A stretch of DNA of 46,418 bases from a candidate division KSB1 bacterium. GTDB lineage: Bacteria; Zhuqueibacterota; JdFR-76; DREG01. A model generated the notes under the pieces. It was not told the DNA's origin. It saw only the letters and a list, made by a program, of their open reading frames with translations, and did no database searches. The stretch's first letter is position 1. Each line of letters begins with the position of its first letter. Both the position numbers and the translations under genes were made by a program. Of this stretch, positions 1 to 46,418 are shown piece after piece. Location of the stretch: the NCBI GenBank assembly GCA_022566355.1, contig JADFJB010000018.1, positions 1 to 46,418 on the forward strand, written 5' to 3'.

Positions 1-260
1 TCATATACGCCATTTCCGTCCAAATCGGTTACAACCACAAACTCCGTCCAAATGGTCTGCCAGGAATGTGTCCAAGTGTTTTCTATGGAGAGTACGGAAT
101 AATCTGGGTCGATCATTCTTGCATACATATATTCCAAGCCTTCAAGAAACTCGGCGGGGATATAAAATTCCAGGTAGGCATAACCATTGGCGTCGGTTGT
201 GCCGGTAATTTCGTCATAGTAATAGTCGGGATCCAATTCATCGCCATACCAGGTGGTCAT
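1..260 (-). pseudogene. Truncated second copy of the VPS62-like secreted protein gene (runs off left edge)
   Basis: The minus-strand frame is open from an internal ATG at 260 to the window edge. It encodes about 86 residues, nearly identical to the N-terminal region of the protein at 945-2414 (shared TTWYGDELDPDYYYDEITG and SIENTWTHSWQTIW). DNA positions 38-260 align without gaps to 2033-2255. The signal peptide and first beta-strand of the full copy are missing. Just upstream the alignment needs a one-base gap, and a TAG lies in frame five codons before the ATG, so this copy has lost its proper start. Near the edge it reads VTDLDGNGVYE, an EF-hand-like Asp-rich loop where the intact copy has DDLDNDLVDD. 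The rest of the gene lies outside the window, so whether a downstream part survives cannot be seen. Confidence 0.6.
38..260. repeat. Direct repeat, copy 1 (copy 2 at 2033-2255)
   Basis: These 223 bp align without gaps to 2033-2255 (offset 1995) with only scattered substitutions. Similarity ends near 270, where the sequence changes abruptly. Both copies read in the same direction as part of a secreted-protein gene, so this is a tandem partial gene duplication rather than a mobile element. No inverted ends or transposase are visible. Confidence 0.8.
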
Positions 261-326
261 CCAGTATTTCGACTACGAATAATTATAGAATGTTACCTAT
301 GGATTAGATTCGGAATTTTACTTTGC

Positions 327-734
327 TCAAAGGTTGCCAAGACCCCAATTATAGCCTGCCCAGACAAAAAGAGATAAGGCAGCTAGGCCCACTGCAATTG
401 TCATAATCATGTTAGGACGTTTTTTTAACTTTTTAATTTTTAAGATTGATTCAAGATTAACCGATTTTTGAATGGACACATTATTTTCTGAATAACTTAC
501 TAAAATTACTTTGTCATCTCTGCTAAAAAAGAAGCAATCCAATCTAGTTTGATCTACAAATAAAATAGTGATAGAATCACCTTTTGTTAATTCTGGAATT
601 TTCGGGGTGGCAATAGAATCTATAAATTTGATGTATGAACAATTAACGTTAGAGGTTATGATAATACAAAAAATAAGTATTGTATAAATGTATTTCAGGC
701 TAGTACAGTCAATTACTTTTGATTTTATAGTCAT
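327..734 (-). CDS. Small secreted or lipoprotein-like protein with C-terminal membrane segment
   Basis: About 135 aa from the ATG at 734. A TTG at 746 would add four residues, and neither start has a clear Shine-Dalgarno. An N-terminal hydrophobic stretch (YIYTILIFCIIIT) ends at SNVNC-S, a poor lipobox, so a signal peptide or lipoprotein signal is likely. The middle (residues about 35-100) is mixed beta with a basic KIKKLKKRP end, followed by a C-terminal transmembrane segment (MIMTIAVGLAALSLFVWAGY) ending GLGNL. I do not recognise the family. It sits between the intact and truncated copies of the VPS62-like gene, all on the minus strand, and may have arrived when the second copy lost its 5' end. 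Confidence 0.6.
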   Translation of the reverse strand: MTIKSKVIDCTSLKYIYTILIFCIIITSNVNCSYIKFIDSIATPKIPELTKGDSITILFVDQTRLDCFFFSRDDKVILVSYSENNVSIQKSVNLESILKIKKLKKRPNMIMTIAVGLAALSLFVWAGYNWGLGNL

Positions 735-890
735 GATTCCAAACAAGAATTTAGAATAAAAAAAATGATGTTATTCACAATATGCTCAAATCCTGCGCGT
801 CTTTCAAATAGGTGTATTGATCAATAATTATTATTATTCTAATCTGAAATTACCTCAATTGGCCCTTAATTTCTTTTTAAAAATTGCCAG

Positions 891-929
891 AAAAAAGTGT
901 AGTTATTTTTATATTTCAGCTTACACTTT
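891..929 (-). terminator. Possible intrinsic terminator after the VPS62-like gene
   Basis: On the minus strand AAAGTGTA (from 929) pairs with TACACTTT (to 894), an 8-bp stem with a loop of about 20 nt, followed at once by further T residues. It lies 16 nt past the stop at 945. The loop is long and the stem AT-rich, so the call is moderate. Confidence 0.4.
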
Positions 930-944
930 CCATCAAAGGAATAT

Positions 945-2414
945 TTAATCACCGACTGCGTCATCGAGTATCCAAAATATAACCACCTCAAATAAAAAGA
1001 ATATGTTTCCAAAATTTGGTGAATCAGTGAAAAATGTCCATTCGTGTGACGGATTAGCGGATTCTTTCGCTGGCATAAAGGGTGATCCGGTATGACTAAA
1101 CCACCCTGTTCGACCTCTATATGCGAGCCAGTGCTTGCTACCGGAACCCAGAGGATAACTATGAAATTCTAAAGAATAACCCGAGTCAGGGCATTCAACC
1201 AAACTTTGTTTACTTACTTCACCGAGTTTTATCAAAATATCGTATGGGAAATATAAATCATAACCGGAAGGATCATAATCTAGCCGGTCTTTATATGTTT
1301 GTAACGGTCCGAGTGGATTTATTGAAAATTCTGATTTATACAGTGTACTGTAGCGATTATAGGAAGCATGCCCATTAGCTGCGATCCAAATATGAAGATT
1401 GGTATGGTTTTCATCGTATCCTTGTTGTATGCCGGAATAAGTTAAGGTATTACTTCCGCTCCACCAGCACGAAGAAGCTGATACAGTATTTCCCCCCTCA
1501 TGGCGATAGAAATTAACCTTATCCGCTGCGAAAACACCTCCATTTTGTGTTAATCTAATCGAGACGTGTTCCCAATCGCTTTCATGCCAACCAGTTGCTT
1601 GTTCAGTAATATCATTCATTCCCATATAGTACCAATACTGAACATAGTGGTAGGTTGCATCTTTATAAACATGATAATAAACAGGTTTTTGTCCAGTCGG
1701 TGCGCTAGAGTATCTTTTACTGTCTATTAAATCTAGGTTATAAACTTCATTTGATTGGCTGCCAGCACCATATGTATCCCAATGCCATAAACTCCATTTA
1801 TGTAGAGAGTTTTGACCTCCAATAATCTGTTCTGAATGAAGTTCCTGGCCAATGTCATTATATACTTTTAATGTAAAAGAACCATCAGCTAAAAGATTAT
1901 CGAAATTTTGTAAGCCAGCTTGAAGATCATAAGAATGTTTATGCAATATCGGTTTAAACTTTTCAGCTAGTTGCAATTCCAAATCATCATCTACTAAATC
2001 GTTATCCAAATCATCCAAATAATAAAGAACCTCAAACTCCGGCCAAATGGTCTGCCAGGAATGGGTCCAAGTGTTTTCTATGGAGAGTACGGAATAATCC
2101 GGATCGATCTCTGTTGCATGCATATAATCCAAGCCTTCAAGAAACTCGGCGGGGATATAAATTTCCAGGTAGGCATAACCATTGGCGTCGGTTGTGCCGG
2201 TAATTTCGTCATAATAATAGTCGGGATCCAATTCATCGCCATACCAGGTGGTCACTTCCAGTTTCAACTGCACGCCGCCTACACCAGCGCCTGCTTGATC
2301 CTCTACATCGAAATAAGCGCTGTAGGTCATGCCGCCGCCGGGTTCTTGTGCATCTTGTTCTATGGGTACAATAATAATTAATATCAGGCTTAAGGCAATT
2401 AAAATTCTTTTCAT
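945..2414 (-). CDS. Secreted VPS62-like domain protein
   Basis: A 489-aa protein from the ATG at 2414, chosen because AGGAGAA lies 5 nt upstream and a signal peptide follows directly (MKRILIALSLILIIIVPIEQDAQ). Residues about 25-130 form a beta-rich domain (the part duplicated at the left edge), then an acidic D/N-rich linker (DDLDNDLVDDDLE). The C-terminal 300 residues carry HESDWEHVSIRL and, later, ANGHASYNRYS. This D-W-E-H plus G-H-A-S-Y pair is the signature of the VPS62 family (Pfam Vps62), found in fungal proteins and many secreted bacterial proteins. No T9SS tail is present. The biochemical function of this family is not established. It follows the frameshifted T9SS gene by 70 bp in the same orientation. 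Confidence 0.7.
   Translation of the reverse strand: MKRILIALSLILIIIVPIEQDAQEPGGGMTYSAYFDVEDQAGAGVGGVQLKLEVTTWYGDELDPDYYYDEITGTTDANGYAYLEIYIPAEFLEGLDYMHATEIDPDYSVLSIENTWTHSWQTIWPEFEVLYYLDDLDNDLVDDDLELQLAEKFKPILHKHSYDLQAGLQNFDNLLADGSFTLKVYNDIGQELHSEQIIGGQNSLHKWSLWHWDTYGAGSQSNEVYNLDLIDSKRYSSAPTGQKPVYYHVYKDATYHYVQYWYYMGMNDITEQATGWHESDWEHVSIRLTQNGGVFAADKVNFYRHEGGNTVSASSCWWSGSNTLTYSGIQQGYDENHTNLHIWIAANGHASYNRYSTLYKSEFSINPLGPLQTYKDRLDYDPSGYDLYFPYDILIKLGEVSKQSLVECPDSGYSLEFHSYPLGSGSKHWLAYRGRTGWFSHTGSPFMPAKESANPSHEWTFFTDSPNFGNIFFLFEVVIFWILDDAVGD
2033..2255. repeat. Direct repeat, copy 2 (copy 1 at 38-260)
   Basis: This is the intact member of the 223-bp repeat pair, lying inside the N-terminal part of the VPS62-like gene. 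Confidence 0.8.
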
Positions 2415-2484
2415 GGGTTTCTCCTCTTGGAAATTAGAAGTCAATTTGTGTTTCTGTTTTCATCATCTTTCGCACTTGCTTTTC

Positions 2485-3766
2485 TTACTTCAACAGCAAA
2501 AGCTTACGCTGTGCTTGAAAGACGCCCGCCGACATTTTATAAAAGTAGACGCCACTGGGAAGCTGCCGGCCATGGTTATCCAGCCCTTCCCATGTTGTGG
2601 TATAAGCGCCGGCTGCAAAAAAACCATTCACCAGGGTTCGCACCAATTGGCCATTGCCGTTATAAATCGCCAGGTTGACATCGACCGCTTCTTTAAGATC
2701 AAACTGAATTTGCGTGTTGGGGTTAAACGGATTCGGGAAATTGGCATGAAGTGCAAAATCCCGGGGTAAAACGTTGTCCGAAGTTCGGGTCGGGAAAAGA
2801 GATGCGGCTCGTTTTTTAAGCGCTGCGAATCCCAATTCTTCGCCGTGGAATTCCGCCGCATCGGAAAGATTGTCTTCAAAATCCGCCAGTTCCGGCGCCT
2901 GCACAATAACCACGGACAGCTGGATCGTTTCGCCGGCAACAAGCGGGAACGGTCCGTAACTCAACAGGATGCGGTAATCGCCTGTTCCGGTTGTGCCGGG
3001 CGTGTTGCCCTGCAGGTAGGCATAACGCTGCTCGTCATCATTGGGATCGTCGCCGGCTTTCCAATAAGAAACCATAGGCGCTTCGATCCCTAAAATCATG
3101 GCGCCCAGTAAAGGGATCTCTGTGGCTTCTGTTTCGCCATCAAAAATAAAAGCGGCTTTATCGTTGAAAACTTTGCCGACCTTGTCGTTAGCCGGTGAGC
3201 TGCGGTCCGGATAATCCGGCGCATCGATGTCCGCCCAAAATCCGACATAGACGCCTTCCAGGGGCTCGGCATTTTCCGCCAGGGAGATTTCATAATGCAG
3301 CAATCCGAAGCGGGAATTCTTGAATTCGTATACATTTTGCACCACCCGAAATCCTAATGGTGTGTGTTTATCGAAGGCAGTCCCGTCTCCGAAGGATGTT
3401 GAAGTTATTTTATTCACCGCCGGAAAAGAGGTTTGCTCTTGTATTGTAAATGAGTTTCGTTGCCGGGTCCATTCCGGCCGGTGGGTCATTTCATTGCCGT
3501 CGCCGCTGGTGACACGGATTTCTCCCGAAAGGGGTAACCGCGCCAATCCAGAGCGCAAAGCGAGCGTCATAATTGACATAAGTGGTGAATTTTGAGTCTT
3601 TATTCACATGGCGCGAAGTACCGAAGTAACCATAGCTTTGTTCACTCAGTTTCAGCCCGCCAATTTTGGAGTGATTATCTGGTGCTATTTCCTGGGCGAA
3701 ATTAGCAGTGAACAGGCAAAAAACAAAACCGGCTACCAGTTTACAAATGAATGTTAAACGGTTCAT
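2485..3766 (-). pseudogene. T9SS-secreted protein with type A sorting domain, interrupted by a frameshift
   Basis: Two overlapping frames form one gene. The first (3766 to about 3530) starts MNRLTFICKLVAGFVFCLFT...FAQ, a signal peptide preceded by AAGGAGAA, and runs to ALWIGAVTP. The second continues SGEIRVTSGDGNEM to the stop at 2485. Removing one base from the CCCCTTT run at 3528-3534 joins them as GAVTP-SGEIRVTSG, about 426 aa. The body is beta-rich (FGLLHYEISLAENAEPLEGVYVGF... DIDAPDYPD). The last 85 residues are a T9SS type A sorting domain: NFPNPFNPNTQIQFDL, then SGVYFYKMSAG and QRKLLLLK. Such tails direct export through the type IX system and surface attachment. The break may be a sequencing indel or a genuine recent mutation, since nothing else in the gene is decayed. 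Confidence 0.75.
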
Positions 3767-4265
3767 AGGTTTCTCCTTATCTAAATGATCATAAATGTTA
3801 TATTTAAAGTGGTGGTTTGTGATAACAACTGTTGTTTAAATAAAAGTTGTCGACCGCTGTGATTTCAGCACTTCAAATTATTAAGCCGTAACTAACGTAG
3901 AAAAAGTAACAAGATTTTTTAAAAAGAGCGGTTTCTGCTTGCAATAAATAAAAGATTCTCGATCTACCAGCAAAATAATTAGACTACTCCTTTGTTAAAT
4001 AAATCTAATTCTATTCGCCACCTTGCATAAATGTTAGTTAAAAAAATTGATACTACTTGAAAAGTAAATCCCACACACCCCACAGAAAACGACCCCCAAA
4101 ATATTAGGTACTCAGAACATGTACACCCCTTAAATGAACATATTTATATTCAAATATTGACTTTTTGCTTTAAAGCTTTAATGGAATTTACATTTTGAAT
4201 TGTTTGATCCTGAGAAAGTGTAAATAGGTTAATAATTAAAACATTCCTTTAACTCACCAGCGCTA
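3767..4265. other. AT-rich divergent intergenic region
   Basis: About 500 bp separate the minus-strand T9SS gene from the plus-strand cytochrome operon, so promoters for both should lie here. A perfect 12-bp palindrome TTAAAGCTTTAA is at 4170-4181, just after TTGACT (4158-4163), and could be an operator or promoter part for the cytochrome operon. I see no convincing coding sequence, RNA gene or terminator. Confidence 0.35.
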
Positions 4266-4301
4266 TTGCCAAGTTTCCAAATGATCTGTATATTATGGTT
4301 T

Positions 4302-6146
4302 ATGAAAAAGGCTCTTATCTATTTATGGCTTTGTTTCGTTTTATTGGTACAAACAATCCCTGCCATCTCCCAGGAACTCCGAACCGACAGCCGTACACTC
4401 TATGTTCATAAGATCACACTTTACGATAAATTCGGTGATCGTATCGATCAAACGGACCAGTTTTATGCGCGGCCGTATTCCCCGGCGGTCACATGCGGTA
4501 AATGCCATAACATCGATGAAATAAGCAAGGGCTGGCATTTTAATGCGCTCGACCCGGAAACGAATCCCGGCCGAAAAGGCGAACCCTGGATCTGGATGGA
4601 TGCAAACCTTCGTACCCAACTGCCGCTATCCTATCGAATTTGGCCCGGGACTTATCGACCAGAGGATGTGGGAATCGATGCGTGGCAATTCACTAAAAAA
4701 TTTGGCAGGCATTTACCGGGTGGAATTCCAAAAATTCCAGTAACCACAGACGAAAGTATAAGAAATAATCAACGGTGGCATATTACCGGTAAGCTTGAAA
4801 TCGACTGCCTGATTTGCCACAGCGCCGATCCTAGCTACAATGCCTATGAATGGTCCAAACAAATTGAGAAGGAGAACTTCAATTGGGCGCCTTCCGCTGC
4901 AGCCGGACTTGCGACGATCCTGGGCGACACCAAAAGCCTGCCCAAAGATTTCGATCCCGAATTTCCGGAATTCAGCCTGGATGCAGAGCCGCCAACCACT
5001 CGCTACAATGCCACAAAATTTGAAGGCGAAAGCCAGGCATTTTTTGATATCACCCGTTATCCGCTTGACCAGCGATGTTATTTCTGCCACACTATCAACC
5101 AGTCGGATGAACAATCACAGACGCAGTTCCAGAGAGACGATGATATCCACTTGCGTGCCGGTATGAATTGCAGTGATTGTCATCGACATGGTTTAGACCA
5201 TAGGGTCACGAGGGGATACGAAGGCGAAAGTAAACACAGTGGTAATCCAGTTTTGGAAACACTAACCTGCCGCTCTTGTCATATCGGAAATAAGGAGCTG
5301 GAACACTCTCAACTTTTTGGTGGCCGTCTCGGCGCACCTGTTGCCCAACATAAGGGAATGCCGACTATCCACTTCGAGAAATTATCCTGCACTGCTTGCC
5401 ATAGCGGTTCCTGGCCGAAAGAACAGGCAGGCCGTATTCAAACCGCTATGGCTCACAGTCTCGGCCTCGCTGACGATCATCGTAGCTTGGACGATCCGCC
5501 AAGAATAGTCGAACCTATATTTGTGGAACAGGATGACGGCGTCATAATGCCGCACCGGATGTTCTGGCCGGCGTTTTGGGGCATAAAGAAGGATGGCGTG
5601 GTCAGTCCATTACCACTTGACCAGGCACAAAGGTTAGTATCAAGAATTTTGAAAGTACCCAATACCGAAGCCAGGAAATACCCGGGCGGTTGGAAATCAA
5701 TCACAACAAGCCAAATTCAGCAGGCGCTGGAGAGAATTCAAACCAGTTTAAACGAGGAAGAAAAGGCGGTTTATATCACCGAAGGTGTTCTATATGAAGT
5801 GATCGAAGATACGGTAACTGCAGAAGAACACGAAGCTGCGCAACCGTACTCCTGGCCGTTTGCCCATGATGTTAGACCAGCGGGTTTATCTTTAGGTGTA
5901 AGAGGTTGCGGTGATTGTCATTCTTCAGAATCACCATTTTACTTTGCAGCCGTTGCAGCCTCAGATTTCGCTGCTGTAAAAAGGATGGCCGATTTTCAAA
6001 ATAAAGATATTGCAATGATTCGCCTGTTTAATTTTTCGTTTAAATTCCGGCTATGGTTGAAAGTACTCCTGATCGCAACCTGCGTCATTTTTGCTGTTGT
6101 TTTATTCGTTTATGGGTTTAGAGTGTTGGATCGTTTCTTTAAGTAA
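4302..6146 (+). CDS. Membrane-anchored heptahaem c-type cytochrome
   Basis: A 614-aa protein from the ATG at 4302, which begins a signal peptide (MKKALIYLWLCFVLLVQTIPAISQ). An in-frame ATG at 4281 is an alternative, and no strong Shine-Dalgarno is visible. Seven CxxCH haem c sites are present: CGKCH near residue 65, CLICH 169, CYFCH 259, CSDCH 290, CRSCH 323, CTACH 363 and CGDCH near 545. Many additional His residues could be distal ligands. A single C-terminal transmembrane helix (LLIATCVIFAVVLFVYGF) would anchor it facing the periplasm. It is the first gene of a tight plus-strand operon with a membrane cytochrome b-like protein 12 nt downstream, which suggests a quinone-linked electron-transfer complex. 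I cannot assign it to a named reductase. The spacing does not look like NrfA, hydroxylamine oxidoreductase or octahaem tetrathionate reductase. Confidence 0.85.
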   Translation: MKKALIYLWLCFVLLVQTIPAISQELRTDSRTLYVHKITLYDKFGDRIDQTDQFYARPYSPAVTCGKCHNIDEISKGWHFNALDPETNPGRKGEPWIWMDANLRTQLPLSYRIWPGTYRPEDVGIDAWQFTKKFGRHLPGGIPKIPVTTDESIRNNQRWHITGKLEIDCLICHSADPSYNAYEWSKQIEKENFNWAPSAAAGLATILGDTKSLPKDFDPEFPEFSLDAEPPTTRYNATKFEGESQAFFDITRYPLDQRCYFCHTINQSDEQSQTQFQRDDDIHLRAGMNCSDCHRHGLDHRVTRGYEGESKHSGNPVLETLTCRSCHIGNKELEHSQLFGGRLGAPVAQHKGMPTIHFEKLSCTACHSGSWPKEQAGRIQTAMAHSLGLADDHRSLDDPPRIVEPIFVEQDDGVIMPHRMFWPAFWGIKKDGVVSPLPLDQAQRLVSRILKVPNTEARKYPGGWKSITTSQIQQALERIQTSLNEEEKAVYITEGVLYEVIEDTVTAEEHEAAQPYSWPFAHDVRPAGLSLGVRGCGDCHSSESPFYFAAVAASDFAAVKRMADFQNKDIAMIRLFNFSFKFRLWLKVLLIATCVIFAVVLFVYGFRVLDRFFK

Positions 6147-6158
6147 AGTGAATTGCAG

Positions 6159-6692
6159 ATGATACAGATATTGTGGATAGTTGGACTTTCCTTTACAGTG
6201 TTGATTTTACTTTTCCATTTTGGTTTTGTCAGAAAGAAATCAAACTTGAGCAAATTTACGATGTCGGTTCAATTCTGCATTAGACAAAAATGGATATTCA
6301 AAATTACGATTTTGAGTATGATTGTTTTAATGATTACCGGAGCCAATGCGGTGATATTTTCAGGTCAACATCTCACGGGTTTGGGGCTTCTAATCCATTT
6401 AAGTTTTGCCCCGATTTTTGCAATAGGTTTAGCAATATTGGTTTTTCAATGGGCGCATGTTTTCCAGTTTGTTGAAAGCAAGGATAATACAATTTTTCTT
6501 AAAATTCTGTTTTGGGCCTTAGCAGTCCTGGCTCTTCCTGTTGTCTTGTCAATCGTTTTGAGTATGCAGCCATTTTTTGGCACTGAAGCCCAATATTTTC
6601 TTTCTAATGTTCATCGTGTTAGTTCTTTATTTCTGGTTATCGCTGCCATTCTGTTTTTATATTTTACATTGTTAAAATCTACCTTCAATTAA
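6159..6692 (+). CDS. Cytochrome b561-like integral membrane protein
   Basis: About 178 aa from the ATG at 6159 (a TTG at 6153 would add two residues). It has four to five transmembrane helices. Membrane-embedded or edge histidines occur in SGQHLTGLGLLIHLSFAP, QWAHVFQF and SNVHRVSSLFL. This arrangement resembles the haem-b-ligating helices of b561/formate dehydrogenase gamma-type subunits, but similarity is judged only by pattern. It starts 12 nt after the heptahaem cytochrome stop, so the two are almost certainly co-transcribed. The likely role is moving electrons between the quinone pool and the periplasmic cytochrome. Confidence 0.65.
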   Translation: MIQILWIVGLSFTVLILLFHFGFVRKKSNLSKFTMSVQFCIRQKWIFKITILSMIVLMITGANAVIFSGQHLTGLGLLIHLSFAPIFAIGLAILVFQWAHVFQFVESKDNTIFLKILFWALAVLALPVVLSIVLSMQPFFGTEAQYFLSNVHRVSSLFLVIAAILFLYFTLLKSTFN

Positions 6693-6726
6693 TAAGAATT
6701 TGTTAATTTTTAATTAGAGGTCAGGC

Positions 6727-7488
6727 ATGTGTTTTTTAAAGAGAATATACTCAGTTAAACTGAAACTAATGAATTCGGCGTTTCTCATCTTCATTCTTTC
6801 TATCAGTCTGTCCATTCCAGGCTATACACAAACCAATAGCCAAAAACAAGAAATAGGAATCCAAAAGAAAGACGCTGCAAAAGACAGCACAAAACTGATC
6901 GCATTAGCTATCAAACTTCCCAGACCCATGTTCATAGGAACACCGCAAAACCTACGGGTGCCAAACCTTGAAAAGCCATTGGGAAAACCCAGGCCGCCAT
7001 TTTACGCACCCCAGGGCACTCAAAATGTTGCGATGGGGAAGATTATTCAGAGCAGCGATCCTGAGCCCATTATTGGTGAAGCGGAGATGATCAATGATGG
7101 TGATCGAGAGGCAACAGATGGGAGCTTTGTCGAGTTTGGACCCTTTTTGCAGTACATCACTATCGATCTTGAAGTAGTACATGATATTTATGCGATCTTG
7201 TTTTGGCATTACCACAAACAGCCTCGGGTATATTATGATATCATCGTCCAGGTTTCCAATGATCCGGATTTTATCGCCAACGTAACGACCTTATACAACA
7301 ATGATCATGATAATTCTTCCGGCATGGGTCTGGGTAAGGATAAAAATTATGTCGAAACTTCCGAAGGCAGGTTGGTAGATGCGAAAGGCAACCAGGCACG
7401 ATATGTCCGGTTATATAGTAATGGCAGCAATGCAAATGACATGAATCACTACATTGAAGTGGAAGTTTATGGCATGCCTGCCAAATGA
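6727..7488 (+). CDS. Secreted discoidin (F5/8 type C)-like protein
   Basis: A 253-aa protein whose ATG at 6727 follows AGAGG. An N-terminal signal or anchor (about residues 15-37, SAFLIFILSISLSIPGYTQ) is followed by a K/D/Q-rich linker and a Pro-rich segment (FIGTPQNLRVPNLEKPLGKPRPPFYAPQGTQN). Residues about 100-250 look like a galactose-binding jelly-roll: ITIDLEVVHDIYAILFWHYH, then VQVSNDPDF and QARYVRLYSNGSNANDMNHYIEVEVYG, the usual discoidin beta-strand pattern. It lies between the cytochrome b-like gene (34 nt gap) and the Agl23-type glycosyltransferase (4-nt ATGA overlap), so it belongs to the same transcript. It could be a periplasmic or surface partner of the cytochrome complex, but no catalytic residues are evident. 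Confidence 0.7.
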   Translation: MCFLKRIYSVKLKLMNSAFLIFILSISLSIPGYTQTNSQKQEIGIQKKDAAKDSTKLIALAIKLPRPMFIGTPQNLRVPNLEKPLGKPRPPFYAPQGTQNVAMGKIIQSSDPEPIIGEAEMINDGDREATDGSFVEFGPFLQYITIDLEVVHDIYAILFWHYHKQPRVYYDIIVQVSNDPDFIANVTTLYNNDHDNSSGMGLGKDKNYVETSEGRLVDAKGNQARYVRLYSNGSNANDMNHYIEVEVYGMPAK

Positions 7489-9053
7489 AATCTATCCTAA
7501 ATTTTAAGCTTCTTTTCCTGATAATAATTGGTATTGCACTTTGTTTTCGTTTGCCGCAATTACACATTCGACCCATGCATGGCGACGAAGCGGTTCATGC
7601 GATCAAATTTGGCGAACTTCTTGAAAAGGGCGTTTATAATTATGATCCTTTAGAATACCATGGGCCGACGCTCAACTATTTCACCTTAATTCCGGCCTGG
7701 TTTCTTTCACAGCAAACTTTAACTGATGTCTCTGAAACTACTCTTCGAATTGTAGCAGTATTCTTCGGAGTCTGTCTAATTGTTATGCTGCTGTTTTTTT
7801 TAGATGGATTCAGCCGCCCTGTAATCCTGTTCGCAGCGCTCTTCTCTGCAATTTCTCCTGCCATGAGTTTTTACAGCCGGTATTACATCCAGGAAATGTT
7901 GCTGGTTTGCTTCACCTTCGGAGCGATCGCTTGTGGATTTCGATATTGGAAAAGTAAAAGACTTATTTGGGCAATTTTTCTGGGTGTTTTTCTTGGGCTT
8001 ATGCATGCAACCAAAGAGACATTCGTACTTCAATTAGGCGCCATGTTGTTAGCCATTTTACTCATGCTTTTAAATGATCATAGATTGAATTTGAAAACAT
8101 TAAAAAAAATCCATCCATGGCATGTTTTAACATTATCGTTGATTTTTGTATTTACTTCGGGACTTTTTTACTCTTCCTTTTTCACAAATCCGACTGGTAT
8201 TCTTGATTCAATGTTGACTTATAAATCTTATGTTGCTCGCGGGGCAGAAAGCGGCATCCATTTTCATCCCTGGTACTATTATCTCAAAATGCTGCTATTC
8301 TCAAAATATGGGAATGGACCGGTATGGTCAGAAGCATTCGTTTTGATTTTAGCAATTTGGGGATTGATAACAATTTTTGTTAAAGGGAAGAAAATACCAA
8401 ACAATAACCTGTTGCGCTTCCTGGCTTTTTACACAATCATCTTAACAGGTTTTTATTCTATTATCCCTTATAAAACGCCTTGGAATCTATTGGGATTCTA
8501 CCAAGGTATGATTTTGTTAGCGGCAATAGGAACAGCTGAAATTTTGAAAGTAGTGACTAAGACTCAAAAATGGATTGTTTACTCAATTCTAATTGTCTGT
8601 TGTGCTCACTTAGCCTGGCAAAGTTACCTGGCAAATTTTAAATATTATGCCGAGCCAACAAATCCTTACGTGTATGCTCATCCTACCAAAGATATTTTGG
8701 CAATTTCCGACAGAGTTATTGAAATTGCAAATTTATACCCTGATGGATTAGAAACAACCATTCAGGTTATCGCTCCGAATGATGATTATTGGCCTTTACC
8801 CTGGTATTTAAGATCTTTATCTAATGTGGGTTGGTGGAATGAAATCGATGAACAATTCCCTTCTGCTCCCATTATTTTGGCTTCGCCAGTTGTTGAGGAA
8901 AAACTCCTGGAAAAACTTTACCTGCTCCCCCCTCCAGGTCAACGTAACCTTTACGTTCCTCTTTTTGATTCAACCATGGAATTGCGGCCGCAAATAGAAT
9001 TGCGTGGATACGTAGTGAACGATTTGTGGATGAGATATCAACAGAGTAAGTAA
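7485..9053 (+). CDS. Agl23-type polytopic membrane glycosyltransferase (TIGR03663-like)
   Basis: A 522-aa protein whose ATG overlaps the preceding stop (ATGA). It starts with a transmembrane helix, then the conserved loop MHGDEAVHAIKFGELLEKG followed by YDPLEYHGPTLNYFT. This is the N-terminal signature of the family described as flippase activity-associated protein Agl23 (TIGR03663), a GT-C/ArnT-PMT-like fold. The DE pair in GDEA corresponds to the acidic catalytic or metal site expected in the first periplasmic loop of GT-C enzymes. About ten further helices follow, with a soluble C-terminal part (about 400-520). The predicted role is sugar transfer from a lipid-linked donor outside the cytoplasm. 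Coupling to the cytochrome genes is unexpected. The GT2 gene 500 bp downstream on the other strand could make a polyprenyl-phosphate sugar donor. Confidence 0.8.
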   Translation: MKSILNFKLLFLIIIGIALCFRLPQLHIRPMHGDEAVHAIKFGELLEKGVYNYDPLEYHGPTLNYFTLIPAWFLSQQTLTDVSETTLRIVAVFFGVCLIVMLLFFLDGFSRPVILFAALFSAISPAMSFYSRYYIQEMLLVCFTFGAIACGFRYWKSKRLIWAIFLGVFLGLMHATKETFVLQLGAMLLAILLMLLNDHRLNLKTLKKIHPWHVLTLSLIFVFTSGLFYSSFFTNPTGILDSMLTYKSYVARGAESGIHFHPWYYYLKMLLFSKYGNGPVWSEAFVLILAIWGLITIFVKGKKIPNNNLLRFLAFYTIILTGFYSIIPYKTPWNLLGFYQGMILLAAIGTAEILKVVTKTQKWIVYSILIVCCAHLAWQSYLANFKYYAEPTNPYVYAHPTKDILAISDRVIEIANLYPDGLETTIQVIAPNDDYWPLPWYLRSLSNVGWWNEIDEQFPSAPIILASPVVEEKLLEKLYLLPPPGQRNLYVPLFDSTMELRPQIELRGYVVNDLWMRYQQSK

Positions 9054-9070
9054 GGCGAGTGAATGATAAG

Positions 9071-9532
9071 TTAGACAAAAAAATAAAGGATAAAATATGG
9101 AATCAGTCGTTGCAATAACATTTTTTGTGCTCATAGGTCTTCAAATTGCAACCTTAATTCCCTCGCGAATTTTTAAAAGCAAAATCCGATGGGAATTATT
9201 TATCCCATTCATATCATTACCCATATACATAGGGTATGAATCTTATTATTTGCGACCCGAAGTGCTCGCAACCGTTCCAATAAGAATCGATTTGCTTATT
9301 CTTCATCCTTTGATAATCGCAGCGTTTATCGCATCCATATATCGCCGGGCTACATTATTAACAAAACACAAAAATAAACAAACTAACTTGTTTGTCCTTT
9401 CGAAGCCACGTGTATTGTTAATAATAACGATAGTATGTTTTATAGGTTGGTGGTATTTCGTCCTAGTAGTATGTCAATTTTATCAATAATGGTGTCTAAC
9501 GATTAAGCGTAGGGTCGATGTGCAACGCCTGG
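9071..9532. mobile_element. Candidate integron-type gene cassette (attC-like boundaries)
   Basis: GTTAGAC (9070-9076) lies 20 nt before the small gene at 9097. GTCTAAC (9494-9500), its exact reverse complement, lies 4 nt after that gene's stop and is followed at 9532 by GTTGAAC. These match the integron core boxes R' (GTTRRRY) and R'' (RYYYAAC). In an integrated cassette the 5' end TTRRRY derives from the cassette's own attC, so the perfect complementarity of the 9071-9076 end to the 9494 box is what the model predicts. GCGT (9507-9510) and ACGC (9525-9528) could form the inner stem. The putative attC is short (about 45 nt), no integrase is in the window and no second cassette is seen. This is an inference from short motifs. 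Confidence 0.35.
9097..9489 (+). CDS. Small polytopic membrane protein of unknown function
   Basis: A 130-aa protein with a good Shine-Dalgarno (AAAGGA, 6 nt before the ATG). Hydropathy suggests three or four transmembrane helices (residues about 4-22, 32-50, 68-85 and 105-127), with a basic cytoplasmic-looking segment between the last two (YRRATLLTKHKNKQ). I do not recognise the family. It lies 43 nt after the Agl23-type gene but looks separate from that operon. It nearly fills a 462-bp segment bracketed by attC-like boxes, which is typical of cassette-borne genes. Confidence 0.7.
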   Translation: MESVVAITFFVLIGLQIATLIPSRIFKSKIRWELFIPFISLPIYIGYESYYLRPEVLATVPIRIDLLILHPLIIAAFIASIYRRATLLTKHKNKQTNLFVLSKPRVLLIITIVCFIGWWYFVLVVCQFYQ

Positions 9533-9564
9533 TTGAACTCCGCCGCCTATTTGGAATTATCATT

Positions 9565-10317
9565 TTAGTATGATTTTCCTTCACCATCCTGCTTAAACCC
9601 CCTGCTTGCCATGCGCTTAATAGAAAGTAGCTCTAACAAAATGGGAAAAGCATTTTTCAGTAAAGACAATCGACTATCCGCATCGCTGGTCCATTGAACA
9701 TTAAATTCTTTGATTCGGAATTCTGATTGGATTGCCCGTAAAATTATTTCTACATCAAACATAAAACCATTACTTTTGCATTCTTTAAACAACTGTCTCG
9801 CCACATCTCCACGATACAGTTTAAAACCACATTGCGTATCTGATAACCATTGGGGAATTTTAAGGAAAAGGATTAAAATCCTTCGAAAAACAATTGAATA
9901 GATTTTCCTGTACCAAACCCATGGTTTTGCAACCCTGCTTTCAGGAAGTTTTCTCGATCCATGTGCAATATCACAAATGTCATCTTTGAGCCATTGCAAC
10001 CCGGTCAATGCAAACTCAAAAGGTATGCAGTTACCACTATCGGCGAACATGACGTAATTGCCACTCGATGAGACTATACCACTTCGCACTGCAAAGCCTT
10101 TACCCCTATGATTCTCATTGCGAATGACTTTTGTAACCACCACCTCAGAGGTAGTAACCTTTCGTGCCGTTTGGGATGTTTCATCAGTACTTCCATCATC
10201 CACGATGATAATTTCTCCGGAAATACGGTTTTCTATCAAGAATTTTTCTACAGCTTGGATGTCGTTAGTAATTTTTTTGTTTTCATTAAATGCAGGAATG
10301 ATGATTGATAAATCCAT
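9565..10317 (-). CDS. Family 2 glycosyltransferase, Alg5/DPM1-like (polyprenyl-phosphate glycosyltransferase)
   Basis: A 250-aa GT-A enzyme. The start MDLSIIIPAFNENKKI and EIIIVDDGSTDET form the nucleotide-sugar-binding half. SDTQCGFKLYRGDVARQLF followed by FMFDVEIILRA is the acceptor-side signature of dolichyl/undecaprenyl-phosphate glucosyl- or mannosyltransferases. The usual D-x-D metal motif appears as FADSGNCIPFE (D-S-G), so the second Asp is replaced. No transmembrane tail is present, unlike many bacterial relatives. The gene lies 43 nt downstream of the ABM gene and is probably co-transcribed with it. A product such as polyprenyl-phosphate-glucose could feed the Agl23-type transferase at 7485, but the donor sugar cannot be read from sequence. 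Confidence 0.85.
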   Translation of the reverse strand: MDLSIIIPAFNENKKITNDIQAVEKFLIENRISGEIIIVDDGSTDETSQTARKVTTSEVVVTKVIRNENHRGKGFAVRSGIVSSSGNYVMFADSGNCIPFEFALTGLQWLKDDICDIAHGSRKLPESRVAKPWVWYRKIYSIVFRRILILFLKIPQWLSDTQCGFKLYRGDVARQLFKECKSNGFMFDVEIILRAIQSEFRIKEFNVQWTSDADSRLSLLKNAFPILLELLSIKRMASRGFKQDGEGKSY

Positions 10318-10360
10318 AGGTTTTTCTATATGAAATCATACTCCCTCTGTAGGTTAATTC

Positions 10361-11122
10361 TCACTTTATAAAATTTTTTCCTGCAATCATATTAAAATGT
10401 TTTACAGTCAAATCATCGTTGGTCTGTACACTTTTGCTAAAATCTGTTTCCAGCACCATTTTCCATTGATATAATTTGGAAAACGTGTGTTTAACACGAT
10501 CCACCAATTCCTGAAAGCGACCGCTTTGCTCATATCTGTCCGCATCTTCCTTACTATCCCACACAGTAACCGATATGTATTCTCTCTTACTCTGAAGGTT
10601 TTCCGTTAAATAGGCATATAGACATCCATGGGTTAATTTTAAAACAGGGAGAATTTCTTCGTTATACAGGATTTTGAATTCGTTAGTTTTCCCGCTTTCA
10701 ATTTGTAGCGATACGATTCGAACATACATGCGGGCATTATCCTCTTTCAACGGGGGAACCGCTTCTGTTTGAGTGGTCACATTAAATTGCTTTACAATGG
10801 GTTCTTCCGGAACGGGTTTGTATTCCAGTTCCAGGTTTTCGGACAGATGAATTTTCCACTCGACAGCTTCTGCTAAATAGGGTCTGACTATTTCAACCAG
10901 GTCTTCATACACTCCGCTTTTTTCATAGTTTTCAGAATATTTCTGAGATTCCCAAAATGTCAATGAAATAAATTCCTCCGGATTTCGTCCACTTTGATTT
11001 AGACCTGCAAAGAGACAACCGGGCAGCTTTTGTAGTTCAGGTATAATCGTGTCATGATAAAAATCACGAAACTGAGCCAAAGTACTGAGATTTACTCTTA
11101 CTTGAAGGATACGCATAAACAT
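10361..11122 (-). CDS. Tandem antibiotic-biosynthesis-monooxygenase (ABM) domain protein
   Basis: A 253-aa protein with AAGGAGGG well placed before the ATG at 11122. Two repeats of a dimeric alpha/beta-barrel fold are visible. The first covers residues about 1-90 (FRDFYHDTIIPELQKLPGCL, EFISLTFWESQKYSENYEKSG). The second covers about 125-225 (FKILYNEEILPVLKLTHGCL, EYISVTVWDSKEDADRYEQSG). Each half has the stalk of an ABM/YgiN-type domain, and the repeat similarity shows internal duplication, so one chain may form the barrel normally made by a dimer. Substrate and catalytic role are unknown, and many such proteins are small-molecule monooxygenases or stress proteins. It lies between the alanine-racemase-like gene (107 bp upstream) and the GT2 gene (43 nt downstream). 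Confidence 0.75.
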   Translation of the reverse strand: MFMRILQVRVNLSTLAQFRDFYHDTIIPELQKLPGCLFAGLNQSGRNPEEFISLTFWESQKYSENYEKSGVYEDLVEIVRPYLAEAVEWKIHLSENLELEYKPVPEEPIVKQFNVTTQTEAVPPLKEDNARMYVRIVSLQIESGKTNEFKILYNEEILPVLKLTHGCLYAYLTENLQSKREYISVTVWDSKEDADRYEQSGRFQELVDRVKHTFSKLYQWKMVLETDFSKSVQTNDDLTVKHFNMIAGKNFIK

Positions 11123-11229
11123 GGTTTTGCCCTCCTTCCTTTAAAGGTTTAGTGATCTCATTTGTTTAGTGGACGCGTTATCAATTAAACAACAATCATT
11201 CGGCATTACCAGTGTCACAAAATGGCAAC

Positions 11230-12441
11230 CTAAAGGAATTCCCTCGGCAATAATGGATTCATCCAAATTAAAATTTTGTAAACAGAGGTTCCCGCCCAGG
11301 CCGCCAGTTCTTCGGCAGCAATTTTATTGTCACCTTGTTTGCCAAATAGAACAACCTCATCCCCAATTTTAATATCCTTTGAACCCGAGATGTTGATGGT
11401 CATGTGATTTGAAGTAACCAATGCCACAGATGGCCAACGTTTTCCATGGAGCAACACTTCTGCCTTACCAGCTGCCTGGTTTGGATAACCATCGGAATAA
11501 CCAATCGAAAGAGTGGCTACCGGTGTATCTTCTATTGCAAGAAAGGCTTTATGGTATGAAACGGAATCTCCGGGTCGAAGTGTTTTGACATACATGACCC
11601 TGGTTTTTAAAGTCATAACAGGGCGAAGGTCGATATTACGTGCTTTATACTCTCGTGTTGAGGGATACTGGCCATAGATGGCGATGCCCGGGCGGACCAT
11701 ATCGAGATAAGTTTCGGGTGAAGAGATTACCCCGGCGCTGCTGGCCATGTGACGCAGACCGAGGGGAATCCCCTTCTTTTTTGCGGATTCGCACACTTCC
11801 AAAAATCGTTGTAATTGGGCTTTATCAAATTCTTCATCCTCGGTGAGAGGCGTAAAAATTCCTTCGATCTTGATGCCATCCGAAACTGCGACTTTCTCAA
11901 TAAAGTGTAAAGCTTTGTAATACGGAACGCCGATTCGACCTAACCCTGTATCCATCTTGATGTGTACTTTTGCGGTTTTATTCTGCTTTCTAGCAGCCGC
12001 GGAAAGTAATTTAAAATCATCCGTATAAATGGATTGTGAAATGTTGTTTCGAACCATCTCTTCAGCTTCATGATTTGAAAAAGAACCAAAATTTAATATA
12101 GGTGTTTTAACTTCGTTCTCTCGCAGTGACAAAGCTTCTTGAAATTTGCCGACTGCCAAAAAAGCAACGCTTTGGCTTTCCAGGTATTTTCCTACTTTCA
12201 CCAAACCATGACCATAGGCATTCGCTTTGATAACCGCCATCACTGGTCGATTGTTTACCTTCTTCCTGATTTGATTTAAATTCCAGCCCATGTTTTTTAA
12301 ATCGATTTCCAGCCAGGGATCGGTTGGATTTTTTGGCTGGTTTGTAGGAATAGAGGCTACGGCTTCGTATCCCGAAACTGCTAAACCGGCAGCAGCGGCG
12401 CCTGATAATTGAAAAAAGTTCCTTCGATTAAAATTAGACAT
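11230..12441 (-). CDS. Tat-exported alanine/broad-spectrum racemase-like PLP enzyme
   Basis: A 403-aa fold-type III PLP enzyme. The ATG at 12441, with GGGAG upstream, begins MSNFNRRNFFQLSGAAAAGLAVSG, a twin-arginine signal, so the enzyme should be exported folded. The PLP lysine is in AVIKANAYGHG (K72). HIKMDTGLGRIG and the GDSVSYHKAF loop, with its catalytic-type Tyr, match alanine racemases, and SIGYSDGYPN matches the C-terminal domain. Where classical Alr has (S/C)-M-D, this protein reads SNHMTINI, changing the active-site entrance. The full Alr length plus signal argues for a functional enzyme. Export and the altered motif point to periplasmic production of D-Ala or other D-amino acids rather than the housekeeping racemase. 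Substrate range is inferred only. Confidence 0.85.
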   Translation of the reverse strand: MSNFNRRNFFQLSGAAAAGLAVSGYEAVASIPTNQPKNPTDPWLEIDLKNMGWNLNQIRKKVNNRPVMAVIKANAYGHGLVKVGKYLESQSVAFLAVGKFQEALSLRENEVKTPILNFGSFSNHEAEEMVRNNISQSIYTDDFKLLSAAARKQNKTAKVHIKMDTGLGRIGVPYYKALHFIEKVAVSDGIKIEGIFTPLTEDEEFDKAQLQRFLEVCESAKKKGIPLGLRHMASSAGVISSPETYLDMVRPGIAIYGQYPSTREYKARNIDLRPVMTLKTRVMYVKTLRPGDSVSYHKAFLAIEDTPVATLSIGYSDGYPNQAAGKAEVLLHGKRWPSVALVTSNHMTINISGSKDIKIGDEVVLFGKQGDNKIAAEELAAWAGTSVYKILIWMNPLLPREFL

Positions 12442-12599
12442 TTTCAGTACTCCCAAAATTCTATTAACCTGGATAATTCAAAACCATGATTATCAGATGA
12501 TTTTTTCTATTGCAGAATAGGGCAGTTTTGAAAAAGACACTGACGCAAAATAGCGACAAATCAAGAAAATTGCAAGAAGAATTAAAATTAATGGTTTTT

Positions 12600-12628
12600 A
12601 AAAAAGGTAGCAGTGAAATGCCACCTTA
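12600..12628 (-). terminator. Intrinsic terminator downstream of the 115-aa gene
   Basis: On the minus strand AAGGTGGCA (12628-12620) pairs with TGCTACCTT (12613-12605), nine pairs including one G-U, around a six-base TTTCAC loop, followed directly by a run of T. It starts 18 nt past the stop at 12646 and is a textbook Rho-independent terminator. Confidence 0.8.
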
Positions 12629-12645
12629 GGTATTATTGAAGTTGG

Positions 12646-12993
12646 TTAATTATTGCACACTCGGGGAATTATCCAAACTTTTTTAATCGGGGTGGTAACG
12701 ACATGATTACCAAATTCCAGACACAATCCGCGCGCTGCTACGATATCTAGCTTTATGATGCTTCCGCCCCAGGTGCATCCGTTTATTGTAGTTCTAAGCG
12801 GAGACAATCCATTGCGATCGAACCAACCCCCGCTGACCAAATAGTGTCCGTCAACGTCCACCTGTATTGAGTAAGTTGAATTTTTGGTTTTTACAAATAA
12901 CCAGTCTCCATATTTTAAATCCACCTTTCGGATTTGAGTCAGGTTCTTTGCATGTTCGGTAATTGTGGAGAGATTGTGTCCTTGTGCTTTCAT
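12646..12993 (-). CDS. Hypothetical 115-aa beta-rich protein
   Basis: A 115-aa protein starting at the ATG at 12993, preceded by a purine-rich AAAGAAAA. There is no signal peptide or membrane segment, so it is probably cytoplasmic. Residues 25-110 are predicted mostly beta: DLKYGDWLFVKTKNSTYSI, then VDGHYLVSGGWFDRNGLSP and a Gly/Trp motif NGCTWGGS, ending PIKKVWIIPR. I do not recognise the family. It has its own terminator and is separated by about 200 bp from the racemase gene, so it appears to be a single-gene unit. Confidence 0.65.
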   Translation of the reverse strand: MKAQGHNLSTITEHAKNLTQIRKVDLKYGDWLFVKTKNSTYSIQVDVDGHYLVSGGWFDRNGLSPLRTTINGCTWGGSIIKLDIVAARGLCLEFGNHVVTTPIKKVWIIPRVCNN

Positions 12994-13123
12994 TTTTCTT
13001 TAATCGGTATCTTATTTTTTAATTTAATAATAAAATTTAAAGAATACAAGTTGAAAAACTAGTGATCCTTTTTTATTCAAAAATAATCAAAAATACATAT
13101 GAATGAGACGTTTACTCGATCCT

Positions 13124-13300
13124 TTAAGTTCTATTCCATTTTCGTATGATTAAGAGACATTTTATACCATTAACACCGCTCTCAATTTGCTTATCTACTT
13201 TTTTGAATGCTTTCAGTAATGGATTCGGGATATCTTCTTGATTCTCTGGATTCAAAGCGAAATAAGCTGGACGAAATAATCGGGCATTGATTGGTGTCAT
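13124..13300 (-). CDS. Possible 58-aa small protein
   Basis: The ATG at 13300 opens a 58-codon frame reading MTPINARLFRPAYFALNPE, then an acidic/Pro stretch and a helical KAFKKVDKQIESGVNG, ending KCLLIIRKWNRT. Its composition looks more protein-like than the longer overlapping frame at 13191-13385. No strong Shine-Dalgarno is present and I recognise no homologue. It could be a small gene or a gene relic in the 457-bp gap between the 115-aa gene and the NhaC gene. Confidence 0.3.
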   Translation of the reverse strand: MTPINARLFRPAYFALNPENQEDIPNPLLKAFKKVDKQIESGVNGIKCLLIIRKWNRT

Positions 13301-13415
13301 AGCTTTTTACTGAATGAATCACATACTCTTCAAAAAAAAAGTCTAGTCGGTTTGAGGCGTAGTTTCGATAGAAGATATTCCGCAAATAATTCGATTAAGC
13401 GGTGAGTTAATTATT

Positions 13416-13441
13416 AAAAAAGGAATAACAGTTTTTATTCC
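13416..13441 (-). terminator. Intrinsic terminator after the NhaC gene
   Basis: On the minus strand GGAATAA (13441-13435) and TTATTCC (13428-13422) form a perfect 7-bp stem with a six-base AAACTG loop, followed by six T. It begins 10 nt beyond the stop codon at 13451. Confidence 0.75.
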
Positions 13442-13450
13442 AACAAATGA

Positions 13451-14842
13451 TTACCCGGATTTCCTACCAAATCCAGTTATTGCAGCAATAATCATTAAGG
13501 GAAATAAAACCAAACCATAGAAAAAGAAAATAGCCTCCTGGGTCCAATCCAATACTTCAACGAAGGCATACCGGTCGGAAATTTCACGCTGGATTGCTGC
13601 AGCAGCAACGATAGTAGCCGAATAAGGCAACACATATGGAAAGGAACAGGAAATGGTGTCCAAAAGATTTGCGCTACGATGGGGATGGATGTTATGCAAT
13701 TTTCTTAAGGAGTTCGCTAAAGGACCAGCAGTTATCATTGCAACTGTATTAACCGAAACACAAATATTCATAAAAGAAATCAATGCAACAATGGCTAATT
13801 CCGTACCGCGTATTGTTTTAGCAATCTCTCGTTTAAGCCAATTTAAAAGAATTTCTAAAAAACCACCCGCTTCCATAATTCCGATAATGGTCACCAATAA
13901 TAATGTCAGAATTGCAGTAGGTAGCAAAGACATAGCGCCGCTAACTGCAGTGCCAGCAATCGAGCCCTCACCGGTAAGATGGAAAACACGATCGATTGGA
14001 AATACACCGGTAATAGGTCCTACTACAATTGCTGCTACAATACCGGCGGTTAACGCAGCCAAGAAATGACGACCACTGACCGCAACAACAAAAACAATAA
14101 CAGCTGGAATCAACATGGGCAGACCGGTAGGATCGGCAGTTTCCGCAAGTAGTTTCTCTGCTTCAGCAGCAGCAATATTCGACTGACCGCCGCCAAATAC
14201 CAGGAAAAGCAGCGATGAAATGCCGGCGGCGATCAACACATATTTAAGCCTCGATCGAACCACACCACCCACATCAGTTTCCTGTGTGGCTGCAGATATG
14301 ATGGTTGTATCTGAGATCGGCGCCAGGTTATCCCCCAGCGCAGCGCCACTAAAGATAGCGCCCATCAATGCAGCAGGATTTCCCCCCAAAACTATACCGG
14401 CGGGATACAGGACGGCGGTAAATCCAACGATCGTTCCCAAACCTGTACCAACCGAAGTAGCAAACAAAGAAGCAGATATAAAAACAGCGAGTGTAAAAAA
14501 AGAACCGGTTAAATGTAGCTTCCAGCCAATCCACACCATCGCTTCGACCAACCCGGAATCTGCGAGAATGCCGGAAAATGCGCCAGCCCACAACCAGCAC
14601 ACAACGGCAACTGTCGCTACTCTGTTCGCCATAAGCGAAAAAATACGCTCGCTGTAATGGGCCACATCTTTCGCCAATAACATCCCGGCAGAAATGCCGA
14701 CCATACAAGCGATGATCATTCCTTCAACTGCGGGAGAGCCATAAATGACCAGGGTTACCGTAAAAACGATGAATATAACTAAAGGGACAATACTTAAAAT
14801 CGGTCCGCCACGAAATTCGATTCGGTTGGAGTTATTTGTCAT
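13451..14842 (-). CDS. nhaC: NhaC-family Na+/H+ antiporter
   Basis: A 463-aa polytopic inner-membrane protein with AAGGA about 10 nt before the ATG at 14842. About eleven or twelve helices are apparent. The conserved NhaC motif GAALGDNLAPISDTTIISAATQ (about residues 165-186) carries the Asp residues expected for ion coupling, and SVGTGLGTIVGFT and MNICVSVNTVAMITAGP are typical of the family. Members exchange Na+ for H+, and some relatives move organic anions or amino acids. Here the gene lies between the exported racemase and the NSAR/GNAT pair on the same strand. That makes a role in ion-coupled transport linked to amino-acid turnover possible but unproven. The gene ends in its own terminator. 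Confidence 0.85.
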   Translation of the reverse strand: MTNNSNRIEFRGGPILSIVPLVIFIVFTVTLVIYGSPAVEGMIIACMVGISAGMLLAKDVAHYSERIFSLMANRVATVAVVCWLWAGAFSGILADSGLVEAMVWIGWKLHLTGSFFTLAVFISASLFATSVGTGLGTIVGFTAVLYPAGIVLGGNPAALMGAIFSGAALGDNLAPISDTTIISAATQETDVGGVVRSRLKYVLIAAGISSLLFLVFGGGQSNIAAAEAEKLLAETADPTGLPMLIPAVIVFVVAVSGRHFLAALTAGIVAAIVVGPITGVFPIDRVFHLTGEGSIAGTAVSGAMSLLPTAILTLLLVTIIGIMEAGGFLEILLNWLKREIAKTIRGTELAIVALISFMNICVSVNTVAMITAGPLANSLRKLHNIHPHRSANLLDTISCSFPYVLPYSATIVAAAAIQREISDRYAFVEVLDWTQEAIFFFYGLVLFPLMIIAAITGFGRKSG

Positions 14843-15107
14843 TTATCAGAATCCTTATTTCATAACAATATTTTGGCTAATATATTAAGATCAAGACGTA
14901 TTTTACTTATATGTCATACTATTAGCAAGGTATTTTTCAGCTTGATTAGATTTTTCAGCTATCCCATCCCAATACGCCTTGGACTTTAGCAAGGACATAG
15001 GACTGATTCTTTACCCCCATATTGGTTTTTGTGCGATAAATTTTTGCAAAATAAAAATCAATTTCTAATTTGACAAATTTTCTATTATAAAACGAATTAC
15101 AATAATT

Positions 15108-16235
15108 TCAGCTCACATGCAACGTCTCACTGCGAACAGTCAGGTTATCAACGCGATCCATATTTACCTCAACCCCCATGCCAGGTTTATCCAGCGGCAC
15201 AGTTACCATTCCGTTCTCATCCATAGTCCATTCCGGTTTAACAATATCTTGTTGCCAGTAACGACTGCTTGGCGAAACGTCCCCAGGTAAAACAAAATTC
15301 GGTAAAGATGCCAGTGCTACATTATGTGCCCGCCCGATTCCACTTTCGAGCATGCCACCGCACCATACGGGGATATTGTTTTCCTGGCAGAAATCATGGA
15401 TTGCGATAGAGGATGTAAAACCTCCAACTCTACCCGGTTTGATATTGATGATTTTGCCGCTGCCGAGTGCAACCATGTCTTCGGCCTTTTCAAGATTGGT
15501 GATGGATTCATCCAGGCAAATCGGTGTTTTGAGTTGCTGCTGTAATGTTGCATGTCTAATGATATCATCCCATGCCAGGGGTTGCTCGATCATCATTAAA
15601 CCGAATTGGTCTAGTTGTTTCAAAATGTCTATGTCAGCCAGTGTATAAGCGTTGTTGGCATCTGCCATAATTTTTGCCGCCATTCCCAGGGCTTCCCGCA
15701 CAGCTGATAAAAACTTAATATCTTTGCCTGGTTTAATTTTTATTTTGATTTTATTATACCCTTCAGCCAAACAACTTTGTGTTTTGTCTGCCAATATTTT
15801 TGGGCTATCCTGAATTCCCAATGAAATTCCGGTGGCAATTCGATCCCGTGTACCACCGATTAATTTGGATAATGGAACTCCCTGGATTTGCGCAGTGAGT
15901 TCCCAAGCGCCCATCTCGATTCCCGCTTTTGCCATATCATGACCGCGAATATCCGCATCGACCACTTTGTGGATTTCGTTTGGATGATTGAAGTTTTTTC
16001 CCAGTATACGTGGGGCTATCCATTCTTTGATGGCCAACCAGCAAGTATCGATGGTTTCAGGAGTGTAGTTGGGTAGTTCATCAGCGACGCATTCACTCCA
16101 GCCCGTGATCCCGTTTTGATCAATCAATTCAAGAAGAAGAAATCGCCGAATAGACATCGTTCCGGAAGATATCTGAAACGGCTCTTTCAAAGGCAATTGA
16201 ATTTCACGAAAAATAATTTTGTTTATTTGCAGCAT
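15108..16235 (-). CDS. Enolase-superfamily N-succinylamino acid racemase / o-succinylbenzoate synthase (MenC-like)
   Basis: A 375-aa protein with AAAGGG 8 nt before the ATG. The N-terminal capping domain (SGTMSIRRFLLLEL) is followed by a (beta/alpha)8 barrel with all superfamily catalytic residues: K164-x-K166 in KIKIKIKPG, metal ligands D192 (ADANNAY), E217 (MMIEQPL) and D242 (CLDES), and the general base K266 (INIKPGRVGG). GGMLESGIGRAHN is typical of the OSBS/NSAR subgroup. OSBS makes menaquinone precursor and NSAR racemises N-succinyl amino acids. No other men gene is nearby, but a GNAT acyltransferase lies 10 nt upstream in the same operon. That is the arrangement known for the D-to-L amino-acid conversion pathway described in Geobacillus, so NSAR activity is favoured. 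Confidence 0.85.
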   Translation of the reverse strand: MLQINKIIFREIQLPLKEPFQISSGTMSIRRFLLLELIDQNGITGWSECVADELPNYTPETIDTCWLAIKEWIAPRILGKNFNHPNEIHKVVDADIRGHDMAKAGIEMGAWELTAQIQGVPLSKLIGGTRDRIATGISLGIQDSPKILADKTQSCLAEGYNKIKIKIKPGKDIKFLSAVREALGMAAKIMADANNAYTLADIDILKQLDQFGLMMIEQPLAWDDIIRHATLQQQLKTPICLDESITNLEKAEDMVALGSGKIINIKPGRVGGFTSSIAIHDFCQENNIPVWCGGMLESGIGRAHNVALASLPNFVLPGDVSPSSRYWQQDIVKPEWTMDENGMVTVPLDKPGMGVEVNMDRVDNLTVRSETLHVS

Positions 16236-16245
16236 TTTGCGCCCT

Positions 16246-17064
16246 TTAATAAAGTTTATTTAATATGTAATAACAACGATCTGTTTTATCTCTATAAAAA
16301 CCAGTAAGTTCATAATTTTTATCAAGATAATGGAGAAATGATTGCCTGGTATTGCTCCGCCATTGTCCGGCCAGTTCTAAAGATTGTTTTTGTATCTCAT
16401 TGATATCCAAAGGGATTTCGATACGGACAAATTCCTCCTCCACAAAAATGGGTTCAACAAGAATGAGTTTTGTTTCTTCATTAATTTTTGTGTTCACAAC
16501 AATGGATTTATTACCTTCAGGTTCAATGGATTTAGAAGATTGTTCTGTATCCCGTCTCTTGTTGAGATCCCATCGTACAATAAACCGGTCCATACCAATT
16601 CCACGATGGAGATCGCTTTCATTGCCATCGATGTACATATCCGGAACATATTTGTCAATTTCCACTCCTAGTTTATTCAAATTTAGATGTGCATTTTTAC
16701 TAACAAGCGGGTCGAAGGTCCAATACATTGTCTCAATACCGAGTTTTTTAACGGTATCTGCCTGGTATCTTTTTAGACGAGCTCCCAAATTTTCATCCCG
16801 ATATTCCGGTTGAACAGCCAACATATGTGACCAATGAACCGGTTTTCCATCCATCAGTCCGGTCAAGCCGTAAACAAACCCGATCAATTCACCTTTTTCG
16901 TTAAATGCACCGGCAGTCACACCGCCAATTTTCTGACTGACCATTAAAATTGAAGGAGGAACACATTCCGCAAAACTTTGGCCCCATGTATCCTTCTCAA
17001 GGGTCTCACATGCCAGAAACTCCCGGTGGTCCTCTAACTGTCGTATTGTAATTTTACTTCGCAT
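16246..17064 (-). CDS. GNAT-family N-acyltransferase (COG3375-like), probable D-amino acid N-succinyltransferase partner
   Basis: A 272-aa protein. Residues about 1-150 form a GNAT fold: GVTAGAFNEKGELIGFVYGLTG, then HWSHMLAVQPEYRDENLGARLKRYQ, where the EYRDENLGARLK segment is the acyl-CoA pyrophosphate loop (usually Q/RxxGxG/A). FDPLVSKNAHLNLNKLGVE and ERGIGMDRF-like HRGIGMDRFIVRWDL are characteristic of COG3375. The C-terminal 100 residues are a charged helical extension. It is 10 nt upstream of the NSAR/OSBS-like gene and transcribed with it. Published NSAR operons pair such a GNAT with NSAR, the GNAT succinylating D-amino acids. The third enzyme, an L-desuccinylase, is not in this window. 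No clear Shine-Dalgarno is visible before the ATG. Confidence 0.75.
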   Translation of the reverse strand: MRSKITIRQLEDHREFLACETLEKDTWGQSFAECVPPSILMVSQKIGGVTAGAFNEKGELIGFVYGLTGLMDGKPVHWSHMLAVQPEYRDENLGARLKRYQADTVKKLGIETMYWTFDPLVSKNAHLNLNKLGVEIDKYVPDMYIDGNESDLHRGIGMDRFIVRWDLNKRRDTEQSSKSIEPEGNKSIVVNTKINEETKLILVEPIFVEEEFVRIEIPLDINEIQKQSLELAGQWRSNTRQSFLHYLDKNYELTGFYRDKTDRCYYILNKLY

Positions 17065-17402
17065 GGAAAATAATGTATCGATCTTTATTGGGATTGCACA
17101 ATACCTAAATCATTTCCAGTATAACCATTGAAGTTCAAATTGTCAATGATTGTATTCTAACATTTGCTCATAAAAAAAGGGGTACTGAATAACATGGCAC
17201 CTCCCTTTACCAAAAGCTCCTATTCGGTTTGGTCCAAAATAAACATGACCGAATAAAAGGACTTTTCCAAGACTATTTTGTATTGTGTTCGAATTGACCA
17301 TTATTATTTTTCTTTGTGTTTATTAATAATATACATGGCTAGTCGCTAACACAATTAAAAGTCATAATAAAAGTAAATCTTGGTTCGTTAATCATAATTA
17401 TA
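17065..17402. other. Intergenic region with an inverted repeat
   Basis: This 338-bp gap lies between the divergent GNAT gene and the small membrane-protein gene. TATTCGGT (17221-17228) and ACCGAATA (17248-17255) form a perfect 8-bp inverted repeat with a 19-nt spacer. It has no following T-run, so a protein-binding operator is more likely than a terminator. Nothing else is recognisable. Confidence 0.35.
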
Positions 17403-17768
17403 TTGGCTTTTGTGGCTGCAGTTTTGACAGTGGCGCTGGAGCAAATATTTGATACGAAATTGTATCAGAAATATTTAGGAAAGGGTTTGGATGGTAAAGG
17501 TAGCCATCTGTTTGAGCGTTTCGAGTTACGACCCTGGATCTCCACCGCTGTTGGTATTTTTCTGGCTTTTGGCTTTGAGATGAAAGCGATTGAGAGCGGC
17601 TTGGGCAAGGATTTTATAAACCCGACCGGAAATGCCGTTGCAGATGCAGCGATAGTTGACATGTTGCTGACCGGACTCATAATAGGTGGAGGCACAAAAA
17701 CCGTATATAAGCTCGGCAAACAATTTGCAGATACACAAAAGAAATTAAAAGAACAAGCCAGCACTTAG
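17403..17768 (+). CDS. Small membrane protein of unknown function
   Basis: About 121 aa from a TTG at 17403. The frame stays open upstream to a TAG at 17340-17342 without an ATG or GTG, and the extra residues (KVNLGSLIIIIL) extend the first hydrophobic segment, so the real start may lie further upstream at a rare codon or be damaged. The first helix is AFVAAVLTVALEQIF, the second ISTAVGIFLAFGFEM, and a third Gly-rich hydrophobic stretch covers about 85-100 (VDMLLTGLIIGGGT). The tail is amphipathic and charged (FADTQKKLKEQAST). I do not recognise the family. Confidence 0.55.
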   Translation: MAFVAAVLTVALEQIFDTKLYQKYLGKGLDGKGSHLFERFELRPWISTAVGIFLAFGFEMKAIESGLGKDFINPTGNAVADAAIVDMLLTGLIIGGGTKTVYKLGKQFADTQKKLKEQAST

Positions 17769-17770
17769 GT

Positions 17771-17944
17771 TTAAGTTACAAAATGCTGTTTGCCCTTAAA
17801 GTTAATGATCGATATTTCATCGAAGAGCCGATATTTTATTTTGTGCTCATTAGCGGCTTTATGGGCGAAGAGCTTTAATAAATCCGGATAGAAGCGAAAA
17901 TTCCACCCTGGCTGAGTAACCTTTGCGGAGCTGCCTACAAAAGG
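17771..17944 (-). pseudogene. Relic of an unidentified protein-coding gene
   Basis: Between a stop at 17945-17947 and the stop at 17771 the minus strand reads 57 residues that look like genuine protein: PFVGSSAKVTQPGWNFRFY, then PDLLKLFAHKAANEHKI and YRLFDEISIINFKGKQHFVT. No ATG, GTG or TTG start is placed to use it, and the upstream sequence is not continuous. It is most simply the C-terminal remnant of a lost gene. I cannot name the family. Confidence 0.35.
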
Positions 17945-17972
17945 TTAGAGATTTATTCATTATCGTTATCTT

Positions 17973-19223
17973 CTAAAAATACTGTCCCAGCCCAATAACC
18001 ACTCCATTCTGGTTAGATTCCGTAACGCTTATGCCAAAATCAGCCCGCAGGATCAAATGATTAAATCTCTTAATGTAAAGCCTCGCTCCAAACCCAACAA
18101 AGGAAACCGTACTGCTCTTTTTGAACAAGCTCGATAGAGACTCACCTCCCTTGCGCCAGGCTGATAAATCTGAAAAACCCACGCCCTGAACAGCGCCCCA
18201 ATTTTGTTCCAGAAAGGTATGGCGGTATTCAAAATTGAGAGTGATTTCCGCTGTGCCGCGAGCTACTCGGTTACCAGCACCTCGAACCGTCTGGTAACTG
18301 TCCAGGACAAATGGTACAAAAGGGGTCTCCGTGTTTTCTGCTATGCCTGTCCTCAGACGAATTGCGGCATTACCTTTTGATCCGACTCGATTGTAATAAC
18401 GTAGAATATTTTCTACTTTCCAAAATAACTTGGATTCACCGTGGGTTTTGATGGTCTCTACATTGAACTCGCTGAGGAATCCTGAAAGATAATGATAATA
18501 ATAATTAATGTGATTGATGGAAAAGGCTATCTTCGCTAAATATTTTTTGAATTCTGCTCGTACTGGTCCGGGTGAACTTGGCTCATTACGCTGAGTGTTT
18601 TTGATGTACTTTTCAACCAGGTAACCACCCCCTGCTTGTAAAACAAATTTGCGAGAAAAAGAATGGCGGCCAAGAATTATGGCTGTCCAGCGATCAGTAT
18701 TATAATAAGTTGTTCCACTTGAGAAATAGGCTGGTTCTGTAGTTGCCAGCAGGTTGAAGTAGGCCGAAAGTCCCCATTTTGGACCGAACAGGTACGGGCT
18801 TTTCAAATAAGTTTCAAAAGAGTTGCGGTCATAATAACGATAGTAACCTCCCAGGGTATTACCCCGACCCAGCCAGTTGTAATCAACCGCACCGAGTTGA
18901 AACCAGAAGCTGCTTTCGATGCTGCCAAAATTACTAATGGGTATGATAGATGTAATCTCCTTACAGTGGAATTGGAGTCGGACACCACTTTCTTGCCGGA
19001 TTATTCGATAGTCGACATCAGAAAACAACTGCAGATTCCGGAGGTTTTGAGCATCTTGTTTAACCTGGGCTGAATCTAGCTTTGTTCCTTCCCGGGTATC
19101 GATAAAAGACCGGACAAAAGATGCCTTCGTCTTTTTCAATCCGATAATATCTATAGAAACAACGTTATCCTGGGCAAAAGCCGGAATTACGGTTATCAAA
19201 CAATACAAAAGATATTTAAGCAT
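17973..19223 (-). CDS. Single-POTRA Omp85/BamA-like outer-membrane protein
   Basis: A 416-aa protein from the ATG at 19223 (a TTG at 19235 is less likely). A signal peptide (MLKYLLYCLITVIPAFAQ) is followed by one POTRA domain (residues about 20-90: VSIDIIGLKKTKASFVRSFI, LDSAQVKQDAQNLRNLQLFSDVDYRI). The remaining 320 residues form a beta-barrel with alternating strands, for example WLGRGNTLGGYYRYYDRN, the GAGNRVARGTAEITLNFEYRH segment typical of the Omp85 C-terminal barrel, and a last strand ending GLGQYF with terminal Phe. BamA and TamA have several POTRAs, so with only one this is not the main assembly factor. It starts 46 nt after the DUF547-barrel gene stop, which implies joint expression. 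It may export or insert a specific partner. Confidence 0.75.
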   Translation of the reverse strand: MLKYLLYCLITVIPAFAQDNVVSIDIIGLKKTKASFVRSFIDTREGTKLDSAQVKQDAQNLRNLQLFSDVDYRIIRQESGVRLQFHCKEITSIIPISNFGSIESSFWFQLGAVDYNWLGRGNTLGGYYRYYDRNSFETYLKSPYLFGPKWGLSAYFNLLATTEPAYFSSGTTYYNTDRWTAIILGRHSFSRKFVLQAGGGYLVEKYIKNTQRNEPSSPGPVRAEFKKYLAKIAFSINHINYYYHYLSGFLSEFNVETIKTHGESKLFWKVENILRYYNRVGSKGNAAIRLRTGIAENTETPFVPFVLDSYQTVRGAGNRVARGTAEITLNFEYRHTFLEQNWGAVQGVGFSDLSAWRKGGESLSSLFKKSSTVSFVGFGARLYIKRFNHLILRADFGISVTESNQNGVVIGLGQYF

Positions 19224-19268
19224 GATTTTACACAATTGATTTAGCAGCGATAATCATTGCAGGGTTTC

Positions 19269-20825
19269 TCAGCGAATCCATAGAAAACCAATATTATATG
19301 TTTGCCCTGCTCCTCCATTTTTTCCGAACGGAAATAAGGTATATAATCCCTCCACTTCAAAGTTTGATCTCAGTTGATATTTTGCTCCAATACCAGTTTG
19401 AGAATAATAGCTGGAAATTGAACCACCACTCCAACTAGGCCCATATTCAGTAAGAAAATAGATTGTTGTTTTACTTGATGGATAGTAGTTCAGAAAGGCT
19501 TTCACCGGAGATTGTAAGGAAATATTGTCTTTGTCAAATCGCAGAAAAGCCCCGCTTTCAAAATAAAGGAGAAAATTTTCATTTAAGTTTACATCATAAA
19601 ACAATTGTGTCCACCATTGCAGGTCATCATAATCCACATAAGGACTGCTATTATTACTTCCTTCCAGGTCAGATGCTATTGGAATTACAATTGTCGTCTG
19701 TATAGCTAGATTTCTAAATTGCTTAAAAGGCGAAATCTTTATTTTGGGTGCGATTGAAGCAATGGTTGTCCTGGTATTGGGACCTGATCTAAATTTAAAC
19801 ACAGAGAATGGTGAACTGTTTGGTTTGTCATTTTCTACGGATTTGAAGAAAATATCAAAACCAAGGTTCACGTTAGGTTTCAAACCATAATAAAAAGTGG
19901 TAATTCCAGTAAAAAAAGTAGAGCGTAAACCTGCATCAATTTTATCTCCATCGTTATTGAAAAATGCGGTTTGTGTGTAAAGATTATTAAAAACTTTGAT
20001 CTCAAAATTTCCTGGCCGCAATAATGTCGAGGGTGTAAAAGATTGCAGATTATCTTGCTTTGAAGACGCAGTAGCAGAATCCACATTTATAAAATCGTTT
20101 AATCGCCAATCATAGGGTATATATCTGATCTCATAATTTTCAGGGATTTTCCCCTCTTTAAACGGGTTGATAAATTGGGTTGTTTTTTTGCCGTCACTTT
20201 TAAAATCCTCTTCATACCACTTGAATAATTCTGAAAGATTAACCAAACCATTAGAGTGGTCAACTCGAACATGCAAGTCCGAATTGAGAGTTACCCGCGA
20301 TCGTTCTTCTAATTGGGAATCAAGTATATTTGGCAAATAGGCGTTACTTATGATTGAGGGACATCCGATTGCAGCACACACCAAAACAAAATGTATTCTG
20401 GCATCCTGGTAAACGGCTCGAATTTTGTTATTCTCGATGTCATTCAAAGTCAGGTTTTCACCAGCTACAAGAAATCTTTGGCGATCAAAAAATCCGTCTA
20501 CATCCTGTGGTGAATGGATCGGGTAATTGGAAACAACACCTTGGATTACCAGCAGGTTATATACATTAATCCAAAAGGCTTTCTGAGTATTTCCAGGGGG
20601 AAGTGATTCGAGATCGAAATTTTGTAGACTGTTGACTAATTGTTGAATTTCTTGTGGCTGCTTTTTTATCGCCTGGTAATTCACCAAACCATTATACACA
20701 TATTTTTTAAGGAACTGATCTGTGGCTTTAAAAAATGAAGATTCCTGGGCGGAAGTCTTAAATGGATAAAGGAATAGAGTGAGTATTGTAACAATAATTG
20801 AAATAGATTTAAAATAAAGGGTCAT
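19269..20825 (-). CDS. Secreted DUF547 protein with C-terminal beta-barrel-like region
   Basis: A 518-aa protein with an N-terminal signal peptide (ISIIVTILTLFLYPFKTSAQ). Residues about 30-235 are a DUF547 domain (PF04784), recognised by NTQKAFWINVYNLLVIQGVV and the Cys-containing HFVLVCAAIGCPSI, and by VDGFFDRQRFLVAGENLTLNDIE. Residues about 265-518 are a series of amphipathic beta-strands separated by turns (FEIKVFNNLYTQTAFFNND, STFFTGITTFYYGLKPNVN, GAKYQLRSNFEVEGLYTLFP), resembling outer-membrane barrel proteins, though the last strand ends in WIR rather than Phe. DUF547 proteins usually lack such a barrel, so this looks like a fusion that tethers the domain to the outer membrane. The function of DUF547 is not established. 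The downstream Omp85-like gene is probably in the same operon. Confidence 0.7.
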   Translation of the reverse strand: MTLYFKSISIIVTILTLFLYPFKTSAQESSFFKATDQFLKKYVYNGLVNYQAIKKQPQEIQQLVNSLQNFDLESLPPGNTQKAFWINVYNLLVIQGVVSNYPIHSPQDVDGFFDRQRFLVAGENLTLNDIENNKIRAVYQDARIHFVLVCAAIGCPSIISNAYLPNILDSQLEERSRVTLNSDLHVRVDHSNGLVNLSELFKWYEEDFKSDGKKTTQFINPFKEGKIPENYEIRYIPYDWRLNDFINVDSATASSKQDNLQSFTPSTLLRPGNFEIKVFNNLYTQTAFFNNDGDKIDAGLRSTFFTGITTFYYGLKPNVNLGFDIFFKSVENDKPNSSPFSVFKFRSGPNTRTTIASIAPKIKISPFKQFRNLAIQTTIVIPIASDLEGSNNSSPYVDYDDLQWWTQLFYDVNLNENFLLYFESGAFLRFDKDNISLQSPVKAFLNYYPSSKTTIYFLTEYGPSWSGGSISSYYSQTGIGAKYQLRSNFEVEGLYTLFPFGKNGGAGQTYNIGFLWIR

Positions 20826-21015
20826 CGTATCTGCTTTTTAATTGTATCAATGAAAAGACTTAATTACAATTAAGGGCTTGTGTCGGTGACACATTATATG
20901 TAAATAAAAACAATATTTCCAAATTATCAAATCAACATGTAAAGTTTACCACCTATCCCAGCTAAATAACTGGGTATCTCTCGATTGAAAATTCAACAAA
21001 TTGTCTAACTGAACT

Positions 21016-21042
21016 CAAATCCTGTTAAGCCTGTCAAATGTG
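21016..21042. repeat. Dispersed repeat fragment, 'AATCCTGTTAAxCCTGTC' family
   Basis: AAATCCTGTTAAGCCTGTC just upstream of the tRNA-binding-protein gene matches AAATCCTGTTGATCCTGTC at 24528-24546. Both are intergenic. Only one arm of the element is recognisable here. Confidence 0.45.
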
Positions 21043-21069
21043 GTTGCAATAAAAACAGGGAAATGAATA

Positions 21070-21432
21070 ATGAAAACAATCGAAGTGGCGCCCATAAAGC
21101 CGTTAATCTCCATTGACGATCTTAATAAAATGGATGTTCGCGTTGGAACCATTGAAGAAGTTGAAGATGTGAAAGGCTCGGATAAACTTGTAAAGCTCAT
21201 CGTTGATTTTGGCGATCACAAAAGAAGCATCTTAGCCGGTATGAAACAGGAAAGAGATGATCCGCGCGAGATCGAAGGTAAGCAGGCATTGTTTATCGTG
21301 AATCTAGTCCCGAGGAAAATGATGGGTGAAGTTTCGGAAGGCATGTTGTTTGATATTGGCTACCCTGATGGCATTAGACCGGTTCTGGCAATTCCGGAGG
21401 AGCAAGTACCAAATGGAACAAGATTGGGCTAA
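21070..21432 (+). CDS. csaA: tRNA-binding domain protein, CsaA/Trbp111-like
   Basis: A 120-aa protein; AGGGA precedes the ATG. Residues about 13-120 form an OB-fold EMAPII/CsaA-type tRNA-binding domain: DDLNKMDVRVGTIEEVEDVKG, SDKLVKLIVDFGD, ILAGM, FIVNLVPRKMMGEVSEGMLF, ending VPNGTRLG. This is the typical free-standing length of CsaA (about 110 residues), with a ten-residue N-terminal extension. Such proteins bind structured RNA/tRNA and have been linked to chaperone or secretion roles. The dimerisation and RNA-binding motif (NLxPRKMMGxxSEGM) is complete. It stands alone, with repeat elements on both sides. Confidence 0.85.
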   Translation: MKTIEVAPIKPLISIDDLNKMDVRVGTIEEVEDVKGSDKLVKLIVDFGDHKRSILAGMKQERDDPREIEGKQALFIVNLVPRKMMGEVSEGMLFDIGYPDGIRPVLAIPEEQVPNGTRLG

Positions 21433-21452
21433 GGTATTTTATCTGGATAATT

Positions 21453-21585
21453 ATAAACCGCAAAGGCGCTAAGATCGCAAAGTTGCAAGATACAATTTAT
21501 AAAGTTTATCGGTACATGACTAGACCGAAAAATTTTAATTACAGTAATTATTTCTTAGCGACCTTTGCGTCTTCGCGGTGAAAAT
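21453..21585. repeat. Imperfect inverted-repeat element (ACCGCAAAGxCGCTAAG family)
   Basis: The left arm AACCGCAAAGGCGCTAAGAT (from 21456) and the right arm, whose reverse complement reads CACCGCGAAGACGCAAAGGT, flank about 70 bp of AT-rich DNA. The sequence type (CGCAAAG/CGCTAAG blocks) recurs in variant form at 27561-27710, at 29723-29746 and around 34485-34515, always between genes. This is a non-coding dispersed repeat, probably able to fold in RNA. Confidence 0.6.
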
Positions 21586-21634
21586 TTATGAATTATCTAA
21601 ATTAATTAATCAATAAATGTGGAGGAAGCAAACC

Positions 21635-21940
21635 ATGAAACAAGTAATGGTTCGATACAAAGTAAAAGCTGATAAGGCGGAGGAGAACACAGAATATATA
21701 AAAAGGGTATTTGTTGAGCTTGAGCAAAATAGTCCGGATGGGCTGAGATACGCATCCTTTCATTTGCAGGATGGTGTGAGCTTCGTACACATTGCCTCCA
21801 TCGAAACAGCCGATGGTCAAAACCCACTCGCCCAGACAGCGGCGTTCAAGGAATTTCAGGCAGGCATAAAAGATCGATGCGAGGAGCCGCCTGTTGCTGT
21901 GGAGCTGGAGATAATCGGGTCTTATCGTTTTCTGAGTTAA
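21635..21940 (+). CDS. Small ABM-like dimeric alpha/beta-barrel protein
   Basis: A 101-aa protein. The ATG at 21635 is chosen because GGAGGA lies 9 nt upstream. The pattern MKQVMVRYKVKADKAEENTEYIKRVFVEL, then GLRYASFHLQDGVSFVHIASIE, and NPLAQTAAFKEFQAGIKDRC with a final beta-strand VAVELEIIGSYRFL, is that of a single ferredoxin-like ABM-type domain. It contains no obvious redox or metal residues. It would dimerise into a beta-barrel and is cytoplasmic. It is unrelated in position to the tandem ABM protein at 10361 but belongs to the same fold class. Function is unknown. Confidence 0.7.
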   Translation: MKQVMVRYKVKADKAEENTEYIKRVFVELEQNSPDGLRYASFHLQDGVSFVHIASIETADGQNPLAQTAAFKEFQAGIKDRCEEPPVAVELEIIGSYRFLS

Positions 21941-22017
21941 GCCGTTTCGCTACTAAAAATAAGAAAAATTCTGGGCGCATATAAGCGAAAAGAAGCGAAT
22001 CAAACAACTACCTGTTT

Positions 22018-22161
22018 ATGCTTAGAAATATCCCCAGACCCAAGAATATTGAACCACTCTTTAAAACAGAAAACATTGAGTTTTTCAAATTAGAAACGCC
22101 ACCGGAAGAATGGAATTTCACCATCGATGGCAATTGGAATGGATATACAAAAGAAAATTAG
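22018..22161 (+). CDS. Possible 47-aa small protein or gene fragment
   Basis: A 47-codon ATG frame reads MLRNIPRPKNIEPLFKTENI, then EFFKLETPPEEWNFTIDGN and WNGYTKEN. Its composition is protein-like and acidic, but there is no Shine-Dalgarno and no recognised family. It lies in the 424-bp gap before the MazEF operon and may be a gene remnant. Confidence 0.25.
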   Translation: MLRNIPRPKNIEPLFKTENIEFFKLETPPEEWNFTIDGNWNGYTKEN

Positions 22162-22201
22162 TGAGAACAATGTATATATGATAATCCATTTCGATGAATT
22201 T

Positions 22202-22247
22202 TTACTTATAAGCAAAAATAGTAGCGATAATATTTGCTTATAGGCAA
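22202..22247 (+). promoter_or_regulatory. Twin-palindrome promoter/operator upstream of mazEF
   Basis: Two 14-bp near-palindromes, TTACTTATAAGCAA (22202) and TTGCTTATAGGCAA (22234), variants of the perfect palindrome TTGCTTATAAGCAA, have starts 32 bp apart. A promoter-like pair, TTACTT (22202) and GATAAT (22226) with an 18-bp spacer, would fire toward mazE 120 bp on. The -35 would sit inside the first palindrome and the start region inside the second, a repressible layout. A copy of this whole element lies at 24256-24301. Confidence 0.55.
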
Positions 22248-22364
22248 ATATTTACGGTTGTATGAATGCGATTCTATACAATTGAGATAGTTGACCAAGA
22301 TGAAAAATATCTTGCAATTAAATTTTAGTATTGTATCTTCATTGTATAAACAATTGAGGTTATT

Positions 22365-22607
22365 ATGCAAATTCAAGTTCAAAAATGGGGAAACAGTTTA
22401 GCGATTCGAATACCAAAATCCTTTGCCAAAGAGACCAATATCGATAAAGGTTCGGTTGTTGACTTATCAATATCCGATGGTAAACTAATAGTAACACCAT
22501 TATCCCAAGAAAAATATTCTCTTGCTCAATTATTAGATGAAATAACAAATGAAAATATCCATGAAGAAATTGATTCGGGAGATGCTGTTGGAAAGGAAAT
22601 TTGGTGA
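22365..22607 (+). CDS. mazE: MazE-family antitoxin (AbrB/SpoVT fold)
   Basis: An 80-aa protein, with GAGG 6 nt before the ATG. Residues 1-48 are the swapped-hairpin AbrB DNA-binding domain: QKWGNSLAIRIPKSFAKE, GSVVDLSISDGKLIVTP. The C-terminal 30 residues are acidic and likely disordered (LDEITNENIHEEIDSGDAVGKEIW), as expected for the part that neutralises the toxin. The final TGA overlaps the toxin start (GTGA), so translation is coupled. Such antitoxins repress their own promoter. A pair of direct CAATTGAG motifs (near 22281 and 22350) and the twin palindromes at 22202-22247 are candidate sites. Confidence 0.9.
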   Translation: MQIQVQKWGNSLAIRIPKSFAKETNIDKGSVVDLSISDGKLIVTPLSQEKYSLAQLLDEITNENIHEEIDSGDAVGKEIW

Positions 22608-22948
22608 CAGAAATAAATTATATTCCAGATAGAGGCGATTTAGTCTGGATTGATTTTAATCCTCAAGCTGGACATGAACAAGCTGGTAGACGGCCTGCAG
22701 TAGTCATTTCCCCAAAACCTTACAATAAAAAAGTTGGATTAGCCATTCTCTGTCCGGTAACAAGTAAAATTAAAGGTTATCCTTTTGAAGTAAGTATTCC
22801 GTCAGGTTTTGATATCACAGGCGTTATTCTTTCTGATCAAGTAAAAAATATGGATTGGAAAGTAAGACAACTCTCATTTATAGGTAAACTACCTAAGAAT
22901 ACACTTTTAGAAACTTTAAAAAAGTTAAATACATTGATTGGCACCTAG
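22604..22948 (+). CDS. mazF: MazF/PemK-family endoribonuclease toxin
   Basis: A 114-aa protein. The GTG at 22604 is preferred because AAAGGA is 6 nt upstream and it overlaps the mazE stop; a TTG one codon earlier is possible. It is a full-length PemK/CcdB-fold protein: GDLVWIDFNPQAGHEQAGRRPAVVISP carries the conserved G-D-(I/L)-V-W start and the R-R-P basic residues of the active site. LAILCPVTSKIKGYPFEV has the T-S pair typical of MazF. DQVKNMDWKVR follows. MazF enzymes cleave mRNA at short motifs, and MazE inhibits it. Confidence 0.92.
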   Translation: MTEINYIPDRGDLVWIDFNPQAGHEQAGRRPAVVISPKPYNKKVGLAILCPVTSKIKGYPFEVSIPSGFDITGVILSDQVKNMDWKVRQLSFIGKLPKNTLLETLKKLNTLIGT

Positions 22949-23009
22949 CCAGGAATAGAAAGAAACAAAGATAATGGGTTGCCTTTCTCATGCACATATT
23001 TTATCGGAC

Positions 23010-24182
23010 TTATATGAGGCTTATCAAAAAGCGATCAGCCGAGATAACTCTGATGTCCTGTTTAAAAACATCAATATTGGATTTTTTGATGACCTGGTAA
23101 GCAAACGGGATATTCAATCTTTCCTTAAAATAAAACAAAGAGGGGGAGGGTTTGGTATCATTTAACTTTACCTCAACACAAAACCAAGGAGTATCATCGA
23201 TAGTGACGATAAAATCGACTTCTTTTTTATCAACATTTCTGAGATAATAGAGTGCGGCACCATACCCTTCATATTCTTTCAAATATTGTGTGAATTTTAA
23301 CAGATGTGAAGCGATTAAGTTTTCAAATCGTGCGGCATCATCCGGAACTTCAGACCAGTCGAACATGTACAACTTGGAGTCTTTTTTTAATGACCTTATA
23401 CTTTTTTTATGGTAAGGATAGATTCGAAAGTGATAGTAAAATTGATCAAGAATTGAAAGCCAGTTCGTAACTGCCCGATGACTTACTTCCAAATCTTCCC
23501 GAATCGCGTTTACAGATAGTAAGGAACTTACCTTAGAAGGCAGAATATCACTTAACAATTGCATATTTCCGATATCCCTGACAGATTCCAGGTCCCGAAT
23601 GTCTTCACGAAATAATCGTTCTATTTTTTCATTGTGCCATCTGCGCAGAGCCCGATCATTTTGTTTTAAAAAAATTTCCGGGAAACCACCAAAGCGCTCT
23701 AATAATTCAAGATCATTAACATGATTTGAGCTGGAAATCGGTAATTCTTCGAACGTTTTTAACTCGTTTTTTATGTTTAATATCTCCGCTAAACTTAAAG
23801 GATGCAGGGTATAATAATGGTATCTACCCAGTAATGAATCCCCTCCCTTTCGATAAATGTTCAGACGCGCACTGCCGGTGACTAAAAACTTGTAGCGATC
23901 TTTATGAATATCATATTCGCCCTTAAGCCAGTTTTTCCATTTTGGATATTTATGGATTTCATCAAATATAAGAAGCTCGGCCGACCCGGGAAATTCCGAA
24001 TGAAGTATTTTCCTTCGATCATTTCTGGCATCCCAGTTATAGTAGGAAAATTCACGGAAAAGTGGCGCTATTAATTTCGTTGCCAGCGTGGTTTTACCTA
24101 TTTGTCTTGCGCCACCAATGAAAACCATTTTTTCAGAAAGATCAAGTTGAATATTTTTTGTGATAGTTCTATTTATTAGCAT
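23010..24182 (-). CDS. AAA ATPase with C-terminal DUF4143 domain
   Basis: A 390-aa protein. Walker A is GGARQIGKTT (residues 23-32) and Walker B is LLIFDEIHK (D74/E75). FLVTGSARLNIYRKGGDSLLGRYHYYTLHPLSLAEIL holds sensor and arginine residues of this family. A winged-helix-like region covers about 200-270, and the C-terminal DUF4143 part has the nuclease-like core ENLIASHLLKF, then YYLRNVDKKEVDFIV and FCVEVKLN (D/E-V-K pattern of a PD-(D/E)xK fold). These ATPases are widespread, often horizontally acquired, and poorly understood. It converges with mazEF (62 bp between stops), and its upstream region carries the same twin-palindrome element as mazEF. Confidence 0.85.
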   Translation of the reverse strand: MLINRTITKNIQLDLSEKMVFIGGARQIGKTTLATKLIAPLFREFSYYNWDARNDRRKILHSEFPGSAELLIFDEIHKYPKWKNWLKGEYDIHKDRYKFLVTGSARLNIYRKGGDSLLGRYHYYTLHPLSLAEILNIKNELKTFEELPISSSNHVNDLELLERFGGFPEIFLKQNDRALRRWHNEKIERLFREDIRDLESVRDIGNMQLLSDILPSKVSSLLSVNAIREDLEVSHRAVTNWLSILDQFYYHFRIYPYHKKSIRSLKKDSKLYMFDWSEVPDDAARFENLIASHLLKFTQYLKEYEGYGAALYYLRNVDKKEVDFIVTIDDTPWFCVEVKLNDTKPSPSLFYFKERLNIPFAYQVIKKSNIDVFKQDIRVISADRFLISLI

Positions 24183-24255
24183 GCCTTGAGCTATAATTTT
24201 GTTATCACTTTACGTCAGCATAATAATAAATAATTATTAATTAAACAAGAAATAT

Positions 24256-24301
24256 TTGCTCATAAGCAAAAATAGTAGCGATTATTTTTGCTTGTTGGCA
24301 A
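24256..24301 (-). promoter_or_regulatory. Twin-palindrome promoter/operator upstream of the DUF4143 ATPase
   Basis: TTGCTCATAAGCAA (24256) and TTGCTTGTTGGCAA (24288) are again 32 bp apart, with the same AATAGTAGCGAT core between them as at 22216-22230. Read leftward, TTGCCA (24301-24296) and TACTAT (24277-24272), 18 bp apart, form a promoter-like pair toward the ATPase start at 24182. Read rightward, TTGCTC and GATTAT (18-bp spacer) could also fire toward the RapA-like gene. The element is therefore nearly symmetric and possibly bidirectional. Confidence 0.5.
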
Positions 24302-24518
24302 AAATATACGATTAATTCAGATAAGATGAACTTGTACAAAGTACAAATCCTAATTAACTTTTTGAAAAAATAATAATCCGAATTTGCTGATAAATTATTG
24401 GGCCAGTCCAGGAAATTCAAAAAGAGATCCAGGGGAATTAAGACCACTTTTTCAGTCTGAGAATGACAGACATTTGTTTCCCGTTTGTAATCCACGATAA
24501 ATTTCTATATTTTTTGCT

Positions 24519-24546
24519 AAATCTTGTAAATCCTGTTGATCCTGTC
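24519..24546. repeat. Dispersed repeat fragment, 'AATCCTGTTxATCCTGTC' family
   Basis: AAATCTTGTAAATCCTGTTG continuing ATCCTGTC, located just upstream of the RapA-like gene, is internally repetitive (ATC-TTGT-AAATCCTGTT-GATCCTGTC) and matches the fragment at 21016-21042. Confidence 0.5.
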
Positions 24547-24608
24547 TTATTTTTTTTGATAAATAAGTATGAATTGCGTGGTTGAATCATAATATAAGAT
24601 CCTTATTT

Positions 24609-27425
24609 GTGAACAATTTCAAAATTGGCCAGCGCTGGATCAGTGAGATGGAGCCGGAGCTGGGACTCGGTATTGTTAAACAGATCGATAATCGATTTGT
24701 CGAAATTCATTTTCCTGCCAGCGAATGTGAGTATAAATATGCAATTGCTTCCGCCCCGCTAAAACGAGTAGAGTTCAGAGCCGGCGATACGGTCAAATCC
24801 AGGGATGGGAAAAGTTTTACGATCAAATCAACCTCAGACGAAGACGGCATCATCATTTACCAGGGTGAGAATGTTGAATTGCCGGAAAGTGAACTCAATG
24901 ATTTTCTAAGTTTCACAACACCGCTCGATCGCCTGATGAACGGTTTTATCGATAAAAACCGTGATTTCAATCTGCGCTACCGCTCGTTAATCAATCAATA
25001 TCAGACCCGTAAATCGGCCATTCGCGGTTTCATTGGCGGTCGCATCGACTTGATTCCGCATCAATTGTATGTTGTGCATGAGGTTGCCTCCCTGCCCATT
25101 CCCCGGGTTCTACTGTCTGATGAAACCGGTCTGGGAAAAACCATCGAAGTGTGTCTGGTACTGCACCGCTTGCTGATTAATGGCAGGATCAACCGGGTTT
25201 TGATCCTGGTGCCCCATTCTCTTGTTCATCAATGGTTTGTAGAACTTTTGCGGCGTTTTAATCTTATTTTTCGAATTTTTGATGAAGAATACTGTGAATC
25301 ATTCGAATCATCAAATCCGGCTACGAACCCTTTTCTCGATGATCAATTGGGACTTTGCAATATCGATTTTTTAACAACACACCCTAAACGGACAAAACAG
25401 GCCATTGCCGCCGGATGGGATATGCTGGTCATAGACGAAGCCCATCATCTTACGGAAAAAAGCCCGGAGTATGATTTGGCCAAAAAGTTAAGCGCCGTCT
25501 CCAAGGGTTTGATGCTACTCACCGCAACCCCGGAGCAATTGGGTCATCGCAGTCATTTTGCCCGCCTTCATTTGCTTGATCCGGCCAGGTATCCTGATTT
25601 TAATCTTTTTGAGCGGGAAGAAAATTTATACCAGGAAGTTACCATCATCGCGAATAAACTTGTGGAATCCGGCAAACTGAATAAATCTGAATATCAAAAG
25701 CTGACAATACTTTCTCCTCAGTATTTCGCTAAAGCTGGTGAATCCTTTGCCGTTGATTTGCAGAAAAAAGCGGATTTCCGAAACCAGGTAATTGAAGATC
25801 TGCTGGATCGTCATGGCACCGGACGTGCAGTATATCGCAACACACGAGCGACCATGACCGGTTTCCCGAAACGTGAAGCTTTATTAATTCCTTTACAAGC
25901 CAATGACGAATCTCCGGAATATCAAAGGAACGAATTTGAAGCTGACCAGGATTTTAATCAAAAAAAAATTAAGTACAATTATAGTAATGATCCCAGGATC
26001 AACTGGCTTGTTCAATTTTTAAAAAAGCAAAAATACAAAAAAGTATTGCTGATCTGTCACTCGATAGAGAAAGTAAAAGCGATTGAAGAGGCTTTGCGAA
26101 GTCAAGTCAATGTCAACATTGCAATATTCCATGAAGAGTTGACCCTCATTCGAAGGGATCGTAATGCAAGCTGGTTCGCTGAAAAGAATGGCGCACAAAT
26201 CCTGGTTTGCTCTGAGATTGGCAGCGAGGGACGAAATTTTCAATTTTCCCATCACCTTGTTTTATTTGACTTGCCATTAGATCCCGAGCTTTTGGAGCAG
26301 CGTATTGGCCGTCTTGACCGCATCGGCCAGAAAGAGACTATTTTTATTTATGTTCCATATTTTACTGGCCGTGAGTATGAAATCCTGGCGCGTTGGTACC
26401 ATGAAGGATTAAATGCATTCGAAGAAAATGTTCCGGGGGTGTACCAAATATTTCAAAATGTGAGTGGTGAATTAAAAGAATTAATAGTCAATAAGCAATC
26501 CTCTCGATTTGAAAAATTTTTACAAGAAACAAGAAAACAAAAATCCGGAATTGCACAAAAATTGAAAAAGGGAAGAGACCGTCTTTTGGAACTGAACTCT
26601 TTCCGACCCAAAATAGCAGAAAATCTGATCCGGGAAATAAAAACAGTCGATCGGAAAAGGGCCCTGGAAAAATTTATGCTGGATGTTTTTTCCCTCTATG
26701 GAATTCGCCATGATGCAATTTTTGATCGAACTTACAAATTAAAACTTTCCCTGTTATCCAACCCGGAGTTTCCCCTACCGGTATTGAAGCATGATGATTT
26801 AACCGTAACCTTTGATCGCACCACAGCGCTTAGCCATGAGTATATCGAATTCCTAACCTGGGACCATCCCATGGTTATTGGTGTCATGGATTTAATACTA
26901 GGTTCGGAAAAGGGCAATTGTACGGTTGCCGTTTGGCCGGATGAGGAAACCCAGGAAATATTGCTGGAGGCCATTTTTGTCCTGGAATGTGTGGCCCCGA
27001 AAAGTTTGTATGTCGATCGCTTTTTACCACCTACCCCGGTTCGTGTAGTGGTAAACCATTTACTTCAGGATTGCCGTGAAACCCATCCGGTAGAGGTATT
27101 AGCAAAACATCTACAGAAAAGCAAGGAGATGAGGGTACTGGATAACCCGGAAGTCAGGCAGGAGCTCATTCCAAAAATGCTCAACCAGTGTAAAAAGCTG
27201 GCGGAAAAAAATGTCCCTGGAATTATCAAGGACGGTTTGCACTTGATGGACGCTTCACTCGCGAAAGAAGTGGCCCGTCTGGTGGAACTAAGAAAGGTGA
27301 ATAAGAACATCAAGCAAGAAGAGATTTCCATTTGTGAAAAAGAAATAGATGCGCTTCGGGAAGCCATACTTTCGGCCAGGCTCAGGTTAGACGCATTGCG
27401 ATTCATCACCAGGGGAAAACTGTAG
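24609..27425 (+). CDS. rapA: RapA/HepA-like Swi2/Snf2 ATPase
   Basis: About 938 aa from a GTG at 24609, chosen because NNFKIGQRWISEMEPELGLG aligns with the start of RapA; a TTG at 24582 would add nine residues. The N-terminal Tudor-like/KOW-like domains (1-105) are followed by helicase motifs: I DETGLGKT (near 170), II DEAH (near 275), III LLTATP, then the RNTRATMTGFPKRE segment typical of RapA. Motif V/VI are GSEGRNFQFSHHLVLFDLP and QRIGRLDRIGQ. C-terminal coiled and spacer regions fill 600-938, as in RapA (968 aa in E. coli). RapA recycles RNA polymerase stalled after transcription. Being downstream of the TA/ATPase module is probably incidental, although Snf2 ATPases also occur in defence islands. 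Confidence 0.88.
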   Translation: MNNFKIGQRWISEMEPELGLGIVKQIDNRFVEIHFPASECEYKYAIASAPLKRVEFRAGDTVKSRDGKSFTIKSTSDEDGIIIYQGENVELPESELNDFLSFTTPLDRLMNGFIDKNRDFNLRYRSLINQYQTRKSAIRGFIGGRIDLIPHQLYVVHEVASLPIPRVLLSDETGLGKTIEVCLVLHRLLINGRINRVLILVPHSLVHQWFVELLRRFNLIFRIFDEEYCESFESSNPATNPFLDDQLGLCNIDFLTTHPKRTKQAIAAGWDMLVIDEAHHLTEKSPEYDLAKKLSAVSKGLMLLTATPEQLGHRSHFARLHLLDPARYPDFNLFEREENLYQEVTIIANKLVESGKLNKSEYQKLTILSPQYFAKAGESFAVDLQKKADFRNQVIEDLLDRHGTGRAVYRNTRATMTGFPKREALLIPLQANDESPEYQRNEFEADQDFNQKKIKYNYSNDPRINWLVQFLKKQKYKKVLLICHSIEKVKAIEEALRSQVNVNIAIFHEELTLIRRDRNASWFAEKNGAQILVCSEIGSEGRNFQFSHHLVLFDLPLDPELLEQRIGRLDRIGQKETIFIYVPYFTGREYEILARWYHEGLNAFEENVPGVYQIFQNVSGELKELIVNKQSSRFEKFLQETRKQKSGIAQKLKKGRDRLLELNSFRPKIAENLIREIKTVDRKRALEKFMLDVFSLYGIRHDAIFDRTYKLKLSLLSNPEFPLPVLKHDDLTVTFDRTTALSHEYIEFLTWDHPMVIGVMDLILGSEKGNCTVAVWPDEETQEILLEAIFVLECVAPKSLYVDRFLPPTPVRVVVNHLLQDCRETHPVEVLAKHLQKSKEMRVLDNPEVRQELIPKMLNQCKKLAEKNVPGIIKDGLHLMDASLAKEVARLVELRKVNKNIKQEEISICEKEIDALREAILSARLRLDALRFITRGKL

Positions 27426-27560
27426 GTACGACATTCATGTCACGGCGTTTAAAATCATTTTGATGCATTTATCATTTATTTGTAGTTCATTCGAATATTG
27501 CTTTCTTAACCTTTCAAAATATTGAGACAAATTGGACACGATTACTAACCTGAACAATTC

Positions 27561-27710
27561 ATAGCCACAAAAGCTCGAAGGCACAAAGTATTGAAAAAAA
27601 AGAAGAAAATAAGTTTTATAAAATAAATCGAAAGAAGCTCAGCTTTTAATCGTAGTTCTTCTAAGTTATATAATCTTAGTGTCTTAGAGTCTTGGAGGCA
27701 GAATTTATGA
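27561..27710. repeat. Imperfect inverted-repeat element (CACAAAAGCTCGAAGGCACAAAG family)
   Basis: The left arm TAGCCACAAAAGCTCGAAGG (27562) is opposed by a right arm whose reverse complement reads CTGCCTCCAAGACTCTAAGA (from 27701). The arms are diverged, and the middle is AT-rich. The type resembles the elements at 21453-21585 and 29723-29746. Confidence 0.45.
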
Positions 27711-27750
27711 ATAATGCAGGCTAAATAAAGAAAGGTGTCCAGAACTATAG

Positions 27751-27980
27751 GAAAATAAAATTATCAATTTCTTTGACATTGTAGGATTTATTGGCGATGC
27801 CCTAATTATATCGATATATTATTTGTTGCAAACAAAAAAAATAAGCAGCGAACAATTTTCTATTCTATTCTGAATGGATTGGGTGCCATTCTTATCCATA
27901 TTTCCCTCTTATTTAAATTCAATCTCCCGATTGAGTTCTGTTGGCTTTTGATCAGCTTAATTGGATTAAAAATTTTTTGA
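27751..27980 (+). pseudogene. CBU_0592-like small membrane protein, frameshifted
   Basis: Two plus-strand frames read one small membrane protein. First KIINFFDIVGFIGDALIISI then YYLLQTKKISSEQF, ending at TGA; then YSILNGLGAILIHISLLFKF and NLPIEFCWLLISLIGLKIF to the stop at 27978-27980. Adding one T to the TTTT at 27856-27859 joins them as SSEQF-F-YSILNGLG. The pattern D-x-I/V-G-(x)2-G ... Y-x-L ... Y-x-(x)-L-N-x-x-G-A ... W-x-x-I-S is that of the CBU_0592-like family, about 75-80 residues with three helices. No ATG or GTG start is visible after the TAG at 27748, so the 5' end may also be damaged. It is invisible as an ordinary long reading frame. Confidence 0.6.
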
Positions 27981-28510
27981 GAAGAAAAAATAAGTTTATA
28001 AAAGCGATTTTGCACAAAGACAGGAAATTCCCGAAAGGACGAAATAGGAAATATCTCTTCCTTACAGGACTTTAGCAATATAGAAAAATGAAATTGCTAC
28101 AAATATACAACCCTAATAGGATAGAAATTGTCACAAAAATTAATGTAAAGATTTAATAGTGATAAAATCCCATACATTAGTCAACTAAAATTACTTTCCG
28201 AAATTTTTTCAAAATCAAACACATTATCTGTTAAAAAAGTATGCCTATTTGTGATGATGCTTTATTTACCTTTTTCGTTTTTTTGATTTTAATTTAATAG
28301 GTACTCTTCAATGTTCTTCGGTTTGTTTAATGGATCAACTATTCACGGGTTTTGGTAAAATGCAAGCAAAATTAAACTTTTCTGATGAATGGGCCAAAAA
28401 GAATAGGCATCTATTATAACATTAATCTAAATTAAAAAGCATACGGTTATTTGTAAGTGTTTTGCCCCGGTTTTGGGGCGTAGAATAAACTCAACCAGAA
28501 AGAATTCAAA
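27981..28510. other. AT-rich leader region of the rho gene
   Basis: Very AT-rich and without a convincing gene. A short GC hairpin, GCCCC (28464-28468) and GGGGC (28475-28479) around GGTTTT, lies 32 nt before the Rho start codon and stands out in otherwise AT-rich DNA. It could shape the rho leader, as rho is autoregulated by attenuation in other bacteria. It is not followed by a T-run. Confidence 0.35.
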
Positions 28511-29611
28511 ATGTCAGAACCAACTAAGGGTGTTATGAAATATCAACGGGGTATTGGCTTTTTACGTGATCCCAAACGGTCATTTGATCCCGATCCTAAT
28601 GATGCTAAGGTGTCAGCTCAGCTGATCAAAGAATATGGGCTAGTAGATGGTGCAGAAGTTAGCGGAACCGCAAGCAGTAATGAGAAGGGTTGGCACCTGG
28701 AAACCGTTGATACAATTTGCGGTTTAACGCCAAAGCAGTTCAAGGCCCGGCCACAGTTTAAAGAGCTGATCGCTATCAGCCCAACAGAGCGAATTCGGCT
28801 CGGAGATGGTGGCAACACCTCGATGCGTATTATAGAATTAATCGCTCCCATCGGCAAGGGAACTCGCGGCATGATCGTAGCGCCTCCCAAAACCGGTAAA
28901 ACCCAGCTTCTGGAAGAAATAGCCAATGCAATTTACTCCGGCGAACCGGATACCCGAATTATTGTTTTGCTTATCGATGAACGACCGGAGGAAGTTACCC
29001 ATTTTCGCCGCAATGTTCCAGCTCAGGTGCTGGCTAGTTCTAACGATCAAGATGTTGAAGCACATGTTAATCTCGCAGAGCTGACACTGTCTCACATTCG
29101 TTGCGAATTAGAATGTGGCCGTGATATTGTGGTCCTGATCGACAGCCTTACCCGGATGAGCCGTGCCTTTAACCTGCACACCCCAGGCACAAAGCGTACA
29201 TTAACCGGCGGATTGGATGCTAATGCCCTTGTGATTCCCAGGAAATTTTTTGGGGTGGCACGCAATATTGAAAATGGCGGTTCAGTAACAGTAATCGCAA
29301 CTGCGATGATCCAAACCGGTTCTCGCATGGATGATTTTATCTTCGAAGAGTTTAAAGGTACTGGCAATAGTGAGATTGTCCTGGATCGCTCACTCTCAGA
29401 ATTTAGAATTTTTCCAGCTATTAACCTGATGGCCAGCAGCACTCGCAAAGAAGAGCTGCTTTACGATGCGCATGAAATGAAATGGCTGAACATGCTGCGG
29501 CGCCAACTTGCGCAAACTGAGCCAAAGGAAGCAATGCTCGGCATGCTTAAGCTTATGAAAATGGCTCCTACCAATGATAGGTTATTTTTAAAAATATCAC
29601 CTGAAATATAA
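28511..29611 (+). CDS. rho: Transcription termination factor Rho (compact form)
   Basis: A 366-aa protein from the ATG at 28511 (AGAAAG upstream). It has the cold-shock-like primary RNA-binding domain (KYQRGIGFLRD..., residues about 8-70) but not the N-terminal Rho_N helical domain. The RecA-type core is complete: P-loop APPKTGKT (124-131), Walker B VVLIDSLTRMSRAFN, a secondary RNA-site Q-loop TLTGGLDANAL, the R-loop and arginine-finger region NSEIVLDRSLSEFRIFPAINLMASSTRKEELL. E. coli Rho is 419 aa, and the shortening is all N-terminal. Several normally fixed residues differ (PGTKRTLTGG for PASGKVLTGG), so it may be a second divergent Rho or simply this lineage's Rho. Rho is a hexameric RNA translocase that ends transcription. 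Confidence 0.9.
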   Translation: MSEPTKGVMKYQRGIGFLRDPKRSFDPDPNDAKVSAQLIKEYGLVDGAEVSGTASSNEKGWHLETVDTICGLTPKQFKARPQFKELIAISPTERIRLGDGGNTSMRIIELIAPIGKGTRGMIVAPPKTGKTQLLEEIANAIYSGEPDTRIIVLLIDERPEEVTHFRRNVPAQVLASSNDQDVEAHVNLAELTLSHIRCELECGRDIVVLIDSLTRMSRAFNLHTPGTKRTLTGGLDANALVIPRKFFGVARNIENGGSVTVIATAMIQTGSRMDDFIFEEFKGTGNSEIVLDRSLSEFRIFPAINLMASSTRKEELLYDAHEMKWLNMLRRQLAQTEPKEAMLGMLKLMKMAPTNDRLFLKISPEI

Positions 29612-29627
29612 ATACGTTGGAATAAGT

Positions 29628-29643
29628 CCTATTCTTGAATAGG
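29628..29643. other. Short hairpin downstream of rho
   Basis: CCTATTC and GAATAGG (29628-29643) form a tight stem 17 nt after the rho stop. There is no T-run, so it is more likely an RNA-end or processing hairpin than an intrinsic terminator. Confidence 0.3.
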
Positions 29644-29722
29644 CACCTCACAGGTCTCTAAATTATCTTTAAAACATTAAGGGGATGATTTTTTTTGACT
29701 TTAACAATATTGCTACTGTAAG

Positions 29723-29746
29723 TGCCTTTGTGCCTTTGTGCCTTTG
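29723..29746. repeat. Three tandem TGCCTTTG units
   Basis: The 8-bp unit TGCCTTTG is repeated three times exactly (29723, 29731 and 29739). The complement reads CAAAGGCA repeats, like the CxAAGGCACAAAG blocks at 27575-27590, so it belongs to the same dispersed repeat family. Confidence 0.6.
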
Positions 29747-29815
29747 CTTTGAATTTTATTCTTATAGCTTGGTATCAAGACCTAAAACCGTCTTTCTTAA
29801 ATCTCGGGAGGGATT

Positions 29816-30738
29816 ATGAACGTAGGTTATTTTGATCCGTTAACTCGGGCTTGGAACCGAATGACCACTGCCCTTTTTAAGCCATTCGATATTGGTAAAT
29901 GGTTTGTGGTGGGATTTACTGCTTTTCTGGCACAATTGATGGATTGGCCTCCTGGCGGTTCTGATAATGAAGGAAAGTGGCACACAAACATGGACGATTT
30001 CGTCAGCTTTCCGGATGTTGTCAGGGAATGGTTGACAGACAATCCCGGCTGGTTCACACTAATCATTTTCAGTCTTGTTGCTGTGTTGGCAATTATTATC
30101 CTCTTAACCTGGCTGAGTTCCAGGGGTAAGTTTATGTTTCTGGAAAATGTGGTACATAACAGCGCTGTAGTTGCAAAACCGTGGCATCAATACAGAATGG
30201 AAGGGAACCCCTGTTTGTATGGCGTATCTTATATGGCCTCATATGCGTGGTTGTCTTCAGCCTGGTCATGGTTCAATGCTACCATATTGTAGTTGATATT
30301 TATTACGATGGTTTCTTTGTAGACGAACATCTTTTGCGCATAATAGGAATGGCATTGCTGGCGCTGGCGTTGTTTGTGGTTACTGCATATATCTCGTTAT
30401 TCCTGAATGACTTTGTTGTCCCAATCATGTATAAGAACAATACAACTACAACCCAGGCATGGAATCAGTTTCTTTCAATTTTAACACATCACTGGCTGTC
30501 ATTCATTCTTTACGGATTGTTCATTTTTGTATTGTACATGGGTGTTGTAGCCTGTGTTATTATTGCCGGTATAGTTACCTGCTGCCTTGGCTTTTTGCTG
30601 TTGATTATCCCATATGTCAGTTCTGTTATTTTATTGCCCATTTTGTATACCTTCAGGTCATTCAGTGTGGAGTTCCTGGAGCAGTTCGGCCCTGAATTTG
30701 TTATATTCCCACAAGCTGATGATTCTAAGGCTAGTTGA
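29816..30738 (+). pseudogene. Polytopic membrane protein of an uncharacterised family, frameshifted
   Basis: The first frame (ATG at 29816, GGGAGG upstream) reads YFDPLTRAWNRMTTALFKPF and FDIGKWFVVGFTAFLAQLMD, then SSRGKFMFLENVVHNSAVVA and KPWHQYRMEGNP before leaving frame. The second continues LFVWRILYGLICVVVFSLVM to the stop at 30738. One extra C in the CCCC at 30208-30211 gives YRMEGN-P-LFVWRI, restoring one protein of about 307 aa with six or so helices. Homologous-looking proteins with F-x-P-x-x-x-A-W-x-R-M ... G-K-F-x-F-x-x-N-V-V-H-N ... W-x-x-Y-R-x-E-G-N-S/P-L-F are continuous in other bacteria, to my recollection, which supports a single gene. Function is unknown. It lies 74 bp before the DUF2752 gene. 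Confidence 0.7.
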
Positions 30739-30812
30739 GCGGCTGAGTAAAAAAGAAGAGACAAGGCAACCTATTTTTGGATTGGATGGACAGGATCACC
30801 AAAGAATAAATC

Positions 30813-31229
30813 ATGATCAAGATATATTCTGAAACGCAATTTCCTGCAAATAGAATATTAGCTAAGTCACTTGTTGCATCTGCTTTGCTTTTTATATTGC
30901 TAGCATCCCTGTTTTTGAATCCGGAAAAATTTAGCCTGGTAACTTGTATCTTCCGCGAGAACACAGGCTATAGCTGCCCCAGTTGCGGATTAAGCCGTTC
31001 CTTTTATGCCATGTCTCATTTGAATCTATTGGAATCCTTTGGATTTCATTTAATGGGCCCCATACTTTATTTGGGGTTGGTGATTTTGTTTCTGAAATAT
31101 CTTTTTGAAGTTGTAACAAGAAGAGAGATTCGAATAAAAATAAAGCCTTTTATGACCAAAATTAGCATCGCACTTTTTTTATGTTTATGGATGGGTTTTA
31201 GTGTAATTCGATTTTTTAGTGAATTTTAG
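30813..31229 (+). CDS. DUF2752 membrane protein
   Basis: A 138-aa protein starting at the ATG at 30813. It has an N-terminal helix (ASALLFILLASLFL), then the DUF2752 (PF10825) signature TGYSCPSCGLSRSFYAMSHLN, with C-P-x-C-G-(x)-(S/T)-R. A second helix is FHLMGPILYLGLVILFLKYL and a third is ISIALFLCLWMGFSVIRFF. The cysteine pair suggests metal binding or a redox role at the membrane, but the function is not known. It follows the frameshifted membrane protein and may be co-transcribed with it. Confidence 0.8.
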   Translation: MIKIYSETQFPANRILAKSLVASALLFILLASLFLNPEKFSLVTCIFRENTGYSCPSCGLSRSFYAMSHLNLLESFGFHLMGPILYLGLVILFLKYLFEVVTRREIRIKIKPFMTKISIALFLCLWMGFSVIRFFSEF

Positions 31230-31537
31230 GAAGTCATATTAATGCATTTCAAATTTAAAAGGAAAAAATTACCTGAGTTGGCAAAACGCGCAGGTATATG
31301 AGAAAGATAAGTGGATATCTTATATTTCAATAATAAATTCGAATTAGCTTTTGTTAAAGATTCGTTTTAGGAGTTGAGTGGGATGCTAACTAAACGTGAG
31401 TTGACATAATTATCTTAGAGAAAAGTGCACCATTATTAGCCTTCGACTCCGCTCAGGCTGCTGAATTTAAGCCATAGGAACTGAACTCGAACCGTGAATT
31501 CAAATATGTCGAAACTCACATTAGCTATAAAAGAAAA
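31230..31537. other. Intergenic region with a common dispersed repeat
   Basis: A gap between the convergent DUF2752 and DUF900 genes. CCTTCGACTCCGCTCAGGC (31440-31458) is a short GC-rich sequence in AT-rich DNA and looks like a dispersed intergenic repeat. A 19-codon ATG frame at 31241 is too short to support. No terminator is clear. Confidence 0.35.
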
Positions 31538-32671
31538 CTACTTCAGAACCCATTCATTGGAATGTCCTCTTCGTTGACGCCTACGCAAATTGTTGTCGTC
31601 GAATTCTATTCCTTCAATACTTAACCGAATATCTTCATTTACTGTTGCCCATAAATAATAACTATGCTCTACCAGGCCACCCACAATCTGACTACAGTCA
31701 GCCTGATGAACTTTGTTATGCACTAAGTAAGGGTGTGCATTTCCGGAATGACCTAACCGTTCAGGGTTGCCCTTGGTAGAATCTGAAATTCTTAATGCTA
31801 TGTCACCCTTGTTGAAGTAAATTGTTATGTTTCTGCCAAGCTCATGCAATCTACTCATGGGTTGGTCCGTTTCCAACACATCATCATTAACATCCGCAGA
31901 ACATAAGAATAAATGGTCAAATATTCTCGGCAAGGATGGCCCTTCTGCATGTTCAATCATTTTACCAAGTGCATTCTGCAGTACATAATTGCCCATAGAG
32001 TGACAAAGTAAATGGATTTCTTGATTACATAATTTCTCATCTTGTTTAAGCGAATTTTGTCGAAGTTTCACTAAAAAATCACGAAGTTTTAATATTGCTC
32101 TACCTACCGCATGCCCTGATCCTTCCGCATCAGATCGATCTGATTTATAAGCGGCAAAGGGCAATAAGCTTCCATCGGACGGCCAACTAAAGAGAACAAC
32201 AACTACATCTTTTTGGTGACTATCTCGGTTTTTATTAAACATGTATTGTAATGCCATGGCCGCACCAACTGCTTCTTCCCATGACACATTATATCCGTGA
32301 ATATACACCACTACATCAGCAGCATTTTCCATAAGCTTTTTCAAAGTTTTAAAAAGTTTTGTAGAAGGATTATTTTCAGAAGGAATTTCCTCATCTGCAT
32401 CAGCGGTTTCTTCTTTATACGCTGTGATTTTGGCTTTCTTTACTAACCCTGTCAAATACTTGGCTAACTGTTCACCGTCACCTTGCCTTCCGTCAGCTTC
32501 TATTGTCAGAAAATTTTGTACTACCCGTTCGTTTACTTGCAATTTAAGTTCACCGAACCGTAAATTCTGCATTCCATCTTTACTAAAGTTTTTACCGTAA
32601 CCGGAAGGTGACCATTGGTTATTCCCCCTATGTTTCCTGTTTGTTGCAAAAAATAGAGAAGTGATTACCAT
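31538..32671 (-). CDS. DUF900 alpha/beta hydrolase
   Basis: A 377-aa protein from the ATG at 32671, chosen because of a strong AAAGGAGGG Shine-Dalgarno and because MVITSLFFATNRKHRG is the usual start of the family (a longer frame begins at 32770). VVVYIHGYNVSWEEAVGAA contains the oxyanion-loop HGY/N motif of DUF900 (PF05990). The nucleophile elbow is LLCHSMGNYVL, the acid is probably in FLCSADVNDDVL, and the catalytic His near HSYYLWA. No signal peptide is seen, so it is likely cytoplasmic. A disordered acidic loop (EETADADEEIPSENN) covers about 85-100. Substrate is unknown. Confidence 0.8.
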   Translation of the reverse strand: MVITSLFFATNRKHRGNNQWSPSGYGKNFSKDGMQNLRFGELKLQVNERVVQNFLTIEADGRQGDGEQLAKYLTGLVKKAKITAYKEETADADEEIPSENNPSTKLFKTLKKLMENAADVVVYIHGYNVSWEEAVGAAMALQYMFNKNRDSHQKDVVVVLFSWPSDGSLLPFAAYKSDRSDAEGSGHAVGRAILKLRDFLVKLRQNSLKQDEKLCNQEIHLLCHSMGNYVLQNALGKMIEHAEGPSLPRIFDHLFLCSADVNDDVLETDQPMSRLHELGRNITIYFNKGDIALRISDSTKGNPERLGHSGNAHPYLVHNKVHQADCSQIVGGLVEHSYYLWATVNEDIRLSIEGIEFDDNNLRRRQRRGHSNEWVLK

Positions 32672-32765
32672 TATTTTTTCCCTCCTTTCTTTTTCTTTAT
32701 GAAAGAAATTTGAATTTGATATAATATGTAAAGGAAATTTGAGTAGAGCAAAAATTTTATGGGAT

Positions 32766-32958
32766 TTCAAAAAAAATATACATTTATTCCTTTACCGTTT
32801 AATTTTGCCCAAAGGAACCTACCACATGCCCTTGCGGAAGAAGGATCTACATTAGTGAGTTCAACCGATTCTCCTGCCTTTACAAGCCAGTGTGACCAAA
32901 AACCAGCCTCCTTAAAGAGTCGAAAGACATTGATACTATCATTCTTCGCAATATGCTT
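32766..32958 (-). pseudogene. Unidentified C-terminal gene relic upstream of the DUF900 gene
   Basis: An open minus-strand frame of 63 codons with no start codon reads SINVFRLFKEAGFWSHWLVK, AGESVELTNVDPSSARACG and RFLWAKLNGKGINVYFF to a TGA at 32766-32768. The frame before the in-frame TGA at 32959-32961 also looks coding-like (IHLRDLNM). It resembles a degenerate gene. I cannot identify a family. Confidence 0.3.
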
Positions 32959-33100
32959 TCACATATTCAAGTCCCTAAGATGTATAGTAAAATAAGTTAC
33001 TTGGATATATATGCAGGAAATCGGAGGTGTTGAGCCAAATGTAATCATATTATGAATCATGCCATTTTATTGTTAACCACTTTGTACCAGGCATTTGCCA

Positions 33101-34199
33101 TTAAAAAACTCTTCCAATTCCTATTCTAAGTCCAAAGCTTTGTTTTGATGGTCTATAAATGGTTTCAGTAATGAATAAGGTTTTTCGCATTTTATAAGAA
33201 GCTTTAATACCATATTTCCAGTTTTTGTTATAACCTGCACCACCGGCCCAAATTCTAGTTTTGTGATTAGAAAAATGGTAATTCAACCCGACTGCTATGG
33301 GTAAAAAGACGATATCGTCCAATGCAGAAATTGATGCAAATAACTTCCCGATGACTCCAAATCGTATGACCACCATTGGGATAACAAAAGATAACGGGGC
33401 TTCATCACAATATCCTTTTTCTCTTTTTACATAACTGATTCCAATTCTAAATCCAAAATATTTCCAATTCCTATCACCCCCTAATGAAAAATAAAATATA
33501 TCTGCTACTGATTTATATTGATTAGCGATTGCTCCTTCGCAAAACTTTAACCCTTCTTCTCTATGGCTTAATAGCCCACTCTTAAGATAGATACCAGACA
33601 TCAAATAATTTTCAGATTTAAGCACAAGAAGCGCGCTTCTTTATAGTCAGAAACCGTTTCATTGTCATCCTTATCAAAATAGCCAACTCCTATAGCGGCG
33701 ATACCTATGAAATTTTTTTTATTTCTTTTTCGAAAACCTGCCGGATCCCAAATTCCTTTTTTATTCTTAATCGCGATTCGTGATGCTTTTATATATTTAC
33801 TTTTGTATAAGGTGTCAATTTGTACATATTTCCCAAATCCTTTTTTGAGATAAATTTCGGTTACAATTTTTTTTGAAATGGGTATTTTTGAATTAAATGT
33901 ACTGAAACGATCTTTGCATCTCTATTACTTTCTGGCGAAGGCTCAATAATAAAATCCTGGTTGAGGAGCTTTATTACAGCGTAAAGCTTGATATGTCTTG
34001 CCAAATAATTGAATAATGAGTCTGGCTCATTTATTGATGGTGATTCCACATTCGCCAATTTTATTATCTGCTCATTTTCTAACTTAAATAAATTTGAATC
34101 GAGAATTTCAATAATTTTCATTTTTTGAGCGAAGGCAGGAGTGCATAGAATAAAGAGCATGGAAATTGTTGCCGGGAGTATTTTAATAGCTCCGGTCAT
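33101..34199 (-). pseudogene. Secreted SNase-like/outer-membrane-barrel fusion, broken by two frameshifts
   Basis: Three consecutive frames form one gene. Part 1 (ATG at 34199, AAGGA upstream) has a signal peptide (MTGAIKILPATISMLFILCTPAFA) and the start of an SNase-like OB domain (DSNLFKLENEQIIKLANVESP ... ESNRDAKIVSVHLIQKYP). Part 2 completes it (KKIVTEIYLKKGFGKYVQID ... KNKKGIWDPAGF); one extra A in the A8 run (33867-33874 on plus) joins them as FQKKIVTE. Part 3 (from about 33625) continues as beta-strands ending GLRIGIGRVF; a one-base addition near 33626-33629 gives EARFF-VLKSEN. The joined protein, about 366 aa, would have an SNase-like N-terminal half and an outer-membrane-barrel-like C-terminal half. 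Several SNase catalytic residues are not obvious, so nuclease activity is uncertain. Confidence 0.6.
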
Positions 34200-34314
34200 T
34201 ATAAATCCTTACTCAAGCTGGCAACATAGTGTTTTTTTGGCAAAGTTTTGGTTATGACAAGATAATTCATACAGATTAACAATCCGCACAGTCTTTTAAA
34301 TAAAACAATAATAT

Positions 34315-34473
34315 AGCCACGGATTTGCCCGGATAAAACACGGATTTAATAAATGGAGTTTATAAATTTCACTTTTTCGATTTAGAAGATTTCTACAAAT
34401 ATCAAATTGCTATTAATGATTTTTAATTTTTTTAACGAATTTTATCCGCGTCAATCAGTGAAAATCCGTGGCT
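34315..34473. repeat. Inverted-repeat element with AGCCACGGAT ends
   Basis: AGCCACGGAT (34315-34324) and its exact complement ATCCGTGGCT (34464-34473) bound 159 bp. The next inner blocks (GGATAAAA and TTTTATCC) also pair. The interior is AT-rich. It lies between the SNase-like gene and the tricorn gene. The following 34485-34515 stretch (CTCTGCACTTCTCAGCGATC type) resembles the CGCTAAG family at 21453. This is a dispersed non-coding element. Confidence 0.65.
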
Positions 34474-34529
34474 TTATTTTTAATTACATAATCTCTGCAC
34501 TTCTCAGCGATCTCTGCGTTGAAATTTAT

Positions 34530-37500
34530 TCACTTCTTCGCACTCAAGCCCTTAGCCGTACGATCTTCCAGCGGTGGAGCCGGTGTCATCATAGGTGGAT
34601 TGGTTTTCAACAGTTTCAAAACTTCCTCAACCACTTTTTCGATCTGGGGATCTTTACCTTGCACCAGGATATTGGGATCGTCCCACACTTTGAAGTCCGG
34701 GGTCACACCCTCTCCTTCCCAGAACCAGTGCCCGTCATTATCGTAGAGCCTGGCGCCGGGAACGGTGATGCTGCCGCCATCGATCAAGCGGTGGCCTGTG
34801 GCTGGCCCGACCAGGATGCCCAATGTCCGCTCGCCGACGATAGGACCTGCTTTCAGCTCCTGAAACGCCCAGGGCAAGCCATCGCCGCCGGAACCAGCCC
34901 AACCATTGATCAGCATGCCAATGGGTCCGGTATTGGTCTTTATCGGCCAGGTGTGATCTCTGCCATGGCGCCAGTGTAAGTTGTAAACAACCGGGCGCTG
35001 CATCAATTCCAGGAAACGATCGGCTAGCTGCCCGCCGCCGTTAAAACGCTCGTCGATGATGAATCCTTTTTTATCTAATTGTCCATAATACATTCGCACC
35101 AGCTCCAGCTGGCCGCGGCTGCCGGTATTGGACATATAGACATAGCCGAGCTGACCATCCGAAAGTTTATCGACCATTTTGCGGTTGTTTTCGATCCATT
35201 CCAAATATCTCAGGTTCATCTCCTCCCTCTGGGTCAGGCATTTGATCACATGGTTTTTACTTTCCTCTTTTATACCGGTCCGGCTGACGGCCAGGTAAAC
35301 CGTTTTCCCCGACAGCCCTTCGAAGGCGGCATAAGGATCTTTTTTAAGATCCAGCGCCACGCCATTTACCGACAGGATATAATCGCCGATCTGCACATCC
35401 ACACCTGGCATATCGAATGGCGACCGCACCTCCGTATCCCACACTGCCGGCGTTACGATGCGTTTGATGCGGTACATGTCGTTATTCATTTCCCAATCGA
35501 TGCCCAGGAATCCGGTAACCAGTTGGGAGACGCTTTCAACATCTCCGCCCCGGGTGTAGGTATGGCCGGCGCTGAGTTCCGCAGCCAAATTGGACTGGAT
35601 AAACCTCACATCCCATCGTGTGCGGGCATCTTCGATCAAGGCGCCGTAACGCTGCCGTAATTTTTTCCAATCGACCTGGTGCATATTGGGATCATAGAAA
35701 AAATCCCGGTGCCGGCGCCAGGTATCCGTGAATATTTGCTGCCACTCCTCCCGCGGCACCAGTTCCATCACCAGGCCGTCGGTGGGGATGGGTTTCTCGA
35801 TCTTTTGTTTCGCCTCCGGCTTGATGATGCCGTATTTCTCTTTGCTGCTGACTATCAGAGATTTGCCATCCGCTGTTACTTTAGCGCTGTTTACGTCAGA
35901 AAGGATCGTCTCTTCTTCTCTTTTCTCGAAGTCGTAAAAGATCAAGGATGACGAGCTCTCTTCCGAACCGGTATTGGGACGCCTTAAGTATACCAACTTA
36001 TCCTTGAAGGGCATCAGTGCGGCAATATTTCCAGCTTTTGGCGGCAGGAGTACGAGCCGGGCTTCCAGGTTATCAAAATCAATGATGACCTCGGGTGTCT
36101 CTTCTTCTGATTTCTTTTCTTCCTTATCTCCCTTTTCATCCTTCTCGTCATCATCTTCCTTTTCTTTCTTTTCCTCTTTTTTGAATTCATCATTTTTCGG
36201 TTTCAGGAGCGATGGCGTATCCTTGGTCAGGCTAAGAGAAGCAATCTGGGTAGAGTTAGGATATATCCAGGTACCGTCCATATCGGAGTAGTTCGCTGAC
36301 AGGCTGCGATTGGTCAGGTAAAATAGGTATTTGCCGTCGGCGCTGAAAACCGGGTATGAATCTTCATAAAAACTGCTGGTTGCCTGGTGAGATGTGCCAT
36401 TCTCAACATCGTACAGGAAGATGGCATTATTGGCGTTTTCCATGCCCTGGTTAAATGCTATCCATTTTGAATCCGGCGACCAGGAAATCGGGTAACGAAA
36501 ACGTCCGCCATGCCCAACATTCCAATGGGTATTGCCTGCGGTCGTTACTTTTCCGCTTTCCGCATCTACCACAGAGATATTATTGGTCTCATCGATGAAA
36601 GCCAGCTTCTTGCTATTAGGCGACCAAAACAGGGCATAGCCAAAACCCATCTTTCGGTTGGTCAATTTTTTCGGTTCTGAAGTGCCATCGCTGGCTTGCA
36701 GGTAAATCTCATATTCGCCGGAACGGTCGCTCCAATAGGCAATCTGCTTACCATCCGGCGACCAGGCCGGATCGTGATCGAATGCGCCGCTGGATTGGGT
36801 CATATTGATGACATAGCCATCCAACGCCGGCACATTAAACAATTCGCCGCGGGCTTCGAAGACGATGCGCTTGCCCTCGGGACCGGCTGTCATATTTCTG
36901 ATGCTTTTGCTGACATCTTTAGATCGAGCCATTTCTGCCGACAGGTCGCTTACCACATTCACCGACACCGGCTTATACTGTTGGCTGTTCAGATCCATCA
37001 GGTATAACAAGCCACCGGCCTCGAAGACCAGATCATTCGGTCCGGCTGACAAAAAGGAAATATCGAAATCGTTGAATTGAGTAACTTGGGAAGTGGTTTT
37101 TGTTTGGGTATCATAGACCCAGATGTTGAGACGCATGTTCTTTGCCTGATCCGATAAGAAGTAGACTTTGTCGCCGGCCCAGGCGGGCTTGCCGTCGTTT
37201 GCATGATTGTTGGTAATGTTTTCGGCGCTATTGTTGCGCAAATCATAAATGATGATATCCGAGGCCAGACCGCCGCGATAGCGTTTGAAGGGATAGTTCT
37301 CGGTAATCTTGGTGATGTAGGCGAGGAAATTGCCGTCGGGTGAATAGCTTGCCAATTCTCCGTACGGCACCTTTAGCTTTTCTGGATTTCCACCATCCTT
37401 ACTGACCAAATAAAACTGCCGGAAACGCTGCTGGCCGCTTTCCCGGTTTGAGGCAAATAAAATGCGCTTGCCATCGGGATGCCAGTCGACCATGCGGTCG

Positions 37501-37820
37501 CTGTGGGATTGGTAGGTCAGCCGGGTTGGCACACCGCCCAGGGTTGGCATGACATAAATATCCACGTTGCCGTTGTAGCTGGCGTTATAGGCGATGGATT
37601 TGCCATCCGGTGAAAAGCGCGGCCAGGATTCCTCACCCGGCGAATGGGTAACCTGGATCGCCGTCCCGCCGCTTTTCGGCATGACCCAGATATCGCCGCC
37701 ATACACAAAGGTGATCTGGGTATCCGATACATCCATATAGCGCATGAGCTTGGCGCTGATCTGGGCGTGTGAGGTGGAGATTAGGAACAAACCGCAAAAT
37801 AGTAAGATTAGCTTTTTCAT
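34530..37820 (-). CDS. Tricorn-like S41 protease
   Basis: A 1096-aa protein with AAAGGA before the ATG and a signal peptide (MKKLILLFCGLFLISTSHA). Two beta-propellers made of WD40-like PD40 repeats (PRFSPDGKSIAYNA, WSPDGKQIAYWSDRSGEYE, etc.) cover about 20-540. A highly charged Glu/Lys/Asp linker (about 547-575) follows. Next come the C1/PDZ region (VQIGDYILSVNGVALDL, near 800) and an S41 catalytic domain. The tetrad expected from archaeal tricorn is conserved: Ser-His in SAGHTYTRGG (near 750), the nucleophile in GWAGSGGDGLPW (near 975) and Glu in FWEGEGVTPD (near 1035). This enzyme trims peptides in the periplasm or at the surface. Length matches canonical tricorn, with the acidic linker as an insertion. 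Confidence 0.9.
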   Translation of the reverse strand: MKKLILLFCGLFLISTSHAQISAKLMRYMDVSDTQITFVYGGDIWVMPKSGGTAIQVTHSPGEESWPRFSPDGKSIAYNASYNGNVDIYVMPTLGGVPTRLTYQSHSDRMVDWHPDGKRILFASNRESGQQRFRQFYLVSKDGGNPEKLKVPYGELASYSPDGNFLAYITKITENYPFKRYRGGLASDIIIYDLRNNSAENITNNHANDGKPAWAGDKVYFLSDQAKNMRLNIWVYDTQTKTTSQVTQFNDFDISFLSAGPNDLVFEAGGLLYLMDLNSQQYKPVSVNVVSDLSAEMARSKDVSKSIRNMTAGPEGKRIVFEARGELFNVPALDGYVINMTQSSGAFDHDPAWSPDGKQIAYWSDRSGEYEIYLQASDGTSEPKKLTNRKMGFGYALFWSPNSKKLAFIDETNNISVVDAESGKVTTAGNTHWNVGHGGRFRYPISWSPDSKWIAFNQGMENANNAIFLYDVENGTSHQATSSFYEDSYPVFSADGKYLFYLTNRSLSANYSDMDGTWIYPNSTQIASLSLTKDTPSLLKPKNDEFKKEEKKEKEDDDEKDEKGDKEEKKSEEETPEVIIDFDNLEARLVLLPPKAGNIAALMPFKDKLVYLRRPNTGSEESSSSLIFYDFEKREEETILSDVNSAKVTADGKSLIVSSKEKYGIIKPEAKQKIEKPIPTDGLVMELVPREEWQQIFTDTWRRHRDFFYDPNMHQVDWKKLRQRYGALIEDARTRWDVRFIQSNLAAELSAGHTYTRGGDVESVSQLVTGFLGIDWEMNNDMYRIKRIVTPAVWDTEVRSPFDMPGVDVQIGDYILSVNGVALDLKKDPYAAFEGLSGKTVYLAVSRTGIKEESKNHVIKCLTQREEMNLRYLEWIENNRKMVDKLSDGQLGYVYMSNTGSRGQLELVRMYYGQLDKKGFIIDERFNGGGQLADRFLELMQRPVVYNLHWRHGRDHTWPIKTNTGPIGMLINGWAGSGGDGLPWAFQELKAGPIVGERTLGILVGPATGHRLIDGGSITVPGARLYDNDGHWFWEGEGVTPDFKVWDDPNILVQGKDPQIEKVVEEVLKLLKTNPPMMTPAPPLEDRTAKGLSAKK

Positions 37821-38019
37821 GATAGGTCCTTTCGGTTGACGAGGTTGTGATTGACGGGCTAATGGTTAGAAAGTAGGTATTTAGGATTTTTGTTTCAAGA
37901 GGTTTGTTGGGGAATAGGTGGGCACACCAAGAATTGATTAAAAAGATTATTTAACAATAGAGGCTAACAACAGTTGGCTGTTTACCCAGTTTCACGCATC
38001 CATGCAGTAGATGTACTTC

Positions 38020-39231
38020 CTACTTCAATATTGCTAGCTTCCGTATTCTGGAAAACTCACCTGCGCGTATGTGGTAAAAATAGATACCACTTGTTAGATG
38101 CTGCGCATCAAAAACCACGTTATGTTCACCAGCATGCAGCTCTTCATCAACTAATGGCGCGACCTCTCTCCCTAAGATATCGAAGAGCTTTAGTGTAACC
38201 TTGGATTGTTGAGAAAGTGCAAACTTAATTGTAGTCTCCGCATTAAACGGGTTGGGGTAGTTTTGCTCCAATACCAGATGTTGGGGAATCTGATCCAAAT
38301 GATCATTTACTCCTACGGTAGTTGGTGTCTTAAATAAAAACGTGTCCGGGCTCGCGACATTAGATTTTCCGTCGGTGACATTGACGGTCCAACGATACGT
38401 CTCATCTGTAAGCAAATCGTTGGGCCAGTAGAAAACCAACACGGTGTCCAATATACCTGAAAGGACTATGTTTGGAAATTTGTCCAGAATCTTTAATTCA
38501 TACCGCAGCGTGTCCATTGAATCACTGTCAGTGGAAGCGTTCCACTTGAACCGGATTGAGTTTGAACTCAACACCGCCCCGTTCTCCGGAGCTAACAGAG
38601 GAAACTTCGTTGGCCGATTATTAATCGTTGCTGGATCTCCCGTGATAATGAAATGGTCAATCCAGACGAAATCGGAATGCTGTCCTCCCGGACCGCCATC
38701 TTGAATATGGTAGTTAATCGCAAAATAGATGTCCAAGTTGTCAAATGCCGAAAGATCAAAACCATACTTATGCCAGGAGCCTACCGGGCCGTCGACCTTG
38801 AAATAACCAAGGGTATCGGAAAAACTGGAAAGTTGATTATCGGTTGTGGAGACCAACACCAGCAGGGAATCATCAAAGGGTCCACCCACGGCCCCCGCCC
38901 AAAAATACAAGCTGTCTCCCTCGAAGATGACTGATATTTGCGGGCTGATCAGCCATTCATCGATGACACCCGCCAAATTGGCATTTTGAACATTGCTTGA
39001 CCAAAAACTTTGGCCTGCCTGAGGTTTTATCATCACTCCACTTGGGGTGGTTTCTGCCTGGGTGTATTCTATCCCTGTGCCGCTGCCATCTTTATCAATC
39101 ACCAGCCAATCCAATGGCAGTGCAGTTGTGTCAAATGTTGCTTCCCATTTAATTTGTGCGTGCGCATTGGAATTGATTGCCCACATTGAAATAAACAGAA
39201 CAATTAATCCTACCAAGGTAAAATATTTCAT
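38020..39231 (-). CDS. T9SS-secreted protein with choice-of-anchor-J-type domain
   Basis: A 403-aa protein, with AGGA before the ATG. A signal peptide (MKYFTLVGLIVLFISMWAINSNAHA) is followed by a beta-sandwich of the choice-of-anchor-J/MAM-like type (TTALPLDWLVIDKDGSGTG, AGQSFWSSN, WLISPQI, residues about 30-200). An FnIII-like domain (LLAPENGAVLSSNSIRFKW ... YRWTVNVTDG, about 215-300) comes next. The T9SS type A tail is the last 80 residues: LEQNYPNPFNAETTIKFAL, GREVAPLVDEELHAGEHNVV, SGIYFYHIRAGE, IRKLAILK. No catalytic site is apparent. It is probably a surface adhesin or binding protein, adjacent to the giant protein gene (138 bp). Confidence 0.82.
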   Translation of the reverse strand: MKYFTLVGLIVLFISMWAINSNAHAQIKWEATFDTTALPLDWLVIDKDGSGTGIEYTQAETTPSGVMIKPQAGQSFWSSNVQNANLAGVIDEWLISPQISVIFEGDSLYFWAGAVGGPFDDSLLVLVSTTDNQLSSFSDTLGYFKVDGPVGSWHKYGFDLSAFDNLDIYFAINYHIQDGGPGGQHSDFVWIDHFIITGDPATINNRPTKFPLLAPENGAVLSSNSIRFKWNASTDSDSMDTLRYELKILDKFPNIVLSGILDTVLVFYWPNDLLTDETYRWTVNVTDGKSNVASPDTFLFKTPTTVGVNDHLDQIPQHLVLEQNYPNPFNAETTIKFALSQQSKVTLKLFDILGREVAPLVDEELHAGEHNVVFDAQHLTSGIYFYHIRAGEFSRIRKLAILK

Positions 39232-39368
39232 AGGAAATTATCCTCACGTAAAATATTTCAGATTTTTTTCGTCCTGGATGCAGGAAGCAGCATGCTTAAT
39301 GCTCAAACGCGAACGCAGCCATCCTTCCAAATATTCGCTTAGCTAGAGCATCAGACAACCAAACGATT

Positions 39369-42300
39369 TCATTTCAACAGCAGCAGTTTGTGGGCCTTGG
39401 CAAACTTTCCTGCCTTAACCAGGTAGAAGTATACGCCGCTTGCGAGGCCAAACCTGGTTTCATTGAATGAGACTTTATACCGCCCTGCCGACTGTTTCTC
39501 ATCAACCAGAACAGTTACTTTCTGGCCCAGAATGTTGTAGATGACCAGTTCTACGTGTTGGTCTGTTGGAATTCCATATTCAATTGTTGTCTCCGGATTA
39601 AATGGATTGGGGTAGTTCTGGTTCAGATAAAATTCATAGGGTACCAGCTCGTCGCCATTGGCCAATGCCGTATAAACGTATGGCTCGAGCAATTGCCCCC
39701 CAATGTCATCGCTCTTAAACAGCACGGTGTTTTCGACTTTTCGGGTGTCATCTGCCTTAGAGTCGTACACCTGAAAACGAACGGAATCGCCTTCGGCCGT
39801 GTCTGAATAGATCGTCAGAAACACGAAATGTCCTTCCAGTTCGGGGACATATATGGGCTGGGCCAGGCCTCGGCAGGTCTCACCCACAAAAGCCCCGATG
39901 ATGTCATCGCTGCTGCTCAATGTCTGTCCATTGAATTCAAGCAGACCGGTCATGGTCATATTGTATTCATAAGCCTTCACGTCTAAGGACCATTCAGGTT
40001 TACCTGCAAACGCAATTGTGCTCTGGTTGTCGACAACTTCTTTACTCAAATCAGGATAGAGTAAATCGCCCGGCTTGCTAATTTTTAGCAGATACCCCTG
40101 GCCGGGAGTCATAACCTTCAAATCGCCGAGCCAGGCTCTGTTAAAGACATCATAATCGGCAAATTGGGTTTGGCTTTTGATGCGATCGCCGGTGGCAGGT
40201 TTCAACGAGGACAGTGCATCATTGACATCTAATAACTCGTCATGCATGTAGCCAATCCAATTCCAACCGCTATCGACCGGGATGGACGTGTTGAATAGGT
40301 CCACCGGTTCCCCAACTAAGCGAAGTTGGTCAGGGCTGCTCAAGTTAATGTGGTAGCTTTTGCCAGTTTCAATGCTTTCGAGATTACCTATCCAGCCGGT
40401 GCCCTCAAGATACTGACTGAAGCCGATCTGGCTCTTAATGAGATCGCCGTTCCTGGGTGATAGACTCATCAATGCCTCATCAAGAGATGTTTCTATTGTC
40501 TCGACATTGTTGGAAAACCAGGTCCAACCTGAATTCATAGAAAATGTTTGGAAAGATGCATCAGGTTCAATAAGAATCGGATTGGTGAGGCTACCATAGG
40601 AGGCATTGCTGCTAAAAAAATAGTCTGGCCTGAAGTATGCATATTCCTTGCCGGTTGAAGCATCCCACAAACGGAAAGTAAGAGGTTCGCCACTGGGCAC
40701 GTTGCTGTAAACAGTTATAAGGGCAACAAATCTACCGATGGCGGGAACATATTCCACATGGGTAACACCGCGGATTTCGTTGTCTACATAAACACTCAAC
40801 AGGTCAAAAACGTCGTCCGAAAGGCTAGTCTCTAGTATTAGCTGGGCGGTGACATTCATGCTATAGGTATACACACTTGGATTGATCTGCCATGCGGGCG
40901 CTTCATGCAGAACGTCGATAGAAACCTCTAATAGCTGCTGGCCGTGAGAGGTTTCTACAAATACCGTATCCTGATGGAGTCCGGTATCTAGCTGTCTATC
41001 GATTGTGAAGGTTATTTCTATTTCGCTCTCTGGTGCAATCTCACCGCTAAGCGGGCTGGGAGTGAGCCAGGCAGGGAAACGGCTGATGTTAAATGACAGG
41101 GTATCCGTGCTGGTATTATTCAGCTTGCTGGTGATCGATTCGGAACGGTTTTTATAGACTGTGGAAGAAACCATCGCGCTGGTCCAGTAAACCTGGCTTG
41201 GATCTACCCGAAAAGACCAACTGACCGCTTTGCGCAGTATCTTACCATTCACGGCTCGGATGTCCGATACTTTAGCAATTAATGTCCGGTTTGCCAGTTG
41301 CGAAAATGGCAAGCTCGGGCTGATATGGAGCGTTTCGCCGTTGCAGTTCAGTGTGACATCGATTCTTGCGTCATCATCGGCAAACCTCAACGAAACCTGG
41401 CGTTCGGCATCGATGGAAGCACAGTCCAGGGCGCCGCTGAGTCTGATGGATGGATTTTCGCCGACGTTGAGCACGCCATCGGAGGGTTCCGGAGTGCCAA
41501 GAACCAATAGCGTCCTGCGATCGATGCGGCCATGAATTGTACTGCTGTAAGTCACGCCTTCGTTACCGCCGTCGCTAACCGCGCGTAATTCATATTTACC
41601 ATCGGGCAGGTCAGAAACATCCCAATCTGCGACAATATAATCCGCAGGCAGTTCACGATAAGGGATTTCAAAAACCGTTAGCCACGCTTGTAACGGCTGC
41701 CGGTATTGAAGTTTAATGTTTTCAAGGTATTCATTATAGGGATCATAATCATTGATAATGATGGGCACGGATTCCTGGTCGCTGCTGCCCACGCTCCAAC
41801 CGCTATTTGGGTAAAGGAGATTCAAATTACTCAAGGAACTGCTAAAATGTGCGGAAAAAGTGACGGTATCAGCAATGGTCAGCTCTCCTCTGGCCAGCCA
41901 TTCGTCGTATTCACACGGTGGGGCTAACATCAATTGCAGATTCTCATAGTCGAAGGCGAGCGGTCCCCGTTCCACGGTCAAGGTTGCAGTGTAGGCCGAA
42001 TCTCCGGCCGGAATGAAATAGGAGAGTGCATTACCCATCGGCACGCCCCCGACCCTTATAATGGCACCATCGGGATTGCTGAGCTGAATGACCCGCAGAT
42101 CATATGCCCGGGCTTCGCCGCTTTCGCTGGTATTGCCTAAAGATAGAATAAACGTCGCCGGCTCATCGGGCGGAACGTCTTGCTGAATAAACGTGTCAAT
42201 GGCTAATTGCACGCCGTCCCGTGGCTGCGTGCCGGGCTCCCACGGGCAACTGCTGGTACCAGCAACCAGTTCGAACACCGGCGTACCATAGCCATTGACG

Positions 42301-45300
42301 TCCTTTTTTATATCGACGCTGAAAAAGTCTCCGATATCGTCGTCTCCCAAGCTGAACCCCAGGGTAGTTTCCTGGGAATTCGTGATATCATGAATCGTTA
42401 TTCTTGTGGTAATTTGAAATTTCGTTTTGACACCTATCTCCAATGGAACGCCGGTAATCACAACCCCAAGGCCAGCAGCTGCCTCCTCCTCAATGAATGT
42501 AGTAAATTCGAAGGTGTGAGCCGAGTCCTTGGCCATTGTAGAGGTGTAGGTGGTCTGGGTGTCGCCGCCAAAAGAGAGGTTGCGCTCAAACTTTGCATCG
42601 TCCTTAAGTTTGTCATTCATCGCAAGGGCCTGCTGCCAAACCGCAATAGCAGCATTAATTTTTAAATTAGACGCAACCGAGTCTGGTTGCAGAATGGTCA
42701 GTAGTTGTAATTGGGGAATGACGGTGTTTCTGATATGATCCTCGGTGTAGATGTAGGTCGTTTCAAACCCTACCACCTCCAATGCCAGGGAGGTGTCCCG
42801 AACCACCTGACAGGAGGATCTGTCATAATCGATCACATCGGTCAGGGAGAACAATTGGTTCATCGAGGCGCCGATAAAGACATCGCCCTTTGAGGTTCGG
42901 AATTCTTCGGTGGTAGTTAATGTTGTGGTGAACACACGGGACCCACCAAAGCCACCACCTGCAGATACACTGCCGGTCAGAATTACGTATCCGCCAAAGT
43001 TCGCAACCGGAAGGCCCGCCGGCGTGCTAGGAGTGGAACCTACGGACCCCAATCTTACATCGGCAAATACTCCACCGCCGGCAGTTTCTTCGAACGCGAA
43101 GGAATAACGATTGATAATCGTGCTGCCCTTAGACTGGAAGCTGTAACTCTGGTCCCCTGGCGGATGTCGCAAAATCATCAAAGGCAGTTCCGGCGTGGTG
43201 CTCGCAAAAGTAGGCGTCCGCGGTCGGTGGCCCGTGACCAGTACCCATTGATCCAGGGAGGCCGTCTGACTATCCACGTCCGCGGTCACCTGCAGCAATT
43301 TCTGATACGGATGCGGGCCGCCGCCCAGGATATTCGGTTCGCCAGCGGTTAGGGTATATTCGGCTCGGCCGTTCTTCAGTTCCAGCGTTACCGGCTGTGC
43401 CGGGTTACCACCGATATCGTCGAAGATAGAGACGGTTCCGTTAGCTACAAGGCAGACTTGACCTTCGTATTCCTCCAATACTTCGATCAAAAGCAAATAG
43501 TCTTTAAACTGCCGCATGATGGGTATGCTATCGCAGGTTGTTTCTTCAGGGAATATGGAAAGTTGGATGATCGGCGGAGGATGATAGATGAAATTCTGAC
43601 GCTGGTCCTCCCGGCTTAAATCGACCGTTACAGGAGAGAAATATTCCAGAATCGCGCTGGAATCCGCATTGTCGATTTGGATTAGCTCAACCGAATATTC
43701 TTGCGCCGGGAATAAGGGACGAAAATTGCCGTTGAAATCGGTTACAATCGTGGTGTCAAGACAAGCCGGGTTGGCAGAGCTTGTGATTCGGATTTGTGCG
43801 GTTCCCAGTCCTGCGATACATCCGCCTCTCACTTTGCCGAACAGTTTGCGGCTTTCGGTATCCCAGAATTGCAGGCCATCTACATCTTCTGTAATGGTTA
43901 GGCTGATATCGTGCGGCTGAAACAAGTGAGCATAGCCCGAATCGCCAAATGTTGGAGTGATGGTATACTCTTGATCGGGTTCCTCTATGGCGAGTGCAAA
44001 TTTCCCCTCGGCATCGGTAAGAACCTCGGTAGCCTCCCCGTTTAGAAAGATCTCCACGCCCTCGACCCCACACAAGGTGCCGGCAAATTGTATCTGGCCC
44101 TTCACTGAAAACGTGGTGGTATCGGTAAAACTGACGGTCCGCCCGCCAGCGGTTTCTAAGTACAGGTCTGTAAATTCCGGATCGAAACCGTGCCTTTCCT
44201 TGTCTGGCGTCACCCTGAATTCCCGCCCTTCATCATAATACATATTTCGAATATCATAGTCTCCGTTGACATCGGTGACGGCACGATGCTTGACATCGGG
44301 CGTGTCGCTGCTCCAGACGGCCCCGATAATCTTGCCATGATGACCACCTCCGTGGGTATAATCCGCGGCCAGGGTCTCACCGGACCTGGTGGAATCATCA
44401 AAGGTCCAGTACCCCACTAATCCCGGCTCATTGCCTTGCAGCAAGCGATACATATCCGTTTTGATAGCCGGGCCAGTACGCGCAATATTCCAGAGACGCA
44501 CTTCGTCGATCTCGCCATCAAACGGCTGCTTCACTTTTCCAAACTGCTTATATGCCCCGATGGCAAGGGTATTGGTTGTCGTAATACGCCTAACATCGGA
44601 AGCCTGCTCTTTAGCAATCCCGTCGATGAAAAATTGGGCGCTATCGCCGTAAACGACGACAGCCACATGTCGCCAATCATTGCTGTTCACGGTCGATTCA
44701 CTCTGCAACCGGCTCCGAGAGCTGCCATCCCATTCCGCATACACTAGCTTCCCATCCGACACCTTAAACTCTATGGTGTGGTTGCTATCGGTATGACCCC
44801 ATGCCAGGATTTGCTGATCACTGTCTGAAGAAGTTTTAACCCATGCGGAGATGGTCGTTTCATTGGTTTTCGGGATGTGTGGAATTTGTACATAATCATC
44901 CTTGCCGTCAAAGTCCAGCGCAGTGGTCAGAGAACTCGAAGTAGGAGCAACGGAAACCTCGACCTCTGCAATTTCTAAGCCCCGATCCGTTTGCACCTTG
45001 CCACTAATCCGACCATTTGCACGCCTCCAGCCAAAGTTGGCCATGGTTCGTGGCGATTCCCCCCAGAAATTATTGTAAACCGATACTTCATAGGCATAGA
45101 TCTTCCCAGCAATGGCACCAAAATCAATAAAGACGGAAGCCGCGAGGACCGTGCTGCCGATCTCTATGCCATCGCGATATATCTTAAATCCTTCTACGTT
45201 ATTGGAGCGGTTGTTCCAGGAAATTCTCACCAGGTTGCCCGACTCGCCATCCCCGGCTGTGAGCTGGCCTGGCTGTGCAATAAACTCGTACAAATAAGCT

Positions 45301-46418
45301 GAACCTGACTGAATGCCATTCTCCTCATCCTCAAAAGAGCCAATTAAGGCGATGCTCTTATCAATAGCCACTGAATTCCCAAACCTGCCTTGGATTTCGT
45401 CGTCGGGGTCGGGGTCGGGATCAATTCCTTCCTGGTCTCCCTTGACTAGTTTATACCTCTGAGACCAGCCCGCCCCATCGAATTCGAAGATGTAGGCCGC
45501 TCCCCGATTGACAAGGTTCCCGGGAGCCCCGACAACCAGAAAATCCTCATTGATTTGTAAGCTTCTACCAAATGAGTCGAAATTCCCACCATCCTCAGCC
45601 AGCAGTTTTTGTTTTTGATGCCACTCGTCGCCGTCATACTCAAAATAGTAAACGGAGCCGGAGAGCTCCCCGTTTATGTCATCCTCCTGTCTCCCAATGA
45701 ACGCCCGGTTTCCACTGATAGATACCGGTCTACCAAAACTGCTATTGGGTTTTGTAGGGTTATCAGAGGGTTTTAATATTTGTTGGTCCCACTTGCTTCC
45801 GTCAAATGAGAAGGCGTACGCCACCCCTTCAGGTGTTCCTACAATGGCCAAATTGCCGTCGATTGATACTTCCAAACCGAAAAGTAGAAGTGCACCTTGT
45901 GGCAGCAGAGGGGGATTTTCTGGCAGCAGGATTTGTGGGTCAATCCACTCGCTGCCATCGTATTCAAAGATGTAAGCACTACCCTGGGATCCGTCAGCGT
46001 GCGGGGCTCCGATCATCAGATGGCGACCGCTCAAAGAGACAGATCTGCCAAAACCACCAGCATCAGGGAAAGACGATGATAGCAGCTTTTGTCGTTCCGT
46101 CCATTCAAAGCCATCGAATTCGAAGATGGAGGCCGATCCAGATAAAGTCCCGACAACAGCTACGCTTCCTTCAATATCTACCGAAAAACCAAAATCTCCA
46201 AAAGGAACGGGATTGCTTGGCACCAGCTTTTGTGTTTCGACCCAATCGCTGCCGTCAAGCTTGTATATATATGCCGCCCCTACCCCCATGGCTTGGGGTG
46301 CGCCAATGATGGCATAAGCTCCACTAATTGCAACCGATGTGCCAAAGTAATCTTCGTCCTTCCCATCACTAGGGAGAAGTTTATTTTCTCTGCCAATCCT
46401 TGGCTGCTGGGAATGCAG
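39369..46418 (-). CDS. Giant mosaic T9SS surface protein (5' end beyond window)
   Basis: At least 2349 aa; the frame is open at the right edge and the ATG at 46289 is internal. FG-GAP/beta-propeller-like repeats (FGDFGFSVDIEGSVAVVGT ... FGRSVSLSGRHLMIGAP) fill about 1-370. Then come an FnIII domain (about 380-430), a LamG/ConA-like domain (about 499-676: DGKDDYVQIPHIPKTNETTIS, WRHVAVVVYGDSAQFFIDG, FDGEIDEVRLWN), three carboxypeptidase-regulatory-like repeats (about 700-910), a long unassigned middle, a Big-type Ig domain (about 1640-1735) and a segment with two duplicated module pairs. The end is a T9SS type A tail (NQNYPNPFNPETTIEYGI, SGVYFYLVKAG, HKLLLLK). The Asp-rich DPDPDPDDE run (near 45410) may bind Ca2+. 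It resembles large adhesive or glycan-binding surface proteins. Confidence 0.88.
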   Translation of the reverse strand: MHSQQPRIGRENKLLPSDGKDEDYFGTSVAISGAYAIIGAPQAMGVGAAYIYKLDGSDWVETQKLVPSNPVPFGDFGFSVDIEGSVAVVGTLSGSASIFEFDGFEWTERQKLLSSSFPDAGGFGRSVSLSGRHLMIGAPHADGSQGSAYIFEYDGSEWIDPQILLPENPPLLPQGALLLFGLEVSIDGNLAIVGTPEGVAYAFSFDGSKWDQQILKPSDNPTKPNSSFGRPVSISGNRAFIGRQEDDINGELSGSVYYFEYDGDEWHQKQKLLAEDGGNFDSFGRSLQINEDFLVVGAPGNLVNRGAAYIFEFDGAGWSQRYKLVKGDQEGIDPDPDPDDEIQGRFGNSVAIDKSIALIGSFEDEENGIQSGSAYLYEFIAQPGQLTAGDGESGNLVRISWNNRSNNVEGFKIYRDGIEIGSTVLAASVFIDFGAIAGKIYAYEVSVYNNFWGESPRTMANFGWRRANGRISGKVQTDRGLEIAEVEVSVAPTSSSLTTALDFDGKDDYVQIPHIPKTNETTISAWVKTSSDSDQQILAWGHTDSNHTIEFKVSDGKLVYAEWDGSSRSRLQSESTVNSNDWRHVAVVVYGDSAQFFIDGIAKEQASDVRRITTTNTLAIGAYKQFGKVKQPFDGEIDEVRLWNIARTGPAIKTDMYRLLQGNEPGLVGYWTFDDSTRSGETLAADYTHGGGHHGKIIGAVWSSDTPDVKHRAVTDVNGDYDIRNMYYDEGREFRVTPDKERHGFDPEFTDLYLETAGGRTVSFTDTTTFSVKGQIQFAGTLCGVEGVEIFLNGEATEVLTDAEGKFALAIEEPDQEYTITPTFGDSGYAHLFQPHDISLTITEDVDGLQFWDTESRKLFGKVRGGCIAGLGTAQIRITSSANPACLDTTIVTDFNGNFRPLFPAQEYSVELIQIDNADSSAILEYFSPVTVDLSREDQRQNFIYHPPPIIQLSIFPEETTCDSIPIMRQFKDYLLLIEVLEEYEGQVCLVANGTVSIFDDIGGNPAQPVTLELKNGRAEYTLTAGEPNILGGGPHPYQKLLQVTADVDSQTASLDQWVLVTGHRPRTPTFASTTPELPLMILRHPPGDQSYSFQSKGSTIINRYSFAFEETAGGGVFADVRLGSVGSTPSTPAGLPVANFGGYVILTGSVSAGGGFGGSRVFTTTLTTTEEFRTSKGDVFIGASMNQLFSLTDVIDYDRSSCQVVRDTSLALEVVGFETTYIYTEDHIRNTVIPQLQLLTILQPDSVASNLKINAAIAVWQQALAMNDKLKDDAKFERNLSFGGDTQTTYTSTMAKDSAHTFEFTTFIEEEAAAGLGVVITGVPLEIGVKTKFQITTRITIHDITNSQETTLGFSLGDDDIGDFFSVDIKKDVNGYGTPVFELVAGTSSCPWEPGTQPRDGVQLAIDTFIQQDVPPDEPATFILSLGNTSESGEARAYDLRVIQLSNPDGAIIRVGGVPMGNALSYFIPAGDSAYTATLTVERGPLAFDYENLQLMLAPPCEYDEWLARGELTIADTVTFSAHFSSSLSNLNLLYPNSGWSVGSSDQESVPIIINDYDPYNEYLENIKLQYRQPLQAWLTVFEIPYRELPADYIVADWDVSDLPDGKYELRAVSDGGNEGVTYSSTIHGRIDRRTLLVLGTPEPSDGVLNVGENPSIRLSGALDCASIDAERQVSLRFADDDARIDVTLNCNGETLHISPSLPFSQLANRTLIAKVSDIRAVNGKILRKAVSWSFRVDPSQVYWTSAMVSSTVYKNRSESITSKLNNTSTDTLSFNISRFPAWLTPSPLSGEIAPESEIEITFTIDRQLDTGLHQDTVFVETSHGQQLLEVSIDVLHEAPAWQINPSVYTYSMNVTAQLILETSLSDDVFDLLSVYVDNEIRGVTHVEYVPAIGRFVALITVYSNVPSGEPLTFRLWDASTGKEYAYFRPDYFFSSNASYGSLTNPILIEPDASFQTFSMNSGWTWFSNNVETIETSLDEALMSLSPRNGDLIKSQIGFSQYLEGTGWIGNLESIETGKSYHINLSSPDQLRLVGEPVDLFNTSIPVDSGWNWIGYMHDELLDVNDALSSLKPATGDRIKSQTQFADYDVFNRAWLGDLKVMTPGQGYLLKISKPGDLLYPDLSKEVVDNQSTIAFAGKPEWSLDVKAYEYNMTMTGLLEFNGQTLSSSDDIIGAFVGETCRGLAQPIYVPELEGHFVFLTIYSDTAEGDSVRFQVYDSKADDTRKVENTVLFKSDDIGGQLLEPYVYTALANGDELVPYEFYLNQNYPNPFNPETTIEYGIPTDQHVELVIYNILGQKVTVLVDEKQSAGRYKVSFNETRFGLASGVYFYLVKAGKFAKAHKLLLLK

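Follow-up and report, generated by a model that had tools for sequence, protein, structure and literature searches.

A two-gene unit in the genome of a candidate division KSB1 bacterium probably serves two pathways. We propose that a GNAT N-acyltransferase and an enolase-superfamily enzyme would carry out D-to-L amino acid conversion, while the same racemase would serve as MenC of the menaquinone pathway. As judged by sequence comparison, the enzyme is most likely both an N-succinylamino acid racemase (NSAR) and the genome's only o-succinylbenzoate synthase (OSBS). The evidence lies in the pairing of the two genes, their co-inheritance across the phylum, intact catalytic residues and a set of men genes in which no menC was detectable. 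The window, the whole stretch of 46,418 nucleotides analysed here, was covered by a Pfam scan of eight genes, ORF reading of the rest of positions 4,266–46,418, and an Rfam scan of the entire window, which covered 1–4,265 and gave no matches.

Arrangement of the genes in the window

Four genes lie in one minus-strand run, as the initial annotation had described, with ORFs at the following positions:

11,230–12,456, minus strand: Tat-type Alr-fold protein, 408 aa (ORF; Ala_racemase_N/C)
12,646–12,993: 115-aa ORF between the NhaC and Alr genes (no Pfam or NCBIfam match)
13,451–14,842, minus strand: NhaC-family antiporter, 463 aa (ORF; PF03553)
15,108–16,235, minus strand: NSAR/OSBS, enolase superfamily, 375 aa (ORF; TIGR01928)
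16,236–16,245, minus strand: GNAT-NSAR spacer, 10 bp, the sole operon-like spacing in the run
16,246–17,064, minus strand: GNAT N-acyltransferase, 272 aa, first gene of the pair (ORF; PF00583)

The run is on one strand but is not evidently one operon. The NSAR and NhaC genes are separated by 265 bp, NhaC and the 115-aa ORF by 457 bp, and this ORF and the Alr gene by 189 bp. Because of these wide gaps, together with an arrangement that is not conserved, we rejected a single operon running from the GNAT to the Tat racemase. A promoter/terminator scan gave 17 promoter-like sites compared to a mean of 22.5 in shuffled sequence, and 8 terminator-like sites compared to 7.9. Its best promoter-like site (11/12) lies just upstream of the GNAT gene at 17,146–17,118; the scan was rejected as evidence.

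The NSAR/OSBS enzyme and its GNAT partner

The NSAR/OSBS protein scored 358.9 bits against TIGR01928 (cut-off 200.65), which places it in the subfamily of this model, named o-succinylbenzoate synthase, and 164.6 bits against Pfam MR_MLE_C. Its closest solved structures include 2zc8, 1r0m and 1sja, whose chains are named N-acylamino acid racemase; 1wuf, named hypothetical, is also among the best solved relatives. The active site of these enzymes is built from two catalytic lysines and three metal ligands, Asp/Glu/Asp. In an alignment with 2zc8, 1wuf, 2ggg and 1r0m, the lysines (K164-x-K166 and K266) and the metal ligands (D192, E217 and D242) were all intact, bearing out the earlier claim of complete catalytic residues. 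We also considered R269, which we take to be the counterpart of the second-shell R266 of the Amycolatopsis enzyme, as proof of NSAR activity. This was rejected, since all full-length rows of the family alignment have R269, those of men-operon members and of members without a GNAT among them, and it therefore does not discriminate NSAR activity. In a midpoint-rooted tree, the window enzyme was nested among mostly GNAT-linked enzymes.

The GNAT scored 24.5 bits against Acetyltransf_1 (PF00583; cut-off 20.7). GNATs were the top Foldseek matches of its AF2 model (pLDDT 84.7), the first 50 matches listed having 12–20% identity over mostly 165–185 columns, and the best E-values against solved structures were 9e-05 (single sequence) and 7.2e-04 (profile). 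Based on the GNAT fold and gene context, we consider it a predicted acyl-CoA:(D-)amino acid N-acyltransferase.

Co-inheritance of the pair across the phylum

Among 82 genomes of the phylum, a strong GNAT match occurred in 17, all of which also encoded NSAR/OSBS, and in none of the 60 genomes without NSAR/OSBS (Fisher p = 1.6e-13, without correction for relatedness). GNAT and NSAR distances were correlated (13 genomes, r = 0.865; r = 0.788 when genome G004 was left out), and a GNAT adjoined NSAR, within 1.5 kb on each side, at 13 of the 21 NSAR loci over the cut-off. Two genomes (G026 and G078) have both genes at places not close together, and two others (G068 and G069) have NSAR/OSBS without a GNAT, there as the sole menC candidate. 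Six relatives in f12 carry their own menC as well as NSAR/OSBS, and three in f23 (G075–G077; 99–100% complete) kept the GNAT-NSAR pair with mqnE over the cut-off and menB not over it. The presence of the pair in relatives with their own menC or the futalosine route indicates an NSAR role independent of menaquinone.

The L-desuccinylase had been reported missing from the window, and indeed there was no M20 gene among the eight scanned with Pfam and none beside the GNAT-NSAR pair. An M20 amidohydrolase directly followed NSAR in 5 of 20 neighbourhoods from relatives. The search elsewhere in the genome that the initial annotation had suggested yielded candidates on contigs C97 and C126, in a comparison that covered 15 of 19 M20 matches. 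The C97 protein is 72% identical to the M20 hydrolase found in the NSAR operon of the nearest relative. Both have a signal-peptide-like N-terminus, which is a poor fit to a fully cytoplasmic route.

The co-occurrence, the co-divergence, the M20 genes in relatives' operons and the retention of the pair where OSBS is not needed all favour the earlier proposal of an N-acyl-amino-acid racemisation unit. On this comparative sequence evidence, GNAT and NSAR/OSBS are a real two-gene unit, and there is good support for a putative Geobacillus-type pathway with an N-acyl-amino-acid racemase. In such a pathway, the GNAT would acylate amino acids, with succinyl as the most likely group and D-amino acids as the most likely acceptors; NSAR/OSBS would interconvert the N-acyl-D and N-acyl-L forms; and an M20 hydrolase from another part of the genome would free the L-amino acid.

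A menaquinone gene set without a detectable menC

The initial annotation had also suggested looking for men genes elsewhere in the genome; menF, D, H, B, A, E and G were found, and no menC. They form a menG-menF-menD-menH cluster on contig C9 and a menB-menA-menE cluster on C108, in which menA and menE are adjacent. Curated models identified menD and menB, and the others were assigned by ORF reading and by comparing sequence and gene order with the men loci of relatives. The best match in the window's own genome (G000) to a TIGR01927-type menC reached 67.8 bits (cut-off 130.55), no second TIGR01928 match exceeded the cut-off, and the futalosine gene mqnE had no match. In a genome of the same order, in seven f12 loci fetched and in three other genomes (G034, G043 and G044), menA and menE flank an enolase-type menC, which is absent from this position in G000 and G004. 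Across 24 menB-positive genomes, 16 contained a TIGR01927-type menC and 6 of the other 8 contained NSAR/OSBS. The men set without menC and the lack of mqnE together suggest that the window enzyme is most likely also the only OSBS of this genome. It would dehydrate SHCHC, the MenH product, to o-succinylbenzoate, the MenC step, the dedicated menC having presumably been lost from an otherwise complete pathway. We infer both activities, the succinyl donor, the D-selectivity and the identity of the M20 hydrolase that would close the route from the protein families.

Two menB-positive genomes (G058 and G070) had neither menC nor NSAR/OSBS, so the detection of menC, or the assemblies themselves, cannot be fully relied on. 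Furthermore, menC and menB are on separate contigs in G036 and G037; menC can thus sit outside the men cluster, and a lack of menC between menA and menE carries no weight by itself. The G000 assembly has 213 contigs (98.5% completeness) and C9 ends ~130 bp past menH, so that a menC could lie past the end of a contig. Two other MR_MLE_C proteins in this genome exceeded the cut-off (C11 and C7) and three were below it (C24, C40 and C13). The first two were rejected as menC, both being below the menC cut-offs: C11 matched best to the DgcA and L-Ala-D/L-Glu (dipeptide) epimerase models, below their own cut-offs, and in C7 an Arg replaces the second catalytic lysine of NSAR/OSBS (NIRISK in place of NIKPGR).

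The neighbouring racemase and transporter

The Alr-like protein scored 189.4 and 115 bits against Ala_racemase_N and _C, respectively, and 311.6 bits against TIGR00492. Its TAT_signal match was weak (19.9 bits; cut-off 22.7). An in-frame ATG 15 bp downstream gives MSNFNRRNFFQLSG. The RR-x-F-[LF] Tat motif is present in this protein and its five close relatives (6/6) and the genome encodes TatC; the predicted Tat export, claimed earlier, is thus well supported. The model matched Alr 4y2w with TM scores of 0.85 (query) and 0.89 (target). The closest solved relatives were ordinary Alr (226 bits for 4y2w vs 147 bits for BsrV), and a closer kinship to Bsr was rejected; a plasmid search for a Bsr comparator returned 434 records, all below 60% identity. 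The Tat-Alr group keeps the PLP-Lys and catalytic Tyr motifs and has common replacements in the THFA, HxANS and GRVCMDQ motifs. Because these conserved residues are replaced, the substrate is not readable from family membership.

The NhaC-like protein scored 61.3 bits against Na_H_antiporter (PF03553; cut-off 23) and 61.5 bits against the NCBIfam equivalog TIGR00931, below its cut-off of 370.

The initial annotation had linked both genes to the D-amino-acid unit, and neither link was supported. NSAR was present in two of the six genomes with Tat-Alr (p = 0.66), the two genes are on different contigs in G004, and the Tat racemase was not found at relatives' NSAR loci. NhaC is separated from NSAR by the 265-bp gap, and a search that covered the NSAR loci found an NhaC relative beside NSAR in the window only. 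At one locus (G025), a DcuC-family transporter, which also matches the Na+/H+ antiporter family (33.4 bits), directly follows NSAR. The Tat racemase is probably not part of the GNAT-NSAR system, and the same probably holds for NhaC.

Discussion

We consider it unlikely that the pair does D-to-L conversion only, with OSBS supplied by another unrecognised or unassembled enzyme. Such an arrangement would be consistent with the f12 genomes that have both menC and NSAR/OSBS, the f23 genomes that keep the pair with menB not over the cut-off, the gap in G058 and G070, the menC unlinked from menB in G036 and G037, and the further MR_MLE_C proteins in the genome. However, C11, which is DgcA/epimerase-like, and C7, which lacks the second Lys, fell below every menC cut-off shown, and G000 and G004 both lack menC between menA and menE. 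It is very unlikely, in our judgement, that the gene is instead a plain menC with an unrelated GNAT neighbour and incidental NSAR activity. The name of TIGR01928, a men set complete except for menC, the placement of the family as menC in Bacilli men operons and its role as sole candidate in the GNAT-less G068 and G069 speak for this, but NSAR/OSBS accompanies every strong GNAT match (17/17), even when unlinked, the pair persists in futalosine-pathway genomes, and five relatives have an M20 amidohydrolase gene right behind NSAR. The initial annotation had regarded a men pathway lacking its own menC, combined with OSBS but no NSAR activity, as evidence against its proposal; the genomic half of this is what we found, and the OSBS-only half is unlikely from the comparative data.

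We give hardly any credence to the full scheme put forward earlier, in which the exported racemase makes D-amino acids outside the cell, NhaC exchanges and GNAT/NSAR reclaims. Four same-strand genes within 6 kb, the Tat motif with TatC, the retained Alr catalytic Lys and Tyr motifs and the DcuC-family transporter in G025 fit this scheme, but the co-occurrence data for Tat-Alr, the separate contigs in G004, the lack of NhaC relatives at other NSAR loci examined, the gaps of 189–457 bp and the replaced Alr motif residues all argue against it.

Returning to the reading in which one racemase serves both pathways, we tentatively suggest, with more doubt than confidence, that a racemase kept for the salvage of D-amino acids took the place of the dedicated menC and is now responsible for an essential menaquinone step; the position of the window enzyme in the tree, among mostly GNAT-linked enzymes, and the menC kept between menA and menE by the genome of the same order fit this. 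If true, this would reverse the usual OSBS-to-NSAR direction, and one active site would couple D-amino-acid salvage to respiration, with two substrates that should compete. The passage of one enzyme between OSBS and racemase function is a long-standing example in the study of enzyme evolution, and the phylum offers a natural experiment, with GNAT-paired enzymes, closely related to one another, from genomes that apparently depend on them for OSBS, from genomes with a separate menC and from futalosine genomes. Comparing the enzymes over these three backgrounds would test whether OSBS selection shapes the racemase. A gene labelled NSAR or menC on the strength of a single type of context may have two functions.

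Comparison with known systems

Sakai et al. (2006) reportedly described a Geobacillus kaustophilus operon of the order GNAT - NSAR/OSBS - hydrolase. The KSB1-phylum system shares its GNAT and NSAR/OSBS core, with an M20 hydrolase downstream in five relatives. It differs in belonging to another phylum, in that the hydrolase is not adjacent in the window, and in the apparent loss of a dedicated menC from G000, whereas a menC stands alongside NSAR/OSBS in six related genomes. An excerpt of PMC8142540 lists N-succinyl-phenylalanine racemase activity for GkNSAR/OSBS.

The Tat-Alr protein has the Alr fold with the PLP-Lys and catalytic Tyr motifs, and its predicted export resembles that of Bsr, which is periplasmic according to an extract from PMC7890096; it is nearest to ordinary Alr, and differs in its replaced THFA, HxANS and GRVCMDQ motifs. 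The menC genes at five Bacilli loci are of the same family as the window enzyme (46–49% identity), but lie inside the men operon, after menE, whereas the window gene is apart from the men genes and paired with a GNAT. Some enolase-superfamily OSBS/NSAR members catalyse both reactions, as stated in an excerpt of PMC4215206. The window gene is like these in its catalytic residues and in an apparent genomic need for both activities, and unlike them in that its assignment rests on genomic context. Our best call is that the window enzyme belongs to this already known bifunctional NSAR/OSBS kind.

The gene run in the window

The four genes from which the initial annotation had built a D-amino-acid system exist at exactly the coordinates claimed, and family matches agree with their assignment:

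16246-17064, minus strand: GNAT
15108-16235, minus strand: NSAR/OSBS (N-succinylamino acid racemase/o-succinylbenzoate synthase)
13451-14842, minus strand: NhaC transporter
12646-12993: 115-aa ORF separating NhaC from the racemase, with no match to Pfam or NCBIfam
11230-12456, minus strand: predicted Tat-exported racemase (Tat-Alr)

GNAT and NSAR/OSBS are spaced by 10 bp; the remaining gaps are 265, 457 and 189 bp. NSAR/OSBS carries the full catalytic set (K164-x-K166, D192, E217, D242, K266, plus R269), and among solved structures its top relative is 2zc8 (316.6 bits), an entry named N-acylamino acid racemase. PDB sequence relatives of the GNAT were weak matches only. The GNAT model (pLDDT 84.7) matches GNATs across part of its 272 residues, mostly over 165-185 columns at 12-20% identity among the first 50 structures listed, with TM of 0.39-0.50 by query and 0.59-0.84 by target against GNAT structures. 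Elsewhere in the window, a protein downstream of the racemase (10361-11122) matches the antibiotic-biosynthesis-monooxygenase (ABM) family in two places, and a 2306-aa protein (39369-46289) ends, by eye, like a YPNPFNP-type sorting signal.

GNAT and NSAR/OSBS co-occur across the phylum

The window's genome, G000 (4.62 Mb, 98.5% complete, 213 contigs, C18 being the window), was searched within a set of 82 phylum genomes. The NSAR/OSBS model TIGR01928 was over cut-off in 21/82; an NSAR/OSBS fragment in G074 with GNAT adjoining (L078) was also scored as present. A profile combining 10 GNATs encoded at NSAR loci gave a strong match in 17 genomes. This count leaves out G080 and G081, whose matches were weak (about 21 bits, E about 5e-4); G004 had a second match at 111.5 bits. 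NSAR/OSBS was present in all 17, and the 60 genomes that lack NSAR/OSBS gave no strong GNAT match (Fisher p = 1.6e-13, uncorrected for kinship). GNAT lay inside the 1.5-kb flanks of 13 of the 21 over-cut-off NSAR loci. The two genes were on separate contigs in G026, G029 and G078; in G029 a contig end lies some 750 bp from the start of NSAR, and the two genes may be linked there. GNAT and NSAR distances were correlated over 13 genomes (r = 0.865, 0/5000 permutations as high; r = 0.788 without G004).

Five NSAR/OSBS genomes had no GNAT (G051, G053, G067, G068, G069). At the loci of G067, G068 and G069 (L119, L117, L114) the TIGR01928 protein stands beside a CN_hydrolase, with a cytidylyltransferase gene beyond it in L117 and L119. 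The proteins of G053 and G051 (L065, L070) are divergent, with an altered GGMDETGIGRAVNI motif, and these genomes have neither GNAT nor menB.

A tree of 42 of the 47 sequences, rooted at its midpoint for drawing only, grouped the window enzyme with that of G005 (94/90), adjoining families f12 (weak join, 82/35) and f23. The clade holding all of these is supported (98/87), and 12 of its 16 rows are GNAT-linked; as a pair, G067 and G068, which have no GNAT, branched outside this clade (98/95). The long branch of the G004 enzyme sat apart, close to Chloroflexota (80/96).

The racemase and NhaC are probably separate from the pair

Full-length close relatives of Tat-Alr were found, among the matches listed, in G081 (69% identity), G080 (70%), G062 (62%), G006 (50%) and G004 (48%), other listed matches being at 41% or less; the group thus comprises 6/82 genomes. 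All six proteins keep the twin-arginine motif and retain the motifs around the PLP lysine and the catalytic tyrosine. Compared with 15 ordinary Alr rows in the same alignment, they share four replacements: THFA-like to T[PTG]xTE, an HxANS-like motif without Asn, GRVCMDQ-like to A-x-[VIM][TS][SA]NH, and YADGYNR-like to YSDGYP. Tat-Alr is possibly the most unusual protein of the run. G000 has a canonical Alr on contig C77 (404.9 bits).

The proposed link of this racemase to GNAT/NSAR found no support: NSAR was present in 2/6 Tat-Alr genomes (p = 0.66), and in 20 relatives' NSAR neighbourhoods no ORF had NhaC or Tat-Alr as best reference match. Neighbours of Tat-Alr were not conserved in L147, L149 and L151, whose ORFs were read. 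The same link for NhaC fared no better, as tblastn over loci L050-L079 matched NhaC at the window's locus alone. We dropped both as members of the system. At NSAR loci in general a transporter may still have a role, since the gene right after NSAR in G025 encodes one of the DcuC family, which also matches the Na+/H+ antiporters more weakly (33.4 bits).

Candidate M20 hydrolases

An M20 amidohydrolase lay directly 3' of NSAR in 5/20 neighbourhoods (L102, L104, L107, L108 and L109, the last cut off by a contig end), and likewise in a Lentisphaeria-labelled MAG (L123). GNAT, NSAR and M20 are also the genes that make up the D-to-L route of Geobacillus. The D-amino-acid reading of the initial annotation was supported for the GNAT/NSAR unit, by co-occurrence, distance correlation and M20 linkage, and was not supported for the racemase and NhaC.

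The M20 to be sought elsewhere in G000 has many counterparts there (19 matches, 16 over cut-off), of which the 15 fetched as loci were compared. The C97 protein shares 72% identity over 242 aa with the operon-linked M20 of G005, from the window's family, and both have signal-peptide-like N-termini by eye; at the other four loci, the M20 linked to the operon has no such start. The C126 protein, also without one, is 39-41% identical to those four, and the C43 and C97 proteins 33-39%. By sequence, these three are candidates for the route's hydrolase in G000. On C117 (L030, 5075-7865), a PF01168-type PLP protein and an M20 peptidase are immediate neighbours, the peptidase starting, by eye, with what resembles a signal peptide; this may be a second D-amino-acid locus of G000.

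Menaquinone genes without a detectable dedicated menC

The search for men genes elsewhere in G000 found menD (470.8 bits) and menB (477.9 bits), both over cut-off. Reading ORFs with similarity and synteny to relatives' men loci added:

C9, around menD: menG, menF, menH
C108, around menB: menA, menE

A small PIN-toxin-like ORF (by eye) lies between menG and menF (L029, 6299-6682). No G000 protein matched dedicated menC (TIGR01927) over cut-off; the three weak matches were the C7 protein, the window NSAR/OSBS and the C11 protein. At L032 (7942-11681), the C7 protein belongs to the enolase superfamily, with Arg replacing the second catalytic Lys; its gene lies 5 bp after that of an 856-aa protein which, by eye, joins a desaturase/hydroxylase-like region to a GH3-like one.

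menA and menE flank an enolase-type gene in G002 (window's order), in seven f12 genomes (L080, L082-L087) and in G034, G043 and G044; against TIGR01927 (cut-off 130.55), those of the G026 and G002 men loci reach 134.7 and 216.8 bits. No gene separates menA and menE in G000 (23 bp apart) or G004 (overlapping as called). Futalosine mqnE (TIGR03700) had no match in G000 and was over cut-off in 5/82 genomes, all f23 (G075-G077, G080, G081); G074 has a split copy below cut-off.

Counted leniently, with the split menB of G023 and four menC just under cut-off (G022, G023, G024, G027; 123.8-129.7 bits), menB was present in 24 genomes, 16 with and 8 without menC. Six of the eight have NSAR/OSBS (G000, G004, G068, G069, G071, G073). 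The exceptions, G058 (97% complete, stop in menB) and G070 (83% complete), mean that menC absence in these assemblies should be read cautiously. Under strict cut-offs, NSAR/OSBS was present in 9 of the 11 genomes with menB and no menC. G039 had menC over and menB not over cut-off. Six genomes have both menC and NSAR/OSBS. Ten have NSAR/OSBS without menB over cut-off, several of them incomplete (G005 77%, G067 67%, G078 79%); G075-G077, 99-100% complete, have mqnE instead.

Function of the window enzyme

By gene content, the predicted pair is kept where OSBS would not be needed (f23), also where there is a separate menC (f12), and where NSAR/OSBS appears to be the only menC candidate (G000, G071, G073 and the divergent G004). 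Because the pair persists across these three backgrounds, the simplest reading is that NSAR would be the common function and OSBS an addition in genomes without another menC candidate. An enzyme with OSBS but no NSAR activity, serving men genes that lack their own menC, was what the initial annotation had set against the D-to-L route; G000 does have men genes with no menC over cut-off, and the pair is also kept in f23 alongside mqnE. In G036 and G037, menC and menB are on separate contigs, which makes a dual role slightly less likely, and an enzyme acting as NSAR alone slightly more so; replacement of menC by a GNAT-linked NSAR is likewise slightly less probable. The tree permits such a takeover in the window's lineage without proving it. 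Most likely, the window gene encodes a bifunctional NSAR/OSBS paired with GNAT.

The NSAR/OSBS enzyme of the Geobacillus operon is regarded as bifunctional. PMC4215206 describes some enzymes of the superfamily as catalysing both the OSBS and NSAR reactions, and PMC8142540 lists GkNSAR/OSBS and others with kinetics. A bifunctional NSAR/OSBS with GNAT is itself of an already known kind; the comparative setting of the KSB1 case is unusually clear.
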